From Flavobacterium lacisediminis (GTDB taxonomy: Bacteria; Bacteroidota; Bacteroidia; Flavobacteriales; Flavobacteriaceae), in assembly GCF_025909975.1 (NCBI RefSeq), contig NZ_JAPCIO010000006.1, positions 62,001 to 126,000 on the forward strand: 64,000 bases of DNA. Reading direction: 5' to 3'. Under the pieces are notes generated by a model. That model saw nothing but the letters and a program-made list of their open reading frames with translations. It searched no databases and had not been told where the DNA came from. The position numbers were made by a program, and so were the translations under genes. The number at the start of each line of letters is the position of its first letter. The stretch's first letter is position 1. Positions 1-64,000 of the stretch are shown piece after piece.

Positions 1-154
1 CGGCATTGGAAATCGATTGATCTTGTGATACATCCAAAATTAGGTTTTGACCTTGAAACACATGATATTCATTGGTTATTTTACCCACAAAAGCTTCCAC
101 ATTATTTTGTGTGTCTTTGATGATGGTGGTATGCCCTTTTTGATCTACTTTCAT
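1..154 (-). CDS. Small conserved protein, partial (C-terminus beyond window)
   Basis: An open reading frame begins at the ATG complementary to 152-154 and runs off the left edge, giving 51 codons that start MKVDQKGHTTIIKDTQNN. It lies 27 bp downstream of pyrB on the same strand, so it is probably the third gene of a pyrR-pyrB transcript. From memory, a small flavobacterial protein with this start often sits beside ribonuclease Z, but that is recollection and not shown here. No catalytic motif is visible in the part present. The assignment as a real gene rests on the clean start, the spacing and the absence of stops. Confidence 0.6.
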   Translation of the reverse strand, partial: MKVDQKGHTTIIKDTQNNVEAFVGKITNEYHVFQGQNLILDVSQDQSISNA

Positions 155-181
155 AATCTGTTTTGAATAAACGCTAAGATA

Positions 182-1111
182 CTAATTTTTAATCTTGCTT
201 GCCAATAAATAAATCACTGCCATACGAACCGCTACTCCATTTTCTACCTGATTCAAAATCACTGATTGTTGTGAATCGGCAACATCTGAAGTAATTTCTA
301 CTCCTCTGTTGATTGGTCCAGGGTGCATGATTACGATTTCTTTATTTAACGAATCTAATAATTCTTTGGTTACACCGTATTGTTGGGTATATTCTCTTGT
401 AGTTGGGAAATAACTCACATCTAAACGTTCGTTTTGAACACGTAACATATTAGCTACATCTGCCCATTCTAAAGCTTTTCTTAGATTTGGTTCAACAGTT
501 ACTCCTAATGACTCAATGTATTTAGGAATCAAAGTTTTTGGACCACAGACTTTTACTTCAGCACCTTGCATTTGTAGTGCAAAAATATTGGATAACGCTA
601 CTCTTGAATGTAAAATATCACCTACGATTACGATTTTCTTTCCACCTACATCGCCTAATTTTTCTCTAATCGTAAAACTATCTAATAAGGCTTGCGTTGG
701 GTGTTCGTGAGCGCCATCTCCAGCATTAACTACACTTGCTCCAATATTTTGGGACAAGAAATGAGCCGCTCCAGGACTACTATGACGCATAACCACCATA
801 TCCACTTTCATAGATAAAATATTGTTTACCGTGTCAATCAAAGTTTCTCCTTTTTTAACCGAAGATTGTGCTGCTGAAAAACTAATAACATCAGCTGAAA
901 GTCGTTTTTGTGCTAATTCGAAAGATAATTTGGTTCGTGTGCTGTTTTCGAAGAAAATGTTGGCAATCGTAACATCTCGTAATGATGGTACTTTTTTTAT
1001 TGGACGATTTATAACTTCTTTGAAATGGTCAGCCGTTTCGAAAATTAAATCAATATCTTGTTTGGTAATATATTTTATTCCGATTAAATGATTTACTGAT
1101 AATTCTTTCAT
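182..1111 (-). CDS. pyrB: Aspartate carbamoyltransferase catalytic subunit
   Basis: Condenses carbamoyl phosphate with aspartate to carbamoyl aspartate, the committed step of pyrimidine synthesis in the cytoplasm. The 309-residue length is normal for the catalytic chain. The carbamoyl phosphate loop STRTK is at residues 57-61 in the context FFENSTRTKLSFELA, and the C-terminal domain has HPGPINRG at 263-270, both family hallmarks. The gene starts 24 bp after the pyrR stop, so the two are almost certainly co-transcribed. No pyrI regulatory subunit is seen in the window. The product is a stand-alone ATCase, as usual in this phylum. Confidence 0.97.
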   Translation of the reverse strand: MKELSVNHLIGIKYITKQDIDLIFETADHFKEVINRPIKKVPSLRDVTIANIFFENSTRTKLSFELAQKRLSADVISFSAAQSSVKKGETLIDTVNNILSMKVDMVVMRHSSPGAAHFLSQNIGASVVNAGDGAHEHPTQALLDSFTIREKLGDVGGKKIVIVGDILHSRVALSNIFALQMQGAEVKVCGPKTLIPKYIESLGVTVEPNLRKALEWADVANMLRVQNERLDVSYFPTTREYTQQYGVTKELLDSLNKEIVIMHPGPINRGVEITSDVADSQQSVILNQVENGVAVRMAVIYLLASKIKN

Positions 1112-1135
1112 TTATATGTAGTTGTGTGTTGTTGT

Positions 1136-1675
1136 TTATTTAGTTACCAGATATACAGCGTCTTCACCGTCATTCTCTTGCCATTTTACAATTACTTTTT
1201 CATTGTTAATGGCATCTACTTGTCTTCCTCTGTAATCGGGTTGAATCGGTAAATGACGACTGAATCTTCTGTCGATTAAGGTTAAAAGTTCTACTTCTGA
1301 TGGTCTTCCGAAAGATTGTATTGCAGTTAAAGCCGCATTAATACTTCTTCCGGTATATAAAACATCATCAATAAAAACTACTTTTTTATCTTCAACTAAG
1401 AAATCAATTTGAGTTTTGTTAGCTTCTAATGTCTTTTCACCTCTTCTGAAATCGTCACGAAAGAAGGTAATATCTAAAAACCCTAACTTAATGTCTTGAA
1501 TTTGATAATCCGATTCTAGAATTTGTTTGATTCTTTCGGCTAAATATTTACCTCTTGGTTGTAATCCTATTAAAACAGTGTTGGAGAAATCTAAATGATT
1601 TTCAATTAGTTGACAAGCTAATCGATGCAAGATAATGTGTACTTCTTTTGAAGTGAGCAAAACTTTTTGACTCAT
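1136..1675 (-). CDS. pyrR: Bifunctional pyr operon regulator / uracil phosphoribosyltransferase PyrR
   Basis: A PyrR-type phosphoribosyltransferase: the fold binds PRPP and UMP and in Gram-positives regulates pyr mRNA. The PRPP-binding motif VVFIDDVLYTGRS is at about residues 99-111. The reading frame is open 18 nt further upstream (MYKQHT...), but the ATG at 1675 (MSQKVLLTSK) is preferred because it gives the usual length of about 179 residues. It heads the pyrR-pyrB operon. I saw no obvious anti-terminator hairpin in the roughly 60 bp leader, so RNA-level attenuation like that of Bacillus is not supported by the sequence. Confidence 0.92.
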   Translation of the reverse strand: MSQKVLLTSKEVHIILHRLACQLIENHLDFSNTVLIGLQPRGKYLAERIKQILESDYQIQDIKLGFLDITFFRDDFRRGEKTLEANKTQIDFLVEDKKVVFIDDVLYTGRSINAALTAIQSFGRPSEVELLTLIDRRFSRHLPIQPDYRGRQVDAINNEKVIVKWQENDGEDAVYLVTK

Positions 1676-1735
1676 AGTGTGTTGTTTGTACAAATTTAGA
1701 ATTTATATTTCTAATAGCAATCGTATTGTAAAAAA

Positions 1736-1765
1736 AATCCCGTTACTAAAAATAGCAACGGGATT
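1736..1765 (-). terminator. Rho-independent terminator of the ABC-F gene
   Basis: The inverted repeat AATCCCGTT (1736-1744) and AACGGGATT (1757-1765) has an extra inner CTA/TAG pairing. On the minus strand it is followed by a run of T (the A7 at 1731-1737 on the + strand). It sits directly after the ABC-F stop codon. Confidence 0.8.
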
Positions 1766-1769
1766 CATA

Positions 1770-3401
<1,632 letters not shown>

Positions 3402-3545
3402 TTATAAAACTGTTGCAAAAGTACTAAAAATAGTAGATTTTTGAACACTTTAATTTAGAATTAATATAGGTTTATTTTAACTGTACCTTAACAACAAGAT
3501 TTGAATATAACTGATACATTTGTTCAGAAATTAATAATCAAATGC

Positions 3546-4949
3546 ATGATTAAAAATTACATTAAATATTTTTTACCCCTATCTATCGCCCTTTTCTCTA
3601 CTTTGACTTCTTGTAAAAAAGTCTTCAAGGAAGATAATTTCGTGGCTTATTTTGGCGGGGAGGTCTTGAATCCTCAAGAGAAATATGTATTGTTTTTAAA
3701 AGATGATGAAGTGATTGACACTATTTATCTGGATAAAAACAATCGCTTCATGCATAAATTTGATTCATTAGCGCCAGGTTTATATTCTTTTAAACATGAT
3801 CCTGAATATCAATATGTCTATTTTGATAAGAATGATAGTTTAATGGTACGTGTTAATACTTTTGACTTTGATAATTCAGTTGTTTTTTGTGGTCGTGGCG
3901 ATGAGAAAAACAATTTTTTGATGGAATTGTATTTAAAAAATGAAGCCGATCGCTCTTTGATGTATGATAATTTTGATAAAGATGTTAAAAGTTTTATCAA
4001 GAATATCGACTCTAGTTTTGCTATTCGTAAATCTTTTTACTTAAAAAGAAAAGCAGAAATTGGTTGGGACGAAAATTTTGACTTAGTAGCAAAAGCTTGT
4101 CTTGATTTTCATCACATCACAAAAAAAGAAATTTATCCTTACGCACATCAGTTTAGAACTGGTGAAAACATTAGAACGAAGTTGCCTTCTAATTATTACG
4201 AGCATAGAAAAGAAGTAGATTTTGAAAATACACTTTTAACCAACTATTCTCCATTTATTAAATATGTAAGTGTAATGTTAAACAATGTTGCCTTACAAAA
4301 AGATCATTTGGACCTAAATGAAAATTCGTTAGAAAATAATATTGAGAAATTAAATATTACGGATACTTTAATTAAAAGTCAGAAAGTTAAAAATGTGGTA
4401 TTGAATAATGTAGCCATGATGTATTTGTTAGAAGATCAAAACATGTACAACAATCAAAAATTCATTGAGCGTTATTTACAACTAACTACTGATGCGAAAA
4501 ACAAAAAAGAAATTACCGAAATATATAATTCCGTACAGAATTTAAAAGTTGGGAATCGTTTGCCGAAAATCGATTTGATTGATACAGCAAACCAACCGAT
4601 AGACATTAATAATATTATAAAAAAACCAACTATATTATTCTTTTGGACAAGTCATGCAGAATCTCATTTTGTAGCTTCACACAAGAAAATTACTGATTTA
4701 AAAGCGAAATATCCTGAGTATGAATTTATTGCTGTAAATGTAAACGATACTAAAATCAATTGGGAAAACGCTCTTAAAAAATACAATTTTGAAGACGTAA
4801 ATGAACTACATGCCGTTGACTTTGAAACAATAAGAAAACAATGGGTAATAACAAAAATTCACAGAATCATAATATTAAAAGCTGACGGTACGATTAAAAA
4901 TGGTTTTGCCAATTTATTTGACGTGAATTTTGAACAGAATTTGAAATAA
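3546..4949 (+). CDS. Thioredoxin-fold (TlpA-like) lipoprotein lacking CxxC
   Basis: A lipoprotein of 467 residues: the start MIKNYIKYFLPL is followed by a hydrophobic stretch and the lipobox STLTSC. The frame is open 45 nt further upstream, but the ATG at 3546 places the signal peptide correctly. The C-terminal 130 residues have the outline of a TlpA/AhpC thioredoxin fold (VGNRLPKIDLID..., then ILFFW). Where WCxxC normally follows FFW, the sequence is FFWTSHAESHF, so both redox cysteines are missing. A periplasmic or outer-membrane binding or scaffold role is more likely than disulfide reduction. It is a single gene, with a strong terminator after the stop. Confidence 0.75.
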   Translation: MIKNYIKYFLPLSIALFSTLTSCKKVFKEDNFVAYFGGEVLNPQEKYVLFLKDDEVIDTIYLDKNNRFMHKFDSLAPGLYSFKHDPEYQYVYFDKNDSLMVRVNTFDFDNSVVFCGRGDEKNNFLMELYLKNEADRSLMYDNFDKDVKSFIKNIDSSFAIRKSFYLKRKAEIGWDENFDLVAKACLDFHHITKKEIYPYAHQFRTGENIRTKLPSNYYEHRKEVDFENTLLTNYSPFIKYVSVMLNNVALQKDHLDLNENSLENNIEKLNITDTLIKSQKVKNVVLNNVAMMYLLEDQNMYNNQKFIERYLQLTTDAKNKKEITEIYNSVQNLKVGNRLPKIDLIDTANQPIDINNIIKKPTILFFWTSHAESHFVASHKKITDLKAKYPEYEFIAVNVNDTKINWENALKKYNFEDVNELHAVDFETIRKQWVITKIHRIIILKADGTIKNGFANLFDVNFEQNLK

Positions 4950-4965
4950 CAAAAATACAATCATA

Positions 4966-4995
4966 AAAAAAGCGTTCTAATCAGAACGCTTTTTT
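4966..4995. terminator. Bidirectional terminator between convergent genes
   Basis: A 13-bp perfect stem, AAAAAAGCGTTCT (4966-4978) and AGAACGCTTTTTT (4983-4995), has the loop AATC. It has A and T tails, so it can serve both the TlpA-like gene and the convergent transaldolase gene. Confidence 0.9.
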
Positions 4996-5016
4996 ATTAT
5001 ATCAAGTCTAGGAAAA

Positions 5017-5673
5017 TTATTTATTTCCTTTTTCATAATCAGCAATAAACTGAGCAATTCCGATATCAGTTAAAGGATGTTTTAATAATCCAGTAATTGA
5101 AGATAATGGTCCAGTCATAACATCAGCTCCAATTTTAGCACAGTTAATTACGTGCATTGTGTGACGTACAGAAGCTGCTAAAATTTGAGTTTCAAATCCG
5201 TAGTTATCATAAATTTGACGAATTTCATCGATTAAATTTAAACCATCTGTAGAAACATCATCTAATCTTCCTAAGAAAGGTGAACAATAAGTTGCTCCAG
5301 CTTTTGCAGCTAATAAAGCTTGTCCAGCAGAGAAAATCAAAGTAACATTAGTTTTGATTCCTTTATCAGAGAAATATTTACATGCTTTTACACCTTCTTT
5401 AGTCATAGGTAATTTCACTACGATTTGTTCGTGTAAGTCAGCTAACTCCTCACCTTCTCTAATCATACCTTCTAAATCCATTGCATTAACTTCTGCACTT
5501 ACATCACCGTCAACAATGTTACAAATATCTACGTAGTGTTTTAGGATATTGTTTTTTCCTGTAATGCCTTCTTTAGCCATTAACGATGGGTTTGTAGTAA
5601 CGCCATCTAAAATTCCTAATTCTTGTGCTTCTTTAATTTGCTCTAAATTAGCTGTGTCAATAAAAAATTTCAT
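5017..5673 (-). CDS. Transaldolase / fructose-6-phosphate aldolase family (short type)
   Basis: A 218-residue TIM-barrel Schiff-base aldolase of the short TalC/FSA type. The start [13 protein letters not shown] and the motif [12 protein letters not shown] (about 26-37) are diagnostic, and the Schiff-base lysine lies in the [18 protein letters not shown] region. It should transfer dihydroxyacetone units in the non-oxidative pentose phosphate pathway; an aldolase activity on fructose 6-phosphate cannot be excluded by reading alone. It is monocistronic, with a good promoter about 40 bp upstream and a terminator downstream. Confidence 0.9.
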
Positions 5674-5713
5674 CTTTTTTAAATTTTAAAGTATTGTGTG
5701 TTGTTTTGAAATG

Positions 5714-5743
5714 CAAAAGTAAGAATTCAAAATGCAATGACAA
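5714..5743 (-). promoter_or_regulatory. Bacteroidota sigma-70 promoter of transaldolase gene
   Basis: On the minus strand this reads TTG, then 19 bp, then TACTTTTG (complement of 5714-5721), matching the phylum consensus TTTG-N19-TAnnTTTG. The predicted start of transcription lies about 35 bp before the ATG at 5673. Confidence 0.7.
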
Positions 5744-5826
5744 TGACAATTTCAAAAATCAATTTAAAAAATAAAATACTTTTGTTAAATAATTGATATT
5801 GAACTTGATATTGAATTTTGATGTTG

Positions 5827-6630
5827 TTAAAGTTTATAATGATTCATCAACATTTTCTCATACATCGTATCAGGCAAAATGCGTTTTAACACAATAGAAA
5901 ACTTTTGCATGAAAGCCCCAACTTTATAATGTACTTTTGGTTTATCGGTTTGAATGATAGCGAAAATTGCTTCTGCCATTTCGTTTGGATTACTGCCGCT
6001 ATCCACGTGCGAATCCATTTCTTTTAAGGTGTTTCCGTAAGGAACTTCGTAAGCCGAACCTTTAACAACCGGAGCATGATAACGTCCTGCTGCAATATTA
6101 GTAGCAAAATCGCCTGGAGCTACATTCGTAATTTGGATTCCGAAGGATTTTACTTCCATTCGTAAAGCTTCGGTAATTAATTCTAAAGCGCCTTTTGAAG
6201 CCGAATAAATGCCTCGATAAGGCAATCCCATATAACCAGCAATCGAAGTAATATTAATGATTAAACCCGATTTTTGTTCACGCATTTGAGGTAAAACCGA
6301 TTTCATCACTTCAATTGGACCAAATAAATTCGTTTCAAAATTGTTTCGGATTTCCTCTGTTGGGATTTCTTCAATTGGTCCAGTAATTCCTACTCCAGCG
6401 TTATTAATTACAATATCCAATCGTCCTGATTTCTGGATAACTTCAGCTACACAATTGACAATACTTTGCTTATCGCGAACATCCAAAGCTACTAATGGAA
6501 ATATTGAATTGGTGATTTTCTCAGGATTTCGGCTTGTGCCATACACCACAAAACCTTTTTGATGCAAAAACGCGCCTATTGATTTTCCAATTCCTGATGA
6601 ACCACCTGTAATTAATACTACTTTACTCAT
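5827..6630 (-). CDS. Short-chain dehydrogenase/reductase (SDR)
   Basis: A classical SDR of 267 residues that should use NAD(P)H to reduce or oxidise a carbonyl/alcohol substrate. The cofactor motif TGGSSGIG is at 8-15, NNAG at 76-79, and the catalytic residues appear as Ser129, Tyr142 and Lys146 (YSASK). The length and the C-terminal extension, which includes a short hydrophobic or amphipathic stretch around MQKFSIVLKRIL, resemble the classical SDRs often annotated as fatty-acid or sterol-like oxidoreductases. The substrate is unknown. It lies 38 bp downstream of the epimerase gene on the same strand and may share its transcript. Confidence 0.88.
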   Translation of the reverse strand: MSKVVLITGGSSGIGKSIGAFLHQKGFVVYGTSRNPEKITNSIFPLVALDVRDKQSIVNCVAEVIQKSGRLDIVINNAGVGITGPIEEIPTEEIRNNFETNLFGPIEVMKSVLPQMREQKSGLIINITSIAGYMGLPYRGIYSASKGALELITEALRMEVKSFGIQITNVAPGDFATNIAAGRYHAPVVKGSAYEVPYGNTLKEMDSHVDSGSNPNEMAEAIFAIIQTDKPKVHYKVGAFMQKFSIVLKRILPDTMYEKMLMNHYKL

Positions 6631-6667
6631 TTTAATGTGAATTATATTGCGAAAATACGGCTTTATA

Positions 6668-7666
6668 TTATTTCAAGGAAATTCCTAACCCAACTTTCTC
6701 CGAAAGCAGCACTTTTCCTTTTTCGATGGTGCTTCCAAAAGCGATGTCGTTGGCAATTAAATTCGCACCATCTAAATCTACATAATCCACTAACGGAACT
6801 AAAACAGAACCAGCTGAAATTCCTACAGTAGATTCGGTCATACAACCTATCATGATTTTGAAATCGTTTGCTCGCGCTTCTTTAATTAGTTGTAAAGCTG
6901 GAGTCAATCCACCCGTTTTGACTAGTTTGATGTTGATGGTTTTATAATGTGATTTTAAATCGGAAAGTTTTGCTTGCTCTTGGCAATCTTCATCGGCCAT
7001 CCAATTCGCAAATTTAGTTGCATTCAAATGGGAATAATTTGAAATTCCGATTTTCATGGGTTGTTCAATGTAAGTAAATTGAGCTGATAACGGATTTTCT
7101 TCTAATTGCTGACATTCGGAAATTGAAAAACTTCCGTTCGCATCTAAAGCGATTTCTTTTTCACAATTCAGTAATAAATCCAACGCTTTTTCATCGTAAT
7201 GATTCCATTTTACTTTGAATTTATTCCAATCGGATTTTGCTATTTTTTTCAATTGTTCTTCTATTGGTGCGACACTTATTGTGATAGAAGATTCGGGTAA
7301 TTGTTTTACTTCAATCGAATTCAATTCTAAAAAACTTTTGTTTTCTAACTTTCCGTATAAATCCCAATACGCACAATCTAAAGCCGAACGCAAAAAGGAA
7401 TGCAATTGTAAACTTTCTAAAAAAACATAAAATTCGGAAGGATGATTTATGGATTGTTTTTCAATTTGGGTTTGAATTTCGGCTAACTTCTTAGTGAAAT
7501 CTGACAAGTTAATTCCGTAATAATCTATTGCTGTGCATTCGCCATAACCTGTTTTTCCGTTCTTGGAAATCGAAACAATCAGGGCTTCTCTAAACGTATA
7601 ATTTCCATAACTAATTGAAAACGTTTCTTTTAGTTCTAAGCGAACAATTTGCCAAGTAATTTGCAT
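6668..7666 (-). CDS. Dipeptide epimerase-like enolase superfamily enzyme
   Basis: An enolase-superfamily protein of 332 residues, of the L-Ala-D/L-Glu (dipeptide) epimerase type used in murein peptide recycling. The frame extends upstream to 7723, but that part overlaps a terminator hairpin, so I take the ATG at 7666 (MQITWQIVRLELKETF). Visible active-site elements in order are KFKVK (general acid/base lysine), the metal ligands ALDANGSFS, EQPM and ADEDC, and the second base IKLVKTGG. The capping domain (first 110 residues) has the ETFSISYGNYTFREAL segment seen in this group. The exact dipeptide specificity is inferred from family only. Confidence 0.85.
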   Translation of the reverse strand: MQITWQIVRLELKETFSISYGNYTFREALIVSISKNGKTGYGECTAIDYYGINLSDFTKKLAEIQTQIEKQSINHPSEFYVFLESLQLHSFLRSALDCAYWDLYGKLENKSFLELNSIEVKQLPESSITISVAPIEEQLKKIAKSDWNKFKVKWNHYDEKALDLLLNCEKEIALDANGSFSISECQQLEENPLSAQFTYIEQPMKIGISNYSHLNATKFANWMADEDCQEQAKLSDLKSHYKTINIKLVKTGGLTPALQLIKEARANDFKIMIGCMTESTVGISAGSVLVPLVDYVDLDGANLIANDIAFGSTIEKGKVLLSEKVGLGISLK

Positions 7667-7696
7667 AGGAATTAGAATTGGTGTAAAAATAAAAAA

Positions 7697-7712
7697 TCCC
7701 GAACAATCGGGA
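7697..7712 (-). terminator. Terminator downstream of the SRP RNA
   Basis: The small hairpin TCCCGA/TCGGGA with a 4-nt loop is followed on the minus strand by TTTTTTATTTTT. It lies between the SRP RNA and the epimerase start codon. Confidence 0.7.
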
Positions 7713-7734
7713 CAACAATTCAAAAGAAATAAAA

Positions 7735-7833
7735 AATGGCAAGCGACCTACATCGCACCGCTACAACCACATACCTTTGCTGTGTTCCCACCCTGGAGGA
7801 GTCTGCAGGAGCTGGTCGTGTAGGACTTGCCGG
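7735..7833 (-). ncRNA. ffs: Signal recognition particle RNA (small bacterial type)
   Basis: On the minus strand the ends pair perfectly: GGCAAG near 7831 with CTTGCC near 7738, and CCTACA with TGTAGG just inside. The apical part reads CCAGGGTGGGAACACAGCAA, the conserved domain IV with a GGAA-type tetraloop and CAGCA internal loop that binds Ffh. The RNA is about 97-100 nt, is preceded by an excellent promoter and followed by a T-run. The frame that could be read across it on the + strand (upstream extension of the cyclotransferase) is therefore not coding. Confidence 0.92.
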
Positions 7834-7835
7834 TG

Positions 7836-7865
7836 CAAATATACAACCTTTTTATATTTTTGCAA
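7836..7865 (-). promoter_or_regulatory. Promoter of the SRP RNA gene
   Basis: On the minus strand it reads TTG-N19-TATATTTG (the -7 box is the complement of 7836-7843), followed after 4 bp by the start of the SRP RNA. This is a textbook Bacteroidota housekeeping promoter. Confidence 0.85.
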
Positions 7866-7920
7866 GGCAATTGTGAGTATAAAAAATCATTGTATATTTA
7901 CCTTATTAAATATTTCAACC

Positions 7921-8964
7921 ATGTTAAAAGTTAAGCTATTCGCTTTCATTGTTTTAGGTGTAATTTCTACTTCGTGTAAAGATGATGAAAATGCATTAAA
8001 AAATTTATTTTCGATTGAAAATCCTACGATAAAACCTATTCTTAAGTTAGAAGAAAGCATTGATTTGGTTCTTCAAAACAAAGAAAACAAGACAATAGAT
8101 TCTGTTGTTTACTACATTAACGAAGTTAAAATTGGTTCGGTAAAAGGAAATGAAAAATTGCCTTTTGCATTGAGCAATCAGAAATTAGGAAACCAAACTA
8201 TTAAAGCTTTAGTTTATTTTGAAGGGCAAAATATTGATATCACCTCTGGATTTTCCATTTATGCGAGTGCAGAACCAAAGATTTTGAACTATAAAATTGT
8301 CAATACATATCCGCACGATATCAATGCGTACACACAAGGTTTTGAATTCTATAATGGTGTTTTATTAGAAGGAACGGGACAATACAAAGAATCAACTTTG
8401 AGAAAAACTGATTATAAAACAGGAAAAGTAACCGAACAAATTAAGTTAGAAGATAAGTATTTTGGAGAAGGAATTACTATTTTAAAGGACAAAATCTATC
8501 AATTGACTTGGCAAGAAAAAACAGGTTTTGTGTATGATGCAAAAACTTTTAAATTAGAAAAAACATTTCCTTACGAAATGGAGGGATGGGGAATTACTAA
8601 TGATGGTGAAAAACTTTACATGAGTGATGGTTCTGAAAAAATCTACATTTTAAATTCAGAAACTTTAAAAGTTGAAGATTATATTAACGTTTACACCAAT
8701 GGCGCTAAGATTGAAGCCGTTAATGAATTGGAATGGGTTAATGGTAAAATATGGGCAAACGTGTATCAAAAAGATGCTATTGCTATTATAAATCCTAAGA
8801 ATGGTTCCATCGAAGCTATTATTAATCTAAGTGAATTAAAAACAAAAGTTACAAAACATGTAGAAATAGATGTTTTAAATGGAATCGCTTACAACCCTAC
8901 TACCAAAACGTATTTTGTTACGGGTAAGAATTGGGATAAAACTTTTGAGATTACTGTTGAGTAA
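7921..8964 (+). CDS. Glutaminyl-peptide cyclotransferase lipoprotein
   Basis: A lipoprotein of 347 residues that should convert N-terminal glutamine of exported peptides to pyroglutamate. The ATG at 7921 gives MLKVKLFAFIVLGVISTSCKDD with the lipobox VISTSC; upstream in-frame codons run into the SRP RNA gene. After an Ig-like N-terminal region (about 25-120), a beta-propeller begins with PHDINAYTQGFEFYNG and contains GEGITILKDKIYQLTWQ, characteristic of the plant/bacterial glutamine cyclotransferase family. Many type IX cargo proteins in this phylum carry N-terminal pyroglutamate, so a role in maturing secreted proteins is plausible. A weak TTG-N19-TATATTTA promoter lies at 7871-7900. Confidence 0.88.
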   Translation: MLKVKLFAFIVLGVISTSCKDDENALKNLFSIENPTIKPILKLEESIDLVLQNKENKTIDSVVYYINEVKIGSVKGNEKLPFALSNQKLGNQTIKALVYFEGQNIDITSGFSIYASAEPKILNYKIVNTYPHDINAYTQGFEFYNGVLLEGTGQYKESTLRKTDYKTGKVTEQIKLEDKYFGEGITILKDKIYQLTWQEKTGFVYDAKTFKLEKTFPYEMEGWGITNDGEKLYMSDGSEKIYILNSETLKVEDYINVYTNGAKIEAVNELEWVNGKIWANVYQKDAIAIINPKNGSIEAIINLSELKTKVTKHVEIDVLNGIAYNPTTKTYFVTGKNWDKTFEITVE

Positions 8965-8996
8965 ACTAAAAAAGAAATTGGTTTCGATAATTAAAT

Positions 8997-9947
8997 TTAT
9001 GAAACCAATTTCATTACTATATCCTTAACTGGTAAAATAGCTTTCGTATTTTCAATACTTGGACCAGCTACCCAAACCGTTTTGTAAGTTACTTGTGTTG
9101 CTGCTTTTTCGGTGGCTTTCATTCCGATATAAAAACGTATCATTTTGACCCATTTTTTTAAAGTTTTACTTTTATTTAATAGCGTTTCTAACCAAGTTTG
9201 TTTGGTTCCAACTTTTTGAACATAAGGCGTGTTGATTACAGTACACGGTGTTCCAGAAATTCGTTCAGTCATTACAATATCTTTCGCACCATAATCGACA
9301 CAAGCTTGTTTGTATTCGTTAGAAACTCCAGATTCAACTGAAGCTATAAACGGGCTTCCCACAGAAACACCAACGGCTCCATAGCTAAGCATTTTATCTA
9401 AATCAGCCTTACTTCCTACTCCACCAGCAGAAATTACAGGTAACGAAGTATTTTCATTTAAAGATTTTATAAGTTCTTCTGGACTGATATTTCCTCTGTG
9501 TCCACCAGCTTGATTGTTTACTGCTACTAATGCGTCAGCTCCTAAACTCTCTACTTTTTTTGCGAAAGCTAAATCGGTTACATCACAAAATACTTTGATT
9601 CCTACTTTATGTGCTTCATTAATAGTTTCTTCTGGCGAACCTAAGGAAGTTAAAATAAAATCAACTTTTTCTTCACATAAAATACGTAATTGTTCTTTGT
9701 ATTTTACATTTGATTTATTGACAATCAAATTAAATCCAAAACTTCCTCCTGGAACTTTAGCAACTTTTAATTCTTGAATTGCAGCTTTTAATTCCTCTAA
9801 AGTTCTATAATTCAATGCTGGAATACAACCTGCAACACCACTTTTCATTCCTTCAATAACCATTTTAGTATTTGATACCAAAAACATAGGAGCCATAATT
9901 ACTGGATGTGTAATTTGTAAAAGCGAAGTCAACGATTGTTTTTCCAT
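8997..9947 (-). CDS. Nitronate monooxygenase family flavoprotein
   Basis: An FMN-binding TIM barrel of 316 residues in the nitronate monooxygenase/2-nitropropane dioxygenase family. Diagnostic segments are PVIMAPMFLVSN at the start, NNQAGGHRGN (about 143-152) at the flavin site and PVISAGGVGSKADLDKMLSYGAVGVSVGSPF near 175-205, which binds phosphate. The C-terminal region is longer than the minimal barrel. It is monocistronic and convergent with the cyclotransferase gene. The physiological substrate may be a nitronate such as propionate-3-nitronate, but this is family knowledge only. Confidence 0.88.
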   Translation of the reverse strand: MEKQSLTSLLQITHPVIMAPMFLVSNTKMVIEGMKSGVAGCIPALNYRTLEELKAAIQELKVAKVPGGSFGFNLIVNKSNVKYKEQLRILCEEKVDFILTSLGSPEETINEAHKVGIKVFCDVTDLAFAKKVESLGADALVAVNNQAGGHRGNISPEELIKSLNENTSLPVISAGGVGSKADLDKMLSYGAVGVSVGSPFIASVESGVSNEYKQACVDYGAKDIVMTERISGTPCTVINTPYVQKVGTKQTWLETLLNKSKTLKKWVKMIRFYIGMKATEKAATQVTYKTVWVAGPSIENTKAILPVKDIVMKLVS

Positions 9948-10002
9948 TTTTATTTGAATTTATTTTCAAATATAAGAAAAAATAAAATACTATGCGCGCA
10001 TA

Positions 10003-10623
10003 TTACTTTTTCTTTTTGGGTCCAGAAGTTTTTGGAGCGCCTTTAATCTCATACTTACTTGAAGCTGTATTATAAACATAAGTACTGTTTTGAGTTTTAG
10101 TTTTCAATACAAAACTACCATCAGCGTTTAAAGTAAATTCGAAACCTTCACTTCTGTTTTTTTCCACATCATGAGAAGCTGTTTTATTTTTATCTAAAAA
10201 AATGGTTTCTTTTATATGAGATGATTTATGAATATTTCCTAACAAAAGTGTTTTGGTTTCGGTGTCCCAAAGTTGGTCTTCTGTAACTACACCATTTTCT
10301 TTTTTTAATTTGGTATCTAATTTAATTTCTTCTTTCCAATTTACATGATAAAACTTTTTACCTTGAGTTGTAAAACTTTTTACGGTAAAATTAGTTGGTT
10401 TAAAATCTACTTTGTCTAACTTTTTAACTTCTAATGTATCTATTTTATCTCCATTTTTCACAAAAAGAACTACTCGCTTTCCTGACTTTTCAGAAATAAT
10501 TTCAGCAGATATGTTATCAACTTTAGTTAAAACAACATTTTTTGCAGCTGATTTTCCTTTGCCTTTTTGAGCAAAACCAATAGTTGATACCAATAAAACA
10601 AGAAGTAAAAATAGTTTTTTCAT
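10003..10623 (-). CDS. Secreted protein of unknown function
   Basis: A 206-residue protein with a clear signal peptide (MKKLFLLLVLLVSTIGFAQ, cleavage after FAQ). The mature part is Lys-rich and predicted to be mainly beta structure; near the N-terminus it has KGKGKSAAKN and it ends in a basic tail PKKKK. I do not recognise a family. No cysteine and no membrane segment is visible, so it should be a soluble periplasmic or secreted protein. It stands alone between nitronate monooxygenase and dnaK, with the terminator of dnaK upstream. Confidence 0.65.
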   Translation of the reverse strand: MKKLFLLLVLLVSTIGFAQKGKGKSAAKNVVLTKVDNISAEIISEKSGKRVVLFVKNGDKIDTLEVKKLDKVDFKPTNFTVKSFTTQGKKFYHVNWKEEIKLDTKLKKENGVVTEDQLWDTETKTLLLGNIHKSSHIKETIFLDKNKTASHDVEKNRSEGFEFTLNADGSFVLKTKTQNSTYVYNTASSKYEIKGAPKTSGPKKKK

Positions 10624-10692
10624 AATAGTAGGTTGTTAAATTAAGTTCCTAATATACAAAAAAATAGATAGGATTGAATTTTATGAAACAAA

Positions 10693-10720
10693 AAAACCGA
10701 ATCATTTCTGATTCGGTTTT
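10693..10720. terminator. Terminator after dnaK
   Basis: A 12-bp perfect stem, AAAACCGAATCA (10693-10704) and TGATTCGGTTTT (10709-10720), has a TTTC loop and is flanked by A and T runs. It is 22 bp past the dnaK stop. Confidence 0.88.
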
Positions 10721-10742
10721 AAATGTATTTACGATTTGTAAA

Positions 10743-12629
10743 TTATTTTACTTCTTCGAAATCTACATCTTGAGTTTGGTCTCCTGAAGCGCTTGCTTGT
10801 GGCTCAGTTTGAGAAGCTCCTCCTTGCTCTTGTGATTTGTACATTTCTTCTGTAGCTGTTTTCCAAGCTGCATTTACATTATCTAAACCTTTTTGAATAG
10901 CATCTAAATCTTGAGATTCATGACCCATTTTCAATTCAGTTAAAGCGTATTCGATAGCTGTTTTGTGTTCAGCAGTTAATTTATCACCAATTTCTTTTAA
11001 TTGACTTTCTGTTTGGAAAATCATCGAATCAGCTTCGTTTAACTTGTCTGCTCTTTCTTTAGCCAATTTATCAGCTTCAGCATTTAATTCAGCATCTTTT
11101 TTCATTTTTTCGATTTCTTCTGCTGTTAAACCTGAAGAAGCTTCGATACGAATATCATGCGATTTACCTGTTCCTTTATCAGTAGCAGAAACTTTGATGA
11201 TACCATTAGCATCAATATCAAATGTTACTTCAATTTGAGGAACACCTCTTGGTGCTGGTGGAATACCATCTAAATGGAAACGACCAATTGTTTTATTATC
11301 ATTTGCCATTGGTCTTTCTCCTTGAATAACGTGGATTTCCACCGATGGCTGATTATCTGCTGCTGTTGAGAAAACTTGAGATTTTCTTGTTGGAATAGTA
11401 GTATTAGACTCAATTAATTTAGTCATTACACTTCCCATAGTTTCAATACCTAATGAAAGTGGTGTAACGTCTAATAATAATACGTCTTTTACCTCACCAG
11501 TTAAAACTCCACCTTGAATTGCAGCTCCAATTGCTACTACTTCATCAGGATTTACTCCTTTTGATGGTTTTTTTCCGAAGAATTTCTCTACTTGTTCTTG
11601 GATAACAGGAATACGAGTTGAACCTCCTACTAAGATAACTTCATCGATATCAGAAACTGATAAACCAGCGTCTTTTAACGCTTTAGCAACAGGTTCCATA
11701 GAACGTTTTACTAAAGTTTCAGCTAATTGCTCGAATTTTGCTCTTGTTAATGTTTGAACTAAGTGTTTTGGTCCAGAAGCCGTAGCTGTTACGTATGGTA
11801 AGTTGATTTCTGTTTGAGCAGAAGCTGATAATTCAATTTTAGCTTTCTCAGCTGCTTCTTTTAAACGTTGTAATGCCATTGGGTCTTTACGTAAATCAAC
11901 ACCTTCATTTGCGTTGAATTCGTTAGCTAACCAATCGATAATTACTTGGTCAAAATCATCTCCACCTAAGTGTGTATCTCCGTTTGTAGATAAAACTTCA
12001 AAAACTCCGTCTCCTAATTCTAATACAGAAATATCAAATGTACCTCCACCTAAATCGTAAACTGCAATTTTTTGGTCTTTACCTTGTTTGTCTAATCCAT
12101 AAGCTAAAGCTGCTGCTGTAGGCTCATTGATAATACGCATTACTTTTAAACCTGCGATTTCACCTGCTTCTTTCGTAGCCTGACGTTGCGCATCGTTAAA
12201 GTAAGCTGGAACAGTAATAACTGCTTCAGTAACTGAATGACCTAAATAATCTTCAGCTGTTTTTTTCATTTTTTGAAGTGTCATTGCAGACAATTCTTGT
12301 GGTGTGTATAAACGACCATCGATATCAACACGTGGTGTATCGTTGTCCCCTTTTACTACCTTGTAAGCTACTGTTGAAGCTTCTTTAGCACTTTCAGTGT
12401 ACTTGTTCCCCATAAAACGTTTGATAGATGCAATCGTTTTTGTTGGGTTAGTTACTGCTTGTCTTTTTGCCGGATCTCCAACTTTAATTTCTCCACCTTC
12501 TACAAATGCAATAACAGATGGTGTTGTTCTTTTACCTTCTGCGTTTGCAATTACAACAGGTTCTCCACCTTCCATTACAGCCACACATGAGTTGGTTGTT
12601 CCTAAGTCGATTCCAATAATTTTGCTCAT
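10743..12629 (-). CDS. dnaK: Molecular chaperone DnaK (Hsp70)
   Basis: A full-length Hsp70 of 628 residues. The nucleotide-binding domain begins [18 protein letters not shown] and includes [16 protein letters not shown] and [10 protein letters not shown]; the substrate-binding domain has [16 protein letters not shown]; the C-terminus ends DVDFEEVK, close to the usual EEVK-like tail. It folds and protects proteins with DnaJ and GrpE, neither of which is in the window. Solitary dnaK is common in Flavobacteriaceae. It is expected to be heat-inducible, but I could not point to a specific operator in the 135-bp upstream gap. Confidence 0.98.
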
Positions 12630-12764
12630 TTTTATACTTGTTAGATTTTAAATTTCAATTTTAAACTCGATGACTCTAATTCAATGATTGTGCCATAACG
12701 AAAAATACAGAAAATTGACAGAAAACAGCTTTTGTCAGGTTTTTTAAACTGACAAAATGTCGTT

Positions 12765-13673
12765 TTATGTTGCTTTTTTTATTCTATTCTGACTTAAATT
12801 TCTAAAATTAGTCATATTGAAAACCAAAATAGAAATCAAAATCAAAGAATAAGAAACGATTTGAGCAATTGAAACTGATTCTTTAAAATAGAAAATCGCT
12901 AAAAAGAAATGAATCAATGGATTAGTATACATCAAAATCCCAACAGTTGAAGAATTTAATCCTTTTAAAGCATAAAGATTAAGAAACAAAGGAATGATAG
13001 TAAAAACAATAACAATAATCAAAAGTAAAGAATAAAACAGAAATTCGGTTGGAACAGCACCACCAAAACTTGGATAAAACGGTACTAATATGACTGAAGC
13101 AATCACCATTTGAATGGTTAATATCAAGAATTTATCAAAGTCACTATTCTTTCTTTGGGAAACCAAATAAAATCCAAAACTTAAAGCAATTATAACGCTG
13201 TAAATCAAATCTTTGAAATTTCCATAAGATAATATCACACAACTAATTACGCACAAACCAACTGCAGTCCATTGCCAAACATCAATTCTTTCTTTCAATA
13301 ATATAAACGCTAAGACAGTGGTTAATATTGGACAAATAATATAAGCAAATGAAGCCGATTGCAAGCTAACGTGATTCACGGCATATATAAATAAAAACCA
13401 ATTTAATACAAGTAAAATTCCGCCAACAACCGTCATGATTACTGCTGATTTTTGTTTTTTCTTGGAAAGCTCTTTGAACGTTTTCTTCGCTTCAACAACA
13501 ACTGATTTTCTAAACATTAAATTAATTCCCAACAAAAACGCTGTAGCAATGAAAACTCGGAAGAATAAAATATCTAGTGAAGCATAATTAGTTAAAGGTT
13601 TCAAAGCCAAACTAAAAAATCCCCAAATAATAAAGGCAGATAAAGCAGATAAAAAATATTTATTTATTGGCAT
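12765..13673 (-). CDS. EamA/RarD family inner-membrane transporter
   Basis: An inner-membrane protein of 302 residues with about ten hydrophobic helices in two repeated EamA halves, as in RarD-type drug/metabolite exporters. The opening YFLSALSAFIIWGFFSLALKP and the mid-helix LQSASFAYIICPILTTVLAFILLKERI match RarD-like members. The second half repeats this pattern (GLNSSTVGILMYTNPLIHFFLAIFYFKESV). The substrate is unknown; amino acids or amphipathic compounds are typical. It is monocistronic, divergent from sdaA. Confidence 0.85.
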   Translation of the reverse strand: MPINKYFLSALSAFIIWGFFSLALKPLTNYASLDILFFRVFIATAFLLGINLMFRKSVVVEAKKTFKELSKKKQKSAVIMTVVGGILLVLNWFLFIYAVNHVSLQSASFAYIICPILTTVLAFILLKERIDVWQWTAVGLCVISCVILSYGNFKDLIYSVIIALSFGFYLVSQRKNSDFDKFLILTIQMVIASVILVPFYPSFGGAVPTEFLFYSLLLIIVIVFTIIPLFLNLYALKGLNSSTVGILMYTNPLIHFFLAIFYFKESVSIAQIVSYSLILISILVFNMTNFRNLSQNRIKKAT

Positions 13674-13772
13674 GACTTTTTTTTTGCAAAAGAACTAAAA
13701 AAGAAGGAAATCAAATCCCAATTTTATGTTATTAATTCAAAAAGATTTATAACAATTGAACTCTTTTACGTG

Positions 13773-13804
13773 TTGTTTAATTTCAATTTTAAAGACTATA
13801 TTTG
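13773..13804 (+). promoter_or_regulatory. Probable sdaA promoter
   Basis: TTG at 13773-13775, a 21-bp gap and TATATTTG at 13797-13804. The gap is 2 bp longer than the optimum. It ends 21 bp before the sdaA ATG. Confidence 0.55.
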
Positions 13805-13825
13805 CTGTAGTAAAGAAATGAATTT

Positions 13826-15241
13826 ATGGAATGTATATCCGTTTTTGATATGTTAAAGATTGGTGTTGGACCTTCGAGTTCACACACCCTTGGACCATGG
13901 CGTGCTGCCGAACAATTTTTAAAAGAATTGCGCGAACGTAATCTTATTGATACCGTAATTGGTGTCAAAGTAGATTTATATGGTTCCTTATCACTAACTG
14001 GAAAAGGGCACGCGACAGATTTGGCGGTAATGTTAGGTTTAAGTGGCGCTGATCCTGAATACATTCCTGTGGAAAGTATTGATGTGATTATTTCGGCTAT
14101 TAAAAACAAGAAAGAAATTTTCTTAGGAAATGAAATCTTAATTCCGTTTTGTTTTGAAACCGATATTGTTTTCAACAGAAACTTTTTACCTTTTCATGCC
14201 AACGGATTAACTTTTACCGCCAAAACCGATACTGAGACTTATTCGGAAACCTATTATTCTATTGGTGGCGGATTTGTAGTTAAAGAAAAAGAAGACCATC
14301 ATAAGGAAGAAATTTTACATACTTTTCCATTTCCGGTTGAAAAAGCGGATGAATTATTGGCTTTTTGTGTAGCCGAAAATAAAAAAATATCGGAAATCGT
14401 ATACGAAAACGAGAAAACCATGCGTAGCGAAGAAGAAATTCACAACGAATTACTTCGTATTTGGGATACGATGTTAGAATGCATGTACATTGGTTGTCAT
14501 TCAGAGGGAATTCTACCTGGAGGACTTAATGTTCGTAGAAGAGCGTATGACATGCACAAAAACTTGATTGGTGTTTTACCTTATGAAGATCCGTATTCAT
14601 GGTTGCAAATCATCAGACAAACCGAAGTTAAATTCCGTCAGATTTTAAAATGGGTAAGTTGTTTTGCTTTGGCTGTAAATGAAGTAAATGCTTCGCTAGG
14701 TCGTGTAGTGACTGCTCCTACCAATGGAAGTGCCGGAGTTATTCCAGCGGTTTTGATGTATTATTTGGTAATCGAAAATCATGAAGCGGGCGAAAAAGAA
14801 ATCAAACAATTTTTAATGGTAGCAGGTGAAATAGGTTCTATCTTCAAGAAAGGAGCCACCATTTCAGCCGCTATGGGTGGTTGTCAGGCAGAAATTGGTG
14901 TTTCGAGTGCTATGGCAGCAGCAGCTTTGTGCGAATTAATGGGCGGAACTCCAGCCCAAGTTACCATGGCAGCCGAAATTGCGATGGAGCATCACTTAGG
15001 ATTAACTTGTGACCCAATTGGTGGTTTGGTGCAAATTCCTTGTATTGAAAGAAATACTATGGGTGCCATTAAAGCTATTAATGCAGCTGAATTAGCCTTA
15101 GAAACTGATGCTTTAAATGCAAAAGTTCCGTTAGACAAAGTAATCAATACCATGTGGCAAACTGCTAAAGACATGAATTCTAAATACAAAGAAACTTCAG
15201 AAGGTGGTTTAGCTGTAGCAGTAAATATGGCAGATTGTTAA
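13826..15241 (+). CDS. sdaA: L-serine ammonia-lyase (iron-sulfur, single chain)
   Basis: Deaminates L-serine to pyruvate and ammonia using a [4Fe-4S] cluster. At 471 residues this is the fused type with beta (N-terminal) and alpha (C-terminal) domains. The N-terminus has [15 protein letters not shown], the C-terminal domain has the cluster-ligand region [14 protein letters not shown] and the conserved [18 protein letters not shown] and [19 protein letters not shown]. The stop codon TAA shares its last base with the ATG of the next gene, so the two are translationally coupled. Promoter as noted at 13773-13804. Confidence 0.95.
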
Positions 15242-15624
15242 TGAAAAATGATCGTATAACCTATTTTATTACGATTTTATTGGTATTAATTCTTGGAATA
15301 CTTTCAAGGAAAATATCAGGCATTCCATTATTTATTGGAGATGTTTTGTATGCTGTTTTGATTTATTTAGGATTTCGATTTATATTAATCGATTTGAAAA
15401 AAGCAACTTCTCTCCTATTGGGTTTACTTTTTTGTTTTAGTATCGAAATCTTACAATTGGTTCAAATTAATTGGTTAATTGCTATTAGAAAAACTACTTT
15501 AGGTCATTATATTTTGGGCGAAGGTTTTCTTTGGTCAGATTTACTTTGCTATATAATTGGAACTTTGATGGCTTTTCTAATAGATGAAAAACTTATTAAA
15601 ACTCAAAACTTAAACTCGTTGTAA
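15241..15624 (+). CDS. DUF2809-like integral membrane protein
   Basis: A small inner-membrane protein of 127 residues with four to five predicted helices and a short acidic or basic tail. The pattern GILSRKISGIPLFIGDVLYAVLIY, then LLGLLFCFSIEILQL and LGEGFLWSDLLCYIIGTLMAFL, matches the DUF2809 family as I recall it. The ATG at 15241 overlaps the sdaA stop by one base. Its 3' end runs 29 bp into the 3' end of the convergent porin gene, leaving no intergenic terminator. Function unknown. Confidence 0.75.
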   Translation: MKNDRITYFITILLVLILGILSRKISGIPLFIGDVLYAVLIYLGFRFILIDLKKATSLLLGLLFCFSIEILQLVQINWLIAIRKTTLGHYILGEGFLWSDLLCYIIGTLMAFLIDEKLIKTQNLNSL

Positions 15625-16639
15625 CAAAAAAGTTATTCGACTTATTGTCAAAGAAAATAGCTTCTTTCGAATCGAAATAACGGGCTTCGGTTCTTAATTT
15701 CACTTTAGAATTTGGTAAATAATCAAAGTTTATGGAAGCTCCTGAGGTTTTAAAAGCATCTGAAGTGGCAATAATCACGTTATCTTCATCTTGATAATAT
15801 TCAAATCTAACCGCAGTTTGCCATTTTGAACTTATCGAATACTGTGCAATCAAAACTGGACTCATCCAATATAAATGTTTGTCATTCAAAGAAGAACTAT
15901 CTTGAATGCCAAAATCAAATCCTAAAATTGTGCGCCATTTTGAATTCCATGTATTGTCCCAATAAAAATTACTAAAATAACGCATTGCTAATTCGGTTCC
16001 ATAAAATTCTTTTCCAATAAAAGTACTCCAATTCAAAGTGGCTTTTTCAGAAGGCTTGTATGTAATTTGAGTTCCAAAAGATGGAGTAACGTCTTTTTGT
16101 GACTTATTAATTCGTTGCCAACCGTTTGTTACTAATCCAGAAAAGCTCCATTTATCATTTGGTTCATACTTATATTTGATTCCTGTCATAAAATAAGGCG
16201 AATTCTCTGCTAAAATAGAACGTGTTAAAGTCAAATTGGTAGCCGTTGTTGCCGATTCAAATCCAATGTAACTTGGCATGATTCCAACTTCAATTGATGA
16301 TTTCTTATTATCATTCAAATAAATTCCTACATAAGCTTCACTCAATAATTTTATATCTTCCGAAGCGTAATTATCATCAACATATGTTCCTGCATGAACA
16401 GCAATTGATGCATAAGTATTACCGTATTGTAATTGTGCACGAATTAATCCATTGTTCACATTAAACTCGTTATGACGGTTATAATTGTACATAAATGGAA
16501 GTTTGCTATCCGTGGTTGGACTGCTAAAATCATACGCATAATACGTTTCTAAAAAACCCGAAACTTTAATTTTTAAGGAATCTTTTTCTTGTGAGAAGAT
16601 TGAAAAAGGAAGTAATATTAGAATTAAAATAAATCTCAT
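15596..16639 (-). CDS. Outer-membrane beta-barrel porin-like protein
   Basis: A 347-residue protein with a signal peptide (MRFILILILLPFSIFSQ) and alternating aromatic/hydrophilic strands throughout, ending in phenylalanine (TTSLSFEF), the usual C-terminal signature of outer-membrane barrels. Segments such as KVSGFLETYYAYDFSS and VGIMPSYIGFESATT recall the phylum's putative porins. It is the third gene of nhaD - NTF2-like - porin, with a 9-bp spacing to the second. The operon suggests a role in ion or solute passage, but the substrate cannot be read from sequence. Confidence 0.8.
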   Translation of the reverse strand: MRFILILILLPFSIFSQEKDSLKIKVSGFLETYYAYDFSSPTTDSKLPFMYNYNRHNEFNVNNGLIRAQLQYGNTYASIAVHAGTYVDDNYASEDIKLLSEAYVGIYLNDNKKSSIEVGIMPSYIGFESATTATNLTLTRSILAENSPYFMTGIKYKYEPNDKWSFSGLVTNGWQRINKSQKDVTPSFGTQITYKPSEKATLNWSTFIGKEFYGTELAMRYFSNFYWDNTWNSKWRTILGFDFGIQDSSSLNDKHLYWMSPVLIAQYSISSKWQTAVRFEYYQDEDNVIIATSDAFKTSGASINFDYLPNSKVKLRTEARYFDSKEAIFFDNKSNNFFVTTSLSFEF

Positions 16640-16647
16640 TGATACAT

Positions 16648-17082
16648 TTATTTCTTTCTTCTAGTGTCAATCAAATGGATAATTTGCCATTTTCCGTTGT
16701 CGTTATACAAGGTAAAAGCATTTGCACCAATGTGACTTAACTTATCGTTTACATAAAATTCATACGGTGTCCAAACATGCGCTAAGTTTCCATCGATTTC
16801 TACTTTGTAGTCTATTAGCTTTTCAAAGATTTTAAGATTGGCAGGAATAGTAGCTATTGAATTTAAAAACTCATCAAATTTTTCATCTTTCAGTTTGTTT
16901 CCTTCTTTGGTATTAGCAACTGTTCGCAATACAATTTCTGGATGACACAATTCTCTTAAAGCAACAGTATCTTTTGCATGAAATGCAATAAAAAAATCTT
17001 CTACAATTGCTTTAGGCGTCTTTTCTTGAGCAAAAAACAAGTTTGATACTAAAAAAGTTGTGATAATAAGTAGTTTTTTCAT
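16648..17082 (-). CDS. Exported NTF2-like (SnoaL-type) protein
   Basis: A 144-residue protein with a signal peptide (MKKLLIITTFLVSNLFFAQ) and a single NTF2-like cone fold: AIVEDFFIAFHAKDTVALRELCHPEIVLRT at the start, HVWTPYEFYVNDKLSHIGANAFTLYN and GKWQIIHLIDTRRKK at the end. Family members bind small ligands or act as enzymes; no catalytic residues are obvious here. It is located between nhaD (15 bp upstream) and the porin gene (9 bp downstream), in one transcript. Confidence 0.8.
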   Translation of the reverse strand: MKKLLIITTFLVSNLFFAQEKTPKAIVEDFFIAFHAKDTVALRELCHPEIVLRTVANTKEGNKLKDEKFDEFLNSIATIPANLKIFEKLIDYKVEIDGNLAHVWTPYEFYVNDKLSHIGANAFTLYNDNGKWQIIHLIDTRRKK

Positions 17083-17097
17083 TGCGAAATTATTTGG

Positions 17098-18384
17098 TTA
17101 GTGCATTAGTAGCACTTGAACTAAATATGTTACAATTCCGGCAATGTAACCTGCTACAGCTAATGGAGTTATTTTTTTTAAATACCACATAAAGGTAATT
17201 TTTTCTTTCTCCATCACAGCAATACCAGCAGCTGAACCAATAACTAACATACTTCCTCCAGTTCCAGCACATAGAGCAATAAATTCCCATAAAGAATGAT
17301 CCATAGGATAATCCGCTAATGAGAACATTCCTTGTGTAGCAGCTACTAAACTTCCGTTATCTACAATTGATGATAGAACCCCAATTGCAACAATCATGGA
17401 ATCAGTATTAGGAAGATTTGTTATTAAAATATTAGCCATTTCTTTTAAAACGCCCACTTCTTGTAATGCAAATACCATTAATAAAATCCCCATGAAATAT
17501 AAAATAGAGCTGATATCTACCTTTGTTAATGCATGTGCTACTGAAAAACTATCTTTTTCTTCTTGAGATTTTTTTCTATGATATACTATCGAAACTAATG
17601 AAACCATTGACAACGAAATCAAAACACCAATAAAGGGTGGTAATCCTGTTAAAGTTTTAATAACAGGTACCATAACTAAACCTACAACACCCGCAATAAA
17701 AACACTCATACTTCCTTTCATTTTTTCTTCCTGGCGCACTTGAGCCATTGAAACTTGAGCTCTTAAAACCGCAAACCCTCGCATTCTGAAACTTGCAATA
17801 ATTGTAGGAACTAATAATACCATAACTGAAGGTAAAAATAACGCTTTCACAATTCCAAAAGAACTTACTTGTCCGCCAATCCATAACAAAGTTGTGGTAA
17901 CATCCCCAATCGGACTGAAAGCTCCTCCAGCATTTGCAGCAATTACTACAATTCCTGTCAATATCATTCTGATTTCTCCTTTTGGCATTAATTTTCTTAA
18001 AAGCGTAACCATAATGATTGCTGTAGCTAAATTGTCTAATAAAGCCGATAGAATAAAAGTTATAAAAGCAACTATCCAAAGTAATTTTAAAACAGATGTA
18101 GTTCTAATTCTACTAGTAATTACGGTAAAACCTTTATGAATATCAATCAATTCAACAATAGTCATAGCGCCCATTAAGAAAATTAGTAAGCCTGAAATCT
18201 CACCAAAATATTCCATTAATTTTTCCGTAACCAAATGCTGATCATCGTGGCTAAATATAGCGATAACCACCCAACAAATGGTTCCAGTAAGTAATGCAGT
18301 AATTGTCTTATTTATTCGTATAGGAGACTCTAAAATAACTGATAAATAACCTAGAATAGCAACAAAAAGTAATATTGATATCAT
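17098..18384 (-). CDS. nhaD: Sodium:proton antiporter NhaD
   Basis: An inner-membrane antiporter of 428 residues with about 12 hydrophobic helices, expelling Na+ or Li+ in exchange for protons. Family-typical segments are LDNLATAIIMVTLLRKL, NAGGAFSPIGDVTTTLLWIGGQ and SSIVDNGSLVAATQGMFSL. It heads the operon with the NTF2-like and porin genes. A frame of 140 codons on the same strand at 17657-18079 is a shadow of this gene. Confidence 0.9.
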   Translation of the reverse strand: MISILLFVAILGYLSVILESPIRINKTITALLTGTICWVVIAIFSHDDQHLVTEKLMEYFGEISGLLIFLMGAMTIVELIDIHKGFTVITSRIRTTSVLKLLWIVAFITFILSALLDNLATAIIMVTLLRKLMPKGEIRMILTGIVVIAANAGGAFSPIGDVTTTLLWIGGQVSSFGIVKALFLPSVMVLLVPTIIASFRMRGFAVLRAQVSMAQVRQEEKMKGSMSVFIAGVVGLVMVPVIKTLTGLPPFIGVLISLSMVSLVSIVYHRKKSQEEKDSFSVAHALTKVDISSILYFMGILLMVFALQEVGVLKEMANILITNLPNTDSMIVAIGVLSSIVDNGSLVAATQGMFSLADYPMDHSLWEFIALCAGTGGSMLVIGSAAGIAVMEKEKITFMWYLKKITPLAVAGYIAGIVTYLVQVLLMH

Positions 18385-18515
18385 TTTTCTATTTTTAAAA
18401 CGGCACTAAAATACAGCAATAATTTAACATAAATTTAATATTTGAGAAATATTTTTCAAGTGCCGTAAAAAGAATGTAACATTTACTACCTTTGTCTTTC
18501 AAATACTATAAAAAC

Positions 18516-19334
18516 ATGTCAGTAGCGAAGAAAGATTATAAAAGAATCACAACAAAAACACTAATTGAAATGAAAGAAAATGGAGAAAAAATCTCCATGT
18601 TAACTGCATACGATTTTACAATGGCTAAAATTGTAGATTCTGCTGGTGTTGATGTTATTTTAGTTGGCGATTCTGCAAGTAATGTTATGGCTGGACATGA
18701 AACTACACTTCCTATTACATTAGACCAAATGATATATCACGCATCAAGTGTCGTTAGAGCTTGTGAAAGAGCTTTAGTTGTGGTTGATTTACCTTTCGGA
18801 AGTTACCAATCTGATTCTAAAGAAGCGTTACGTTCATCCATCAGAATAATGAAAGAAAGTGGCGGACATGCAGTAAAATTAGAAGGTGGAAGCGAAATAA
18901 AAGATTCTATCAAAAAAATATTAAATGCTGGAATTCCCGTTATGGGACATTTGGGTTTAACACCGCAGTCTATTTATAAATTCGGAACTTATACCGTTAG
19001 AGCCAAAGAAGATGCTGAGGCTGAAAAATTATTGGAAGATGCTAAAATGCTTGAAAAATTAGGTTGCTTTGCCTTAGTTTTAGAAAAAATTCCTGCTGCG
19101 TTGGCAGAAAAAGTAGCTAAAAGTATCTCGATTCCAGTAATCGGAATTGGTGCTGGTGGCGGCGTTGACGGACAAGTATTGGTAATCCACGATATGTTAG
19201 GTATGAATAACGAATTTAGTCCAAGATTCTTACGCCGTTATTTAGATTTATACGATCAAATGACAAAAGCCATTGGGCAATATGTTACCGATGTGAAATC
19301 TCAGGATTTCCCAAATGCAAACGAACAATATTAA
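18516..19334 (+). CDS. panB: 3-methyl-2-oxobutanoate hydroxymethyltransferase
   Basis: First enzyme of pantothenate synthesis: adds a hydroxymethyl group from methylene-THF to 2-oxoisovalerate. The 272-residue TIM barrel starts [16 protein letters not shown]; the ATG at 18516 is preferred over the in-frame one 24 nt upstream because the latter overlaps a TACCTTTG promoter-like element (18487-18494). Key motifs are [40 protein letters not shown] and GHLGLTPQS, including Mg2+ ligands Asp and Glu. Co-transcribed with the following pseudouridine synthase. Confidence 0.96.
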
Positions 19335-19336
19335 TT

Positions 19337-20035
19337 GTGTCTACTAAAGAAATTTCAACAAAAAATAATCTTCAAATTCTTCACGAAGACAATCATATTA
19401 TTGTCATCAATAAGCGTGTAGGCGATATTGTTCAAGGAGATAAAACAGGCGATAAACCACTTTCGGATGTGGTAAAAGAATACATCAAAGAAAAATACAA
19501 TAAACCTGGAGATGTTTTTTTAGGTGTTGTGCATCGCTTAGACAGACCTACGACTGGAATTGTTGTTTTTGCAAAAACGTCAAAAGCACTAACGCGTTTA
19601 AACGAAACTTTTAAAAACAGAGAAACGCAAAAAACGTATTGGGCAGTAGTGAAAAATTGTCCTCCAAAAGAAAAAGATACTTTAGTACACTTTTTAAAAC
19701 GAAATACTAAAAACAATACCTCAAAAGCACATTTAAAAGAAGTGCCTGAAAGTAAACAAGCAAGTTTAAGCTATCAAATCATTAAAAAATTAGATAATTA
19801 TTACGCACTTGAAATTGATTTACATACGGGAAGACATCATCAAATTAGAGCGCAATTACAAGCAATAGGTTGCCCAATTAAAGGCGATTTGAAATATGGT
19901 TTTGACAGAAGTAATCCAGATGGCGGTATACATTTACATGCAAGAAAATTAATTTTAAACCATCCTGTTACTAAAGAAACCATGTCTTTTATCGCGCAAA
20001 CTCCTAATAATATTGTTTGGAATTTAATAAATTAA
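19337..20035 (+). CDS. RluA-family pseudouridine synthase
   Basis: Isomerises uridine to pseudouridine in rRNA or tRNA. The 232-residue catalytic domain lacks an N-terminal S4 domain. The catalytic segment VHRLDRPTTGIVVFAKT (Asp in HRLDRPTTG) and LHTGRHHQIRAQLQAIGCPIKGDLKYG are diagnostic. The gene starts with GTG two bases after the panB stop; no better ATG exists nearby, so translational coupling is likely. The target nucleotide is not inferable; the length fits RluA/RluC-D-like or YqcB/TruC-like members. Confidence 0.9.
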   Translation: MSTKEISTKNNLQILHEDNHIIVINKRVGDIVQGDKTGDKPLSDVVKEYIKEKYNKPGDVFLGVVHRLDRPTTGIVVFAKTSKALTRLNETFKNRETQKTYWAVVKNCPPKEKDTLVHFLKRNTKNNTSKAHLKEVPESKQASLSYQIIKKLDNYYALEIDLHTGRHHQIRAQLQAIGCPIKGDLKYGFDRSNPDGGIHLHARKLILNHPVTKETMSFIAQTPNNIVWNLIN

Positions 20036-20094
20036 GAAAATTTTTAAGTTTTTAATTAAATTTTACTAAATTTATTGCAACTAATACCAAAGCA

Positions 20095-22098
20095 ATGAAT
20101 GATTTTTCAAATTCACATCTCGATGCGCAACAAAAAATCAAATCACTTGAAGCGGAATTAGCATACTATAAAAATAGAGATGCGTTACACGAAAATTTTG
20201 AATATTTCTTCAATGAAACAACTGATTTAATTTGTATAGCCAATCTTGACGGCTATTTTTTAAAAATAAACAAAGCATTCACAAATACATTAGGTTATTC
20301 AGAAACTGAACTTATATCAGAACAATTTATCAATTTTGTTCATCCAGATGATGTTACGAAGACCTTGTCTGAATTAGAAAATCTCAATGATGGAATTAAC
20401 ACTTTTAATTTCAAAAATCGCTACCAGAAGAAAGATGGAAGTTGTATTTGGCTGCAATGGATTTCAACAATTAATACAAAAACTAAAATAATTTTTGCTG
20501 TAGCAAGAGATGTTACTGAGATTATAACTACTCAAGAAAAATTAATCTTGAGTGAAAAATTGCTGAACGAATCTCAAAAAATGGCAGGAATTGGAAGTTG
20601 GGAATTTGACTTAAAAACTAATGATTTATATTGGTCTGATGAACTTTATAAGATTTTCGAAATAGAAAAAGAAACTCGAAATCTTTATGAAAAATATTTA
20701 AGCCGTTTTAAAGATGAAGATAAACAAAACCTTGAAAATAAAATTCACAATAATACCATTATTAATAAAACTAATTATGAAATTGAACATCCAATTTATT
20801 TTGAAGATGGTCGAGTAAAATGGATTTTAGGTTATGGAGAACCCATTTTAAATGATGAAGGAGAAGTGATTAAACTCCGAGGAATTGCAAAGGATATAAC
20901 AACACAAAAAGAACACGACCAAGCTATAAAAGCCAAAGAATATGCAGAAACAGCTAGTCAGGCAAAAACAGATTTTCTGGCCAATATGAGTCATGAAATA
21001 CGAACTCCTTTAAATGGCATCATTGGATTTTCAGATTTGTTACTTAAAACCAAACTTGATTCAAATCAGAAAGTCTACATGAATAATATCAATCAGTCAG
21101 CTAATTTGTTGTTGGATATTATTACCGATATTTTAGATTTTTCAAAAATTGAATCTGGAAAATTTGAATTATTTTTAGAACCTGTAGACATCAGAATTCT
21201 CGCAAATCAAGTCATCGAATTATTCAAACCACATTCGATAAATAAAAAAATCGATATACATGTTATTATTGATTCTCAACTTCCAACATATATATTCGCA
21301 GATATAGTTCGACTAAAACAAGTGTTAGTAAATTTAATAGGAAATGCAGTGAAGTTTACTAATTTTGGCGAAGTCGTATTACAAATTAAAGAAATTAAAA
21401 AAATTAAAAATCAATTTTCAACGATACAATTTTCTGTAATTGATACCGGAATCGGAATAAAAAAAGAAAATCTAAATAAAATATTTCAATCATTTGTACA
21501 AGAAGATGTCTCAACAAATAAAAAATTTGGTGGTACAGGATTAGGATTATCCATTTCAAATAAAATACTTGAAAAGTGTAATAGTAAAATTGAAGTAAAT
21601 AGCGTTTATAGCGAAGGAAGTAATTTTAATTTTACCATTACATTTAAAATAGCAAAATCATCTCAAAACGAAATTAACGATTCTCATAATTTCAATCAAA
21701 TCACAAATTTTGAAACCAATAAATTCTCTCAAAAATTAAAAATATTAATCGTAGAAGATAATATGATTAATATGTTACTTTGTAAAAAAATGGTGCAATC
21801 TATTCTACCAAATAGCTCTGTTTTTGAAGCCGAAAACGGTCAAAAAGCAATTGAATTATTAGAAGAGAATACTGTTGATTTAATCCTTTTAGATATTCAA
21901 ATGCCAATAAAAAATGGTTATGAAACAACAATTGAAATAAGAAAAAACAACAAATTAAAAAATTTGCCTATTATTGCACTCACAGCTGGAATAATGATTG
22001 GTGAAAAAGAAAAATGCATCGAATATGGTATGGATGATTATATTTCGAAACCATTTAAATTACTAGAATTAAAAACCATAATTAATAAATACATTTAA
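20095..22098 (+). CDS. Hybrid sensor histidine kinase/response regulator with PAS domains
   Basis: A 667-residue soluble hybrid kinase. An N-terminal coiled coil (about 8-30) is followed by two PAS domains (about 35-155 and 160-275; the second begins [22 protein letters not shown]), then HisKA with the phospho-acceptor in [16 protein letters not shown], the ATPase domain with N box [15 protein letters not shown] and [10 protein letters not shown], and a C-terminal receiver with [10 protein letters not shown] and SKPF. No membrane helix is seen, so it senses cytoplasmic signals. No cognate regulator is adjacent. It is followed 6 bp later by an outer-membrane protein gene. Confidence 0.95.
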
Positions 22099-22104
22099 AA
22101 TTAC

Positions 22105-23460
22105 ATGAAAATTATTAAATTCATTCTTACTATCAGCTTGATTACCAATTCTTTATTTTCTCAAGAACATTTTAGTGGAATTTCAACTTCTAAAAGAGGA
22201 GGTTTATTAAATGCAACAAATAATGCTGCTGAATTAGTAAACATGAGTACTAAATATGAAGTTAACGCATTCAATTTTTCAATAGGAATGGCTAATAACA
22301 AACTTACATTTAGTGATTTAGTTAGCGGAAATAATTTAGAAGATAAAATTTTTGAAGGAAATGATGTTGTTAACCTAAGATTAGATACTCAGATACTTGG
22401 TCCCTCATTTGCTTTTAAATACCAAAAATGGGGATTTGGAATTACTTCAGTTGCCAATATTAAAGCTAATGTTATTAATTTGGACTCTAAATTGGGCGAT
22501 GCTATTCAAAATGGTGAATTAAGTAATATTTTTTCTCAAACTGTTATTTCATCAAACGATAACCAACGTTTAAACGCTACCACTTGGGGTGAGCTAGATT
22601 TTACAATTGCTAGAAATTTAATTGATTTACCTAAACATAAAATAAGTGTTGGTACCAATTTACGTTTATTATTCCCTGGTGCTTATGCCAACTTTTCTGC
22701 AACAAACCTAAATGGTACAATCGTAAACAATTTTGGAGATATTTCTTTAGTAAATGCTTCCGCTAATGTCAATATTGCTTATGCTGGAGTTTTAGCAAAC
22801 AATTATAATGACCAAGGAAACTACAATGAATTTTTCTCTCAAGGAATCAATGGTTTTGCTGCTGACATAGCCTTTAACTATAGATGGAAAGACGAAAATG
22901 ACGCCAATAGTTACCGATTAAATGCTGGGCTTTCTGTGAAAAACATTGGATCAATGACTTTTAAATCAGATAATAATTTAAGTAAAAACTACATTTTAAA
23001 CGTTGATAACTTAGAAAGTTTAGATTTGAATCAATTTGAAAATGTTGAAAGTTTAACTGAAATTGAAGCTATCTTAAATGACCCAGCAAACGCTGCTTAT
23101 TTTCAATCAACATCAAGCACAGCAGATTACACAGTAAAATTACCTACAGTAATTAACGCTTATGCCGATGTTAGATTAACCAAAAAATGGTTTGTAACTG
23201 GAAGCATCAATCAAAAAGTAAGCGACGATAGTAAAAGTGATTTTATTACCACTCAAAATTCCTATACTTTAATTCCTAGATTTACAACAAAATGGTTTGA
23301 AGCTTATGCACCACTTGCAGCAAATGAAATTTCAGGATTTACTAGTGGTATTGGATTTAGATTATCAGGATTTTTTATAGGATCAAACAGTGTATTTACA
23401 GCTTTAGCCGATAGCGGAAAACAAGCCGATTTATATTTAGGAGTTCGTTTTGGGTTTTAA
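22105..23460 (+). CDS. Outer-membrane beta-barrel protein (DUF5723-like)
   Basis: A 451-residue protein with a signal peptide (MKIIKFILTISLITNSLFSQ) and a long beta-rich body ending in aromatic residues (LYLGVRFGF), as in outer-membrane barrels. From its start (EHFSGISTSKRGGLLNATNNAAEL) I place it near DUF5723-type proteins, which are frequent in Bacteroidota and sometimes associated with gliding or OmpA-type modules; this is recollection. It follows the kinase gene by 6 bp and precedes the ypfJ-type gene by 21 bp, so all may form one transcript. Confidence 0.72.
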   Translation: MKIIKFILTISLITNSLFSQEHFSGISTSKRGGLLNATNNAAELVNMSTKYEVNAFNFSIGMANNKLTFSDLVSGNNLEDKIFEGNDVVNLRLDTQILGPSFAFKYQKWGFGITSVANIKANVINLDSKLGDAIQNGELSNIFSQTVISSNDNQRLNATTWGELDFTIARNLIDLPKHKISVGTNLRLLFPGAYANFSATNLNGTIVNNFGDISLVNASANVNIAYAGVLANNYNDQGNYNEFFSQGINGFAADIAFNYRWKDENDANSYRLNAGLSVKNIGSMTFKSDNNLSKNYILNVDNLESLDLNQFENVESLTEIEAILNDPANAAYFQSTSSTADYTVKLPTVINAYADVRLTKKWFVTGSINQKVSDDSKSDFITTQNSYTLIPRFTTKWFEAYAPLAANEISGFTSGIGFRLSGFFIGSNSVFTALADSGKQADLYLGVRFGF

Positions 23461-23481
23461 TAATTTTTAAAAGTTTTTCAT

Positions 23482-24339
23482 ATGAAATGGAAAGGTAGAC
23501 GTCAAAGTGACAACGTAGAAGACAGAAGAGGAATGTCGGGCGGTGGAAAGGCAATTGTAGGAGGAGGATTAATTGGAATAGTTATTCTTCTTTTAAATGT
23601 TTTTGGTGGAGAAAATGCAAAAATGCTTACCCCTATGTTGGAGCAAATAAATCAAGGGCAAACCTCGACTCCAACTGAACAAAGAGAACTTACTCCTGAA
23701 GAAAAAGAAATGGGCGAATTCGTTTCAACCGTTTTTGCTGACACAGAAGATATTTGGACCAAAATATTTGAAGATAACAATTTAGGAACTTACGAACAAC
23801 CAAAAATGGTATTGTTTACAGGTTCAGTGGAAACAGCCAGTGGAGGCGCAAGTTCGGCTTCTGGACCATTTTATTGCCCTGGTGATAAAAAAGTGTACAT
23901 GGATTTAGCCTTTTTTGAAGAACTGCGTACCCGTTTTGGAGCTAAAGGTGGCGATTTTGCTATAGCTTATGTCGTGGCACACGAAGTGGGTCACCACGTT
24001 CAAACAATTCTTGGAACTTCAGGAAAAGTGAGACAATTACAACAATCTAAAAGTGAAGCCGAAGCTAATAAATTATCTGTTTGTTTAGAATTACAGGCCG
24101 ATTTTTATGGCGGATTATGGGCACATTACAACCAAAAATATTTAGAAGAAGGTGACATTGAAGAAGCGTTAAGTGCTGCACATGCTGTAGGTGACGATGC
24201 CATTCAAAGCAAAATGCAAGGGCATGTTGTTCCTGATTCTTTTACACATGGTTCATCTGAGCAACGCATGAAATGGTTTATGAAAGGTTTTAAATCTGGT
24301 GATATCCGATTAGGCGATACTTTTGCTGAAGAACTATAA
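23482..24339 (+). CDS. ypfJ: Neutral zinc metallopeptidase, YpfJ family
   Basis: A membrane-anchored zinc protease-like protein of 285 residues. It has a basic N-terminus MKWKGRRQSDNVEDRRG, a transmembrane helix (about 28-43) and an extracytoplasmic domain with AHEVGHHVQTILG (the HExxH-type zinc site, read HEVGHH) and a downstream LELQADFYGGLWAHY that provides the third ligand. The GASSASGPFYCPGDKKVYMDL segment is typical of the family. Physiological substrates of YpfJ proteins are unknown. Same operon as the outer-membrane protein and the SET gene. Confidence 0.9.
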   Translation: MKWKGRRQSDNVEDRRGMSGGGKAIVGGGLIGIVILLLNVFGGENAKMLTPMLEQINQGQTSTPTEQRELTPEEKEMGEFVSTVFADTEDIWTKIFEDNNLGTYEQPKMVLFTGSVETASGGASSASGPFYCPGDKKVYMDLAFFEELRTRFGAKGGDFAIAYVVAHEVGHHVQTILGTSGKVRQLQQSKSEAEANKLSVCLELQADFYGGLWAHYNQKYLEEGDIEEALSAAHAVGDDAIQSKMQGHVVPDSFTHGSSEQRMKWFMKGFKSGDIRLGDTFAEEL

Positions 24340-24344
24340 CTATT

Positions 24345-24752
24345 TTGAAAATTGAAGCACCAGAATCTGATTATTTATATATTCAAGATTCTCAAATAAC
24401 AAATGCTGGAAAAGGTTTATTTACAGCAATTGACATTTATCCTAATGAAATTATTTCCATTTTTAAAGGAGAAATTTTAACCGATAATGAAGCTCAAAAA
24501 AGAGTTTCAGAAGGTAAAGACCGCTATTTCATTAACATGTTAGACGGTTCCATATTGGATTCTATGAATGTAGATTGTTTTGCTAAATATGCTAATGATG
24601 CCGAAGCTTTCTCTAAATTAGAATTTAAAAATAATTCCAAAATCACATTAGACGATGATGATAATGTTTGCATCGTAGCTACAAAGAAAATCAAATCCCA
24701 ACAAGAGATTTTTTGTAGCTATGGTGTAAAATATTGGAAAAAACATAAATAA
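24345..24752 (+). CDS. SET domain protein-lysine methyltransferase-like protein
   Basis: A 135-residue minimal SET domain, predicted to transfer a methyl group from AdoMet to protein lysines. The start codon is TTG at 24345, five bases after the previous stop; no ATG in frame precedes the conserved core. Motifs include ITNAGKGLFTAIDI near the start, KYANDAEAF (position of the usual NHxxxPN) and IFCSYGVKYW at the end (the ELFxDYG equivalent). The NH of the AdoMet-binding NHS motif is replaced by YAND, so activity is uncertain. Targets unknown. Confidence 0.78.
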   Translation: MKIEAPESDYLYIQDSQITNAGKGLFTAIDIYPNEIISIFKGEILTDNEAQKRVSEGKDRYFINMLDGSILDSMNVDCFAKYANDAEAFSKLEFKNNSKITLDDDDNVCIVATKKIKSQQEIFCSYGVKYWKKHK

Positions 24753-24787
24753 TTCAAATCTATTCCCTTTTAAACTATTTTTTTTTG

Positions 24788-24795
24788 TAATTTTG
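24788..24795 (+). promoter_or_regulatory. Promoter -7 box before the TIGR03643-type gene
   Basis: TAATTTTG matches TAnnTTTG and lies 31 bp before the ATG at 24826. No -33 TTTG at the ideal distance, so this is tentative. Confidence 0.4.
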
Positions 24796-24825
24796 TTTAA
24801 CTTTTTTAATTAAATTTTAAACAAA

Positions 24826-25116
24826 ATGAATGTTTCGTGCAAAAAAGACTTCACTGATATTGAAATTGATAGAATTATTGAAATGGCTTGGGAAGACAGA
24901 ACACCATTTGATGCAATAAAATTTCAGTTTTCTTTAAATGAGGCTGATGTAAAAGCGTTAATGAAAAAAGAACTCAAATTCAGTAGTTATAAACTATGGA
25001 GAAAAAGAGTTGAAAATTGCAAAACAAAACATTTAGCTAAGCGAGTTGAAGGCATTGATAGATTCAAGTGCAAACTTCAAAGAGCTATAACTAACAATAA
25101 AATTTCTAAAAGATAA
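24826..25116 (+). CDS. TIGR03643/DUF2805 family small protein
   Basis: A 96-residue protein of the TIGR03643 type: the sequence FTDIEIDRIIEMAWEDRTPFDAIKFQF and ALMKKELKFSSYKLWRKRV fits the family well. It is a small, predicted helical, basic protein. Function is not known to me; the helix-turn-helix-like start (a few short helices, then a basic tail) would allow nucleic-acid binding, which is speculation. Immediately followed, 2 bp on, by the DUF2452 gene. Confidence 0.8.
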   Translation: MNVSCKKDFTDIEIDRIIEMAWEDRTPFDAIKFQFSLNEADVKALMKKELKFSSYKLWRKRVENCKTKHLAKRVEGIDRFKCKLQRAITNNKISKR

Positions 25117-25118
25117 AA

Positions 25119-25535
25119 ATGAAAAGCAAAATTCCTGATAATGTAGTTTTTTCTGAAGAAAATGGATACAATGCAAATGTACTCGCTTATCCTACAAGTG
25201 TTGGTGCGCCAGCAATTAAAATGGATAACGTTGTTGATTGGAAAAATATTGGTATTCGTAATGTTAATAGAGAATTCGAAAGTAAGTTTAATGAACTTAA
25301 AGCCGAATATGAAAAATTAATGCAAGAATATGAATGGAATGAAATTTTATACAATGCTAAATATTCATTTGAACCCATAATTGGCGAAACGTATCATTTG
25401 TATTTGGCAAAAGACGGTTCCAATTTTCTTTCTTTAATTCACCCAGATTTCTGGAATAAAGAACACATTGGTTCCTTTAAACTGAATAGCAACAAAAAAT
25501 GGATTCATATCGATTCCAAACAAGATACTTTTTAA
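25119..25535 (+). CDS. DUF2452 family protein
   Basis: A 138-residue cytoplasmic protein matching DUF2452 in memory: PDNVVFSEENGYNANVLAYPTSVGAPAIK at the start, a coiled helix (about 45-70) and the segment FEPIIGETYHLYLAKDG... near the middle. Function unknown. It shares a transcript with the upstream TIGR03643-type gene (2-bp gap) and ends at a large symmetric hairpin. Confidence 0.82.
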   Translation: MKSKIPDNVVFSEENGYNANVLAYPTSVGAPAIKMDNVVDWKNIGIRNVNREFESKFNELKAEYEKLMQEYEWNEILYNAKYSFEPIIGETYHLYLAKDGSNFLSLIHPDFWNKEHIGSFKLNSNKKWIHIDSKQDTF

Positions 25536-25578
25536 ATTATTGAATTCTTCTAATTACGTCTAGAAGAATTCAATAATT
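25535..25578. terminator. 18-bp perfect hairpin between convergent genes
   Basis: The arms 25535-25552 and 25561-25578 are perfectly complementary over 18 bp (core TTGAATTCTTCTA), with an 8-nt loop ATTACGTC. It separates DUF2452 from the convergent yifB and probably terminates both. Flanking T/A runs are short, so RNA processing is an alternative. Confidence 0.7.
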
Positions 25579-25589
25579 AAAACCTCAAA

Positions 25590-27125
25590 CTAGCCTAACC
25601 ACCCTTCCCTATCCAAACTTCTATATTGAATTGCTTCTGCAATATGATGCGATTGAATAGACTCAGAATTCTCTAAATCAGCAATAGTTCTTGAAACTTT
25701 TAGAATTCTATCATACGCTCTAGCGGACAAATTTAATCGTTCCATTGCTGTTTTTAGTAGTTGCAACGAAACCTCATCTAAAGCACAAAATTCACGAATT
25801 AGTTTACTACTCATTTGCGCATTGTAATGAATAAATTCATAGTTTTCAAATCGCTGTGATTGTATTTCTCTAGCTTTGGTTACTCGTTCTCTAATAGATA
25901 CGCTACTTTCTGCTTTTCGAGTTTCCGTTAATTTTTCAAATGGAACAGGTGTTACTTCAATATGAATATCAATCCTATCCAATAAAGGTCCCGAAATTTT
26001 ACTCAAATACCTTTGCATTTCCATTGGTGAAGAACTCACAGGCGCATTCGGATCATTAAAATAACCTCCTGGACTCGGATTCATACTCGCCACTAACATA
26101 AATGACGATGGATACGTAATCGTAAATTTCGCTCTAGAAATTGTAACTTCCCTATCTTCTAATGGCTGACGCATTACTTCTAAAACTTCTCGTTTAAATT
26201 CGGGCAATTCATCTAAAAATAAAACACCGTTATGTGCTAAAGAAATTTCGCCTGGTTGTGGATAACTCCCGCCACCAACTAATGAAACCGAACTCGCAGT
26301 ATGATGCGGACTTCTAAAAGGACGTTGTGCCATCAAACCAACATCTTTAGTCTTTCCGGCTACTGAATGGATTTTGGTGGTTTCTAAAGCTTCTCGCATC
26401 GTCATTGGTGGCAAAATACTAGGCAAACGTTTGGCTAACATTGTTTTTCCTGAACCTGGAGGACCAATTAAAATTATATTATGTCCGCCAGCTGCGGCAA
26501 TTTCCATACAGCGTTTAATTCCTTCTTGTCCTTTGACATCACTAAAATCGTGTTCTGGAAAATCTAATGTTTTATTGAATTCTTCTTTAGTATCTATTGT
26601 AGTGGGAATCAAATCTGATTTTCCTTCAAAGAAATTAATGACTTGTAATACATTTTCAACACCATAAACATCAAGACCGTCAACAATTGCAGCTTCTTTT
26701 ACATTTTGAAAGGGTAAAATCAAACCTTTAAAACCTTCTTCTTTGGCTTTAATTGCAATTGATAAAGCTCCTTTTATGGGTTGTAATCCACCATCGAGCG
26801 ATAATTCACCCATAATGACGTAATTGTGGATATCTTCTGATTTAATTTGGGAAGAAGCGGCTAAAATACCAATAGCCAAAGTAAGGTCATAGGCAGAACC
26901 TTCTTTACGTAAATCGGCCGGAGCCATGTTGATAGTGATTTTTTTTCCGGGAAGTTGATACCCGTTGTTTTTTAGTGCGGCAGCTATACGATAACTACTC
27001 TCTTTTATAGCGGAATCAGGCAAACCTACTAAGTGATATCCTATTCCTTTGTCGATGTTTACTTCTACCGTAATGGTAGTCGCTTCAACGCCAAAAACGG
27101 CGCTTCCGAATACTTTTACTAACAT
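25590..27125 (-). CDS. yifB: YifB family Mg chelatase-like AAA+ ATPase
   Basis: A 511-residue ComM/YifB-type hexameric helicase. An N-terminal Lon-protease-like domain (about 1-165) is followed by an AAA+ module with Walker [18 protein letters not shown] (about 219-235), Walker [12 protein letters not shown] and a C-terminal Mg_chelatase domain ([15 protein letters not shown]). ComM branch-migrates DNA during natural transformation in other bacteria; whether this species is competent is unknown. Monocistronic. Confidence 0.94.
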
Positions 27126-27184
27126 GGCTTATACTATTTAAATGGCTTATATAGATGCAAATATAGAAAAGTTTTTGAAATAAA

Positions 27185-27206
27185 AAATCCCGATTGCTCG
27201 GGATTT
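27185..27206 (-). terminator. Terminator of the pabB-dsbD operon
   Basis: AAATCCCGA (27185-27193) and TCGGGATTT (27198-27206) with loop TTGC; on the minus strand it is followed by TTTTT. It sits 4 bp after the dsbD-type stop codon. Confidence 0.85.
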
Positions 27207-27209
27207 AAT

Positions 27210-29234
27210 TTATTTTTTGAATTTTGAAATACCTTCTTTTAACCAAGTTTTATATTCTTCAACATCTGGTGTATAACCAACTGGCTTCGAAATATCTTTA
27301 CCTTCAGCATCTAAAACTACATAATAAGGTTGAGCATTAATATTGTATCGTTCTATTTGATATTCTCTCCATTTTTTTCCAATAGTAGTCACTTCACTTC
27401 CTGATTTTGAAATGTATTGTTCTTCTTTTGGTAATTCACGTTGGTCATCACCATATAACGAAATCAATACAATTTCATTTTTTAAAATCTTTAAAATTTC
27501 AGCATCAGACCACACATTTTCTTCCATTTTTCTACAATTGGCACATGCATGTCCTGTGAAATCTAATAAAACAGGTTTATTTACTTTTTTTGCATACGCT
27601 AAGCCTTCTTCATAATCATGAAATGCTGTTATTCCTAATGGTCCAATATGCGCATTTTCTGGTAAAGCAGATTCAGATGAAACTCCAGAACTAACTGTAT
27701 TTTGATAACCAACTCCATATGGACTTTCGCTATAAGTCATAGGTGGAGTGAAACCACTCAATATTTTTAGTGGCGCTCCCCATAAACCGGGAATTAAGTA
27801 AATAGTGAATGTAGTAACAAATAAAGCTATGAATAATCTTCCTACCGAGATATGTGTCATTGGACTATCGTGAGGCAAGATTAATTTTCCAAAAAGATAT
27901 AATGCCCAAGCTCCAAAAACTGCAATCCAAATAGCTAAAAAGACTTCTCTTTCTAATAAATGCGTTTGTAAAACTAAATCGGCATTAGATAAAAATTTGA
28001 AAGCAAAAGCTAATTCTAAGAATCCTAATGACACTTTAACAGTATTTAACCATCCACCTGATTTTGGTAACGAATTCATCCAGCCTGGAAACATGGCAAA
28101 CAACATAAAAGGCAATGCAATGGCAGAAGAAAATCCTAACATCCCAACTATTGGTCCTATTCCTCCTTGTCTTGCTGATTCACCTAATAAAGAACCTACA
28201 ATAGGTCCCGTACATGAAAACGAAACAACAGCTAAAGCCAATGCCATAAAGAAGATTCCGATGATTCCACCTCTATCGGCTTGTTTGTCAATTTTATTTA
28301 AAAATGAATTTGGTAAAACGATTTCAAATGCGCCCAAAAATGACGCTGCAAAAACAATAAGAATTACAAAAAATATTAGGTTAAACCAAACATTTGTTGA
28401 CAATGCATTTAGAGAATCTATTCCAAAAAGTGCTGTTATAAGCATACCTAAACCAACGTAAATAATAATGATAGAAATCCCGTAAATAAAAGCATTTCGT
28501 ATTCCAGCCGCTTTGGTTTTACTTTGTTTAGTAAAGAAACTTACTGTCATTGGAATCATTGGAAATACGCAAGGCGTAAGTAAAGCTGCAAACCCGCCTA
28601 AAAAGGCCAAAATAAAAATTCCCCACAAGCTTTTCTTTTCCTCTTTTGGAGTAGCATTTTCTGATTGATCAGCTACAGGTTCTGTCTTTACTTCTTTAGT
28701 TACATCAGTAACTATGTTTCCATTCTGAGAAGTCGAATCAATTGTATTTTCATCAGAAACAGGTAAAACTTCTGCATCAGTTGGTTTAATCTCAGGCAAT
28801 TTAAAAGTAAAAGTAGCATCTTGTTGAATACATTGTTCTTTACAAACTTGGTATTCCACATATACTTTAACTTCTTTTAGTTTCGTATTAGTAACTTTGA
28901 TTATCTGTTTAAACTGAGCCGTTTTAGCAAAGTAATATTCGTCTACCTCAAAAATATCATTATACACTTTTTTGTAGGCACTCTCTTTAGTTTTCCCAAC
29001 TAATGAATAATTTCCTTTTGTGTTTTTATAATCAAAAACCGTTGGAAGTGGGCCGTTTTCTGGAGTAAATTGCGAATACATGTGCCACTCGTTTTCGATA
29101 GTAGCATCCATAACCAATTCAAATTCGGTAGCCGATTTTTGAACTACTTTGGTTTTCCATTGTACCGGATTTAAAATTTGTGCATTTCCAAAAAATCCAA
29201 AAATTAAGGCGATTAAGGCGAAATATTTTCTCAT
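27210..29234 (-). CDS. Thiol:disulfide interchange protein DsbD-like
   Basis: Carries electrons from cytoplasmic thioredoxin across the inner membrane to periplasmic proteins. The 674 residues comprise a signal peptide (MRKYFALIALIFGFFGNAQ), an N-terminal DsbD-alpha-like domain (about 20-155), a Glu/Thr-rich linker, eight transmembrane helices (about 207-470, with LTPCVFPMIPM and CTGPIVGSLLGE carrying the membrane cysteines) and a C-terminal thioredoxin domain with the CxxC in FTGHACANCRKMEE. Its ATG overlaps the tilS stop (4 bp). Last gene of the operon. Confidence 0.93.
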   Translation of the reverse strand: MRKYFALIALIFGFFGNAQILNPVQWKTKVVQKSATEFELVMDATIENEWHMYSQFTPENGPLPTVFDYKNTKGNYSLVGKTKESAYKKVYNDIFEVDEYYFAKTAQFKQIIKVTNTKLKEVKVYVEYQVCKEQCIQQDATFTFKLPEIKPTDAEVLPVSDENTIDSTSQNGNIVTDVTKEVKTEPVADQSENATPKEEKKSLWGIFILAFLGGFAALLTPCVFPMIPMTVSFFTKQSKTKAAGIRNAFIYGISIIIIYVGLGMLITALFGIDSLNALSTNVWFNLIFFVILIVFAASFLGAFEIVLPNSFLNKIDKQADRGGIIGIFFMALALAVVSFSCTGPIVGSLLGESARQGGIGPIVGMLGFSSAIALPFMLFAMFPGWMNSLPKSGGWLNTVKVSLGFLELAFAFKFLSNADLVLQTHLLEREVFLAIWIAVFGAWALYLFGKLILPHDSPMTHISVGRLFIALFVTTFTIYLIPGLWGAPLKILSGFTPPMTYSESPYGVGYQNTVSSGVSSESALPENAHIGPLGITAFHDYEEGLAYAKKVNKPVLLDFTGHACANCRKMEENVWSDAEILKILKNEIVLISLYGDDQRELPKEEQYISKSGSEVTTIGKKWREYQIERYNINAQPYYVVLDAEGKDISKPVGYTPDVEEYKTWLKEGISKFKK

Positions 29235-30538
29235 TCTTCTAATACGATTTTTATACTATTTTGTGTTGTTTCTTTATTTATAAATCGATTATCTGCTCTT
29301 TTCCCGATTACCCAAATAATTTGGTCTTCCGAACATAATAACCATTGATTTTCTTTATCTAAAAGCGAATATTTTTCGTCTTTGAAATACTTACTCAATT
29401 TCTTTTTTCCGTTCATTCCTGATGGATAAAAATAATCTCCTTCTTGCCATTTTCGAATCGTTAATGGAAATTTGATCTTACTTTCATCTACAAATATACA
29501 ATTGGAAACTGTTTCAAAAATGTTAACTGCTTTACAAAACCTAAGTTTTAAGGGAATATTAACTTTACTTTCTATCGATTCAATGATGAAAACTTCCGAT
29601 TTATTTATTTCATTTCTTTCCGAAAGGATTAATTTCTCTCGATCTTTCAATAAAATATGCGTTTCTGAAAAAACTTGTTTTCCTGATTGTGCTTCGACCA
29701 AATCATAAATATCATTCCAAGCTGAAAATCCGTAATTTTTAAGCCATTGGTACAAATACGCTTTGTAATTTTGGAATTCAATCAACGGTTTTAGATGTAT
29801 TTCTAATTGATTTTCCTTCTCTTCAACTACTTTTTCAAAAACCAATTTTGAAGCATCGTTAACCAAAGATTCTACTTGTTGCAAATGATTTAAGGTGTTT
29901 TGAAACGAATCTAAAAATCCTGTATTCAATTCTTTTAAAGTGGGAACAATATTGTGACGTAATTTATTTCTAAAATACTTGTCTGAAGCATTACTCGAAT
30001 CTTCTCGCCATTGGATTTTATTTTCTAATGCATAATTTTCAATTTCTTCTCTTGAAAACGGCAACAACGGACGAATAATGTTTCCATTTTGAGCTGGAAT
30101 TCCCGTTAAACCTTCTAAGCCAGTTCCTCTAGTAAAATTGATTAAAAACGTTTCTACATTGTCATCCAAATGATGCGCAGTTAAAACATAATCAAATCCA
30201 AGTGAAAGTAATTCTTGAAACCAATCGTAACGCAACTTTCGAGCGGCTAATTGAATGGAAAGTTTATTTTCATTAGCAAATTCGAGTGTATCAAACGATT
30301 CAATAAAATAAGGAATATAGCTGTCTTGACATATTTCCCTAACCAACATTTCATCTGCATCACTCTCTTTTCCACGCAGTTGGAAATTGCAATGCACTAT
30401 GCAAATATCAAACCTCAACTTATAAAACAAATTCAACAAAACCATACTATCAACGCCTCCACTAACTGCTAAGAGCAATTTCTTGTCTTTCAGTTGGAGA
30501 AAATTTTGTTCGATATGATTCTGAAATTTTGTTAGCAT
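29231..30538 (-). CDS. tilS: tRNA(Ile)-lysidine synthetase
   Basis: Modifies C34 of tRNA-Ile(CAU) to lysidine so that it reads AUA; essential in most bacteria. The PP-loop SGGVDSMVLL is near the start (residues about 27-36 by the ATG at 30538, MLTKFQNHIEQNF), followed by HHLDDNVETFLINFTRGTGLEGLTGI and the C-terminal TilS domain (FYPSGMNGKKKLSKYFKDEK). Two codons further upstream there is a second ATG (30544). Overlaps dsbD by 4 bp. Confidence 0.94.
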   Translation of the reverse strand: MLTKFQNHIEQNFLQLKDKKLLLAVSGGVDSMVLLNLFYKLRFDICIVHCNFQLRGKESDADEMLVREICQDSYIPYFIESFDTLEFANENKLSIQLAARKLRYDWFQELLSLGFDYVLTAHHLDDNVETFLINFTRGTGLEGLTGIPAQNGNIIRPLLPFSREEIENYALENKIQWREDSSNASDKYFRNKLRHNIVPTLKELNTGFLDSFQNTLNHLQQVESLVNDASKLVFEKVVEEKENQLEIHLKPLIEFQNYKAYLYQWLKNYGFSAWNDIYDLVEAQSGKQVFSETHILLKDREKLILSERNEINKSEVFIIESIESKVNIPLKLRFCKAVNIFETVSNCIFVDESKIKFPLTIRKWQEGDYFYPSGMNGKKKLSKYFKDEKYSLLDKENQWLLCSEDQIIWVIGKRADNRFINKETTQNSIKIVLEE

Positions 30539-30554
30539 GACCAAAAATAAGGAA

Positions 30555-31451
30555 TTAATTTTTCTCTAATACCCAATTGAGTAAATTCTCTTTATCTACA
30601 ATAGCCCAAGAATGTGGATGTCTTGTGCCATCAGCTCTATAGCCTTTGTTTTTTGTATTAATTAATTCGATTTTTTGAAAACCTTTAATTTTTAAATCAT
30701 TATAAAGTTGTTCAATAAAATAAGAATTAATCTCATCTTTTTGGTTTTTCCGATTTTGTAACCACCAATCAAAATCAGGTTCCGTGTATAGTCTGATTTT
30801 TAATTTTTTAAGATTTTCTAAATTAGAAATAGTATTGGTTTCTAGAGTGTAAGGCGAAAACTTTTTATATAATGAAATGGAATCTTTTGGATTACCAAAC
30901 TCTGAATTAAATGTATCAATTATCCAATTTGCTTCCTGAACAGATTCACTAGAAAAATTTGAAATAATATTCTTTTCAGCAACTTTATACAAACCCAATA
31001 AATCAACAGGTGAATCAACAATAAAAACTCCTTTTGGTTGAATTGAATTTTGTTCTTTAATCAAATAATTACTTAGTAACAAAGTTACATTTCCGCCACC
31101 TGAAAATCCACCAATATAAACATTATCAGTACTTAATTTATTGTTTTTAAAAATTGAATTAAAGTGTTTGGACAAATTTTGTAATTCGCTATCTTTCAAA
31201 TAAAGTTTAAAATTATAATTCATTAAAATAACAGAAACGCCTTTCTTATTGGCTTCTTCCATGATTGGAAATTCATTTTTTGTGTTTTCAATATCACAAG
31301 GAAAACAAGGAAACAATACCAAAGTAGCTTTTGAATTGGCAACTTTATAAATCTCGAATTCTTTATCAATTATATGATTTACTTCTGAAACAGAAGATTT
31401 ACATGAAAATAAAATGGTAACAACAATTAAAACAAAGAATATTTTTTTCAT
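30555..31451 (-). CDS. Lipoprotein with alpha/beta-hydrolase fold
   Basis: A 298-residue lipoprotein (MKKIFFVLIVVTILFSCKSS, lipobox ILFSC). The segment GGFSGGGNVTLLLSNYL carries the GxSxGG nucleophile elbow of alpha/beta hydrolases, followed by VFIVDSPVDL; a histidine near the end (HPHSWAIV) could be catalytic. Likely a periplasmic or outer-membrane-bound esterase-type enzyme, substrate unknown. It is the second gene of pabB - hydrolase - tilS - dsbD with 7 and 10 bp spacings. Confidence 0.7.
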   Translation of the reverse strand: MKKIFFVLIVVTILFSCKSSVSEVNHIIDKEFEIYKVANSKATLVLFPCFPCDIENTKNEFPIMEEANKKGVSVILMNYNFKLYLKDSELQNLSKHFNSIFKNNKLSTDNVYIGGFSGGGNVTLLLSNYLIKEQNSIQPKGVFIVDSPVDLLGLYKVAEKNIISNFSSESVQEANWIIDTFNSEFGNPKDSISLYKKFSPYTLETNTISNLENLKKLKIRLYTEPDFDWWLQNRKNQKDEINSYFIEQLYNDLKIKGFQKIELINTKNKGYRADGTRHPHSWAIVDKENLLNWVLEKN

Positions 31452-31458
31452 AACTATT

Positions 31459-32745
31459 TTATTTTAAAACCTCAAACATTGCTTTTGCCTTTAACAAACA
31501 TTCTTCATACTCCATTTCTGGAATGGCTTGAGAAGTAATAGCACTTCCGACAGAAAATGATAAATATTGATTTTGTGAATTATACAAAATACTTCGAATC
31601 ACCACATTAAAATCGAAATCTCCATTTGGAGTAAAATAGCCTATTGCTCCACTGTATAATCCGCGTTTGGTTTCTTCTAATGCTTCAATGATTTGCATAG
31701 CCGAAATCTTTGGTGCGCCAGTCATGCTTCCCATAGGAAAAGTGGTTCTCAGAATTTCAATTGGTGAAGTCGTATTCTCTACTTCGGAAACGATCGTAGA
31801 AATCATTTGGTGGACTTGCTTAAACGTATAAATCTGACACAATTCTTCCACTTGAACACTTCCTTTTGTAGCCGTGTGCGATAAATCGTTTCGGACTAAA
31901 TCGACAATCATGATGTTTTCTGAACGCTCTTTTTCGTTTTTAATTAAATCTGATTTTAATTGTTCGTCTTGTTCTAAATCGAAACTTCTTCTGGCTGTTC
32001 CTTTTATGGGTTGGGAAATGACTTTTAAACCTTCTTTTCGCAAATAACGTTCAGGTGAAGCTGAAAGTAAATATTGAAAATTATTTTTGAAATACACCGC
32101 AAATGGTGGTTCAGAAATAGTATTCAACTTTTGATAAATTTCCAAAGGTTCAATTTGAGTATTTTCGGCATAAAATTCCATACAAAAATTCGCTTCGTAA
32201 ATGTCGCCACGATGAATGTGTTCGAGCATTTTTGAAACTTTGGAAAGGTAATTTTCTTTTGTGATTCTCTGATTTATTGTAATTTCTCGCAAAGTCGCAA
32301 AGTCGCAAAGTTCTGTTGAAATAATAGTATTGAAATCAGCTTCTATTTCGTCATCGCACATTCGTAAATATTGGATTTCAACTTGATTTTCTTTGATTAA
32401 AAACAACTTTTTAGGTTGGAAGAAAAACAAGTCTGGAAATGCTAATCCATCAAAATTATTGGAATGTAAATCTTCGGTATCGTTTTTTAAATCGTAGGAT
32501 AAGTAACCAAACAACCAATCTTTCGTTTGACTTTGGTACTGATACAAATCTTGAAACGCATTTTCGTAATCTGTTTTAATTGAGGTAAAAGCATCCACCG
32601 CCAAAACCGCATCATAACTCGAATACTTTTGATGATACTGATTCGAATCTAAATAAACAACTTCTCTGTGTTGGTTGGCCCAATGCAAAAGTTGGTTTTT
32701 AAAGTCGGAAAAATGCGAAATATCTTTTGTAATTACTGTTCTCAA
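31459..32745 (-). CDS. pabB: Aminodeoxychorismate synthase component I-like (chorismate-binding)
   Basis: A chorismate-binding enzyme of 428 residues in the anthranilate/aminodeoxychorismate synthase component I family. Diagnostic parts are VISQPIKGTARR (where PabB retains the lysine K of PIKGT), NEKERSENIMIVDLVRNDL, TFPMGSMTGAPKISAMQIIEALE and GLYSGAIGYF. The PIKGT motif favours PabB (folate) over TrpE, which has PIAGT. The weak N-terminal domain is short. A tandem 8-bp repeat lies within it (see finding). It heads the operon and diverges from the DUF4349 gene. Confidence 0.9.
   Translation of the reverse strand: MRTVITKDISHFSDFKNQLLHWANQHREVVYLDSNQYHQKYSSYDAVLAVDAFTSIKTDYENAFQDLYQYQSQTKDWLFGYLSYDLKNDTEDLHSNNFDGLAFPDLFFFQPKKLFLIKENQVEIQYLRMCDDEIEADFNTIISTELCDFATLREITINQRITKENYLSKVSKMLEHIHRGDIYEANFCMEFYAENTQIEPLEIYQKLNTISEPPFAVYFKNNFQYLLSASPERYLRKEGLKVISQPIKGTARRSFDLEQDEQLKSDLIKNEKERSENIMIVDLVRNDLSHTATKGSVQVEELCQIYTFKQVHQMISTIVSEVENTTSPIEILRTTFPMGSMTGAPKISAMQIIEALEETKRGLYSGAIGYFTPNGDFDFNVVIRSILYNSQNQYLSFSVGSAITSQAIPEMEYEECLLKAKAMFEVLK
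32287..32310. repeat. 3 x 8 bp tandem repeat inside pabB
   Basis: TCGCAAAG occurs three times in a row with no mismatch. It encodes the segment LCDFATLRE of PabB. The unit length is not a multiple of three, so a one-unit change would shift the frame. Confidence 0.9.
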
Positions 32746-32928
32746 ATTGGAAAATTTACTTCGTAAAAGTACAACAAAAAAATAGTTGTTGGAAAATGGT
32801 TCAAATGTTAAAATTTGGCACGATTTTTATTCTTGCCTATACAAACTAACCAATTAAAAATTCATTTCTATTGATTCTATAACTACTCGTATTAAAAACA
32901 ATTAATCAATAACTTAAAATGAATTTTT

Positions 32929-33819
32929 ATGAACAAAAACACCAAAATCGTATTGACTTTGCTAGCACTTGGCTTAGTCTTATCTTGTAAAGAATCAGCT
33001 TCAAAAGAAAACGCCACTTACATGGAAGAAGCTGCAACCGATAGCACAAGAGTTATTTCTTCCTCAGCCGCCGTTGAAAACAAAAACAGTAATCGGAAAT
33101 TTGTGAGAACTGCCGATGTAAAATTTAAAGTCAAGAATGTCGCCAAATCGACTTATGCCATTGAAGATGCGACAACGAAATTTGGTGGATTTGTAACGTA
33201 TACCCATCTTCAAAGCAACATTCACAGCGAAGACCGAACCAAAGTGAGTCAGGATAGTACTTTAGTGAGTACAAAATATAAAGTGGATAACAACATCACG
33301 ATTCGTGTCCCGAATACGAAAATGGATACAGTGATTAAAACCATTGCGAAACAAATTCACTTTTTAGATTATCGAATCATTAAAGCAGATGATGTTTCCT
33401 TACAAATGTTATCGAATGAACTAGCGCAAAAAAGAAGTAATTCATCTGAAAAACGTTTAGCAAATGCAATTGATTCGAAAGGTAAAAAACTTAATCAAGT
33501 TGTTGATGCCGAAGCAACCTTAGATGCGAAAAAAGAGCAAAATGATGCTTCAAAATTGCAGAATTTATCACTTCAAGACCAAGTCAACTTTAGTACGTTA
33601 ACGCTAAATATTTACCAAGACGAAAGCATCAAACAAGAAATGGTGGCTAATGAAAAAAGCATCAACGCATACCGACCAAATATTGGATTTCAAATTTGGG
33701 ACAGTGTAAAAACAGGTTGGTTTATGTTGGAACATATTATTTCGTTTGTTGTAGTGCTATGGCCGTTTATGTTAATTGGGTTTTTAGGATTTTTGGGATA
33801 TAAGAAGTTTTTGAAATAA
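32929..33819 (+). CDS. DUF4349 domain lipoprotein
   Basis: A 296-residue lipoprotein (MNKNTKIVLTLLALGLVLSCKES). The DUF4349-type body, RKFVRTADVKFKVKNVAKSTYAIEDATTKFGGFV, is followed by a coiled coil (about 155-215) and a C-terminal transmembrane helix (about 262-290). Such proteins are predicted to span the cell envelope; function is unknown. The gene is monocistronic and diverges from pabB; a strong terminator follows. Confidence 0.85.
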   Translation: MNKNTKIVLTLLALGLVLSCKESASKENATYMEEAATDSTRVISSSAAVENKNSNRKFVRTADVKFKVKNVAKSTYAIEDATTKFGGFVTYTHLQSNIHSEDRTKVSQDSTLVSTKYKVDNNITIRVPNTKMDTVIKTIAKQIHFLDYRIIKADDVSLQMLSNELAQKRSNSSEKRLANAIDSKGKKLNQVVDAEATLDAKKEQNDASKLQNLSLQDQVNFSTLTLNIYQDESIKQEMVANEKSINAYRPNIGFQIWDSVKTGWFMLEHIISFVVVLWPFMLIGFLGFLGYKKFLK

Positions 33820-33831
33820 CTCAACCAAATT

Positions 33832-33869
33832 AAAAATCCCAAATTTCAATTAAGAAATTTGGGATTTTT
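33832..33869. terminator. 16-bp bidirectional terminator
   Basis: Arms 33832-33847 and 33854-33869 form a perfect 16-bp stem (core ATCCCAAATTTC) with loop AATTAA, flanked by A and T runs. It serves both DUF4349 and the convergent PEGA lipoprotein. Confidence 0.92.
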
Positions 33870-33887
33870 TTATAATTGATTTATAAA

Positions 33888-34352
33888 CTATTTCAATTCT
33901 ATATTACCTATTTTTTCCCAATTTTCATCGGCTACTAAAACAACTCCAATATAAGTGTCGTTTTTCTTATTCATTACAACACCATTTGCTAATTGAGCAT
34001 TAACTTGTTCAGGAGTTAATCTATACATTGCACCAGAACTAGCATCAATAATTAAACCTATAATACCACCAAAAACTATATTACCCCAAACCCATCCATT
34101 GGTTTTTCTAGTTAAAGTCATTTCATAAGGCTTGTATCCTTGCAATTCAATTTTAACTTTTTGATTTTTTTTAATTCTTTCTAATTTAGTTGTAACTGGA
34201 GTTACTCCCAAATTAGCACCATCAACCCATACAATTGCGCCAGCTGGAGTTGAATTAAATTCAATTTTTTGTTGACTACCTGATACAATTGATGCACAAC
34301 TTGGTAATAATAATGAAATTGCTAAGGCGGAAATAAAAAATGTTTTCTTCAT
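33888..34352 (-). CDS. PEGA domain lipoprotein
   Basis: A 154-residue lipoprotein (MKKTFFISALAISLLLPSCAS). Residues about 27-75 form a PEGA domain (FNSTPAGAIVWVDGANLGVTP, LQGYKPYEMTLTRKT), then a small glycine-rich hydrophobic segment (GNIVFGGIIGLIIDASSGAMYRLTPE), the pattern of small surface-layer-type lipoproteins. Ligand unknown. It is 23 bp downstream of lpdA on the same strand, so it may be co-transcribed. Confidence 0.78.
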   Translation of the reverse strand: MKKTFFISALAISLLLPSCASIVSGSQQKIEFNSTPAGAIVWVDGANLGVTPVTTKLERIKKNQKVKIELQGYKPYEMTLTRKTNGWVWGNIVFGGIIGLIIDASSGAMYRLTPEQVNAQLANGVVMNKKNDTYIGVVLVADENWEKIGNIELK

Positions 34353-34375
34353 AAAAAAATATAAATAATAATTAA

Positions 34376-35779
34376 TTACACGTGTAATGCTCTGTTATCT
34401 GTAGCTGCTAATGCTGCTTCTTTGATAGCTTCTGCAAATGTTGGGTGTGCGTGAGACATTCTTGAAATATCTTCTGCACTTGCTCTGAATTCCATTGCTG
34501 TAACTGCTTCTGCAATTAAATCAGCACATCTTGCTCCAATCATGTGAACTCCTAAAACTTCATCTGTTTTGGCATCGGCTAAGATTTTTACAAATCCGTC
34601 AGTGTCTCCACCAGCTCTAGCTCTTCCTAAGGCTTTGAATGGGAAACTTCCTGCTTTGTAAGCTACACCTTCCGCTTTTAATTGCTCTTCTGTTTTTCCA
34701 ACAGCCGCAACTTCTGGCCAAGTGTACACTACACCAGGAATTAAATTATAATCGATGTGAGGTTTTTGTCCCGCTAAAATTTCAGCAACCATTACACCTT
34801 CTTCTTCCGCTTTGTGCGCTAACATGGCTCCTCGAACCACATCCCCAATTGCATAAACATTTGAAGCCGAAGTTTGTAGATGATCGTTTACTTCGATTTG
34901 ACCTCTTTCTGTAACTTTTACTCCTGCTTTTTCTGCATTTAAACCATCTGTGTAAGGACGACGACCTACAGAAACTAATGAATAATCACCTTCTAATGTG
35001 ATGATTTCTCCTTTAGCATTTTCTGCTTTTACCGTTACAACATCTCCAGCTCTTTCTACCGATTGAACTTTGTGAGACGTGTAGAATTTCATTCCTTGTT
35101 TTTTCAACACTTTAGTCAATTCTTTTGATAAAGCAGCGTCCATTCCTGGAATAATTCTATCCATGAACTCTACTACAGAAACTTGTGCTCCTAAACGTAA
35201 ATATACTTGTCCTAATTCGATTCCGATAACACCACCACCAATAATTACTAGGTGTTTTGGAACTTCTTTCAGTTTCAAAGCTTCAGTAGAAGTGATGATT
35301 CTATCTTTATCTAATTTGATAAATGGTAAGCTTGAAGGTTTAGAACCTGTAGCGATAATAATATTTTTTGATTCGATGATTTCTGAAGAACCATCTTCTT
35401 TAGTCACTTTTACAGAAGTAGCGCTTTCAAACGAACCTACTCCATTAAAAACGGTGATGTTGTTTTTATCCATTAAGAATTTTACACCACCCGAAGTTTG
35501 ATCCACAACTGCTTGTTTACGAGCAATCATTTTTTCAAGATTTACTTTTACATCACCCGAAACTTCAATTCCGTGGTCAGCAAAGTGTTGTAACTCTTCA
35601 TAATGATGAGAAGATGCTAATAACGCTTTCGATGGAATACATCCCACGTTTAAACAAGTTCCTCCAAGAGTTGAATATTTTTCAATAATAGCAGTTTTAA
35701 AACCTAATTGGGCACAACGGATAGCTGAAACATATCCTCCAGGTCCAGAACCTATAATGGTTACATCAAATTGACTCAT
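34376..35779 (-). CDS. lpdA: Dihydrolipoyl dehydrogenase (E3)
   Basis: The flavoprotein E3 of 2-oxoacid dehydrogenase complexes, which reoxidises dihydrolipoyl groups with NAD+. At 467 residues it has the FAD motif IGSGPGGYVSAIRCA (9-23), the redox disulfide GGTCLNVGCIPSK (39-51), the NAD-binding GGGVIGIELGQVY and the C-terminal catalytic His-Glu in HAHPTFAEAIKEA. No E1 or E2 gene is adjacent. A -7-like CAAAAGTA complement lies about 40 bp upstream. Confidence 0.97.
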   Translation of the reverse strand: MSQFDVTIIGSGPGGYVSAIRCAQLGFKTAIIEKYSTLGGTCLNVGCIPSKALLASSHHYEELQHFADHGIEVSGDVKVNLEKMIARKQAVVDQTSGGVKFLMDKNNITVFNGVGSFESATSVKVTKEDGSSEIIESKNIIIATGSKPSSLPFIKLDKDRIITSTEALKLKEVPKHLVIIGGGVIGIELGQVYLRLGAQVSVVEFMDRIIPGMDAALSKELTKVLKKQGMKFYTSHKVQSVERAGDVVTVKAENAKGEIITLEGDYSLVSVGRRPYTDGLNAEKAGVKVTERGQIEVNDHLQTSASNVYAIGDVVRGAMLAHKAEEEGVMVAEILAGQKPHIDYNLIPGVVYTWPEVAAVGKTEEQLKAEGVAYKAGSFPFKALGRARAGGDTDGFVKILADAKTDEVLGVHMIGARCADLIAEAVTAMEFRASAEDISRMSHAHPTFAEAIKEAALAATDNRALHV

Positions 35780-35882
35780 GATTTTATATAAAGTTTGTTG
35801 TTTGACTTAAATTCGGATACAAAAGTAACGCTTTTTGAATTAATTATTTGTTACTTTTTTGGTAAATTATTATAGGTGTTTC

Positions 35883-36335
35883 TTACAAAGTAAAAGCAGT
35901 CGTATTTTTAACTTCTCCAATCATAAATGAACTATGAGTACTTCCAATATGTTTTAATCCAGTAAGTTTAGTAACCATAAATTCACGAAACTCATCCATA
36001 TCTTTAACATGTACTTTTAAAATGTAATCATAATCGCCACTAACGTGAAAACATTCTAAAACTTCATTTAATTTTACTACTTCACTTTCAAAAGTGGTAA
36101 CAAAATCTTTGGTATGTTGGATTAATTTGATGTGGCAAAATACCACGAAAGCTTTTTCTACCTTATTTCGATCTAGAATAGCAACATATTTGCTAATTAC
36201 GCCTTCACGCTCTAGTTTTTTAATTCTTTCATAAACCGCGGTTACTGAAAGATTCAGAACCATTGAAAGTTCTTTTGTAGTTTTTTTTGTGTCTTCTTGA
36301 AGTAATCCAAGAAGTTTTTTGTCGATTGCGTCCAT
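35883..36335 (-). CDS. Lrp/AsnC family transcriptional regulator
   Basis: A 150-residue feast/famine regulator. The N-terminal helix-turn-helix is DAIDKKLLGLLQEDTKKTTKELSMVLNLSVTAVYERIKKLEREGVI and the C-terminal RAM domain binds an amino acid (CFHVSGDYDYILKVHVKDMDEFREFMVTKL). It is divergently transcribed from the PLP-dependent lyase gene 182 bp away, the usual arrangement for local control of amino-acid metabolism, so methionine or homocysteine/leucine sensing is an inference. Confidence 0.93.
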   Translation of the reverse strand: MDAIDKKLLGLLQEDTKKTTKELSMVLNLSVTAVYERIKKLEREGVISKYVAILDRNKVEKAFVVFCHIKLIQHTKDFVTTFESEVVKLNEVLECFHVSGDYDYILKVHVKDMDEFREFMVTKLTGLKHIGSTHSSFMIGEVKNTTAFTL

Positions 36336-36454
36336 TGATTAGTTGTGTTGTTGTTTATTGTTATCGGCAAATGTAATGAAATCGAATAAAAAATAGAATT
36401 AAAAACTATAAATTAAAACAAAAATAGAATAAAAAACCAATTTAAATCATTACT

Positions 36455-36486
36455 ATTGAATAATAATTTACATATTTCTATTTTTG
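36455..36486 (+). promoter_or_regulatory. Probable promoter of the PLP-dependent lyase gene
   Basis: ATTG at 36455-36458, 20 bp, then TATTTTTG (36479-36486), 31 bp before the ATG. The surrounding 120 bp are very AT-rich with runs of TAAAAA, as expected for Lrp-type binding, but no defined operator can be named. Confidence 0.5.
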
Positions 36487-36516
36487 ATTTAAAATAAACA
36501 ACTAAACATTAAAAAT

Positions 36517-37719
36517 ATGGAAAATTTCAATCCAGCTGACCGTATTCAAGATTTACAATATTTTGGTGAATTTGGTGGTGTAAATCCATCAATTTCAGAC
36601 AGTTCAACTTATACTTTTCTTTCTGCAAAAACCATGTTCGATACTTTCGAAGGTAATGCAGAAGGTTGTTATTTATATTCACGTCATTCATCTCCAAGTA
36701 ATTTATACTTAGATAAAGCTTTGGCTGCTATGGAAGGAACAGAATCAGCAAATGTTTCAGCTTCTGGAATGGGTGCTATCACTCCTACTCTTTTGCAATT
36801 ATGTGGAAATGGCGATCATATCGTTTCAAGTAGAACTATTTACGGAGGAACTTATGCCTTTTTAAAGAATTTCGTTCCAAGAATGGGCATCAAAACTACA
36901 TTTGTTGATATTACCAAATTAGATGTAGTTGAAGCTGCTATTACACCAAACACAAAAGTTTTATACTGCGAAACCGTAAGTAATCCTTTATTAGAAGTTG
37001 CTGATATTGCTTCATTGGCTAAAATTGCTAAAAAGCACAACATCAAATTAGTAGTTGACAATACGTTTTCTCCTTTATCTGTAGCTCCTGCTAAATTAGG
37101 TGCTGATATCGTAATTCATTCATTAACGAAATACATCAACGGAAGTAGCGATACGGTTGGTGGTGTAACATGTGCTTCTCAGGAATTCATCAACAGTTTA
37201 AAAAATGTAAACGACGGAGCAAGTATGCTTTTAGGTCCAACAATGGATAGTTTACGTTCGGCTTCTGTGATGAAAAACATGAGAACATTACATATCAGAA
37301 TGAAACAACACAGCCACAATGCAATGTATTTGGCAAACAAATTTGAAGCTGACGGAATCAAAACTGTTTATCCAGGTTTAGCAAGTCACCCAAGCCATGA
37401 AATTTACAAAAGCATGATTAATCCAGAATATGGTTTTGGAGGAATGATGACAATCGACGTAGGAAGTTTAGACAAAGCCAATGCATTAATGGAATTAATG
37501 CAAGAAAGAAACTTAGGTTACTTAGCTGTAAGTTTAGGATTTTACAAAACGTTATTCAGTGCTCCTGGAACTTCAACATCATCAGAAATACCGTTAGAAG
37601 AACAAGCAGAAATGGGCTTAACTGATGGTCTAATTCGTTTTTCAATTGGTTTAGATAACGATATTGAAAGAACGTATCAAATGATGAGACAATGTATGGT
37701 AGAATTAGGTGTTTTATAA
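36517..37719 (+). CDS. PLP-dependent Cys/Met metabolism enzyme (methionine gamma-lyase / cystathionine gamma-synthase type)
   Basis: A 400-residue trans-sulfuration enzyme. The PLP lysine is in VIHSLTKYINGSSDTVGG (about residue 206), the phosphate-binding YSRHSSPSN is at about 55-63 and CETVSNPLLEVADI binds cofactor. The family includes methionine gamma-lyase, cystathionine gamma-lyase and O-acetylhomoserine sulfhydrylase; YLYSRHSSPS with the divergent Lrp gene fits methionine gamma-lyase, but I cannot separate these by eye. A strong terminator follows. Confidence 0.85.
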   Translation: MENFNPADRIQDLQYFGEFGGVNPSISDSSTYTFLSAKTMFDTFEGNAEGCYLYSRHSSPSNLYLDKALAAMEGTESANVSASGMGAITPTLLQLCGNGDHIVSSRTIYGGTYAFLKNFVPRMGIKTTFVDITKLDVVEAAITPNTKVLYCETVSNPLLEVADIASLAKIAKKHNIKLVVDNTFSPLSVAPAKLGADIVIHSLTKYINGSSDTVGGVTCASQEFINSLKNVNDGASMLLGPTMDSLRSASVMKNMRTLHIRMKQHSHNAMYLANKFEADGIKTVYPGLASHPSHEIYKSMINPEYGFGGMMTIDVGSLDKANALMELMQERNLGYLAVSLGFYKTLFSAPGTSTSSEIPLEEQAEMGLTDGLIRFSIGLDNDIERTYQMMRQCMVELGVL

Positions 37720-37735
37720 TTCTAATTATCAATAT

Positions 37736-37770
37736 TTTAAAAATCCAGTTGAAACATCAGCTGGATTTTT
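37736..37770 (+). terminator. Terminator after the PLP-dependent lyase
   Basis: AAAAATCCAGTTG and CAGCTGGATTTTT form a 13-bp stem (one G-T wobble) with loop AAACAT, then T-rich sequence. Confidence 0.85.
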
Positions 37771-37783
37771 ATTTTACCGAAAC

Positions 37784-37813
37784 TTTGCGATATACTTTCC
37801 TTTTTCTATATTG
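37784..37813 (+). promoter_or_regulatory. Probable nhaC promoter
   Basis: TTTG (37784-37787), 19 bp, then TATATTG, one T short of the consensus TATATTTG. It ends 20 bp before the ATG at 37833. Confidence 0.5.
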
Positions 37814-37832
37814 CAACCTCAAACAAAACTAA

Positions 37833-39302
37833 ATGGATACTAAAATTATAAAAAACAGAGAGTTAAAACTTTGGGAAGCATTAATTCCCGTTTTTGCTCT
37901 AATTGGAATGCTCGCTTACAATGTACTTTTTGCCTATAATGGACCAGATGATAATGCATTAGGTGGAAGCAATCAATTTATTTTACTATTGGGAGGTGCA
38001 ATTGCTGCTATTATGGGATATTTTACTAAGGTACCTTTTCATAAAATGTTAGATGAAGTTGCAAACAATATTAAATCTACTGCAAGCGCTATTTTAATTT
38101 TATTGATGGTGGGTGCTCTTGCTGGAACCTGGATGGTAAGTGGAATTATTCCATCTATGATTTACTATGGATTACAAATATTAAGTCCTGCTATCTTTTT
38201 ACCTGCTACATTGATTATTTGTTCGGTAATTTCTATTGCAACTGGAAGCTCATGGACAACATCAGCAACTGTAGGTATTGCTTTGATAGGAATTGGTGGA
38301 GCTCTAGGATTCGATCTAGGAATGGTTGCGGGAGCTGTAATTTCCGGAGCCTATTTTGGTGACAAATTATCACCTATGTCAGATACTACTAACCTTGCTC
38401 CTGCAATGGCCGGAACCGATTTGTTTACGCATATTAAATACATGACATTGACTACTATTCCTACTTATATTATTACTTTATTATTGTTCATTTTTTTAGG
38501 TCTTTCTGTAGATGTAACTGGAGACGCTAACACTAATGATTTATTAAATTCAATAACAACGAGTTTTAATGTGACTCCAATATTATTTTTAGTACCTATA
38601 ATCGTTATCGGATTAATTGTTAAAAAAACAGAGCCTTTAGTTGCGCTTTTAGTGGGAACTTTATTAGCTGGCGTTTTTGCCATTATTTTTCAACCAGAAA
38701 TTGTAACTCAAATCACAAACGCAGATAGCTTGACTTTCAAATCGGCATATAAAGGGGTTATGCAAGCCATTACAACTGAAGTTATAGTACCAACAGAAAA
38801 TAAAACTTTAACTGATTTGTTTACTTCTGGCGGAATGGCAAAAATGCTACCTACTATTTGGTTAATCCTATGCGCTATGGTATTTGGTGGTATTATGGAC
38901 GCTATTGGAGCCTTATCAAAAATTAGTGAATCCTTATTAAAGTTAGCACATACAACTTTTGGTTTATTCGCTTCAACTGTTGGAAGTTGTTTAGCATTAA
39001 ACATTACAGCTTCTGATCAATATTTAGCAATTGTAGTTCCTGGAAAAATGTTTGCAAAAGCTTATAAAGATAAAGGATTAGCACCTGAAAACTTAAGTAG
39101 AACACTAGAAGATACTGGAACTGTAACTTCAGTATTGGTACCTTGGAATACTTGTGGAGCATATCAAGCAGGAACTCTTGGTGTTTCAACACTTGATTAT
39201 TTACCTTATGCTTTCTTCAACATTTTGAGTCCTTTCATGACTTTAATTTTTGCTGCTTTCAATATTAAAATTAAACAATTAGTTAATACTATCAAAGAAT
39301 AG
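37833..39302 (+). CDS. Na+/H+ antiporter NhaC family
   Basis: A 489-residue inner-membrane antiporter with about 12 helices. The family signature is visible in ATGSSWTTSATVGIALIGIGG, the YFGDKLSPMSDTTNLAPAMAGTDL segment and GSCLALNITASDQYLAIVVPGKMF. It should exchange Na+ for H+ or act on amino-acid-like substrates (some family members are malate/lactate antiporters). Single gene with its own promoter and terminator. Confidence 0.9.
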   Translation: MDTKIIKNRELKLWEALIPVFALIGMLAYNVLFAYNGPDDNALGGSNQFILLLGGAIAAIMGYFTKVPFHKMLDEVANNIKSTASAILILLMVGALAGTWMVSGIIPSMIYYGLQILSPAIFLPATLIICSVISIATGSSWTTSATVGIALIGIGGALGFDLGMVAGAVISGAYFGDKLSPMSDTTNLAPAMAGTDLFTHIKYMTLTTIPTYIITLLLFIFLGLSVDVTGDANTNDLLNSITTSFNVTPILFLVPIIVIGLIVKKTEPLVALLVGTLLAGVFAIIFQPEIVTQITNADSLTFKSAYKGVMQAITTEVIVPTENKTLTDLFTSGGMAKMLPTIWLILCAMVFGGIMDAIGALSKISESLLKLAHTTFGLFASTVGSCLALNITASDQYLAIVVPGKMFAKAYKDKGLAPENLSRTLEDTGTVTSVLVPWNTCGAYQAGTLGVSTLDYLPYAFFNILSPFMTLIFAAFNIKIKQLVNTIKE

Positions 39303-39339
39303 ATTTGCTATAATTTTAATTTATACTTAAATAAAATTT

Positions 39340-39373
39340 AACCATTACTTTAACAAGGTGATGGTTTTTTTAT
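39340..39373 (+). terminator. Terminator after nhaC
   Basis: AACCATTAC (39340-39348) and GTGATGGTT (39358-39366) pair with one mismatch, followed by a run of T. Confidence 0.75.
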
Positions 39374-39401
39374 TTGTAAATTAGCAAGTGTAGAAATCTA
39401 A

Positions 39402-41627
<2,226 letters not shown>

Positions 41628-41646
41628 TTTCAATATAGAACTCACT

Positions 41647-41676
41647 AAAACCACCTAATTTCAGGTGGTTTTTTTA
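41647..41676 (+). terminator. Terminator after katG
   Basis: AAAACCACCT (41647-41656) and AGGTGGTTTT (41663-41672) with the loop AATTTC and a T7 tail. Confidence 0.92.
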
Positions 41677-41823
41677 TTTTATTACTTCAAGTTTTGATAG
41701 AAAAATCTTCCATAACTTTTATCTATTATCAAATCTAAAAATATAATAAATATTATGTTTTTTTAGTCATTCTATTTGTAATTTCGCACTCAGAAAAATA
41801 ATACTAATTTTAAATACAAAATC

Positions 41824-42459
41824 ATGGCTTTAGTTGGAAAAAAATTCCCAAACATTACAGTTGATGCAATCTCTTTTATGGGAGATAATTTAAGAATTAA
41901 CATTTTAGAAGAAGCGGTTAACAACAAGAAAAAAGTAGTTTTATTTTGGTATCCAAAAGATTTTACTTTCGTATGTCCAACAGAATTACATGCTTTTCAA
42001 GCAGCATTACAAGAATTTGAAAAAAGAAACACTACAGTAATTGGTGCTTCATGTGATACTAACGAAGTGCACTTTGCGTGGTTAAATACAGCAAAAGATA
42101 ACGGTGGAATCGAAGGTGTAACTTACCCACTTTTAGCAGATACAACTAGAAACTTAGCTGCAGCTTTAGATATTTTAGATGCAGAATGGGTATATAACGA
42201 AGATTTGAATGATGAAATTTTAGAAGGTTCAAACGTTACATTCAGAGCTACATACTTAATTGACGAAGATGGAAAAGTATTCCACGAAAGCGTTAACGAT
42301 ATGCCATTAGGTAGAAACGTAAACGAGTACTTAAGATTAATTGATGCTTACACTCACGTTCAAACTAAAGGTGAAGTTTGTCCAGCTAACTGGGAAGAAG
42401 GAAAAGAAGCAATGAGTGCTGATAGAAACAGTACTGCTGCTTATTTAGCTTCTCACTAA
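41824..42459 (+). CDS. Peroxiredoxin (2-Cys, AhpC/Prx1 type)
   Basis: A 211-residue thiol peroxidase that reduces hydrogen peroxide and organic hydroperoxides. The peroxidatic cysteine is in FTFVCPTELHAF (about residue 52) and the resolving cysteine in GEVCPANWEEG (about 184). The family's YPKDFTFVCPTE and GRNVNEYLRLIDA signatures are present. It is followed within 94 bp by thioredoxin and DUF6952 genes, a conserved trio; thioredoxin is its likely reductant. Confidence 0.95.
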   Translation: MALVGKKFPNITVDAISFMGDNLRINILEEAVNNKKKVVLFWYPKDFTFVCPTELHAFQAALQEFEKRNTTVIGASCDTNEVHFAWLNTAKDNGGIEGVTYPLLADTTRNLAAALDILDAEWVYNEDLNDEILEGSNVTFRATYLIDEDGKVFHESVNDMPLGRNVNEYLRLIDAYTHVQTKGEVCPANWEEGKEAMSADRNSTAAYLASH

Positions 42460-42471
42460 TTCAATAACAAA

Positions 42472-42522
42472 TTCAAGTTCAAGTTCAAGTTCAAATTTTC
42501 ACAAGTATTAATTTTGAACTTG
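42472..42522 (+). repeat. TTCAAG tandem repeat and hairpin between peroxiredoxin and thioredoxin genes
   Basis: TTCAAG occurs three times and then TTCAAA (42472-42495). The last part, CAAGTTCAAA (42486-42495), is perfectly complementary to TTTGAACTTG (42513-42522), forming a 10-bp stem with a 17-nt loop. There is no T-run, so it is not a classical terminator; an RNA-processing or transcript-level effect on the trx gene is possible. Confidence 0.7.
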
Positions 42523-42553
42523 TTCTTGCCCTTGTAATTGAAATTTATAAACT

Positions 42554-42862
42554 ATGTTTACAGAAATAGAACAAGATAATTTATCAGAAATTGTTGCGTC
42601 AAACGAAACAGTTGTAGTTCAATACTCAGCTACTTGGTGTGGAAATTGTCGTATCATGAAACCAAAATTCAAAATGATGGCTACTCAAAACGAGGCTATT
42701 CCTTTTGTAATGGTAGATGCAGAAAAATTTCCGGAATCAAGAAAATTAGCAAAAGTGGATAATTTACCTACGTTTGCTACTTTCAAAAATGGCGTATTAG
42801 TAAATCAAACGCAAACTAATAAAGCTGAAGTTTTAGCGGAATTAGTTGCTGAAGTAATTTAA
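42554..42862 (+). CDS. Thioredoxin family protein
   Basis: A 102-residue thioredoxin. The redox motif is ATWCGNCRIMKPKF (about 27-42), with Cys-Gly-Asn-Cys instead of the usual CGPC, and the cis-proline segment is NLPTFATFKNG. Lies between the peroxiredoxin and DUF6952 genes with the same orientation (2 bp to the next gene), which suggests it reduces the peroxiredoxin. Confidence 0.92.
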   Translation: MFTEIEQDNLSEIVASNETVVVQYSATWCGNCRIMKPKFKMMATQNEAIPFVMVDAEKFPESRKLAKVDNLPTFATFKNGVLVNQTQTNKAEVLAELVAEVI

Positions 42863-42864
42863 TT

Positions 42865-43122
42865 ATGAAATTACCAGTTATAAAACAGTTAACTCAATTT
42901 ATTGAAGATAACGATCAGGATTATTTAGTAGAAACTATCGAAGTTTTAGAAAATCTTTGTGAAGTTTCGTCTCTAAAGGACGAAGAATTAGATGTAATTG
43001 CTGAACTAATTTCAAATATGTACGGAGCCCTTGAAGTACATCAAGCCATCAAAAATGGTGCTGACAAAAAAACAGCTTTAAACGATTTTATGAAGCGTGT
43101 TTTAGGTTCGATAGACAAATAA
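42865..43122 (+). CDS. DUF6952-type small protein
   Basis: An 85-residue mainly helical protein: MKLPVIKQLTQFIEDNDQDYLVETIEVLENLCEVSSLKDEELDVIAELISNMYGALE. It follows the thioredoxin gene by 2 bp, and I recall this neighbour as a conserved family (DUF6952) in Bacteroidota beside peroxiredoxin/thioredoxin. A role in oxidative stress is inferred from context only. Confidence 0.78.
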   Translation: MKLPVIKQLTQFIEDNDQDYLVETIEVLENLCEVSSLKDEELDVIAELISNMYGALEVHQAIKNGADKKTALNDFMKRVLGSIDK

Positions 43123-43147
43123 TACATTTCAATAACATTATATTATT

Positions 43148-43180
43148 AAGCTTTATGTGATAAACATAGAGCTTTTTTCT
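43148..43180 (+). terminator. Terminator after the peroxiredoxin operon
   Basis: AAGCTTTATG (43148-43157) and CATAGAGCTT (43165-43174), one mismatch, then TTTTT. Confidence 0.8.
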
Positions 43181-43274
43181 TTTAAACAACTAAATCACAC
43201 AAAAATTATATGCATTCATAGCAATTTAACAATTTATTTATATATTGCACATTATTAAATTAAAAATAATGTGT

Positions 43275-45020
43275 ATGAATAAAATTACTCTTGTAGCATC
43301 ATTTGCCTTTTTATTTATTTCATCAATAGGTTTTTCACAAAATCAAAGAATCGAATTCAAACCTAGACAAGCTGAATTTGAATACTTTGAATACAGAAAC
43401 GACAGTATTTTCCCATTAAAAACTCCAATTTCAAATACTACTAGTCGAGTTTTTGAAAGTAAATTACCCTACCCCATTATTTTTATTCATGGATTAAATT
43501 CAAGTTCAGAAACTTGGAATACATCAACTGATTATTACGATACTCAATATGGCTTTACTTTTGGTGGTCGTTTTGATTTTTGTTTGAATGCCGACAATAA
43601 CAATACCACAACAAATAAAAATTTCTACCCAACAGCTGGAGCAGATATTGCAGCATTTGAATCTCTTGTACAAAACGGTGATTATTTTTATGTAAATTTC
43701 AATGTAAACCCAAATGGCGCTGTTGGAACAACTGTTTTAAGCAACCAATCAGCTATTGCAAAACAAGGTGCGGCTGTTAGAGTAGCAGTTCAAAGAGTTA
43801 TGGAAATTACTGGAAAAGATAAAGTAATTTTAGTAGGTCATAGTATGGGTGGATTAGCTTCTAGAGAATATATCCAAAATTCCTATAATTGGCAAGCGGA
43901 TAACAAGCATCATGTAGCCAAATTATTAACTTTAGGAACACCTCATGGAGGAAGTAATGCGAGTGATAATTTATTAGCATTCATGACAGGAACCGATGTG
44001 AGTTCTGAAGCCATTAGAGATTTAAAAACTACATATTACTACAGTGGTGAAGGTGGACACTTTTTATTTGGAGGTTTAGAAGTTCAGAATAGTTCTAGTA
44101 TGAACGACAACTCTTATTCTCCTGATTTTTATAATTCCGATATTAATTGCAATGGTATCGTTGGCGAAAATATTCAAGGTTTAAATCAAAAATCAATAGA
44201 TAACTTAATTGATTTTTCATGTGTTATTGGAAGAATTACAAATGCATTCGGAGGTAATATTACAACTGATGGAGTTGTTCCAGAACCTTCATCAAACATG
44301 AATTCTTATCTAACTGGATTGACATATCCTGCCAAATTATTCTATTTTAATTCAGGATATGATATTATCGAAAACCACACCGAATTACCAGGCTATCCTT
44401 ACCAAATGATGCAAGGTTTAGACGAACCTAATTTCAAAGAATTAGCTTACGGAATTACAACTAATAAAATTTATATTGGATACACAACCGTTCAAAATCC
44501 AGTGGCTGCAGATAATGATTATTATAAATTTACTGTTACTGACAACGTTAATGCAGTTATTTCTGTTAGCAGTATTGTAACTTCATCAATGAATGGAACC
44601 ATTTTAAATTCAGCTGGAACTGCTGTTGGTGCTTCTCAAAATAATAGTGGCGCTACTATTAGTTTTGCTAGAGCGCTTACTCCAGGTGATTATTACTTAA
44701 AAATAACTAGTACTAATCCAACTAGCACCAATTATACAACACCATATCAATTTAATATCACTACTACTTTAAGTACTAATGATAACAGTTTTGGTTCGTT
44801 TACTTATTATCCAAATCCAGTTAAAGATATTTTACACCTAGACAATATAGCGTTATCAAAAGCAACTATCTATAGCGTTATAGGTCAATTAATCGATACT
44901 AAAACTTTCGAAAATGAAAGTACTAGTACTTTAGATTTATCAAACTTAGAAAGTGGAATTTACTTAATTGTACTAGAAAACGATTCCCAACAAAAAACGA
45001 TTAAAGTAGTTAAAGAATAA
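43275..45020 (+). CDS. Secreted lipase-like alpha/beta hydrolase with type IX sorting domain
   Basis: A 582-residue secreted protein. The signal peptide is MNKITLVASFAFLFISSIGFS. The core has PIIFIHGLNSSSETWN and GHSMGGLASREYIQ (Ser in GHSMGG), placing it with triacylglycerol lipase-like hydrolases. A PPC-like domain (about 395-500) precedes the C-terminal type IX signal: YYPNPVKDILHL ... YSVIGQLIDT ... LESGIYLIVL ... KTIKVVKE. The nearby ATG at 43269 adds two residues. The enzyme is therefore predicted to leave the cell by T9SS, being attached or released at the surface. Confidence 0.9.
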   Translation: MNKITLVASFAFLFISSIGFSQNQRIEFKPRQAEFEYFEYRNDSIFPLKTPISNTTSRVFESKLPYPIIFIHGLNSSSETWNTSTDYYDTQYGFTFGGRFDFCLNADNNNTTTNKNFYPTAGADIAAFESLVQNGDYFYVNFNVNPNGAVGTTVLSNQSAIAKQGAAVRVAVQRVMEITGKDKVILVGHSMGGLASREYIQNSYNWQADNKHHVAKLLTLGTPHGGSNASDNLLAFMTGTDVSSEAIRDLKTTYYYSGEGGHFLFGGLEVQNSSSMNDNSYSPDFYNSDINCNGIVGENIQGLNQKSIDNLIDFSCVIGRITNAFGGNITTDGVVPEPSSNMNSYLTGLTYPAKLFYFNSGYDIIENHTELPGYPYQMMQGLDEPNFKELAYGITTNKIYIGYTTVQNPVAADNDYYKFTVTDNVNAVISVSSIVTSSMNGTILNSAGTAVGASQNNSGATISFARALTPGDYYLKITSTNPTSTNYTTPYQFNITTTLSTNDNSFGSFTYYPNPVKDILHLDNIALSKATIYSVIGQLIDTKTFENESTSTLDLSNLESGIYLIVLENDSQQKTIKVVKE

Positions 45021-45025
45021 AACGA

Positions 45026-45055
45026 AAAACGCTCTTAAATAGAGCGTTTTTTTTA
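45026..45055 (+). terminator. Terminator between lipase and acr3
   Basis: AAAACGCTCT (45026-45035) and AGAGCGTTTT (45041-45050), loop TAAAT, T8 tail; A-rich on the other side, so bidirectional for the convergent acr3 gene. Confidence 0.9.
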
Positions 45056-46084
45056 TTTAAAATATTTCTTTCTCAACCAAAAGGCGACATTTACTAAAAT
45101 TATCAAAGCGGGAACTTCTACCAAAGGTCCAATTACACCCGCAAATGCTTGACCACTATTGATTCCAAAAACACCTATAGAAACTGCAATGGCTAACTCA
45201 AAATTATTTCCTGAAGCGGTGAACGATAACGCCACTGCATCACGATAATTAGCTCCAATTTTCTTAGCCACAAAAAACATTAAGAAAAACATAATCGCAA
45301 AGAAAATGACTAATGGAATAGCAATACGAACAACATCCATTGGTAAATCAACAATCATTTCACCTTTTAAACTGAACATTACTACAATAGTAAAAAGCAA
45401 GGCAATCAAAGTAATTGGTGATACAAAAGGAATGAATTTTTGATTGAACCACTTATCTCCAATAAACTTTTTAATAGCAAAACGACTTATAACAGCCAAT
45501 GCAAACGGAATTCCTAAATAAATTCCAACTGTTTGAGCAATCTCTGAAATAGTGATATTTAATTCTAAACCTTTAATTCCGAATAAAGGCAACATGATTT
45601 CCAAATAGAAATACGCATATAAACTAAAAAAGAAAACTTGTAACAAACTATTAATTCCAATTAAACCTGCTGTTAATTCTCGGTTACCTTCGGCTAGTTC
45701 ATTCCAAACGATTACCATAGCAATACATGGCGCAATTCCTATGATAATTAACCCTGTCATGTATTCTGGATAATCTTTCAAGAAGAATGTAGCCAATAAA
45801 AACATTAAAAAAGGTCCAACAATCCAAGTAATGAAAAACGAAGCGGTTAACAACTTTGGCTTTTCAAACATTTGAGGCACTTTAGAAAAATCAATTTTGG
45901 TTAAAGGTGGATACATCATTAAAATCAATCCAATAGCCAACGGAACATTTGTAGTTCCGGAAGAAAATGAATCGATGAAATTAGCTGAATTTGGAATGAA
46001 ATAACCTATTCCTACTCCAATTAACATCGCTAAGAAAATCCAAATTGTCAAATATCGGTCTAAAAATCCTAATCGTTTTTTCAT
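45053..46084 (-). CDS. acr3: ACR3 family arsenite efflux transporter
   Basis: A 343-residue inner-membrane permease with ten helices. The segment IGIAPCIAMVIVWNEL carries the conserved cysteine of ACR3 carriers, and FTASGNNFELAIAVSIGVFG the crossover helix region. It exports arsenite using the proton-motive force. It is the last gene of arsR - DUF6428 - methyltransferase - arsC - acr3, so resistance is the expected function. Arsenite is the known substrate class. Confidence 0.93.
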   Translation of the reverse strand: MKKRLGFLDRYLTIWIFLAMLIGVGIGYFIPNSANFIDSFSSGTTNVPLAIGLILMMYPPLTKIDFSKVPQMFEKPKLLTASFFITWIVGPFLMFLLATFFLKDYPEYMTGLIIIGIAPCIAMVIVWNELAEGNRELTAGLIGINSLLQVFFFSLYAYFYLEIMLPLFGIKGLELNITISEIAQTVGIYLGIPFALAVISRFAIKKFIGDKWFNQKFIPFVSPITLIALLFTIVVMFSLKGEMIVDLPMDVVRIAIPLVIFFAIMFFLMFFVAKKIGANYRDAVALSFTASGNNFELAIAVSIGVFGINSGQAFAGVIGPLVEVPALIILVNVAFWLRKKYFK

Positions 46085-46088
46085 ATGT

Positions 46089-46700
46089 TTACTTCTTTAC
46101 ATGACTAAATACAAAATACATTTCACTCGCAATTTGTAAACTACGTTCAGCGTATTTTTCGTTCATTAAATCAGTTCCATCAAATGCTTTTGGATCGTCG
46201 TATTTGATTGGAAATCTAGCTTCTGCACCAAAAACCATTGGACAACCTTCATCAGCATTGTTACAAGTCATGATGGCTCCAAAGTTAGTTTTCGGGTTAA
46301 AATCATCAAAATATGCTTTTGAAAAACAGATGATTGGATGTTGATTGTCATCGAATTTCACTGCATAAACTGGATTTTGTTCTTGGCTTAACTTCTGAAT
46401 TTGAAATCCTTGATTGACTAGAGTTTCACCTACTTTTGGAAACATTGCTGTTGCTTCCGTTCCGCCAGAATAGCAAAAAACATTCTTGATTCCGAATTGA
46501 AACGCCATCGTTTGCGCCCAAATTTGAGACAAATGACTTCTTCTGGAATTGTGCGTACAAATGAAGCTCAATCGAATTTCTTCATTAGCATTGACTTTGT
46601 TTTGTATATAATCAGCTAATGGCTTTAAGACCGTCTTACGTTCCTCTGAAACTGAAATTTCAGCAATAGTTTTAATAGTTTTTGATAAATTCTCAAGCAT
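46089..46700 (-). CDS. arsC: Arsenate reductase-like low-molecular-weight phosphatase (ArsC)
   Basis: Of 203 residues, starting MLENLSK at 46700; the frame is open to 46748 but that would overlap the methyltransferase gene. The N-terminal active-site loop FICTHNSRRSHLSQIW carries CxxNxxRS, a variant of the CX5R catalytic loop, and MTCNNADEGCPMVFG supplies the redox cysteines. It should reduce arsenate to arsenite using thioredoxin. Sits 4 bp from acr3. Confidence 0.9.
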   Translation of the reverse strand: MLENLSKTIKTIAEISVSEERKTVLKPLADYIQNKVNANEEIRLSFICTHNSRRSHLSQIWAQTMAFQFGIKNVFCYSGGTEATAMFPKVGETLVNQGFQIQKLSQEQNPVYAVKFDDNQHPIICFSKAYFDDFNPKTNFGAIMTCNNADEGCPMVFGAEARFPIKYDDPKAFDGTDLMNEKYAERSLQIASEMYFVFSHVKK

Positions 46701-46701
46701 A

Positions 46702-47319
46702 TTATCTTTTTTTATAATGACAAAAAATGAAATTTTGAACCGTATCAAAAGGCGTTTCGTGGTCTTCTGTAAAACAGTTTTCTAATTCGAAATCTTCGCC
46801 AAAAACTGCTTCCATTTTTTCAACCGAATATTGTGTTATTGGTAAACCACTGCATTTTAAAGGTCCGTCTTCCGAGAAAGTTCCGATAATAAAATGTGCG
46901 TTTTGATTGGTATTTGCAATTACATTAGCTCTGTATTGTTCAATATCATTAGCTTCTGTAAAAAAATGAAAAGAGGCTCTATCGTGCCAAACATCAAATT
47001 TTTCATCCGATTGAAAATGTAAACTATCTGAAACTATAAAAGTGACATTCTTAGCTTTATCTCCTAATCGTTTTTTTGAACGTTCAATAGCAGCAGCTGA
47101 GATGTCTAACAAGAATAAATTCGTGTAACCTAAATCCAATAAACTATCAATCAAATAACTATCGCCACCACCAATATCAATGATTTTGGCATCTTTAGCT
47201 ACTTTACAAGCTTGAATTAATTGAATTGAAGTCTTTGGTTCGTTTTGATACCAACTTACTTCATTTTCAGCTTTTGTAGTAAAAACCGTTTCCCAATGTT
47301 CTTTTTTAGTGTTTTCCAT
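46702..47319 (-). CDS. Class I SAM-dependent methyltransferase in ars operon
   Basis: A 205-residue AdoMet-dependent methyltransferase. Motif I is IIDIGGGDSYLIDSLL, with motif II-like LFLLDISAAAIERSKKR and IIGTFSEDGPLKCSGLP at the end of the core. A very similar type of gene is frequent in Bacteroidota arsenic operons. It lacks the arsenic-binding cysteine cluster of ArsM that I would expect (few cysteines: CKV, CSG, CF, CH), so I do not call it ArsM. Its stop is immediately followed by the arsC start. Confidence 0.82.
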   Translation of the reverse strand: MENTKKEHWETVFTTKAENEVSWYQNEPKTSIQLIQACKVAKDAKIIDIGGGDSYLIDSLLDLGYTNLFLLDISAAAIERSKKRLGDKAKNVTFIVSDSLHFQSDEKFDVWHDRASFHFFTEANDIEQYRANVIANTNQNAHFIIGTFSEDGPLKCSGLPITQYSVEKMEAVFGEDFELENCFTEDHETPFDTVQNFIFCHYKKR

Positions 47320-47320
47320 A

Positions 47321-47797
47321 TTAACAACAACCTGAATCTGGTGTACAACAAGAGGTTTCTTTTGGTTTCCACTCGCCTATTTTAACTTTTAGTTTTTCTG
47401 GTGGAATACCGCAATTGTCTTTAGCTAAGCAATCCGTTAATTTTGACTTTAATTGGAAGTTAGTTCCGTCAAAATCTAAACTGAATTTTCCGATAGTTTC
47501 CTTCATTTGATATTCGACTTCAATTTCTAAATCTGGAATTTGCAATTTAGCTTCTGATAATTCAATAATATGGATTAATTTTTCAGGATGTAATCTATGA
47601 TCGTAATCGTTTGCTTCCCAAAGTTGGAAGTTTGCGACTTCTTCTGTACGAACAACTCCACCGCAATCGATGAAATGTTTAGTGATTTTACCTACTTCAG
47701 TTACATGGAAATGATTTGGTACTAAATCACCATTAGGTAATTGAAAAGCTATTGTAGTAAGCTTTTTTAATTCTGATTTGATTTCTGATAATTTCAT
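47321..47797 (-). CDS. DUF6428 family protein with C-terminal CC motifs
   Basis: A 158-residue soluble protein of the DUF6428 family as I recall it. It ends SCCTPDSGCC, and has additional cysteines at CLAKDNCGIP and CGG, giving nine cysteines that could bind arsenite or another soft metal. It is the second gene of the operon, right after arsR. Function has not been shown to my knowledge; the metal-binding role is an inference from cysteines and context. Confidence 0.8.
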   Translation of the reverse strand: MKLSEIKSELKKLTTIAFQLPNGDLVPNHFHVTEVGKITKHFIDCGGVVRTEEVANFQLWEANDYDHRLHPEKLIHIIELSEAKLQIPDLEIEVEYQMKETIGKFSLDFDGTNFQLKSKLTDCLAKDNCGIPPEKLKVKIGEWKPKETSCCTPDSGCC

Positions 47798-47833
47798 TTT
47801 TTGAGTAATTAGTGATTAGTAAAAAGTAATTAG

Positions 47834-48157
47834 CTAACAACATTTATTCTTTAACTTATGACGAATCATACCAAAGTGATTTTCTATTTTATCAATTGTA
47901 TCTGGATTGATGCAATAACAAATAGCAGTTCCTTCGATGGTTCCTTTGATGATATTAGCATTTTTTAATTCTTTTAGATGCTGCGAAATTGTAGGTTGTG
48001 CTAACGGTAATTCGTTTACAATATCGCCACAAATACAAGAATCAACAGTTAATAGATAATCAACGATAGCAATTCGAGCCGGATGTGACAAAGCTTTAAA
48101 CAACGTTGCCATTTCGTTTTGTTCTACAGAAAAGGATTCTGATTTTGATGCTCCCAT
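47834..48157 (-). CDS. arsR: ArsR family metalloregulator
   Basis: A 107-residue winged-helix repressor that should leave DNA on binding arsenite or antimonite. The region SCICGDIVNELPLAQPTISQHLKELKNANIIKG contains cysteines (CxC) in the classical ELCVCDL site of ArsR, followed by the DNA-recognition helix. The end KNKCC adds a Cys pair. It heads the operon and most likely represses it. Confidence 0.93.
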   Translation of the reverse strand: MGASKSESFSVEQNEMATLFKALSHPARIAIVDYLLTVDSCICGDIVNELPLAQPTISQHLKELKNANIIKGTIEGTAICYCINPDTIDKIENHFGMIRHKLKNKCC

Positions 48158-48215
48158 AATTTTTATAAATTATTATATTGCAATATTACGATAAACAAAT
48201 ATAATACACAATAAA

Positions 48216-48241
48216 AAATCCCGAAATTTCTTTCGGGATTT
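48216..48241 (-). terminator. Terminator of rpsA
   Basis: AAATCCCGAAA (48216-48226) and TTTCGGGATTT (48231-48241) with loop TTTC; on the minus strand it is followed by T6 and lies 22 bp after the rpsA stop. Confidence 0.9.
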
Positions 48242-48263
48242 AAAATATTTAGAAAATTAGAGA

Positions 48264-50027
48264 TTATTTACCTCCTTTTTCCATTTTAGCTTTTAATTCA
48301 GCAAGAATATCGTTGTTATCACCTAAAGTAGATGTTTGAGCTGGAGCTGAAGTGTTTTCTGCTACAGTCTTAACGTTTTTCTCTTCTTCTTCTCTGAAGA
48401 TAGCTGTATGAGAAGCTACTACTCTTTTGAATTCTTTATTGAACTCAATAACTTTAAAGTCAGCAGTATCTCCTTTTTTCAATTTTTTACCGTCTTCTTT
48501 TTCTAAGTGACGTGTAGGAATGAAAGCAACGATATCGTCACCAAATTCTACAGTAGCTCCTTTGTCAACGATTTCAGCGATAGTTCCGTTGTGGATAGTT
48601 CCAACAGCGAATGCATCTTCGTATTTATCCCAAGGATTAGCAGTAGTTTGTTTGTGACCTAAAGATAATTTACGACCTTCAACGTCTAATTCTAAAACAA
48701 CTACGTCTAATTTATCACCTACATTTACAAATTCAGATGGGTGTTTGATTTTCTTAGTCCAAGATAAATCAGAGATATATACTAAACCGTCGATACCTTC
48801 TTCTAACTCTACGAAAATTCCGAAGTTAGTAAAGTTTCTAACGATACCTGTATGTTTAGAACCTACTGGGTATTTAGAAGTAATATCTGTCCATGGATCT
48901 TGTGTCATTTGTTTGATACCTAAAGACATTTTTCTTTCTTCTCTATCAAGAGTTAAAACAACTGCCTCTACTTCGTCACCAATTTTCATGAAATCTTGAG
49001 CACTTCTTAAGTGTGTAGACCATGACATTTCAGAAACGTGGATTAAACCTTCTACACCTTCAGCAACTTCGATGAAAGCTCCGTAATCAGCTAAAACAAC
49101 AACTTTTCCTTTAACTTTATCACCAACTTTTAATTCAGCTCCTAAAGCATCCCAAGGATGAGCGTTTAATTGTTTTAAACCTAATTGAATTCTTGTTTTC
49201 TCATCATCGAAATCAAGGATTACAACGTTTAATTTTTGATCTAACTCAAGAACTTCGCTTGGGTGGTTGATTCTTGACCAAGATAAGTCAGTAATATGGA
49301 TTAATCCATCTACTCCACCTAAATCAATAAATACACCGTAAGAAGTAATGTTTTTAACAACACCTTCTAATACTTGTCCTTTTTCTAATTGACCAATGAT
49401 TTCTTTTTTCTGTACTTCAATATCAGCTTCGATAAGCGCTTTGTGAGATACTACTACGTTTTTGAATTCGTGGTTGATTTTTACAACTTTAAATTCCATA
49501 GTTTTGTTCACATATTGATCGTAATCACGGATAGGTTTAACATCAATTTGAGAACCTGGTAAGAATGCTTCGATTCCGAAAACGTCAACGATCATACCAC
49601 CTTTAGTTCTACATTTTACGAAACCGTTAACGATTTCTCCTGTTTCGTTAGCTGCAATAACTCTATCCCATGCTTTGATAGTTCTAGCTTTTCTGTGAGA
49701 TAATACTAACTGACCTGTTTTGTCTTCACGAACGTCGATTAATACTTCTACTTTATCACCAACTTTTAAGTTAGGATTGTAACGGAATTCGTTTAAAGAA
49801 ATAACACCTTCAGATTTAGCGTTGATATCAACGATTGCATCTCTCTCAGTAATTCTAACAACTACACCTTCTACTACTTCTTCTTGGTCAGTAGCAATGA
49901 ATGTTTTAGTTACTAGATCTTCAAATTCTTGTAAGTTTTTTTCGTCTACTGGATCAATACCTTCTGCATAATTATGCCAGTTAAAATTCGCTAAAAACTC
50001 TTCTTGTGTTTTGTTAATTTCAGACAT
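48264..50027 (-). CDS. rpsA: 30S ribosomal protein S1
   Basis: A 587-residue S1 with six OB-fold S1 repeats (about 60-125, 145-210, 225-290, 310-375, 395-460, 475-545), each with the GxVxxxxxxGxxVxxG pattern, such as KGQVLEGVVKNITSYGVFIDLGGVDGLIHI. It holds mRNA on the 30S subunit. The N-terminus MSEINKTQEEFLANFNWHNYAEGID is the Bacteroidota form, longer than the enterobacterial one. The C-terminus (about 545-587) is low complexity. Confidence 0.97.
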   Translation of the reverse strand: MSEINKTQEEFLANFNWHNYAEGIDPVDEKNLQEFEDLVTKTFIATDQEEVVEGVVVRITERDAIVDINAKSEGVISLNEFRYNPNLKVGDKVEVLIDVREDKTGQLVLSHRKARTIKAWDRVIAANETGEIVNGFVKCRTKGGMIVDVFGIEAFLPGSQIDVKPIRDYDQYVNKTMEFKVVKINHEFKNVVVSHKALIEADIEVQKKEIIGQLEKGQVLEGVVKNITSYGVFIDLGGVDGLIHITDLSWSRINHPSEVLELDQKLNVVILDFDDEKTRIQLGLKQLNAHPWDALGAELKVGDKVKGKVVVLADYGAFIEVAEGVEGLIHVSEMSWSTHLRSAQDFMKIGDEVEAVVLTLDREERKMSLGIKQMTQDPWTDITSKYPVGSKHTGIVRNFTNFGIFVELEEGIDGLVYISDLSWTKKIKHPSEFVNVGDKLDVVVLELDVEGRKLSLGHKQTTANPWDKYEDAFAVGTIHNGTIAEIVDKGATVEFGDDIVAFIPTRHLEKEDGKKLKKGDTADFKVIEFNKEFKRVVASHTAIFREEEEKNVKTVAENTSAPAQTSTLGDNNDILAELKAKMEKGGK

Positions 50028-50145
50028 GCTGATTAAAAATTTGTATGTTGGGTTTCTTGCGTTTCTTTATGCGAAGAGAAAACATCAACAGTGTTTTACA
50101 TAAATAATTGAAACCTAATGGAAACGCTATCCGCCAAAAGGTGCG

Positions 50146-50176
50146 CAAAATTACAACTATATTTTTGATTTACAAA
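50146..50176 (-). promoter_or_regulatory. rpsA promoter
   Basis: On the minus strand TTTG-N19-TAATTTTG (the -7 box is the complement of 50146-50153). The resulting leader is about 115 nt. It is divergent from the next promoter. Confidence 0.8.
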
Positions 50177-50221
50177 ACTTTGAATACTAGTTTTTATTAC
50201 CATTCTAACATTTTTTTATGT

Positions 50222-50251
50222 TTTGTAACTGAGTTATTTTGAATACATTTG
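50222..50251 (+). promoter_or_regulatory. Promoter of the TlpA/DUF4369 gene
   Basis: TTTG (50222-50225), 18 bp, TACATTTG (50244-50251), 19 bp before the ATG. Confidence 0.75.
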
Positions 50252-50270
50252 CGAAAATTTAATCAATAAA

Positions 50271-51395
50271 ATGAAAAAAATAGTATTTTTTGCAGTAACT
50301 GCATTAGCCATTATTTCTTGTAACAACTTAAAAGACAATGAATACTTACTAACAGGAACCGCTGAAGGCATTGAAAATGGTAAGAAAATTTATGTTGAAA
50401 TTTTAAATGATACTGGTACTGCTGTTAAAGACACAGGAGTAGTTGAAAATGGAAAATTTGAATTAAAAGGAACCGTTTCTGAAACAGATTTGGCCTATGT
50501 AAGAATTGAAAATGAAGATTTTTCTGTGCCTATTATTTTAGAAGAAGGAAACATCAATATTGTATACAAATCAGACACCATTCAAAATTCTATTATTAGC
50601 GGAACTAAAAACAATGATAAATTTCAGGAGTTCAATAATCAATCGGTTGTAATTGCAAAAAAGAAAAACAAGTTTGAAAAAAACAATATTGCAAGAATGC
50701 AGGAAGCTAAAAAGAATAAAGACACTGCAACTATCAATATGATTGCTAAAGAATACAATAGTTTTCAGGATGAAATGAATTCTATTTCGAAAAAATTCAT
50801 AAAAGAAAACCCAGATGCTTATTTATCTGCATTGTTGTTAGAGAATTTTTTAATGAGACAATACTTAACACCTGAAGAAGTAAAAAATTACTATGAAGGA
50901 TTAAGCGAAGAGGTTGCCCAAACTAAGAGCGGAAAAAAAATCAAAGCTATGCTTGATACAATGTCTGCTTTAAGTATTGGCAAACCAGCACCTGCATTTT
51001 CTGGACCTTCACCAGAAGGAAAAACTATTTCTTTGAAAGAATCATTAGGTAAAGTTACTATTGTTGATTTTTGGGCTTCTTGGTGTGGACCTTGTAGAGG
51101 TGAAAACCCTAATGTAGTGGCACTATATAATGAATTTCATGCACAAGGACTTAATATCATTGGAGTTTCTTTAGATAAAGATGCTGCAAAATGGAAAGAA
51201 GCAATTGCAAAAGATGGTTTAACTTGGCCTCATGTTTCTAACCTTAAATATTGGAACGAACCAATTGCTAAATTATACAATGTTGAATCTATTCCTGCTA
51301 CTTTTATTTTAGACGCTAAAGGAACTATTGTAGCAAAAGACCTTAGAGGCGATGCTCTACGTGCCAAAGTAAAAGAACTTTTAGGTGTAAAATAA
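50271..51395 (+). CDS. TlpA family disulfide reductase lipoprotein with DUF4369
   Basis: A lipoprotein of 374 residues (MKKIVFFAVTALAIISCNNL). An N-terminal DUF4369 (about 20-230, beginning LTGTAEGIENGKKIYVE) is followed by a TlpA-type thioredoxin domain (about 235-374) with the active WASWCGPCRGENP, QGLNIIGVSLDKD and VESIPATFILDAKG (cis-Pro). It should reduce disulfides in the periplasm. Unlike the gene at 3.5 kb its CxxC is intact. It has its own promoter and terminator. Confidence 0.93.
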   Translation: MKKIVFFAVTALAIISCNNLKDNEYLLTGTAEGIENGKKIYVEILNDTGTAVKDTGVVENGKFELKGTVSETDLAYVRIENEDFSVPIILEEGNINIVYKSDTIQNSIISGTKNNDKFQEFNNQSVVIAKKKNKFEKNNIARMQEAKKNKDTATINMIAKEYNSFQDEMNSISKKFIKENPDAYLSALLLENFLMRQYLTPEEVKNYYEGLSEEVAQTKSGKKIKAMLDTMSALSIGKPAPAFSGPSPEGKTISLKESLGKVTIVDFWASWCGPCRGENPNVVALYNEFHAQGLNIIGVSLDKDAAKWKEAIAKDGLTWPHVSNLKYWNEPIAKLYNVESIPATFILDAKGTIVAKDLRGDALRAKVKELLGVK

Positions 51396-51416
51396 ACACT
51401 ATTCCATACAAAATAA

Positions 51417-51443
51417 AAAAATCTCCTTTTGGAGATTTTTTTA
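51417..51443 (+). terminator. Terminator after the TlpA gene
   Basis: AAAATCTCC, loop TTTT, GGAGATTTT followed by T's. Confidence 0.88.
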
Positions 51444-51497
51444 TGTTTTTCATTTACAGAACATTATAAAATAGTACGTAAAATTGTAGAAAATAAC

Positions 51498-51528
51498 TTT
51501 GCAGGTATAAAAAACAATTCTATATTTG
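51498..51528 (+). promoter_or_regulatory. tRNA-Tyr promoter
   Basis: TTTG (51498-51501), exactly 19 bp, TATATTTG (51521-51528), 31 bp before the tRNA. Confidence 0.85.
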
Positions 51529-51559
51529 CAACCGCTTAGTCAAATAAGCAAGATGGCTT

Positions 51560-51641
51560 GGGGAGATACTCAAGCGGCCAACGAGGGCGGACTGTAAATC
51601 CGCTGATTACATCTTCGCAGGTTCGAATCCTGCTCTCCCCA
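51560..51641 (+). tRNA. tRNA-Tyr (GTA)
   Basis: The 7-bp acceptor stem GGGGAGA/TCTCCCC is closed by discriminator A; the anticodon loop CTGTAAA with a stem GCGGA/TCCGC has anticodon GTA at 51594-51596; the long variable arm marks a class II tRNA; the T arm contains GGTTCGAATCC. CCA is not encoded. An independent promoter and terminator flank it. Integrase gene 218 bp downstream. Confidence 0.97.
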
Positions 51642-51643
51642 CA

Positions 51644-51671
51644 AAAGCACCTTTAACGAGGTGCTTTTTTT
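51644..51671 (+). terminator. Terminator of tRNA-Tyr
   Basis: AAAGCACCT (51644-51652), TTAACG loop, AGGTGCTTT (51659-51667) and a T-run. Confidence 0.9.
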
Positions 51672-51706
51672 GTTTCTTATTATTCCTTCTATTGCATACA
51701 TCTTGC

Positions 51707-51783
51707 ATACACTATCCATACTTTATCTATACACTATCTATGGAGTATCTACCTAGTATCCTCCTAGCATCCTCCTATTATGT
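51707..51783 (+). repeat. Seven 11-bp degenerate tandem repeats upstream of the integrase
   Basis: Seven consecutive 11-mers read ATACACTATCC, ATACTTTATCT, ATACACTATCT, ATGGAGTATCT, ACCTAGTATCC, TCCTAGCATCC and TCCTATTATGT. Positions 9-10 (AT) are constant, and positions 8-10 spell TAT or CAT in all seven. The period of 11 bp is close to one helical turn, so the repeats would lie on one face of the DNA. They end 75 bp before the integrase ATG. Function is unknown; regulator or recombinase binding is a hypothesis. Confidence 0.8.
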
Positions 51784-51830
51784 ATTACTTAATTTGCTCT
51801 TTGACAAATGAATTATTTCTATTTTATTTT

Positions 51831-51838
51831 TATATTTG
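51831..51838 (+). promoter_or_regulatory. Putative integrase promoter -7 box
   Basis: TATATTTG at 51831-51838, 20 bp before the ATG at 51859. The nearest TTTG is at 51800-51803, a gap of 27 bp, longer than usual. Confidence 0.5.
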
Positions 51839-51858
51839 CTTTATATAAGCCATTAATT

Positions 51859-52902
51859 ATGAATTGGAAAGCCAAAACTTTACTACACAAAGGAACACCT
51901 AGAATTGCTGTTTATTTTGAAAAAAACACGGAATTAATTGCGCGCATTAAAACTTTTGAAGATGCAAGGTGGAGTCCTACTAACAAATACTGGCATTTAC
52001 CCGATACTGAAGCTAATCGATTGCATTTTAATCTTCCATTAGCCCATACTTTAGTTCCAAATGCTGAAGGAATTTCAAGCATTGAAACATTCAAACGCTA
52101 TCTTTTATCAAAGCGCTACAGCCCAAATACGATTAACACATACAGCGAGGCTTTGAAATCGTTTTTAACTTTTTGCAACACAAAAGCCGTAAAGGACATT
52201 ACTAACGAAGATGTGATTTTATACAACAATGATTATATTTTAAAGCATAATTTATCTTCTTCGTATCAAAATCAGATTGTGAATGCTATTAAACTGTATT
52301 TTAAGATTGTAAAAGACACTGCAATTGAAATTGACAAAATACATAGACCAAAACGAGAAAAAGTATTACCTAATGTTTTGAGTAAAGAAGAGGTGAAAGC
52401 AATTATTTCTGCTCCTACAAACCAAAAACACAAAACAATGTTAAGTTTAATTTATTCTTGTGGGCTAAGATGTGGTGAGTTATTAGCACTTCAACCTCAT
52501 CATATTGATTCTAAAAGAAATATAGTTTTACTGAAAAATTCAAAAGGGAAAAAGGACAGAATTGTTCCGTTAAGCCCTAAAATATTAGAACTATTAAGAG
52601 ACTATTATAAAGTTTACAAACCAAAGACTTTTTTATTTGAGGGGCAAAAAGAAGGAACTCCTTATGATGCAAGAAGTTTACAGCTTATATTAAAACAAGC
52701 CTTAAAAAAAACCGGTATCACAAAACCTGCTACATTACATTGGTTGAGGCATAGCTATGCTACTCATTTACTTGAAAGTGGAACTGATTTACGTTATATT
52801 CAGGAACTTTTAGGCCACAACAGTAGCAAAACCACTGAAATTTACACCCATGTAAGTACAAAAAGTATACAACAAATTAAAAGTCCATTTGATGATTTGT
52901 AA
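51859..52902 (+). CDS. Tyrosine recombinase of the cassette array
   Basis: A 347-residue tyrosine recombinase. All catalytic residues are present: Arg204 (CGLRCGELL), Lys229 (SKGKKDR), His294 and Arg297 (HWLRH), His320 (LLGH) and Tyr329 (EIYTH). An N-terminal domain (1-75) precedes the SAM-like DNA-binding domain (about 76-155). Between the Lys hairpin and HxxR there are only about 59 residues, so the extra helix of true integron integrases (IntI) has no room. Its end (KSPFDDL) and GITKPATLHWLRHSYATHLLE strongly resemble both IntI and the IS91-associated Xer-like recombinases. The start at 51859 is preferred over 51808 because it follows the -7 box. It reads into the array of eight cassettes. 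Confidence 0.88.
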   Translation: MNWKAKTLLHKGTPRIAVYFEKNTELIARIKTFEDARWSPTNKYWHLPDTEANRLHFNLPLAHTLVPNAEGISSIETFKRYLLSKRYSPNTINTYSEALKSFLTFCNTKAVKDITNEDVILYNNDYILKHNLSSSYQNQIVNAIKLYFKIVKDTAIEIDKIHRPKREKVLPNVLSKEEVKAIISAPTNQKHKTMLSLIYSCGLRCGELLALQPHHIDSKRNIVLLKNSKGKKDRIVPLSPKILELLRDYYKVYKPKTFLFEGQKEGTPYDARSLQLILKQALKKTGITKPATLHWLRHSYATHLLESGTDLRYIQELLGHNSSKTTEIYTHVSTKSIQQIKSPFDDL

Positions 52903-52913
52903 GAAAAATTTAA

Positions 52914-52921
52914 TATATTTG
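52914..52921 (+). promoter_or_regulatory. Pc-like promoter box between integrase and cassettes
   Basis: TATATTTG at 52914-52921, with TTTG at 52888-52891 (22 bp away), points toward the first cassette gene (ATG 53041) and could drive the array as Pc does in other integrons. Confidence 0.45.
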
Positions 52922-52971
52922 ATTTAACTAAAAAAGCGAAACAAAACTTCGTTTATCTACCCATAAATGGC

Positions 52972-53011
52972 TGTATATACGAAACTTTATATCGCATATA
53001 TACAAGTTAGC
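52972..53011 (+). other. Candidate attI recombination site
   Basis: This sequence precedes cassette 1. It has an imperfect inverted repeat of recombinase-like half-sites (TGTATATACGA at 52972-52982 and TCGCATATATACA at 52992-53004), immediately followed by the crossover core GTTAGC at 53006-53011, identical to the R' core of attC1-3. The position matches that of attI. No experiment supports it, and the half-sites were found by eye. Confidence 0.55.
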
Positions 53012-53040
53012 AGCAATGTAATCAGCAATATCTTAAAATC

Positions 53041-53478
53041 ATGAATGACTTAGATTTTTTCGAAATATCTGGAAATGGAAACTCTATAAAGATTGAATTA
53101 CTCGGATTAAATAATCCGAATGCTGAATTAGGTTATGATGCAAATTGGATTGGTGGCAATGTAAGCGTCAAAGCTGGTGCATTTTTCGGAAAATTTAAAG
53201 CTGATTTTATTACAAGTGACTTTCCTAGCTTTAAAAATCAACTTGAAAAACTTTACGAAAATCTGAATGGTTTTGCTGAATTTTATACTTTGGAAAATCA
53301 AGTTGAAATCAAAATAAAAGGTGATGGAATTGGGCATTTAAATGCAGTTTGTGAAGTAGTTGATTTTCCTGGCGATGGTAATGAGTTAAAATTTCAAATT
53401 GAATTTGACCAAACACATTTACCATTAATCATAAAACAGCTTACACAAATTGAAAGTAAATACACATCGAAAACATAA
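53041..53478 (+). CDS. Cassette 1 gene: WapI-type immunity-like protein
   Basis: A 145-residue soluble beta-rich protein. The sequence IGGNVSVKAGAFFGKFKADFITSDF, then YENLNGFAEFYTLENQVEIKIKGDGIGHL and LKFQIEFDQTHLPLIIKQL, has the outline of WapI-type immunity proteins (DUF6228-like) that neutralise contact-dependent toxins. This is a recollection of the family, not a database match. No toxin gene is next to it. A stand-alone immunity gene would fit the role of cassettes as defence against neighbours. Confidence 0.6.
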   Translation: MNDLDFFEISGNGNSIKIELLGLNNPNAELGYDANWIGGNVSVKAGAFFGKFKADFITSDFPSFKNQLEKLYENLNGFAEFYTLENQVEIKIKGDGIGHLNAVCEVVDFPGDGNELKFQIEFDQTHLPLIIKQLTQIESKYTSKT

Positions 53479-53489
53479 AATACACAGCT

Positions 53490-53620
53490 GCTAACAACGG
53501 TTTGTCACAATAGCTTATACTCTACTCCGGCTGAAAATCCGCTGGATTTTCAACTCGTAGTTTTCATAAGAACATTTTTCGTAAATTAGCCGCTACTGCG
53601 CCAAGCCGCGGAACGTTAGC
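53490..53620 (+). repeat. attC site 1
   Basis: The 5' arm GCTAACAACGGTTTGTCAC pairs imperfectly with the 3' arm GCGCCAAGCCGCGGAACG followed by TTAGC. It ends cassette 1 and shares the core of cassette 2. In the centre a 9-bp hairpin (TGAAAATCC 53532-53540, GGATTTTCA 53544-53552) precedes a promoter-like TAAATTAG (53582-53589). The own-cassette ends GTTAGCAGCAATGTA and, on the complement, GTTAGCAGCTGTGTA match at 13 of 15 positions. Confidence 0.85.
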
Positions 53621-53646
53621 AAACATATATAACCCGAACTATAAAA

Positions 53647-54315
53647 ATGAGTTTAGTAGAATTTGCATTTAAAATTTATCAAGACATAACTGGAAGCGAT
53701 AAGTCGTTTTTAAAGAAATTCTATATTTACATTTTAATTATATTTGGTTTGTATGTTGCGGACAATATAATTGGTTTTTCATATTATCAAAGCGTTAGCA
53801 GTAAAATAGAGAAAACCAAAGAAATAAATTCTATATTAAAAGATAGTGCAGTTTTATCTAAAAGTGAAATAACTAAACTAAAACTTTTAAGAAGCGATAT
53901 AATAAATCGCAAAACAATTAAAGATAACGTTTATTCTTTTTTCTCAAACATATCTTTTATTAGTAGTAAAAATCCAATTACTACAAAACCTATTGAAACT
54001 AATCCCATAATTGAAAGAAATCCTGATTTACATTTTTATACTTCATCTGCTTCTATTTTATTAATTATGATTATTTTCTTTTTTGCAGGTTTAATAGATA
54101 GACAATCTCCTTTACCGCAAAAAATAATAACTATAATTGTTGTTGAACTAATATTATACCCATTTGCTTTTTTATTTTCTAAAGTATTATATTTAATACC
54201 AGTTATAAATGAAAAACCGACAATAAACTATGTGTTAAATGTAGTTTTATCATTTTTAATTCCTTATTTACTATACTACATACCAACTAAATTGAATAAA
54301 AAATATAAATATTAA
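53647..54315 (+). CDS. Cassette 2 gene: membrane protein, unknown
   Basis: A 222-residue membrane protein with about four hydrophobic helices (near 25-45, 133-150, 160-182 and 196-215), and a charged, mostly helical domain between the first and second. Ends with a basic tail (KLNKKYKY). I do not recognise the family. The codon and base composition is very AT-rich, like the other cassettes. No signal peptide is evident. Confidence 0.65.
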   Translation: MSLVEFAFKIYQDITGSDKSFLKKFYIYILIIFGLYVADNIIGFSYYQSVSSKIEKTKEINSILKDSAVLSKSEITKLKLLRSDIINRKTIKDNVYSFFSNISFISSKNPITTKPIETNPIIERNPDLHFYTSSASILLIMIIFFFAGLIDRQSPLPQKIITIIVVELILYPFAFLFSKVLYLIPVINEKPTINYVLNVVLSFLIPYLLYYIPTKLNKKYKY

Positions 54316-54322
54316 TACGTTT

Positions 54323-54443
54323 GCTAACAGCGGTTTAGCAATAGTGCAAATATTTGAGTTACTACGTTTCGCTATCATAAATAAATTTATATTAAATTTG
54401 TCTTTACGATGTTTGCACCATCGCTAAGCCACAAAACGTTAGC
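54323..54443 (+). repeat. attC site 2
   Basis: 5' arm GCTAACAGCGGTTTAGCAAT, 3' arm ATCGCTAAGCCACAAAACGT, then TAGC. It ends cassette 2. In the centre TAAATTTG (54393-54400) matches TAnnTTTG. The own-cassette ends GTTAGCAAACATATA and GTTAGCAAACGTATT agree except at positions 11 and 15. Confidence 0.85.
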
Positions 54444-54452
54444 TGTGATTTT

Positions 54453-55226
54453 ATGACGACAGTGCAAGAAATAAGAAATAAGGTAAAAATGTTCCGACCA
54501 ACAAGTCAGGATTTAATTCTCTTTGATCCCAATCTGAACGACAATTCAACTCGACTTTTAAAATTCAAAGATGACCAAGATAACAGATATAAAATTTTTG
54601 TATTTACGGACACTGTTAAGTTGGAAACACCTTTGACAACTTCTTTGCTTTTCTCCATAAACTATCCTGACAAAGTATGCTTAGCAAAAAAACTGTTGTT
54701 TGAAGAAAGTGGAATTGGGAAAATATATACGGACAACTCACAAAACGAACAGATTCAACTTTGCATAAAACTTCTAATGGACAACCTTAAATCATTAAAC
54801 TTCGAAATAAATGAAGGTTTAACAGTTTATAGAAATTCAATACAACTTACATTGAAGCAAGACAGACAAATGCTAGCAGAAATTGAAGGTTTAAAAAAAA
54901 TAAAATCAATAGTTGAGTACAATTTTCCCGATGAAACTGGAAAAATTCATTTCTCTGATTTACCAACAGACTTAAGACATATGCTAAAGAAATTTGAGAG
55001 TTTAGCTATTTCAGACGACTTTGAAAGAGAAGAGAAAATTCTAACCTTAACAGAAAAGCAACGCATAGATTTCATTGAATCAATTCAGCCAAAGCTTGAA
55101 AATATAAATGTATTCCTAGACACTTTTAGTGAAATACAATTATCCGAAGGAGCAATACGACTTCAAAATTTAGCAAAACTATTCATTGAATTGACAAATC
55201 AACACCAAAATAAAAACCACAGCTAA
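54453..55226 (+). CDS. Cassette 3 gene: unknown cytoplasmic protein
   Basis: A 257-residue soluble protein of unknown family, without signal peptide or membrane helix. It starts MTTVQEIRNKVKMFRPTSQD and has a beta-rich first half (up to about residue 110) and a long alpha/coiled-coil second half (about 130-250) rich in Glu and Lys. No catalytic motif recognised. It begins 9 bp after attC2 ends. Confidence 0.6.
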   Translation: MTTVQEIRNKVKMFRPTSQDLILFDPNLNDNSTRLLKFKDDQDNRYKIFVFTDTVKLETPLTTSLLFSINYPDKVCLAKKLLFEESGIGKIYTDNSQNEQIQLCIKLLMDNLKSLNFEINEGLTVYRNSIQLTLKQDRQMLAEIEGLKKIKSIVEYNFPDETGKIHFSDLPTDLRHMLKKFESLAISDDFEREEKILTLTEKQRIDFIESIQPKLENINVFLDTFSEIQLSEGAIRLQNLAKLFIELTNQHQNKNHS

Positions 55227-55352
55227 CAGCAGTTTGGCGCAATAGCTAATTTATTTTCCAATCTAAATTTTTCTTCCCGAAAATGTTTATCTTTAACCGA
55301 AAATAATACGTTCGCTGGCGCCGCTACTGTCGCCAAGCTGCGAAACGTTAGC
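55222..55352 (+). repeat. attC site 3
   Basis: 5' arm GCTAACAGCAGTTTGGCGC, 3' arm TGTCGCCAAGCTGCGAAACG then TTAGC. It overlaps the stop codon region of gene 3 by 5 bp. The centre holds TATCTTTA (55288-55295), similar to the -7 box but without the final G, and TTATCTTTAACCGAAAATAA shared with attC7. The own-cassette ends GTTAGCTGTGATTTT and GTTAGCTGTGGTTTT match 14 of 15. Confidence 0.85.
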
Positions 55353-55370
55353 TACAATTACAGAAAAACT

Positions 55371-56018
55371 GTGCGAATTCAAACCGTAACATCAGAAATG
55401 ATAAATATATTAGGTATTTTTTTAGTCGTAACAATCATAATTTTTTCATTAATCACATTCATAATTAATAAGAATGATAATGAGATTCAAAATAATAAAA
55501 TATACAAAATCAGTATATCAAGACATTTCGTAAGATTATGCATGCCGATAAATTGGTTTTTGATTTCTATTTTATTCTTTCCATTAGGCAGTTTAGCAAT
55601 CGTAATGTTTACTTCGAAGAATTATCTCGTCGGATTTATAGGAATCGTTATCACAACATCTTCAATAATTCTATTTTATTTCTCAATTTTGGCTTTCATG
55701 TTACACAAACAATATTCTAAAATAGAAAAAAACAGAGCTATGACTTTTGATAAAGAAAAAAGATCAATAACTATTTTAAATACAAAAAACTCAAATCAAA
55801 TAATCCTTACCGAAAATAATATTAAAGGTATTCAAATCAATTTATATACTGGAAACCAACGAAAACCTATATCAGAATATGAATATATCAAGTATTTCAC
55901 AAATGAAAATGATGAAATTATTATAACCAGTTTACAAACAAACATATCGAACTTAGATAGTTTCTTTAAAGGAGTAAAAAGAAATTCAATTTATAGAAAA
56001 ATAAACTGGATAAAATAG
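55371..56018 (+). CDS. Cassette 4 gene: membrane protein with PH-like C-terminal region
   Basis: A protein of 215 residues from a GTG at 55371, or 206 from the ATG at 55398 (MINILGIFLVV); the start is undecided because the GTG lies well placed 18 bp after the attC3. Three N-terminal helices (about 12-33, 57-78, 85-110) are followed by a beta-rich C-terminal part ending FFKGVKRNSIYRKINWIK that resembles bacterial PH-like domains. Function unknown. Confidence 0.6.
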   Translation: MRIQTVTSEMINILGIFLVVTIIIFSLITFIINKNDNEIQNNKIYKISISRHFVRLCMPINWFLISILFFPLGSLAIVMFTSKNYLVGFIGIVITTSSIILFYFSILAFMLHKQYSKIEKNRAMTFDKEKRSITILNTKNSNQIILTENNIKGIQINLYTGNQRKPISEYEYIKYFTNENDEIIITSLQTNISNLDSFFKGVKRNSIYRKINWIK

Positions 56019-56026
56019 TAACTGTA

Positions 56027-56188
56027 GCTAACAGCGGTTTTAAGAAATGGCGGGGACAGTGTGTAATTGGAGGAGTTCGTGAAAGCACTTCAGTGCTTTT
56101 TTTATCAATTATCTTAAAACCTTTTCGGTATATTTGTATTGGGCAGTGACAAATTTTAGCCACTTCTTAAAGCCTCAAAACGTTATAA
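56027..56188 (+). repeat. attC site 4
   Basis: 5' arm GCTAACAGCGGTTTTAAGAA, 3' arm TTCTTAAAGCCTCAAAACG with the core GTTATAA of cassette 5. The centre holds a terminator-like hairpin (AAAGCAC 56082-56088, GTGCTTT 56093-56099, then T4) followed by TATATTTG (56129-56136). The own-cassette ends GTTAGCTACAATTAC and GTTAGCTACAGTTAC match 14 of 15. The first 50 nt resemble attC5. Confidence 0.85.
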
Positions 56189-56248
56189 GCAAGCCACCCA
56201 AAATTGTGGAAATCAATGACCTTAATTTAAATTCTAACTCTAGAACCT

Positions 56249-56887
56249 ATGGGATTTAGCTCACAAAGTTTCAATCATTATTTGATAGCAAAAAAAGCGT
56301 TTGAACAATATTCAGAACCAAATGATGCTTTAATTACAATTATGTTTTCCACTATGTTTATTGAAGCTGTATTAAATGATACTATTTGCGGTGAAAATCT
56401 AACACACGAATTACTTGTAAAAAATAATATAGATTCAAAAGAATTAGACAGATATAAATTCGACTTTGATATTTATCAAGACCAAATTGCATTTTATTAC
56501 AAAATAGAAGTCCTTTTCGAGAAAAACGGAAAACAAAATTTCACTAATGATATTGAATATATAGAGTTAAAACATTTGGTTTCGTTAAGAAATTCCATTG
56601 CACATTTAAAACCCATTATTAAAGATGAAAATGGATTTCCAAAAAACAAAATTTCAAAATCCGCTCTTAATTATCTGAAACAGAAAAAAATGGTTAACGA
56701 TCCATATGGTATTGGCGTTGACTGGATTGATCGAATATCAAATAAACAAGTTTCTGAATGGGCGTTAACTGTTACAAAGCAAACTATAGAATATTTATAT
56801 AATTCTACTTGTTACCCACCATTAGGAATTCCACAACTAGATTTTTACTGCTTAAAGTTGTCCATTGGAAAATATAAAAATATTTGA
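56249..56887 (+). CDS. Cassette 5 gene: HEPN-like protein
   Basis: A 212-residue, mostly helical soluble protein. The segment SLRNSIAHLKP carries RNSIAH (Arg114 to His119), the R-x4-H motif that is the catalytic signature of HEPN-domain RNases of toxin-antitoxin, Abi and CRISPR systems. The first part (FEQYSEPNDALITIMFSTMFIEAVLNDTI) fits a helical HEPN bundle. The RNase role is therefore likely but not established; no antitoxin gene is in the cassette. Family details such as RiboL-PSP or Swt1-like could not be assigned. Confidence 0.68.
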   Translation: MGFSSQSFNHYLIAKKAFEQYSEPNDALITIMFSTMFIEAVLNDTICGENLTHELLVKNNIDSKELDRYKFDFDIYQDQIAFYYKIEVLFEKNGKQNFTNDIEYIELKHLVSLRNSIAHLKPIIKDENGFPKNKISKSALNYLKQKKMVNDPYGIGVDWIDRISNKQVSEWALTVTKQTIEYLYNSTCYPPLGIPQLDFYCLKLSIGKYKNI

Positions 56888-56918
56888 ATTTAATTCAATA
56901 ACTAAACCTAAGGCCTGC

Positions 56919-57083
56919 TTATAACAGCGGTTTTGTGAAATGGCGGGGTAAGTGTATAATTGGAGGAGCCAGTGCTTGCACTTCTCTCCTATTTTTCAAC
57001 TTTTTTCTTTCAAACTTTTCAGTATATTTGTAAGCATCAGTAATAAAATTCCGCCACTTCACAAAGCCGGCTGGACGTTGTGC
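56919..57083 (+). repeat. attC site 5
   Basis: 5' arm TTATAACAGCGGTTTTGTGA, 3' arm TTCACAAAGCCGGCTGGACG with the core GTTGTGC of cassette 6. Centre: a short hairpin AGTGCTTGCACT, then TATATTTG (57023-57030). Shares its first half closely with attC4 (AAATGGCGGGG, AATTGGAGGAG). The own-cassette ends GTTATAAGCAAGCCA and GTTATAAGCAGGCCT match 13 of 15. Confidence 0.85.
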
Positions 57084-57113
57084 GTAATGTTACCGACGAA
57101 TCGAAACAAAAAA

Positions 57114-57530
57114 ATGATAAAGAATATTTTAGAAAATTTAAAGACTGATAAAACTCAAAGAATTGTTTATTCATTTGGATTATTATTATTATTATGGTTA
57201 TTTGTTTGGAGTGATAATTTTCAATTTATAAATGGTGAAACTTTTGTTATTTACCTTATTCAAATTTTATTACCATTATTTTTTATAACAATACAAATAT
57301 TTTATAACAATAAAGTTATTTGGAAAATACTCTTTATATATTCAATAATCTATAGTTTATGGATAATAAATAATGTTTTTTCGGATATATCACGTGAAAT
57401 GAATAGAGATTATGCTCCATATCCAAATTTGTTCGTAGGACAAATTAGAATTTGGATAATTTTAGGCTCAATAATTTTAATTGTGAATTGGATAATTTGG
57501 AAAATAAAACCAATAAAAAATACTTTATAA
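57114..57530 (+). CDS. Cassette 6 gene A: small membrane protein
   Basis: A 138-residue membrane protein from the ATG at 57114 (MIKNILENLKTDKTQR) with four hydrophobic helices (about 21-36, 42-66, 70-85, 114-133). The frame stays open further upstream through attC5, which is not credible as coding. It is followed 2 bp later by gene B, so it is the only cassette with two genes. Function unknown. Confidence 0.62.
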   Translation: MIKNILENLKTDKTQRIVYSFGLLLLLWLFVWSDNFQFINGETFVIYLIQILLPLFFITIQIFYNNKVIWKILFIYSIIYSLWIINNVFSDISREMNRDYAPYPNLFVGQIRIWIILGSIILIVNWIIWKIKPIKNTL

Positions 57531-57532
57531 AA

Positions 57533-57892
57533 ATGACAATTAAAAGACTTACAAATAATTGGCTTGAAAAGTATCGCTCTATGTGGGAGAAACAAAGTTT
57601 TGAAATAATTATTCATAATTGGTCTGAAGACAGAACTGAAAATAGCATTGAAATTGAAATCCATAAAGGAAATTTAATGTCATCAATCACAATTTGGGAA
57701 TCTGGAGCTTGTGATTTTTTACAAATCTATAAAGACAAAGATATTAATAGTGATAATAAATACTTTAAAAATGTAATATTAAAAACTGAAAACCAATTGA
57801 ATTGGGAACTTGATAATTTCTTCTGTAATTATGAAAGTTTAGGAGGAAGTTCAATTGACCCAGTTCATCATTCAGAAAAGTTTATTATATAA
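57533..57892 (+). CDS. Cassette 6 gene B: unknown soluble protein
   Basis: A 119-residue soluble protein, start MTIKRLTNNWLEKYRS at 57533, separated by 2 bp from gene A and therefore co-translated. It is rich in Trp, Tyr and Asn with a mixed alpha/beta outline (FEIIIHNWSEDRTENSIEIEI), and resembles small immunity-type proteins in size and composition, but I recognise no specific family. Confidence 0.6.
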   Translation: MTIKRLTNNWLEKYRSMWEKQSFEIIIHNWSEDRTENSIEIEIHKGNLMSSITIWESGACDFLQIYKDKDINSDNKYFKNVILKTENQLNWELDNFFCNYESLGGSSIDPVHHSEKFII

Positions 57893-57900
57893 AACACTAC

Positions 57901-58037
57901 GCACAACAGCGGTTTAAAAATATGGCTGGTTTCGGGAATTTTTGAAATGGCTCAGTTGTTTAATTTAAAGTTTTGGTTATATTTGTGAAGGCTTGGTGTT
58001 GCATTTTCGCCACATTTTCAAGCCGCAGAACGTTACC
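57901..58037 (+). repeat. attC site 6
   Basis: 5' arm GCACAACAGCGGTTTAAAAA, 3' arm TTTCAAGCCGCAGAACG with the core GTTACC of cassette 7. The centre holds a complete promoter: TTG (57956-57958), 19 bp, TATATTTG (57978-57985). The own-cassette ends GTTGTGCGTAATGTT and GTTGTGCGTAGTGTT match 14 of 15. Confidence 0.85.
57956..57985 (+). promoter_or_regulatory. Promoter inside attC6
   Basis: TTG-N19-TATATTTG matches the phylum consensus with optimal spacing, pointing at the cassette 7 gene 69 bp downstream. It is the clearest of the attC-borne promoters. Confidence 0.65.
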
Positions 58038-58054
58038 TGTAATTTTAAAAAAAA

Positions 58055-58717
58055 ATGAGAAGAAAAATTGAATTTACGAAAGAAACAATTTTACCTAATT
58101 TAGTTTTCATATTTAGTGTAATTAACATTATAAACAACATATCTAATTTAAATATTTCAATAGTTTTATCCCTAATTGGAATTTGTGGTACAATTCTTTT
58201 TTATAATCAAAATAACATTTCTAGTAAATTAATATACATTTGGTTAATTGCTCAAGTAATTATTATTGAACCAATATTTAATTTAAATCAATTAGGTTTT
58301 ACTTTATCTTTTAGCTTAGGTTTTGGAGATTATAATCTAAGTATCAATTTTCTTCCATTATTGTTTTTAGGCTTGATTAAAGTAATTGAATCGGCAAACT
58401 TAATTGGAAAACAAATCAATTTAATGGAATTTAGAGAAAATACAATTTCAGAATTCCTACCAATTAGAGGAATAATTACTCAACGTTTAGATTTTAATGA
58501 AAATAAAAATTGGCTACTTATTGATTTAGAAAACCAACTTGAATTTGAGGGAAAAAAAATTGACAAAGTTTTAATAAAAAATAAAGATGCAGAAAAATCA
58601 ATCAAACTCAAAAAGAAAAATCAGATTGCTCATTTGAGATTAGTTACTGACGAATCTAAACTTTTGTCGAGTGAACTAAGTGAATTTCCATTTATTGACT
58701 GGATTCGTTGTGAATAA
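58055..58717 (+). CDS. Cassette 7 gene: membrane protein with soluble C-terminal domain
   Basis: A 220-residue protein with four N-terminal helices (about 12-30, 33-50, 58-75, 97-115) and a C-terminal cytoplasmic domain of about 95 residues with many Lys and Glu (ENQLEFEGKKIDKVLIKNKDAEKSIKLKKK). It starts 17 bp after attC6. The family is not recognised; no catalytic motif. Confidence 0.62.
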   Translation: MRRKIEFTKETILPNLVFIFSVINIINNISNLNISIVLSLIGICGTILFYNQNNISSKLIYIWLIAQVIIIEPIFNLNQLGFTLSFSLGFGDYNLSINFLPLLFLGLIKVIESANLIGKQINLMEFRENTISEFLPIRGIITQRLDFNENKNWLLIDLENQLEFEGKKIDKVLIKNKDAEKSIKLKKKNQIAHLRLVTDESKLLSSELSEFPFIDWIRCE

Positions 58718-58727
58718 AAAAACTACA

Positions 58728-58857
58728 GGTAACAGGCGTTTGGCAAGATTGCGAATTTTGTAGTAAATTCACATTTACATTTCGCAAGAAATTTTATCTT
58801 TAACAGAAAATAATCGGTTCCTAAGCTCGCAACCTCGCCAAGCGCCGGAACGTTAAC
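58728..58857 (+). repeat. attC site 7
   Basis: 5' arm GGTAACAGGCGTTTGGCAAG, 3' arm CCTCGCCAAGCGCCGGAACG with the core GTTAAC of cassette 8. Centre: TATCTTTA (58795-58802), shared in context with attC3. The own-cassette ends GTTACCTGTAATTTT and GTTACCTGTAGTTTT match 14 of 15. Confidence 0.85.
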
Positions 58858-58871
58858 TGCAAGCTTAAAAA

Positions 58872-59303
58872 ATGAAAATTCCAGAAACTTCAAACGACTT
58901 CAAAAATGAATTCTATTCTTCAATTGACTTAATTGAAAAAATTGGAGATTTAAGAATAAGACAACTGACTGAAAAACTGAACAAAGTGTCGGAAGAAATT
59001 ATTGTTATTGGAATAATTGATATTTTTGAAAATACTGAAAGACCAACATCCCAATATACTGACCAAAAATTCGCTGGGAAAATATTAACCAAACTAAAAC
59101 CTAAAACTGATATTAATTTAAGCGATATTCTAAAATCCACTCTTGGAAATTGGAATAAAAGCGTTGAAGAGTTTCCTTTTTGGCTAAAAGAAAATTACGG
59201 AATTGATTTACTCAAAAGCAAACTAACCGAATTTGAAACTCAAAATTTAACCGAAATAGAACGAGACAAACTGAATACAATGAAATGGTGGCTGAAAATA
59301 TGA
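58872..59303 (+). CDS. Cassette 8 gene: unknown soluble protein
   Basis: A 143-residue soluble protein with N-terminal helices (about 12-50) and a Trp-rich end (NTMKWWLKI). No signal peptide, no membrane helix, no family recognised. It begins 15 bp after attC7. Composition is similar to the other cassette genes. Confidence 0.62.
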   Translation: MKIPETSNDFKNEFYSSIDLIEKIGDLRIRQLTEKLNKVSEEIIVIGIIDIFENTERPTSQYTDQKFAGKILTKLKPKTDINLSDILKSTLGNWNKSVEEFPFWLKENYGIDLLKSKLTEFETQNLTEIERDKLNTMKWWLKI

Positions 59304-59322
59304 AATAGAATAAAAGCCAGCA

Positions 59323-59440
59323 GTTAACAGCGGTTTGCTTCAATGGCTACTTCTGGATTTTCCTACGGAAAATCCGCTGCTGAATGGAATGTTTTGTTAT
59401 ATTTGTGATGGCTCTGAAAGCAAGCTTCATAACGTTTGGC
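59323..59440 (+). repeat. attC site 8 (end of array)
   Basis: 5' arm GTTAACAGCGGTTTGCTTCA, 3' arm AGCAAGCTTCATAACG followed by GTTTGGC. The centre holds the 9-bp hairpin GGATTTTCC (59355-59363) / GGAAAATCC (59367-59375) and then TATATTTG (59398-59405). The own-cassette ends GTTAACTGCAAGCTT and GTTAACTGCTGGCTT match 13 of 15. After it a new cassette start is present but no further attC. Confidence 0.8.
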
Positions 59441-59587
59441 GTTATATCGACAAGAGCTGATGTTATCATTACATTTATGAGTAACGATAGATATAAACAT
59501 TCTGATTTAATGGAAATTCCATTTCACGCGTTAACCTACAAATAAAAACTATTTCTTTTTATTCCCTGATAATTAATTTTACACGAA
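59435..59587 (+). other. Start of a truncated ninth cassette
   Basis: The sequence after attC8 begins with the core GTTTGGC and has A at position 11 (59444) like all other cassette starts. No matching end (complement of GTTTGGCGTTATATC) follows within the next 800 bp. It holds a 22-codon reading frame (ATG 59477 to TAA 59545, MSNDRYKHSDLMEIPFHALTYK), possibly a remnant. Otherwise nothing recognisable. Confidence 0.5.
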
Positions 59588-60136
59588 ATGAACCAATTTT
59601 TCACTTTACTTTGCTTGCTACTTACAACTTCTTTTTATGCTCAAATTAATGAAGGACAAGATTTTTGTGATCCTAATAAAAATGGTGATTTTTTTCCTTT
59701 GTCAATAGAGAAAAAAAAGATTCTTTGGGCTGACTATTCCTACTTTGAAACGCAAAATGGAACCAAACAAATTAAAGGAAAAATCTACATTGAATTTTTA
59801 CAGAATTGGGGAGATAAAACAGATAAACTCTATCTAAGAGAGGAAAATGGTACTATTTATCAATATGAGGAATGTTGTACTATTGAAACCATCCGATATG
59901 ATATAAATTTCAAAAAAGGACATTCTTGGAAAACTGCTGATGGTAAAAGTACCTATGAAATTATCTCATATAACGGCAAATTAAAAACTCCGTTTTGCGA
60001 ATATAAAAATCTTTTGGTGATTAAGGCGGAGTTAGATTTTGGTACCTATCATTTTTATTATTTACAAGGACATGGGTATGTAGGAGCGACAACCTCTAAA
60101 AACAAACTTATTTCTTGTGTAACACCAGCTTGGTAA
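59588..60136 (+). CDS. Secreted protein of unknown function
   Basis: A 182-residue protein with a signal peptide (MNQFFTLLCLLLTTSFYA). The mature part starts INEGQDFCDPNKNGDFF and is beta-rich with paired cysteines (FCDP, EECCT, FCEY, SCVT). No family recognised. It lies after the array and, lacking an attC, is probably the first flanking chromosomal gene, or part of a damaged last cassette. Confidence 0.65.
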   Translation: MNQFFTLLCLLLTTSFYAQINEGQDFCDPNKNGDFFPLSIEKKKILWADYSYFETQNGTKQIKGKIYIEFLQNWGDKTDKLYLREENGTIYQYEECCTIETIRYDINFKKGHSWKTADGKSTYEIISYNGKLKTPFCEYKNLLVIKAELDFGTYHFYYLQGHGYVGATTSKNKLISCVTPAW

Positions 60137-60177
60137 GTATTAATTACAGTTGTTTCGATTACCTCAAAAGGTTACAA

Positions 60178-60205
60178 AAAAAGCCAGAACTTACATTCTG
60201 GCTTT
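60178..60205. terminator. Bidirectional terminator
   Basis: AAAAGCCAGAA (60178-60188) and TTCTGGCTTTT (60195-60205) with loop CTTACA, between convergent genes. Confidence 0.9.
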
Positions 60206-60226
60206 TCTGTTTATTAAACTAATTTC

Positions 60227-60919
60227 TTATTCTAACACAAACGAAACGGATACGTTTGAAATAATCTCAATTTCTCCAATTGCTAAGGTTTCTTGTGGCA
60301 TTGCACTTCCATCAGCCATTGCCATAGTTTTCATTTCGGCATACACTGGTCGTGGGTAATTAGTAAATGAGTTGTCTGAAATTACTAACGCCTTCCCTAC
60401 TTTTTGCCCTGCTAAAACCGAAACGTAATCTTCTGCTTTTTGCTTAGCATCTAACATGGCTTTTTTACGCGCTTGACTTTCGTATTCTTTAATTTTAGAC
60501 GATTTGAATTCTACACCTTGTATCGAATTGATGCCGCTATCTACCAAATCCATCATTAACTTATCGTATTTAGATAAATCTTTTAAATGAATTGAAATGG
60601 TTTGATTGGCTACGTAATTGTATTTTTTAGTGTTATAATCATAGTTCTTGTATAAATTCACACGTTGCGTTTGATAATCAGCCGTAGGAATACCACGTTG
60701 TTTGATTAACTTTAGTACTTTATCTACGATTTCATCGTTTTTCTTTTTTACTTCGGCTGCTTCTTTTCCAGTGTTTTCTACAGCTACTGTAATTATAGCT
60801 TCGTCTGGTGTAACCTTAATTTTTCCTTCTCCTGAAACGCTAATTTGCGGAACTGTTTTTACTTCTTGTGCTTGTACCATACCTGCTGAGAATAATAGTA
60901 TCATTACTAAATTTTTCAT
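60227..60919 (-). CDS. SIMPL domain protein (periplasmic)
   Basis: A 230-residue protein with a signal peptide (MKNLVMILLFSAGMVQAQ) and the SIMPL (DUF541) fold: PQISVSGEGKIKVTPDEAIITVAVENTGKEA, VNLYKNYDYNTKKYNYVANQTISIHL and ALVISDNSFTNYPRPVYAEMKTMAMADG. The family is periplasmic, with proposed roles in stress and surface maintenance. The gene is monocistronic. Confidence 0.9.
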   Translation of the reverse strand: MKNLVMILLFSAGMVQAQEVKTVPQISVSGEGKIKVTPDEAIITVAVENTGKEAAEVKKKNDEIVDKVLKLIKQRGIPTADYQTQRVNLYKNYDYNTKKYNYVANQTISIHLKDLSKYDKLMMDLVDSGINSIQGVEFKSSKIKEYESQARKKAMLDAKQKAEDYVSVLAGQKVGKALVISDNSFTNYPRPVYAEMKTMAMADGSAMPQETLAIGEIEIISNVSVSFVLE

Positions 60920-60985
60920 AATCTTAATATTTTAATTATTTATAGTTTTTCAAGTATTGTGCCAAAAAAACAAAATCTTAAAATT

Positions 60986-61612
60986 TTATAATTTATTCAT
61001 CTTTTGTAAGAAAAATAAAACTACAATTGGAACTAATAAAGCTCCAACAGTTATTGGCTCAGTTGTAATGAGTTGGGGATATTTTATCAATGTAAAAACA
61101 TAACCGCCAATTGCACCTCCAAAATGGGCTACGTGACCAATATTATCTCTTTTTGCTTTCATTCCGTAAATAGAGAACAGCAAATAAGCAAATCCGAAGA
61201 TATAGCCAGGAATAATTCCATACATATATAAATTAGGCTCTAATAAAATAGCACTAAAAATAACTCCTGTAACGGCTCCAGAAGCACCAACTGCTCGGTA
61301 CGAATACTCGTTTTTATGAAAGTAGAATGTAAGTAAATTGCCTGCAATTAAACTTCCCATATAAATGTACAAAAAATAAAGCGCATTTGTATTATTGATT
61401 ACATGAGGTGCAAAAAAATACAAGGTAAACATATTGAAAAACAAATGTTGAAAATCGACATGCAAAAAACCAGAACTTAACATACGAATTTGTTCGCCCG
61501 ATTTAATACTTCCGATATGAAACTCGTACTTTCTAAAAAATGAACTATCATTCATAGCTTTGTAACTAATAAGAACGTTTAGTGCAATTAGAATCAATAA
61601 AATAATATTCAT
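60986..61612 (-). CDS. Rhomboid family intramembrane serine protease
   Basis: A 208-residue protein with six hydrophobic helices. The catalytic serine is in AVGASGAVTGVIF (GxSG, Ser about 110) and the histidine in NIGHVAHFGGAIGGY (about 155). The opening includes GFLHVDFQHLFFNMFTLYFF, the H-x2-N motif of rhomboids. It should cleave transmembrane substrates; the target is unknown. Divergent from the acyltransferase. Confidence 0.92.
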   Translation of the reverse strand: MNIILLILIALNVLISYKAMNDSSFFRKYEFHIGSIKSGEQIRMLSSGFLHVDFQHLFFNMFTLYFFAPHVINNTNALYFLYIYMGSLIAGNLLTFYFHKNEYSYRAVGASGAVTGVIFSAILLEPNLYMYGIIPGYIFGFAYLLFSIYGMKAKRDNIGHVAHFGGAIGGYVFTLIKYPQLITTEPITVGALLVPIVVLFFLQKMNKL

Positions 61613-61695
61613 GAAATTGTATTTTTTGTAAATTTAGGAATACTTTGGCAAATTTACTTCCAAGTAAAAAAGTATATTTGTAAAAAATTTCGCGA

Positions 61696-62577
61696 ATGCA
61701 ATTATTAGTTTACATACTTATCTATCCGATATTGTGGATAATATCTATTCTACCTTTCCCTGTTTTTTACTTATTTTCCGATTTTGTTTGCTTTTTAACG
61801 TATAACATTATTGGCTACAGAAAAAAAGTAGTACGAGCTAACATTCAATTAGCCTTACCTCATTTATCTGATAAAGAACGACTTACTATTGAAAAGAAAT
61901 TTTATAGCCATATGTGTGATATGTTTTTAGAAATGATAAAAACCATCACTATTTCGCAAAAAGAAATTGAAAAACGATTTACTTTTAGCAATATGGAGGT
62001 GTATTATGAATTGGAAAAAAAGAATAAAAGTATTGCTTTAATGTGCGCGCATTATGCGAGTTACGAATGGGTTGTTTCCATGAATTATCACATCAATTGT
62101 AAAGGATTTGGAATTTATAAAAAATTAGCGAATCCGTATTTTGATAAATTAGTAAAACGAATCCGTTCTAAATTTAAAGCCGAATTAATTACTACTAAAG
62201 AAACCATTCCAACCATTGCTGAAAATCATAAAAATCAGCTATTAAGCTTATATGGATTTGCAAGTGATCAATCGCCTAAAGCTGTGTCTGCCTACCATTG
62301 GGCGCCTTTTATGGGACATGTCGTACCCGTTCATACAGGAGCCGAAATGCTAGCTAAACGTTTTGATATGAATGTGATTTTTCTAAGAACTAAAAAAATA
62401 AAAAGAGGCTATTATCAAGCAAGCTTTGAAGTACTTTCAGATGATGTAAAATCGGTTCCTAATTATGAAATTACTGATAAATTCTTGAAGTTAGTAGAAG
62501 AACAAATCTATGAAGCTCCAGAATTTTATTTGTGGACGCATAAAAGATGGAAACACTCAAAAGAAAAAGCTCAGTAA
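61696..62577 (+). CDS. Lipid A biosynthesis acyltransferase-type protein
   Basis: A 293-residue lysophospholipid/lipid A acyltransferase (LpxL/HtrB family). An N-terminal membrane helix (about 5-40) is followed by the catalytic HYASYE (H-x4-E, about 120-125) and the family segment YGFASDQSPKAVSAYHWAPFMGH with the downstream PVHTGAEMLAKRFDMNVIFLR. It adds a secondary acyl chain to lipid A on the inner face of the membrane. Its stop codon lies in the loop of the terminator. Confidence 0.9.
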   Translation: MQLLVYILIYPILWIISILPFPVFYLFSDFVCFLTYNIIGYRKKVVRANIQLALPHLSDKERLTIEKKFYSHMCDMFLEMIKTITISQKEIEKRFTFSNMEVYYELEKKNKSIALMCAHYASYEWVVSMNYHINCKGFGIYKKLANPYFDKLVKRIRSKFKAELITTKETIPTIAENHKNQLLSLYGFASDQSPKAVSAYHWAPFMGHVVPVHTGAEMLAKRFDMNVIFLRTKKIKRGYYQASFEVLSDDVKSVPNYEITDKFLKLVEEQIYEAPEFYLWTHKRWKHSKEKAQ

Positions 62578-62595
62578 TAACTGAGCTTTTTCTTT
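62564..62595. terminator. Bidirectional terminator overlapping the acyltransferase stop codon
   Basis: AAAAAGCTCAG (62564-62574), TAATAA, CTGAGCTTTTT (62581-62591) with T and A flanks. The stop TAA 62575-62577 is the loop. Confidence 0.92.
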
Positions 62596-64000
62596 TTATA
62601 AATTGAACCAATTATGAACCATTTCTTTGATTTCGCCTTTGGCACTTTTATGAACAAATTCATTGGTTTTCGGATTGTACTCGTAATCCGTTCCCCATTC
62701 TTTGTGATTAGCTGCTAGAGCTTTGATGTTTTCGCAAACAAATTCAATCTCTTCTGTTGTAGTCGTTGGGTGAATTGACATACGAATCCATCCTGGTTTT
62801 TGTATTAAATCGCCTGAAGAAATTTTACAAACTAAATCGTGCGAAGTTTCTTGATCTACGTGTAATAAAAAGTGTCCGTAAGTTCCAGCACAACTGCATC
62901 CACCACGCGTTTGGATTCCGAATTTATCGTTTAGTAATTTCACTCCTAAATTGTAGTGTAAATCATCAATATAAAAAGAAATAACTCCTAACCTATCTTG
63001 GTGTTGGTTCGCCAAAATATGTAAATTATCAATATTTCCAAGAGTTTCAAAAATATAATCTACTAACTCGTGTTCTCTATCTAAAATATTCTGAACGCCC
63101 ATTTTTTCTTTCAACTGAATCGCCAAAGCGGTTTTCATTACTTGCAAGAAACCTGGAGTTCCACCATCTTCTCTATCTTCGATATTATCGATGTATTTGT
63201 GCTCGCCCCAAGGGTTTGTCCAACTTACGGTTCCACCACCAGGACAATCTGGAACGTTATTTTTATATAAATCTTTATTAAAAATCAAAACTCCTGAAGT
63301 TCCTGGACCACCTAAAAATTTATGAGGCGAAAAGAAAATCGCATCTAAATAACTTTCTGCATCTTCTGGATGCATATTGATATTCACATACGGACCTGAA
63401 CAAGCGAAATCTACAAAGCAAACACCGTTGTTTTGGTGCATTAACTTTGCCACTTCATGATACGGAGTTCTAATTCCGGTAACGTTTGAACACGACGTAA
63501 TTGATGCAATTTTAAAACTTCTATCTTTATATTTTTCTAGTAAATTCTTTAATTCATTAATGCATAATAATCCGTTTTCATCGGCTGGAATTACTACAAC
63601 ATCTGCAATGGTTTCTAACCAAGACGTTTGATTCGAATGATGTTCCATGTGCGAAATAAAAACGATTGGTTTCAACTCGTTTGGAATAGCCGTAAACTCT
63701 TTTAAATTTTCTGGAATACGAAGTCCTAAAATACGTTGGAATTTATTCACTACACCTGTCATTCCAGTTCCATCGGTAATTAAAATATCCGAATCAGATG
63801 CGTTTACATGATGTTTGATAATGTGACGCGCTTCATGATACGCCATTGTCATTGCTGTTCCCGTAACTGAAGTTTCAGTATGCGTATTGGCTACAAAAGG
63901 ACCAAAATCATTCATTAATTTCTCTTCAATTGGGCGATATAATCTTCCGCTGGCTGTCCAATCGGTGTAAATGATTTTCTTTTCCCCAAAAGGCGATTGA
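62596..64000 (-). CDS. Class V aminotransferase / cysteine desulfurase-like, partial
   Basis: The 3' end of a PLP-dependent gene that runs off the right edge; the frame is open through 64000 (reading SPFGEKKIIYTDWTASGRLYRPIEEKLMNDFG before the internal ATG at 63915), so the true start lies outside. The PLP lysine is in FFSPHKFLGGPGTSGVLIF, with HMEHHSNQTSWLETIADV and CFVDFACSGPYVNINMHP typical of class V. Cysteine-rich GGCSCAGTYGH and the length suggest a group related to cysteine desulfurases, but the substrate is unknown. Confidence 0.85.
   Translation of the reverse strand, partial: QSPFGEKKIIYTDWTASGRLYRPIEEKLMNDFGPFVANTHTETSVTGTAMTMAYHEARHIIKHHVNASDSDILITDGTGMTGVVNKFQRILGLRIPENLKEFTAIPNELKPIVFISHMEHHSNQTSWLETIADVVVIPADENGLLCINELKNLLEKYKDRSFKIASITSCSNVTGIRTPYHEVAKLMHQNNGVCFVDFACSGPYVNINMHPEDAESYLDAIFFSPHKFLGGPGTSGVLIFNKDLYKNNVPDCPGGGTVSWTNPWGEHKYIDNIEDREDGGTPGFLQVMKTALAIQLKEKMGVQNILDREHELVDYIFETLGNIDNLHILANQHQDRLGVISFYIDDLHYNLGVKLLNDKFGIQTRGGCSCAGTYGHFLLHVDQETSHDLVCKISSGDLIQKPGWIRMSIHPTTTTEEIEFVCENIKALAANHKEWGTDYEYNPKTNEFVHKSAKGEIKEMVHNWFNL

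Follow-up and report, generated by a model that had tools for sequence, protein, structure and literature searches.

The cassette array of Flavobacterium lacisediminis raises the question of whether a locus can be built and can behave like an integron when its recombinase is not an integron integrase. The array lies in a 64,000-nt window (assembly GCF_025909975.1, contig NZ_JAPCIO010000006.1, positions 62,001–126,000), which is the whole stretch of DNA analysed here and the frame for all coordinates. A sequence-only reading of the window had proposed an array of single-gene cassettes in one orientation, separated by eight attC-like sites and directly downstream of a tyrosine recombinase, and had called it a complete non-classical integron. 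The layout is borne out: 3′ of the recombinase gene, and co-directional with it, lie eight cassettes that each have an attC-like palindrome at their end, and the first of them begins with the G^TT of an attI-like site, at 53006 (Table 1). The single-gene description holds for seven cassettes and is not strictly true, because cassette 6 holds two ORFs.

Table 1. Features of the recombinase locus and cassette array (window coordinates)
Feature	Coordinates	Strand	Description
Tyrosine recombinase	51859–52902	+	347 aa; N-terminal domain, SAM-like core-binding domain, catalytic domain; no IntI insert
Predicted cassette promoter element TATATTTG	52914–52921	+	TAnnTTTG motif, read from sequence
attI-like site	52936–53008	+	ends ATATATACAA^GTT; upstream repeats of a short locus-specific motif
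Cassette 1	53006–53614	+	ORF 53041–53478, 145 aa; WapI-like immunity protein family PF24716
attC-like site 1	53490–53620	+	crossover G 53615; R1 76.0 bits
Cassette 2	53615–54437	+	ORF 53647–54315, 222 aa; hydrophobic stretches by eye; no family match
attC-like site 2	54323–54443	+	crossover G 54438; R1 87.3 bits
Cassette 3	54438–55346	+	ORF 54453–55226, 257 aa; no family match
attC-like site 3	55222–55352	+	crossover G 55347; R1 97.6 bits
Cassette 4	55347–56181	+	ORF 55398–56018, alternative GTG start 55371; hydrophobic stretches by eye; no family over cut-off
attC-like site 4	56027–56187	+	crossover G 56182; R1 58.6 bits
Cassette 5	56182–57076	+	ORF 56249–56887, 212 aa; weak HEPN-like match, below cut-off
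attC-like site 5	56920–57082	+	crossover G 57077; R1 67.3 bits
Cassette 6	57077–58031	+	two ORFs
Cassette 6, first ORF	57114–57530	+	hydrophobic stretches by eye
Cassette 6, second ORF	57533–57892	+	weak TriTu immunity-protein match, below cut-off
attC-like site 6	57902–58037	+	crossover G 58032; R1 81.5 bits
Cassette 7	58032–58851	+	ORF 58055–58717, 220 aa; hydrophobic stretches by eye; no family over cut-off
attC-like site 7	58728–58857	+	crossover G 58852; R1 123.2 bits; by eye near the first site of L110
Cassette 8	58852–59433	+	ORF 58872–59303, 143 aa; no family over cut-off
attC-like site 8	59323–59439	+	crossover G 59434; R1 39.2 bits; weakest, last

All eight proposed sites were recovered by two methods. 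A home-built covariance model, R1, constructed from the sites themselves (57 of 96 listed sites, including 5 of the 8 window sites), gave exactly eight matches in the 64-kb window at E-values up to 1, all on the + strand, with E-values from 3.3e-26 to 7.4e-7. Because 5 of the 8 window sites had trained R1, we added a motif-plus-stem detector, tuned on the window array and two related arrays. At a lenient threshold, the detector found 8/8 sites on the + strand, none on the − strand, and none in 40 dinucleotide shuffles of positions 48001–64000; at a stricter threshold it found 7/8, missing site 8. The invariant columns of the eight-site alignment include AACA, GTTT, AAGC, and ACGTT. Rfam, at its gathering threshold, gave no match to the sites in the window or in two array pieces.

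The sites have the anatomy of a hairpin comprising an R arm, an unpaired spacer, an L arm, and a variable loop, with an AAC/GTT crossover. The arms pair column by column except at the spacer and carry fixed 1×1 mismatches, not one-sided extrahelical bulges. Alignment of 57 sites indicates that the stems covary strongly: with the structure read from an overlapping site set, 91.8% of cells are paired (69.5% when shuffled), 227 cells are doubly changed (66 when shuffled), and 0 of 500 shuffles reach the observed value on either measure. The sites are predicted to favour folding on the bottom strand: its folding energy is the lower of the two for 84 of 120 sites in their linear array context (121 before one duplicate was dropped) and for 71 of 78 virtual circles. 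Single-strand folding of six window sites (sites 4 and 5 left out for their length) gives the canonical bottom-strand hairpin in four; it is absent for sites 6 and 8 folded individually. The wobble evidence for the bottom strand is mixed. Specifically, G-T pairs at the 15 inner-stem pairs number 112 on the bottom strand versus 39 on the top, and those in the R arm alone show no bottom excess (16 versus 14); among three fixed positions outside these counts, two favour the bottom strand (C·A in 71/78; A·C in 74/120) and the third favours the top (T-G in 94/120).

The bases that follow the crossover relate each cassette to itself. In the window, the seven bases after GTT match the cassette's own end at 6–7 of 7 positions and the next cassette's start at 2–5 of 7, in agreement with the sequence-only reading, which had described the bases after G^TT as cassette-specific. 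In the wider site set, an unbroken match of 6 or more bases following GTT is shared with the own start in 55 of 78 cassettes (the remaining 43 of 121 sites, with own start not known, being left out), versus 5 of 121 for the next start and 1.8% for random pairing; in some of the 23 cassettes below 6 own-start matches, an intervening site was perhaps overlooked. As read from these comparisons, a cassette start pairs with its own end and not its neighbour's, which is the integron rule.

The boundary at the attI-like site is revealed by a near relative, L110, which has a 97% identical recombinase and the same upstream genes. The DNA of the two loci is near-identical up to the attI GTT and unrelated after it, where L110 holds a different first cassette; cassettes thus vary between relatives at the predicted boundary, as the sequence-only reading would have it. 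A motif ATA-N3-6-AGTT lies 40–150 nt after the recombinase stop in 84 of 101 loci, versus 1 in shuffles. The inverted-repeat score of attI (observed median 5 versus 4 in shuffles; 22/84 above the 95th percentile) captured the repeats poorly, so their within-locus likeness is an impression by eye. In 61 of 101 loci, against a shuffle expectation of 2.6, a TAnnTTTG motif, which we take to be a −7-like promoter consensus, occurs at most 55 nt from the recombinase stop; the cassette promoter is a prediction only, because no regular −33 TTG element or spacing was found near this motif among the loci examined. Elsewhere in the genome, 6 of 6 lone cassettes tested start at attI-like sequence. A tRNA-Tyr gene 217 nt upstream of the window recombinase led us to consider a tRNA-integrated island; a tRNA is also near upstream in L110 and L040. 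We rejected this candidate, since 23 of 25 loci compared have no tRNA within 1 kb 5′ of the recombinase and the platform is therefore not bound to tRNA.

The recombinase gene is intact and encodes all catalytic residues (R204, K229, H294, R297, H320, Y329). The region of aa 240–290 comprises 51 residues, versus 92 in 14/14 IntI proteins, and array-type recombinases have 50–51 residues at this position in 35/35 rows; the IntI-specific extra domain (the I2 region, near patch III; ~40 residues) is absent. In a tree with rough bootstrap values, computed with L221 dropped and without viral relatives, the 14 IntI rows form one clade (100/100) and the window recombinase lies outside it, in a clade of 31 rows (100/96). 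The XerC/XerD-like proteins encoded by the same genome fall in a clade apart from the window recombinase and are without its N-terminal extra domain. This domain (aa 1–60) is modelled as β-β-α-β-β-α, with a pLDDT of 77 when modelled alone; structure comparison with this model gave no significant fold match, and no significant relative was found among solved structures. A SMARCAL1 HARP-like fold was considered as a candidate for it. The best PDB matches of the recombinase are 4a8e and 5hxy. Against TIGR02249 (integrase_gron), it scores 200 bits, under the 265-bit cut-off, aligning in two pieces (model positions 2–179 and 239–315); against NF040815, it scores just above the cut-off (223 versus 220 bits). 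Because it has no I2-containing insert, lies outside the IntI clade, and scores below the TIGR02249 cut-off, IntI membership was rejected. By these comparisons, the recombinase is Xer-like, not IntI, with an extra N-terminal domain. The label "complete non-classical integron" stands for the integron-like array, attI, and recombinase but understates the difference from IntI, because the recombinase is without IntI-defining features.

It is very unlikely that the locus is a classical IntI integron whose integrase has diverged or been stripped of its extra domain. TIGR02249 matches 13/13 scanned members of the recombinase group, the window protein below cut-off; Foldseek ranks VchIntI4 (2a3v) just after XerA; and the tree leaves open the order of IntI, array-type, and other recombinases. 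Against these points stand the IntI clade that excludes the window, the uniform difference in length at the insert position, and the sites themselves: R1 has only three weak matches (25–34 bits) across 12 loci with canonical IntI from this phylum, versus up to 122 bits at array-type loci. Two canonical arrays of this phylum were compared for the own-end rule, which 6 of 7 cassettes follow in the first and 1 of 4 in the second. Canonical IntI exceeds the cut-off in 84 of 296 sampled genomes of the wider GTDB phylum, so that integrons are not rare there, in contrast to the earlier remark that they are uncommon in Bacteroidota. Among the 85 genomes for which a TIGR02249 match is listed, however, one comes from the class of the window, which contributed at least 71 genomes to the sample by a hand count of listed rows.

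Across 100 recombinase loci (a set of 80 plus 20 chosen others, at least one locus being present twice, and the distant loci L066, L068, L069, and L072–L078 being left out), the detector found 161 sites 3′ on the recombinase strand (598 kb), versus 0 same-strand sites in 754 kb upstream and 0 opposite-strand sites in 1.35 Mb. Of the 63 loci that have 1.5 kb or more of sequence on the 3′ side, 20 gave no detector site. R1 found sites in 50 of 57 recombinase loci with long flanks (L044 and L088 being one locus) and no match in the other 7, with 231 of 233 matches 3′ on the same strand; the distant loci L072 and L076 each have one site upstream on the other strand, and in L167, a relative on a plasmid (67% identical), the single R1 match lies 13 kb downstream. 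Related arrays reach over 50 sites. The median number of sites per genome is 15 in 84 genomes with the recombinase, versus 2.5 in 66 without. Array and recombinase can separate, since 14 of the 66 congeners without a detected recombinase hold at least 8 sites and 5 of the 84 genomes with one hold none. Predicted viral contigs contain recombinase relatives, identified by similarity to the non-IntI protein, whose sites are on the opposite strand from the recombinase gene; R1 was run on 48 of the 80 viral loci.

Cassettes recur as whole units. Of 28 second copies, 25 have both ends no more than 3 nt from the G^TT borders, with pairs counted in both directions and many within one array. In particular, a 1435-bp cassette is present at 93–99% identity in four loci of different taxa (Flavobacteriales and Sphingobacteriales); for a metal-transport cassette, other genomes also give several weaker matches that cover only part of it or do not end at G^TT. 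The longer ORF runs forward, in the array direction, in 140 of 151 cassettes. Most cassette genes belong to unknown families: at most 24 of 114 proteins scanned (from 136) match any Pfam family at E 0.001, and the cassette genes include immunity-like, metal-transport, and candidate defence genes.

Two further readings concern whether this recombinase moves the cassettes, or still does so. That the sites are passive REP- or MITE-like repeats, or pdif-like modules moved by the host XerC/XerD with the recombinase as a passenger, draws on the presence of sites in genomes without a detected recombinase and on the Xer-like character of the protein. We regard it as extremely improbable, since a polarity of 161 versus 0 is too strict for scattered repeats, the host XerC/XerD-like genes belong to another clade, and copies are mostly exact gene-plus-site units. 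As palindromes of ~120 nt whose arms are cassette-specific and whose crossover is G^TT, the sites are unlike dif sites, which are short and, to our knowledge, not cassette-bound. Polarity, boundaries, and the clade of the recombinase were the grounds for rejecting transposons as well as passive repeats and pdif modules. A fossil array, integron-like in origin and no longer active in this genome, is unlikely: there are eight cassettes only, the last site is weak, and some relatives have recombinase genes with in-frame stops or fragments, but the window recombinase is intact with its catalytic residues, the first cassette as a whole is different in the nearest relative although the flanking DNA is near-identical, and in 8/8 cassettes the match to the own end covers 6 or 7 of the 7 positions.

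The locus is instead very probably an integron-like platform, in which an Xer-like, non-IntI recombinase likely inserts cassettes at attI and likely excises them via a folded attC-like site. We infer that the recombinase would be the catalyst and a folded single strand its substrate: circular cassettes would be inserted at the attI-like site, excised by way of an attC-like site whose bottom strand is folded, and expressed from a promoter located where the recombinase gene ends. The platform resembles a sedentary chromosomal integron in having a recombinase, an attI, and an array of small cassettes mostly in one orientation, in its AAC/GTT crossover and hairpin architecture, in its predicted bottom-strand preference, and in the complementarity of cassette start and own end. 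It differs in its recombinase, in 1×1 mismatches that replace one-sided bulged bases (the fixed R-arm C·A mismatch is not seen in the canonical array L192), in a recombinase gene co-directional with the array, and in lone attI-plus-cassette units elsewhere in the genome. The nearest catalytic-domain family of the recombinase is that of archaeal and bacterial XerA, XerC, and XerD. Since it has no IntI insert, lies outside the IntI clade, and has an extra N-terminal domain, and since canonical loci are weak in R1, the platform appears to work like an integron yet to be a separate, Xer-like lineage spread through Bacteroidota.

A literature search found no description of this Xer-like integron-type system. 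Passages of two reviews list Bacteroidota among integron-bearing phyla (PMC9668308, PMC8618304), and the Bacteroidetes/Chlorobi group is also named (PMC2426708); in passages on their results, IntegronFinder 2.0 reported one complete integron in Bacteroidetes proper, in Salinibacter (PMC9024848), and no integrons in a Tenacibaculum genome (PMC10013915). Phage integrons with integron-integrase genes and attC sites are described in part of PMC9892861, the main text of which holds no term Bacteroid- or Flavobacteri-; they share cassette-type sites and a recombinase in viral sequence with the viral loci here, which differ in having recombinases identified by similarity to the non-IntI protein, with sites on the opposite strand. 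The classical account of single-strand cassette recombination invokes extrahelical bases and the I2 helix (sections of PMC4792948 and PMC3053210). In its relevant section, PMC4792948 states that I2 has not been identified outside integron integrases and that XerCD is without adaptations for single-stranded substrates, and names CTXφ integration by XerC/XerD as the sole reaction resembling cassette recombination. CTXφ likewise has a folded phage site used by Xer proteins but has no cassettes and no dedicated recombinase. A stem with 1×1 mismatches instead of bulges, and a recombinase without I2, are a counterpoint to the single-strand model.

With a recombinase that lacks the IntI hallmark and is predicted to insert and remove cassettes singly, an overlooked second kind of integron would therefore be widespread in Bacteroidota, and probably also present in their phages. 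We lean towards the fuller view that there is a second system of integrons, which either predates that of IntI or arose alongside it, in which an I2-less Xer-like recombinase would recombine folded single-stranded cassettes, with arrays of at least 50 cassettes and scattered single-cassette attI platforms across Bacteroidota, common to their large phages. Integron logic without I2 would make the requirements and origin of cassette recombination directly testable, and the platform family would be a gene-exchange route in a group with thinly reported integrons.

The sequence-only reading placed a tyrosine recombinase directly ahead of eight attC-like palindromes, and both elements are borne out. 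In particular, a covariance model of the attC-like sites (R1), whose training set included five of the eight, recovers all eight with E-values of 3.3e-26 to 7.4e-7, and a separate motif-plus-stem search (the detector) recovers 8/8, with 0 matches in 40 dinucleotide shuffles and, at its stricter threshold, zero matches across 1.6 Mb of reversed sequence. The window's sites are therefore not due to chance.

Features of the window and lone units elsewhere in its genome (G000; C, contig)
Feature	Location	Description
Tyrosine recombinase	51859-52902	347 residues
Cassette array	53006-59433	eight cassettes, 582-955 bp each, each closed by an attC-like palindrome
Small SRP RNA	7733-7839 (-)	Bacteroidales type (Rfam RF04183), ordinary
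Lone unit L059	G000:C4:31665-32475	
Lone unit L228	G000:C12:512031-512667	
Lone unit L063	G000:C32:38908-39574	
Lone unit L229	G000:C35:96780-97442	
Lone unit L060	G000:C36:45459-46178	
Lone unit L064	G000:C33:143187-143316	

On its outside, the site has an R arm, in which the start of the cassette itself takes part, and AAC/GTT; further in come a spacer that is asymmetric (A opposite five bases) and an L arm whose ~20 pairs are interrupted by fixed 1x1 exceptions. Across 57 sites, 91.8% of stem cells are paired versus 69.5% after shuffling, and 227 cells are doubly changed versus 66; in slid versions of the stem, pairing drops to 29-45%, a control biased towards the structure because the 120 sites that gave the structure overlap with these 57. 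The bottom strand has the more stable predicted fold in 84/120 sites taken as they stand and in 71/78 virtual circles. The wobble evidence on the strand is mixed: G-T wobbles in 15 inner-stem pairs number 112 on the bottom and 39 on the top strand (30 and 8 with one site per locus), and those in the R arm number 16 and 14. Of three fixed positions outside these counts, T-G (94/120) speaks for the top strand and the other two for the bottom. On balance, the folds and wobbles point to a favoured bottom-strand fold; the substrate would then be the folded bottom strand, as in integrons.

In all eight window cassettes, the cassette's end, once reverse-complemented, agrees with the 7 bases that follow its own initial G^TT at 6-7 positions, and with the start of the next cassette at 2-5 of 7. 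Among cassettes with both ends known, 55/78 have at least 6 consecutive bases matching their own start; the next-start comparison reaches this length in 5/121, and random pairings in 1.8%. The pairing extends to ~15 bases, with a fixed mismatch (C.A in 71/78) and four positions past it paired in 82-88%. Own-end pairing also holds in 6/7 cassettes of L192, a canonical array of the same phylum with an integron integrase (IntI), whereas the fixed mismatch is absent there. Because L192 keeps the rule without the mismatch, the rule is common to integrons, and the C.A mismatch looks particular to sites of the window's class of recombinase (array-type). A second canonical array, L196, follows the rule in 1/4 cassettes, a low count that probably reflects intervening sites that were missed.

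The nearest relative locus, L110 of Flavobacterium sp. UBA7663, has a recombinase 97% identical to the window's and the same upstream genes (S1-domain, thioredoxin-family, and tRNA-Tyr). The two DNAs are near-identical through the recombinase end and a further ~100 bases, as far as ...ATATATACAAGTT, and are unrelated past the attI GTT, where the first cassette of L110 has matching ends of its own. These two near relatives differ at a predicted cassette boundary. A tblastn search (1e-8, at least half length) of the other loci covered, L039-L158, recovered none of the nine proteins that the window's cassettes encode. The attI motif lies 40-150 nt past the recombinase stop in 84/101 loci, versus 1 in shuffles. 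Within attI regions, for example those of the window (52936-53005), L039, L079, and L088, a locus-specific motif of 5-6 bases (for example CTTCG, CATAC, CAGAC, or TAGCG) is seemingly repeated, as judged by eye and with weak support from an inverted-repeat score, as if recombinase and attI were coevolving.

Sites and array-type recombinases occur together with a fixed polarity. Specifically, across 100 loci where the position of the recombinase is known (at least one counted twice), the detector places 161 sites 3′ of the recombinase on its strand and 0 elsewhere, and R1, which finds sites in 50/57 long loci, places 231/233 matches likewise; the two exceptions (L072 and L076) are divergent and have more distant recombinases. 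The detector found no site in 20/63 loci with at least 1.5 kb downstream of the recombinase. Among 150 congeners, with at most 22 candidates scored per genome, the median is 15 sites in the 84 with a recombinase (E ≤1e-50) versus 2.5 in the 66 without, with zero sites in 5/84 of the former and at least 8 in 14/66 of the latter. The one-contig genome G158 (L206, L207) carries 54 R1 matches within 35 kb and G187 (L208, L209) carries 43, all in one direction save one weak mirror match. A contig ends within 1 kb 3′ of the recombinase in 28 of 80 named loci and within 1 kb 5′ in 3, a surplus expected if downstream repeats break assemblies. From co-occurrence and polarity, the attC-like sites are predicted to belong to the array-type recombinase. 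Elsewhere, only the last ~70-100 recombinase residues are left (G004:C1:480810-481046, G026:C4:53019-53231, and G070:C1:322273-322560), and several congeners encode distant recombinases (L222, L223, and L224) with open frames of ~490-610 residues and long N-terminal extensions.

Second copies of cassettes were counted from 85% identity and 60% coverage upwards, most listed pairs being duplicates inside one array; in 25/28, neither end is more than 3 nt away from its G^TT border. A 1435-bp metal-transport cassette encoding an ArsR-family regulator, a MerT-HMA protein, and a small cysteine-rich protein (L071:5152-6586 (-)) is cut exactly at G^TT and 99% identical between L071 and L140; it recurs at 93-94% identity in L114 (Pelobium, Sphingobacteriales) and L098 (F. 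denitrificans, Flavobacteriales), immediately after attI in the latter. The flanks are unrelated. Related DNA is present in 27/395 genomes of the class, several weaker matches being partial or not ending at G^TT. Over 151 cassettes (medians: 568 bp, ORF of 161 aa), the forward ORF is longer than the reverse in 140 and a forward ORF of at least 45 aa is absent from 15. The 114 cassette proteins searched match 22 Pfam families, nearly all seen once, and PADLOC PDC-M63B models, one member each.

The window's genome contains 18 R1 sites, of which the window holds eight. Among the remaining ten, the six examined are each a lone unit comprising an attI-like sequence, one cassette, and one site, and 5/6 have TAnnTTTG at a distance of 81-82 nt ahead of GTT; no recombinase remnant was found upstream in the four examined for one. 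They would represent single-slot versions of the platform, scattered over the genome. In three other genomes the same attI motif is present at 1/11 lone sites, and some of the remaining sites look like they start at a variant of it.

Relatives of the recombinase, ~40-48% identical, are also present on IMG/VR contigs, with R1 sites (E ≤1e-3) in 34/48 loci tested, some of which are near-copies of each other. Here 104/107 listed R1 matches lie upstream of the recombinase on the opposite strand, and in eight loci the own-end rule (at least 5 bases) holds in 19/23 cassettes, versus 1/23 for the next start. The relatives in L242-L321 (e.g. L245, L264, L278, L289, and L320) mostly align from residue 60-87 on; the predicted viral contigs of L278 and L289 are 281 kb and 256 kb long, and in three pieces with ORFs listed most ORFs lie on the recombinase strand, opposite to the sites. 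One contig encodes a phage RNA ligase family near the array, and of seven other proteins scanned there the one that matched was the recombinase itself; the viral assignment is otherwise the IMG/VR label.

The window recombinase has a full set of catalytic residues. Its top family is NF040815 (XerA; 223 bits, cut-off 220), which NCBI names "tyrosine recombinase/integron integrase". We rejected an IntI identity: TIGR02249 (integrase_gron) scores 200 bits, below its cut-off of 265; the IntI rows form one clade (support 100/100), with the window inside a separate 31-row clade (100/96); and 50-51 residues lie between aa 240 and 290 in 35/35 array-type rows versus 92 in 14/14 IntI. The tree, which carries a rough bootstrap and gives no firm order for the deeper branches, places the array-bearing proteins L065, L067, L070, and L071 in another clade. 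An N-terminal stretch of at least ~70 residues is present in 34/35 array-type rows, versus 0-20 in IntI; a model of this domain gave no significant structural resemblance. In the sampled phylum, a canonical IntI over cut-off is present in 84/296 genomes, and 96/296 have a protein related to the window's group (E ≤1e-60). In genomes with both (for example G194, G203, G282, G444, and G464), the listed R1 sites lie on the array-type contig or others, none on the IntI contig. Of 12 IntI loci, two contained R1 matches, three in all and weak (25-34 bits).

In the literature covered, largely open-access journal papers, no title or abstract opening was recognised as describing this system. Of the proposed integron-like platform, the integron anatomy stands and an IntI-type recombinase does not: the recombinase lacks the features that define IntI, and wherever sequence allows a test the locus behaves as an integron would, including a predicted bottom-strand fold; recombination itself is predicted for this integron-like system.
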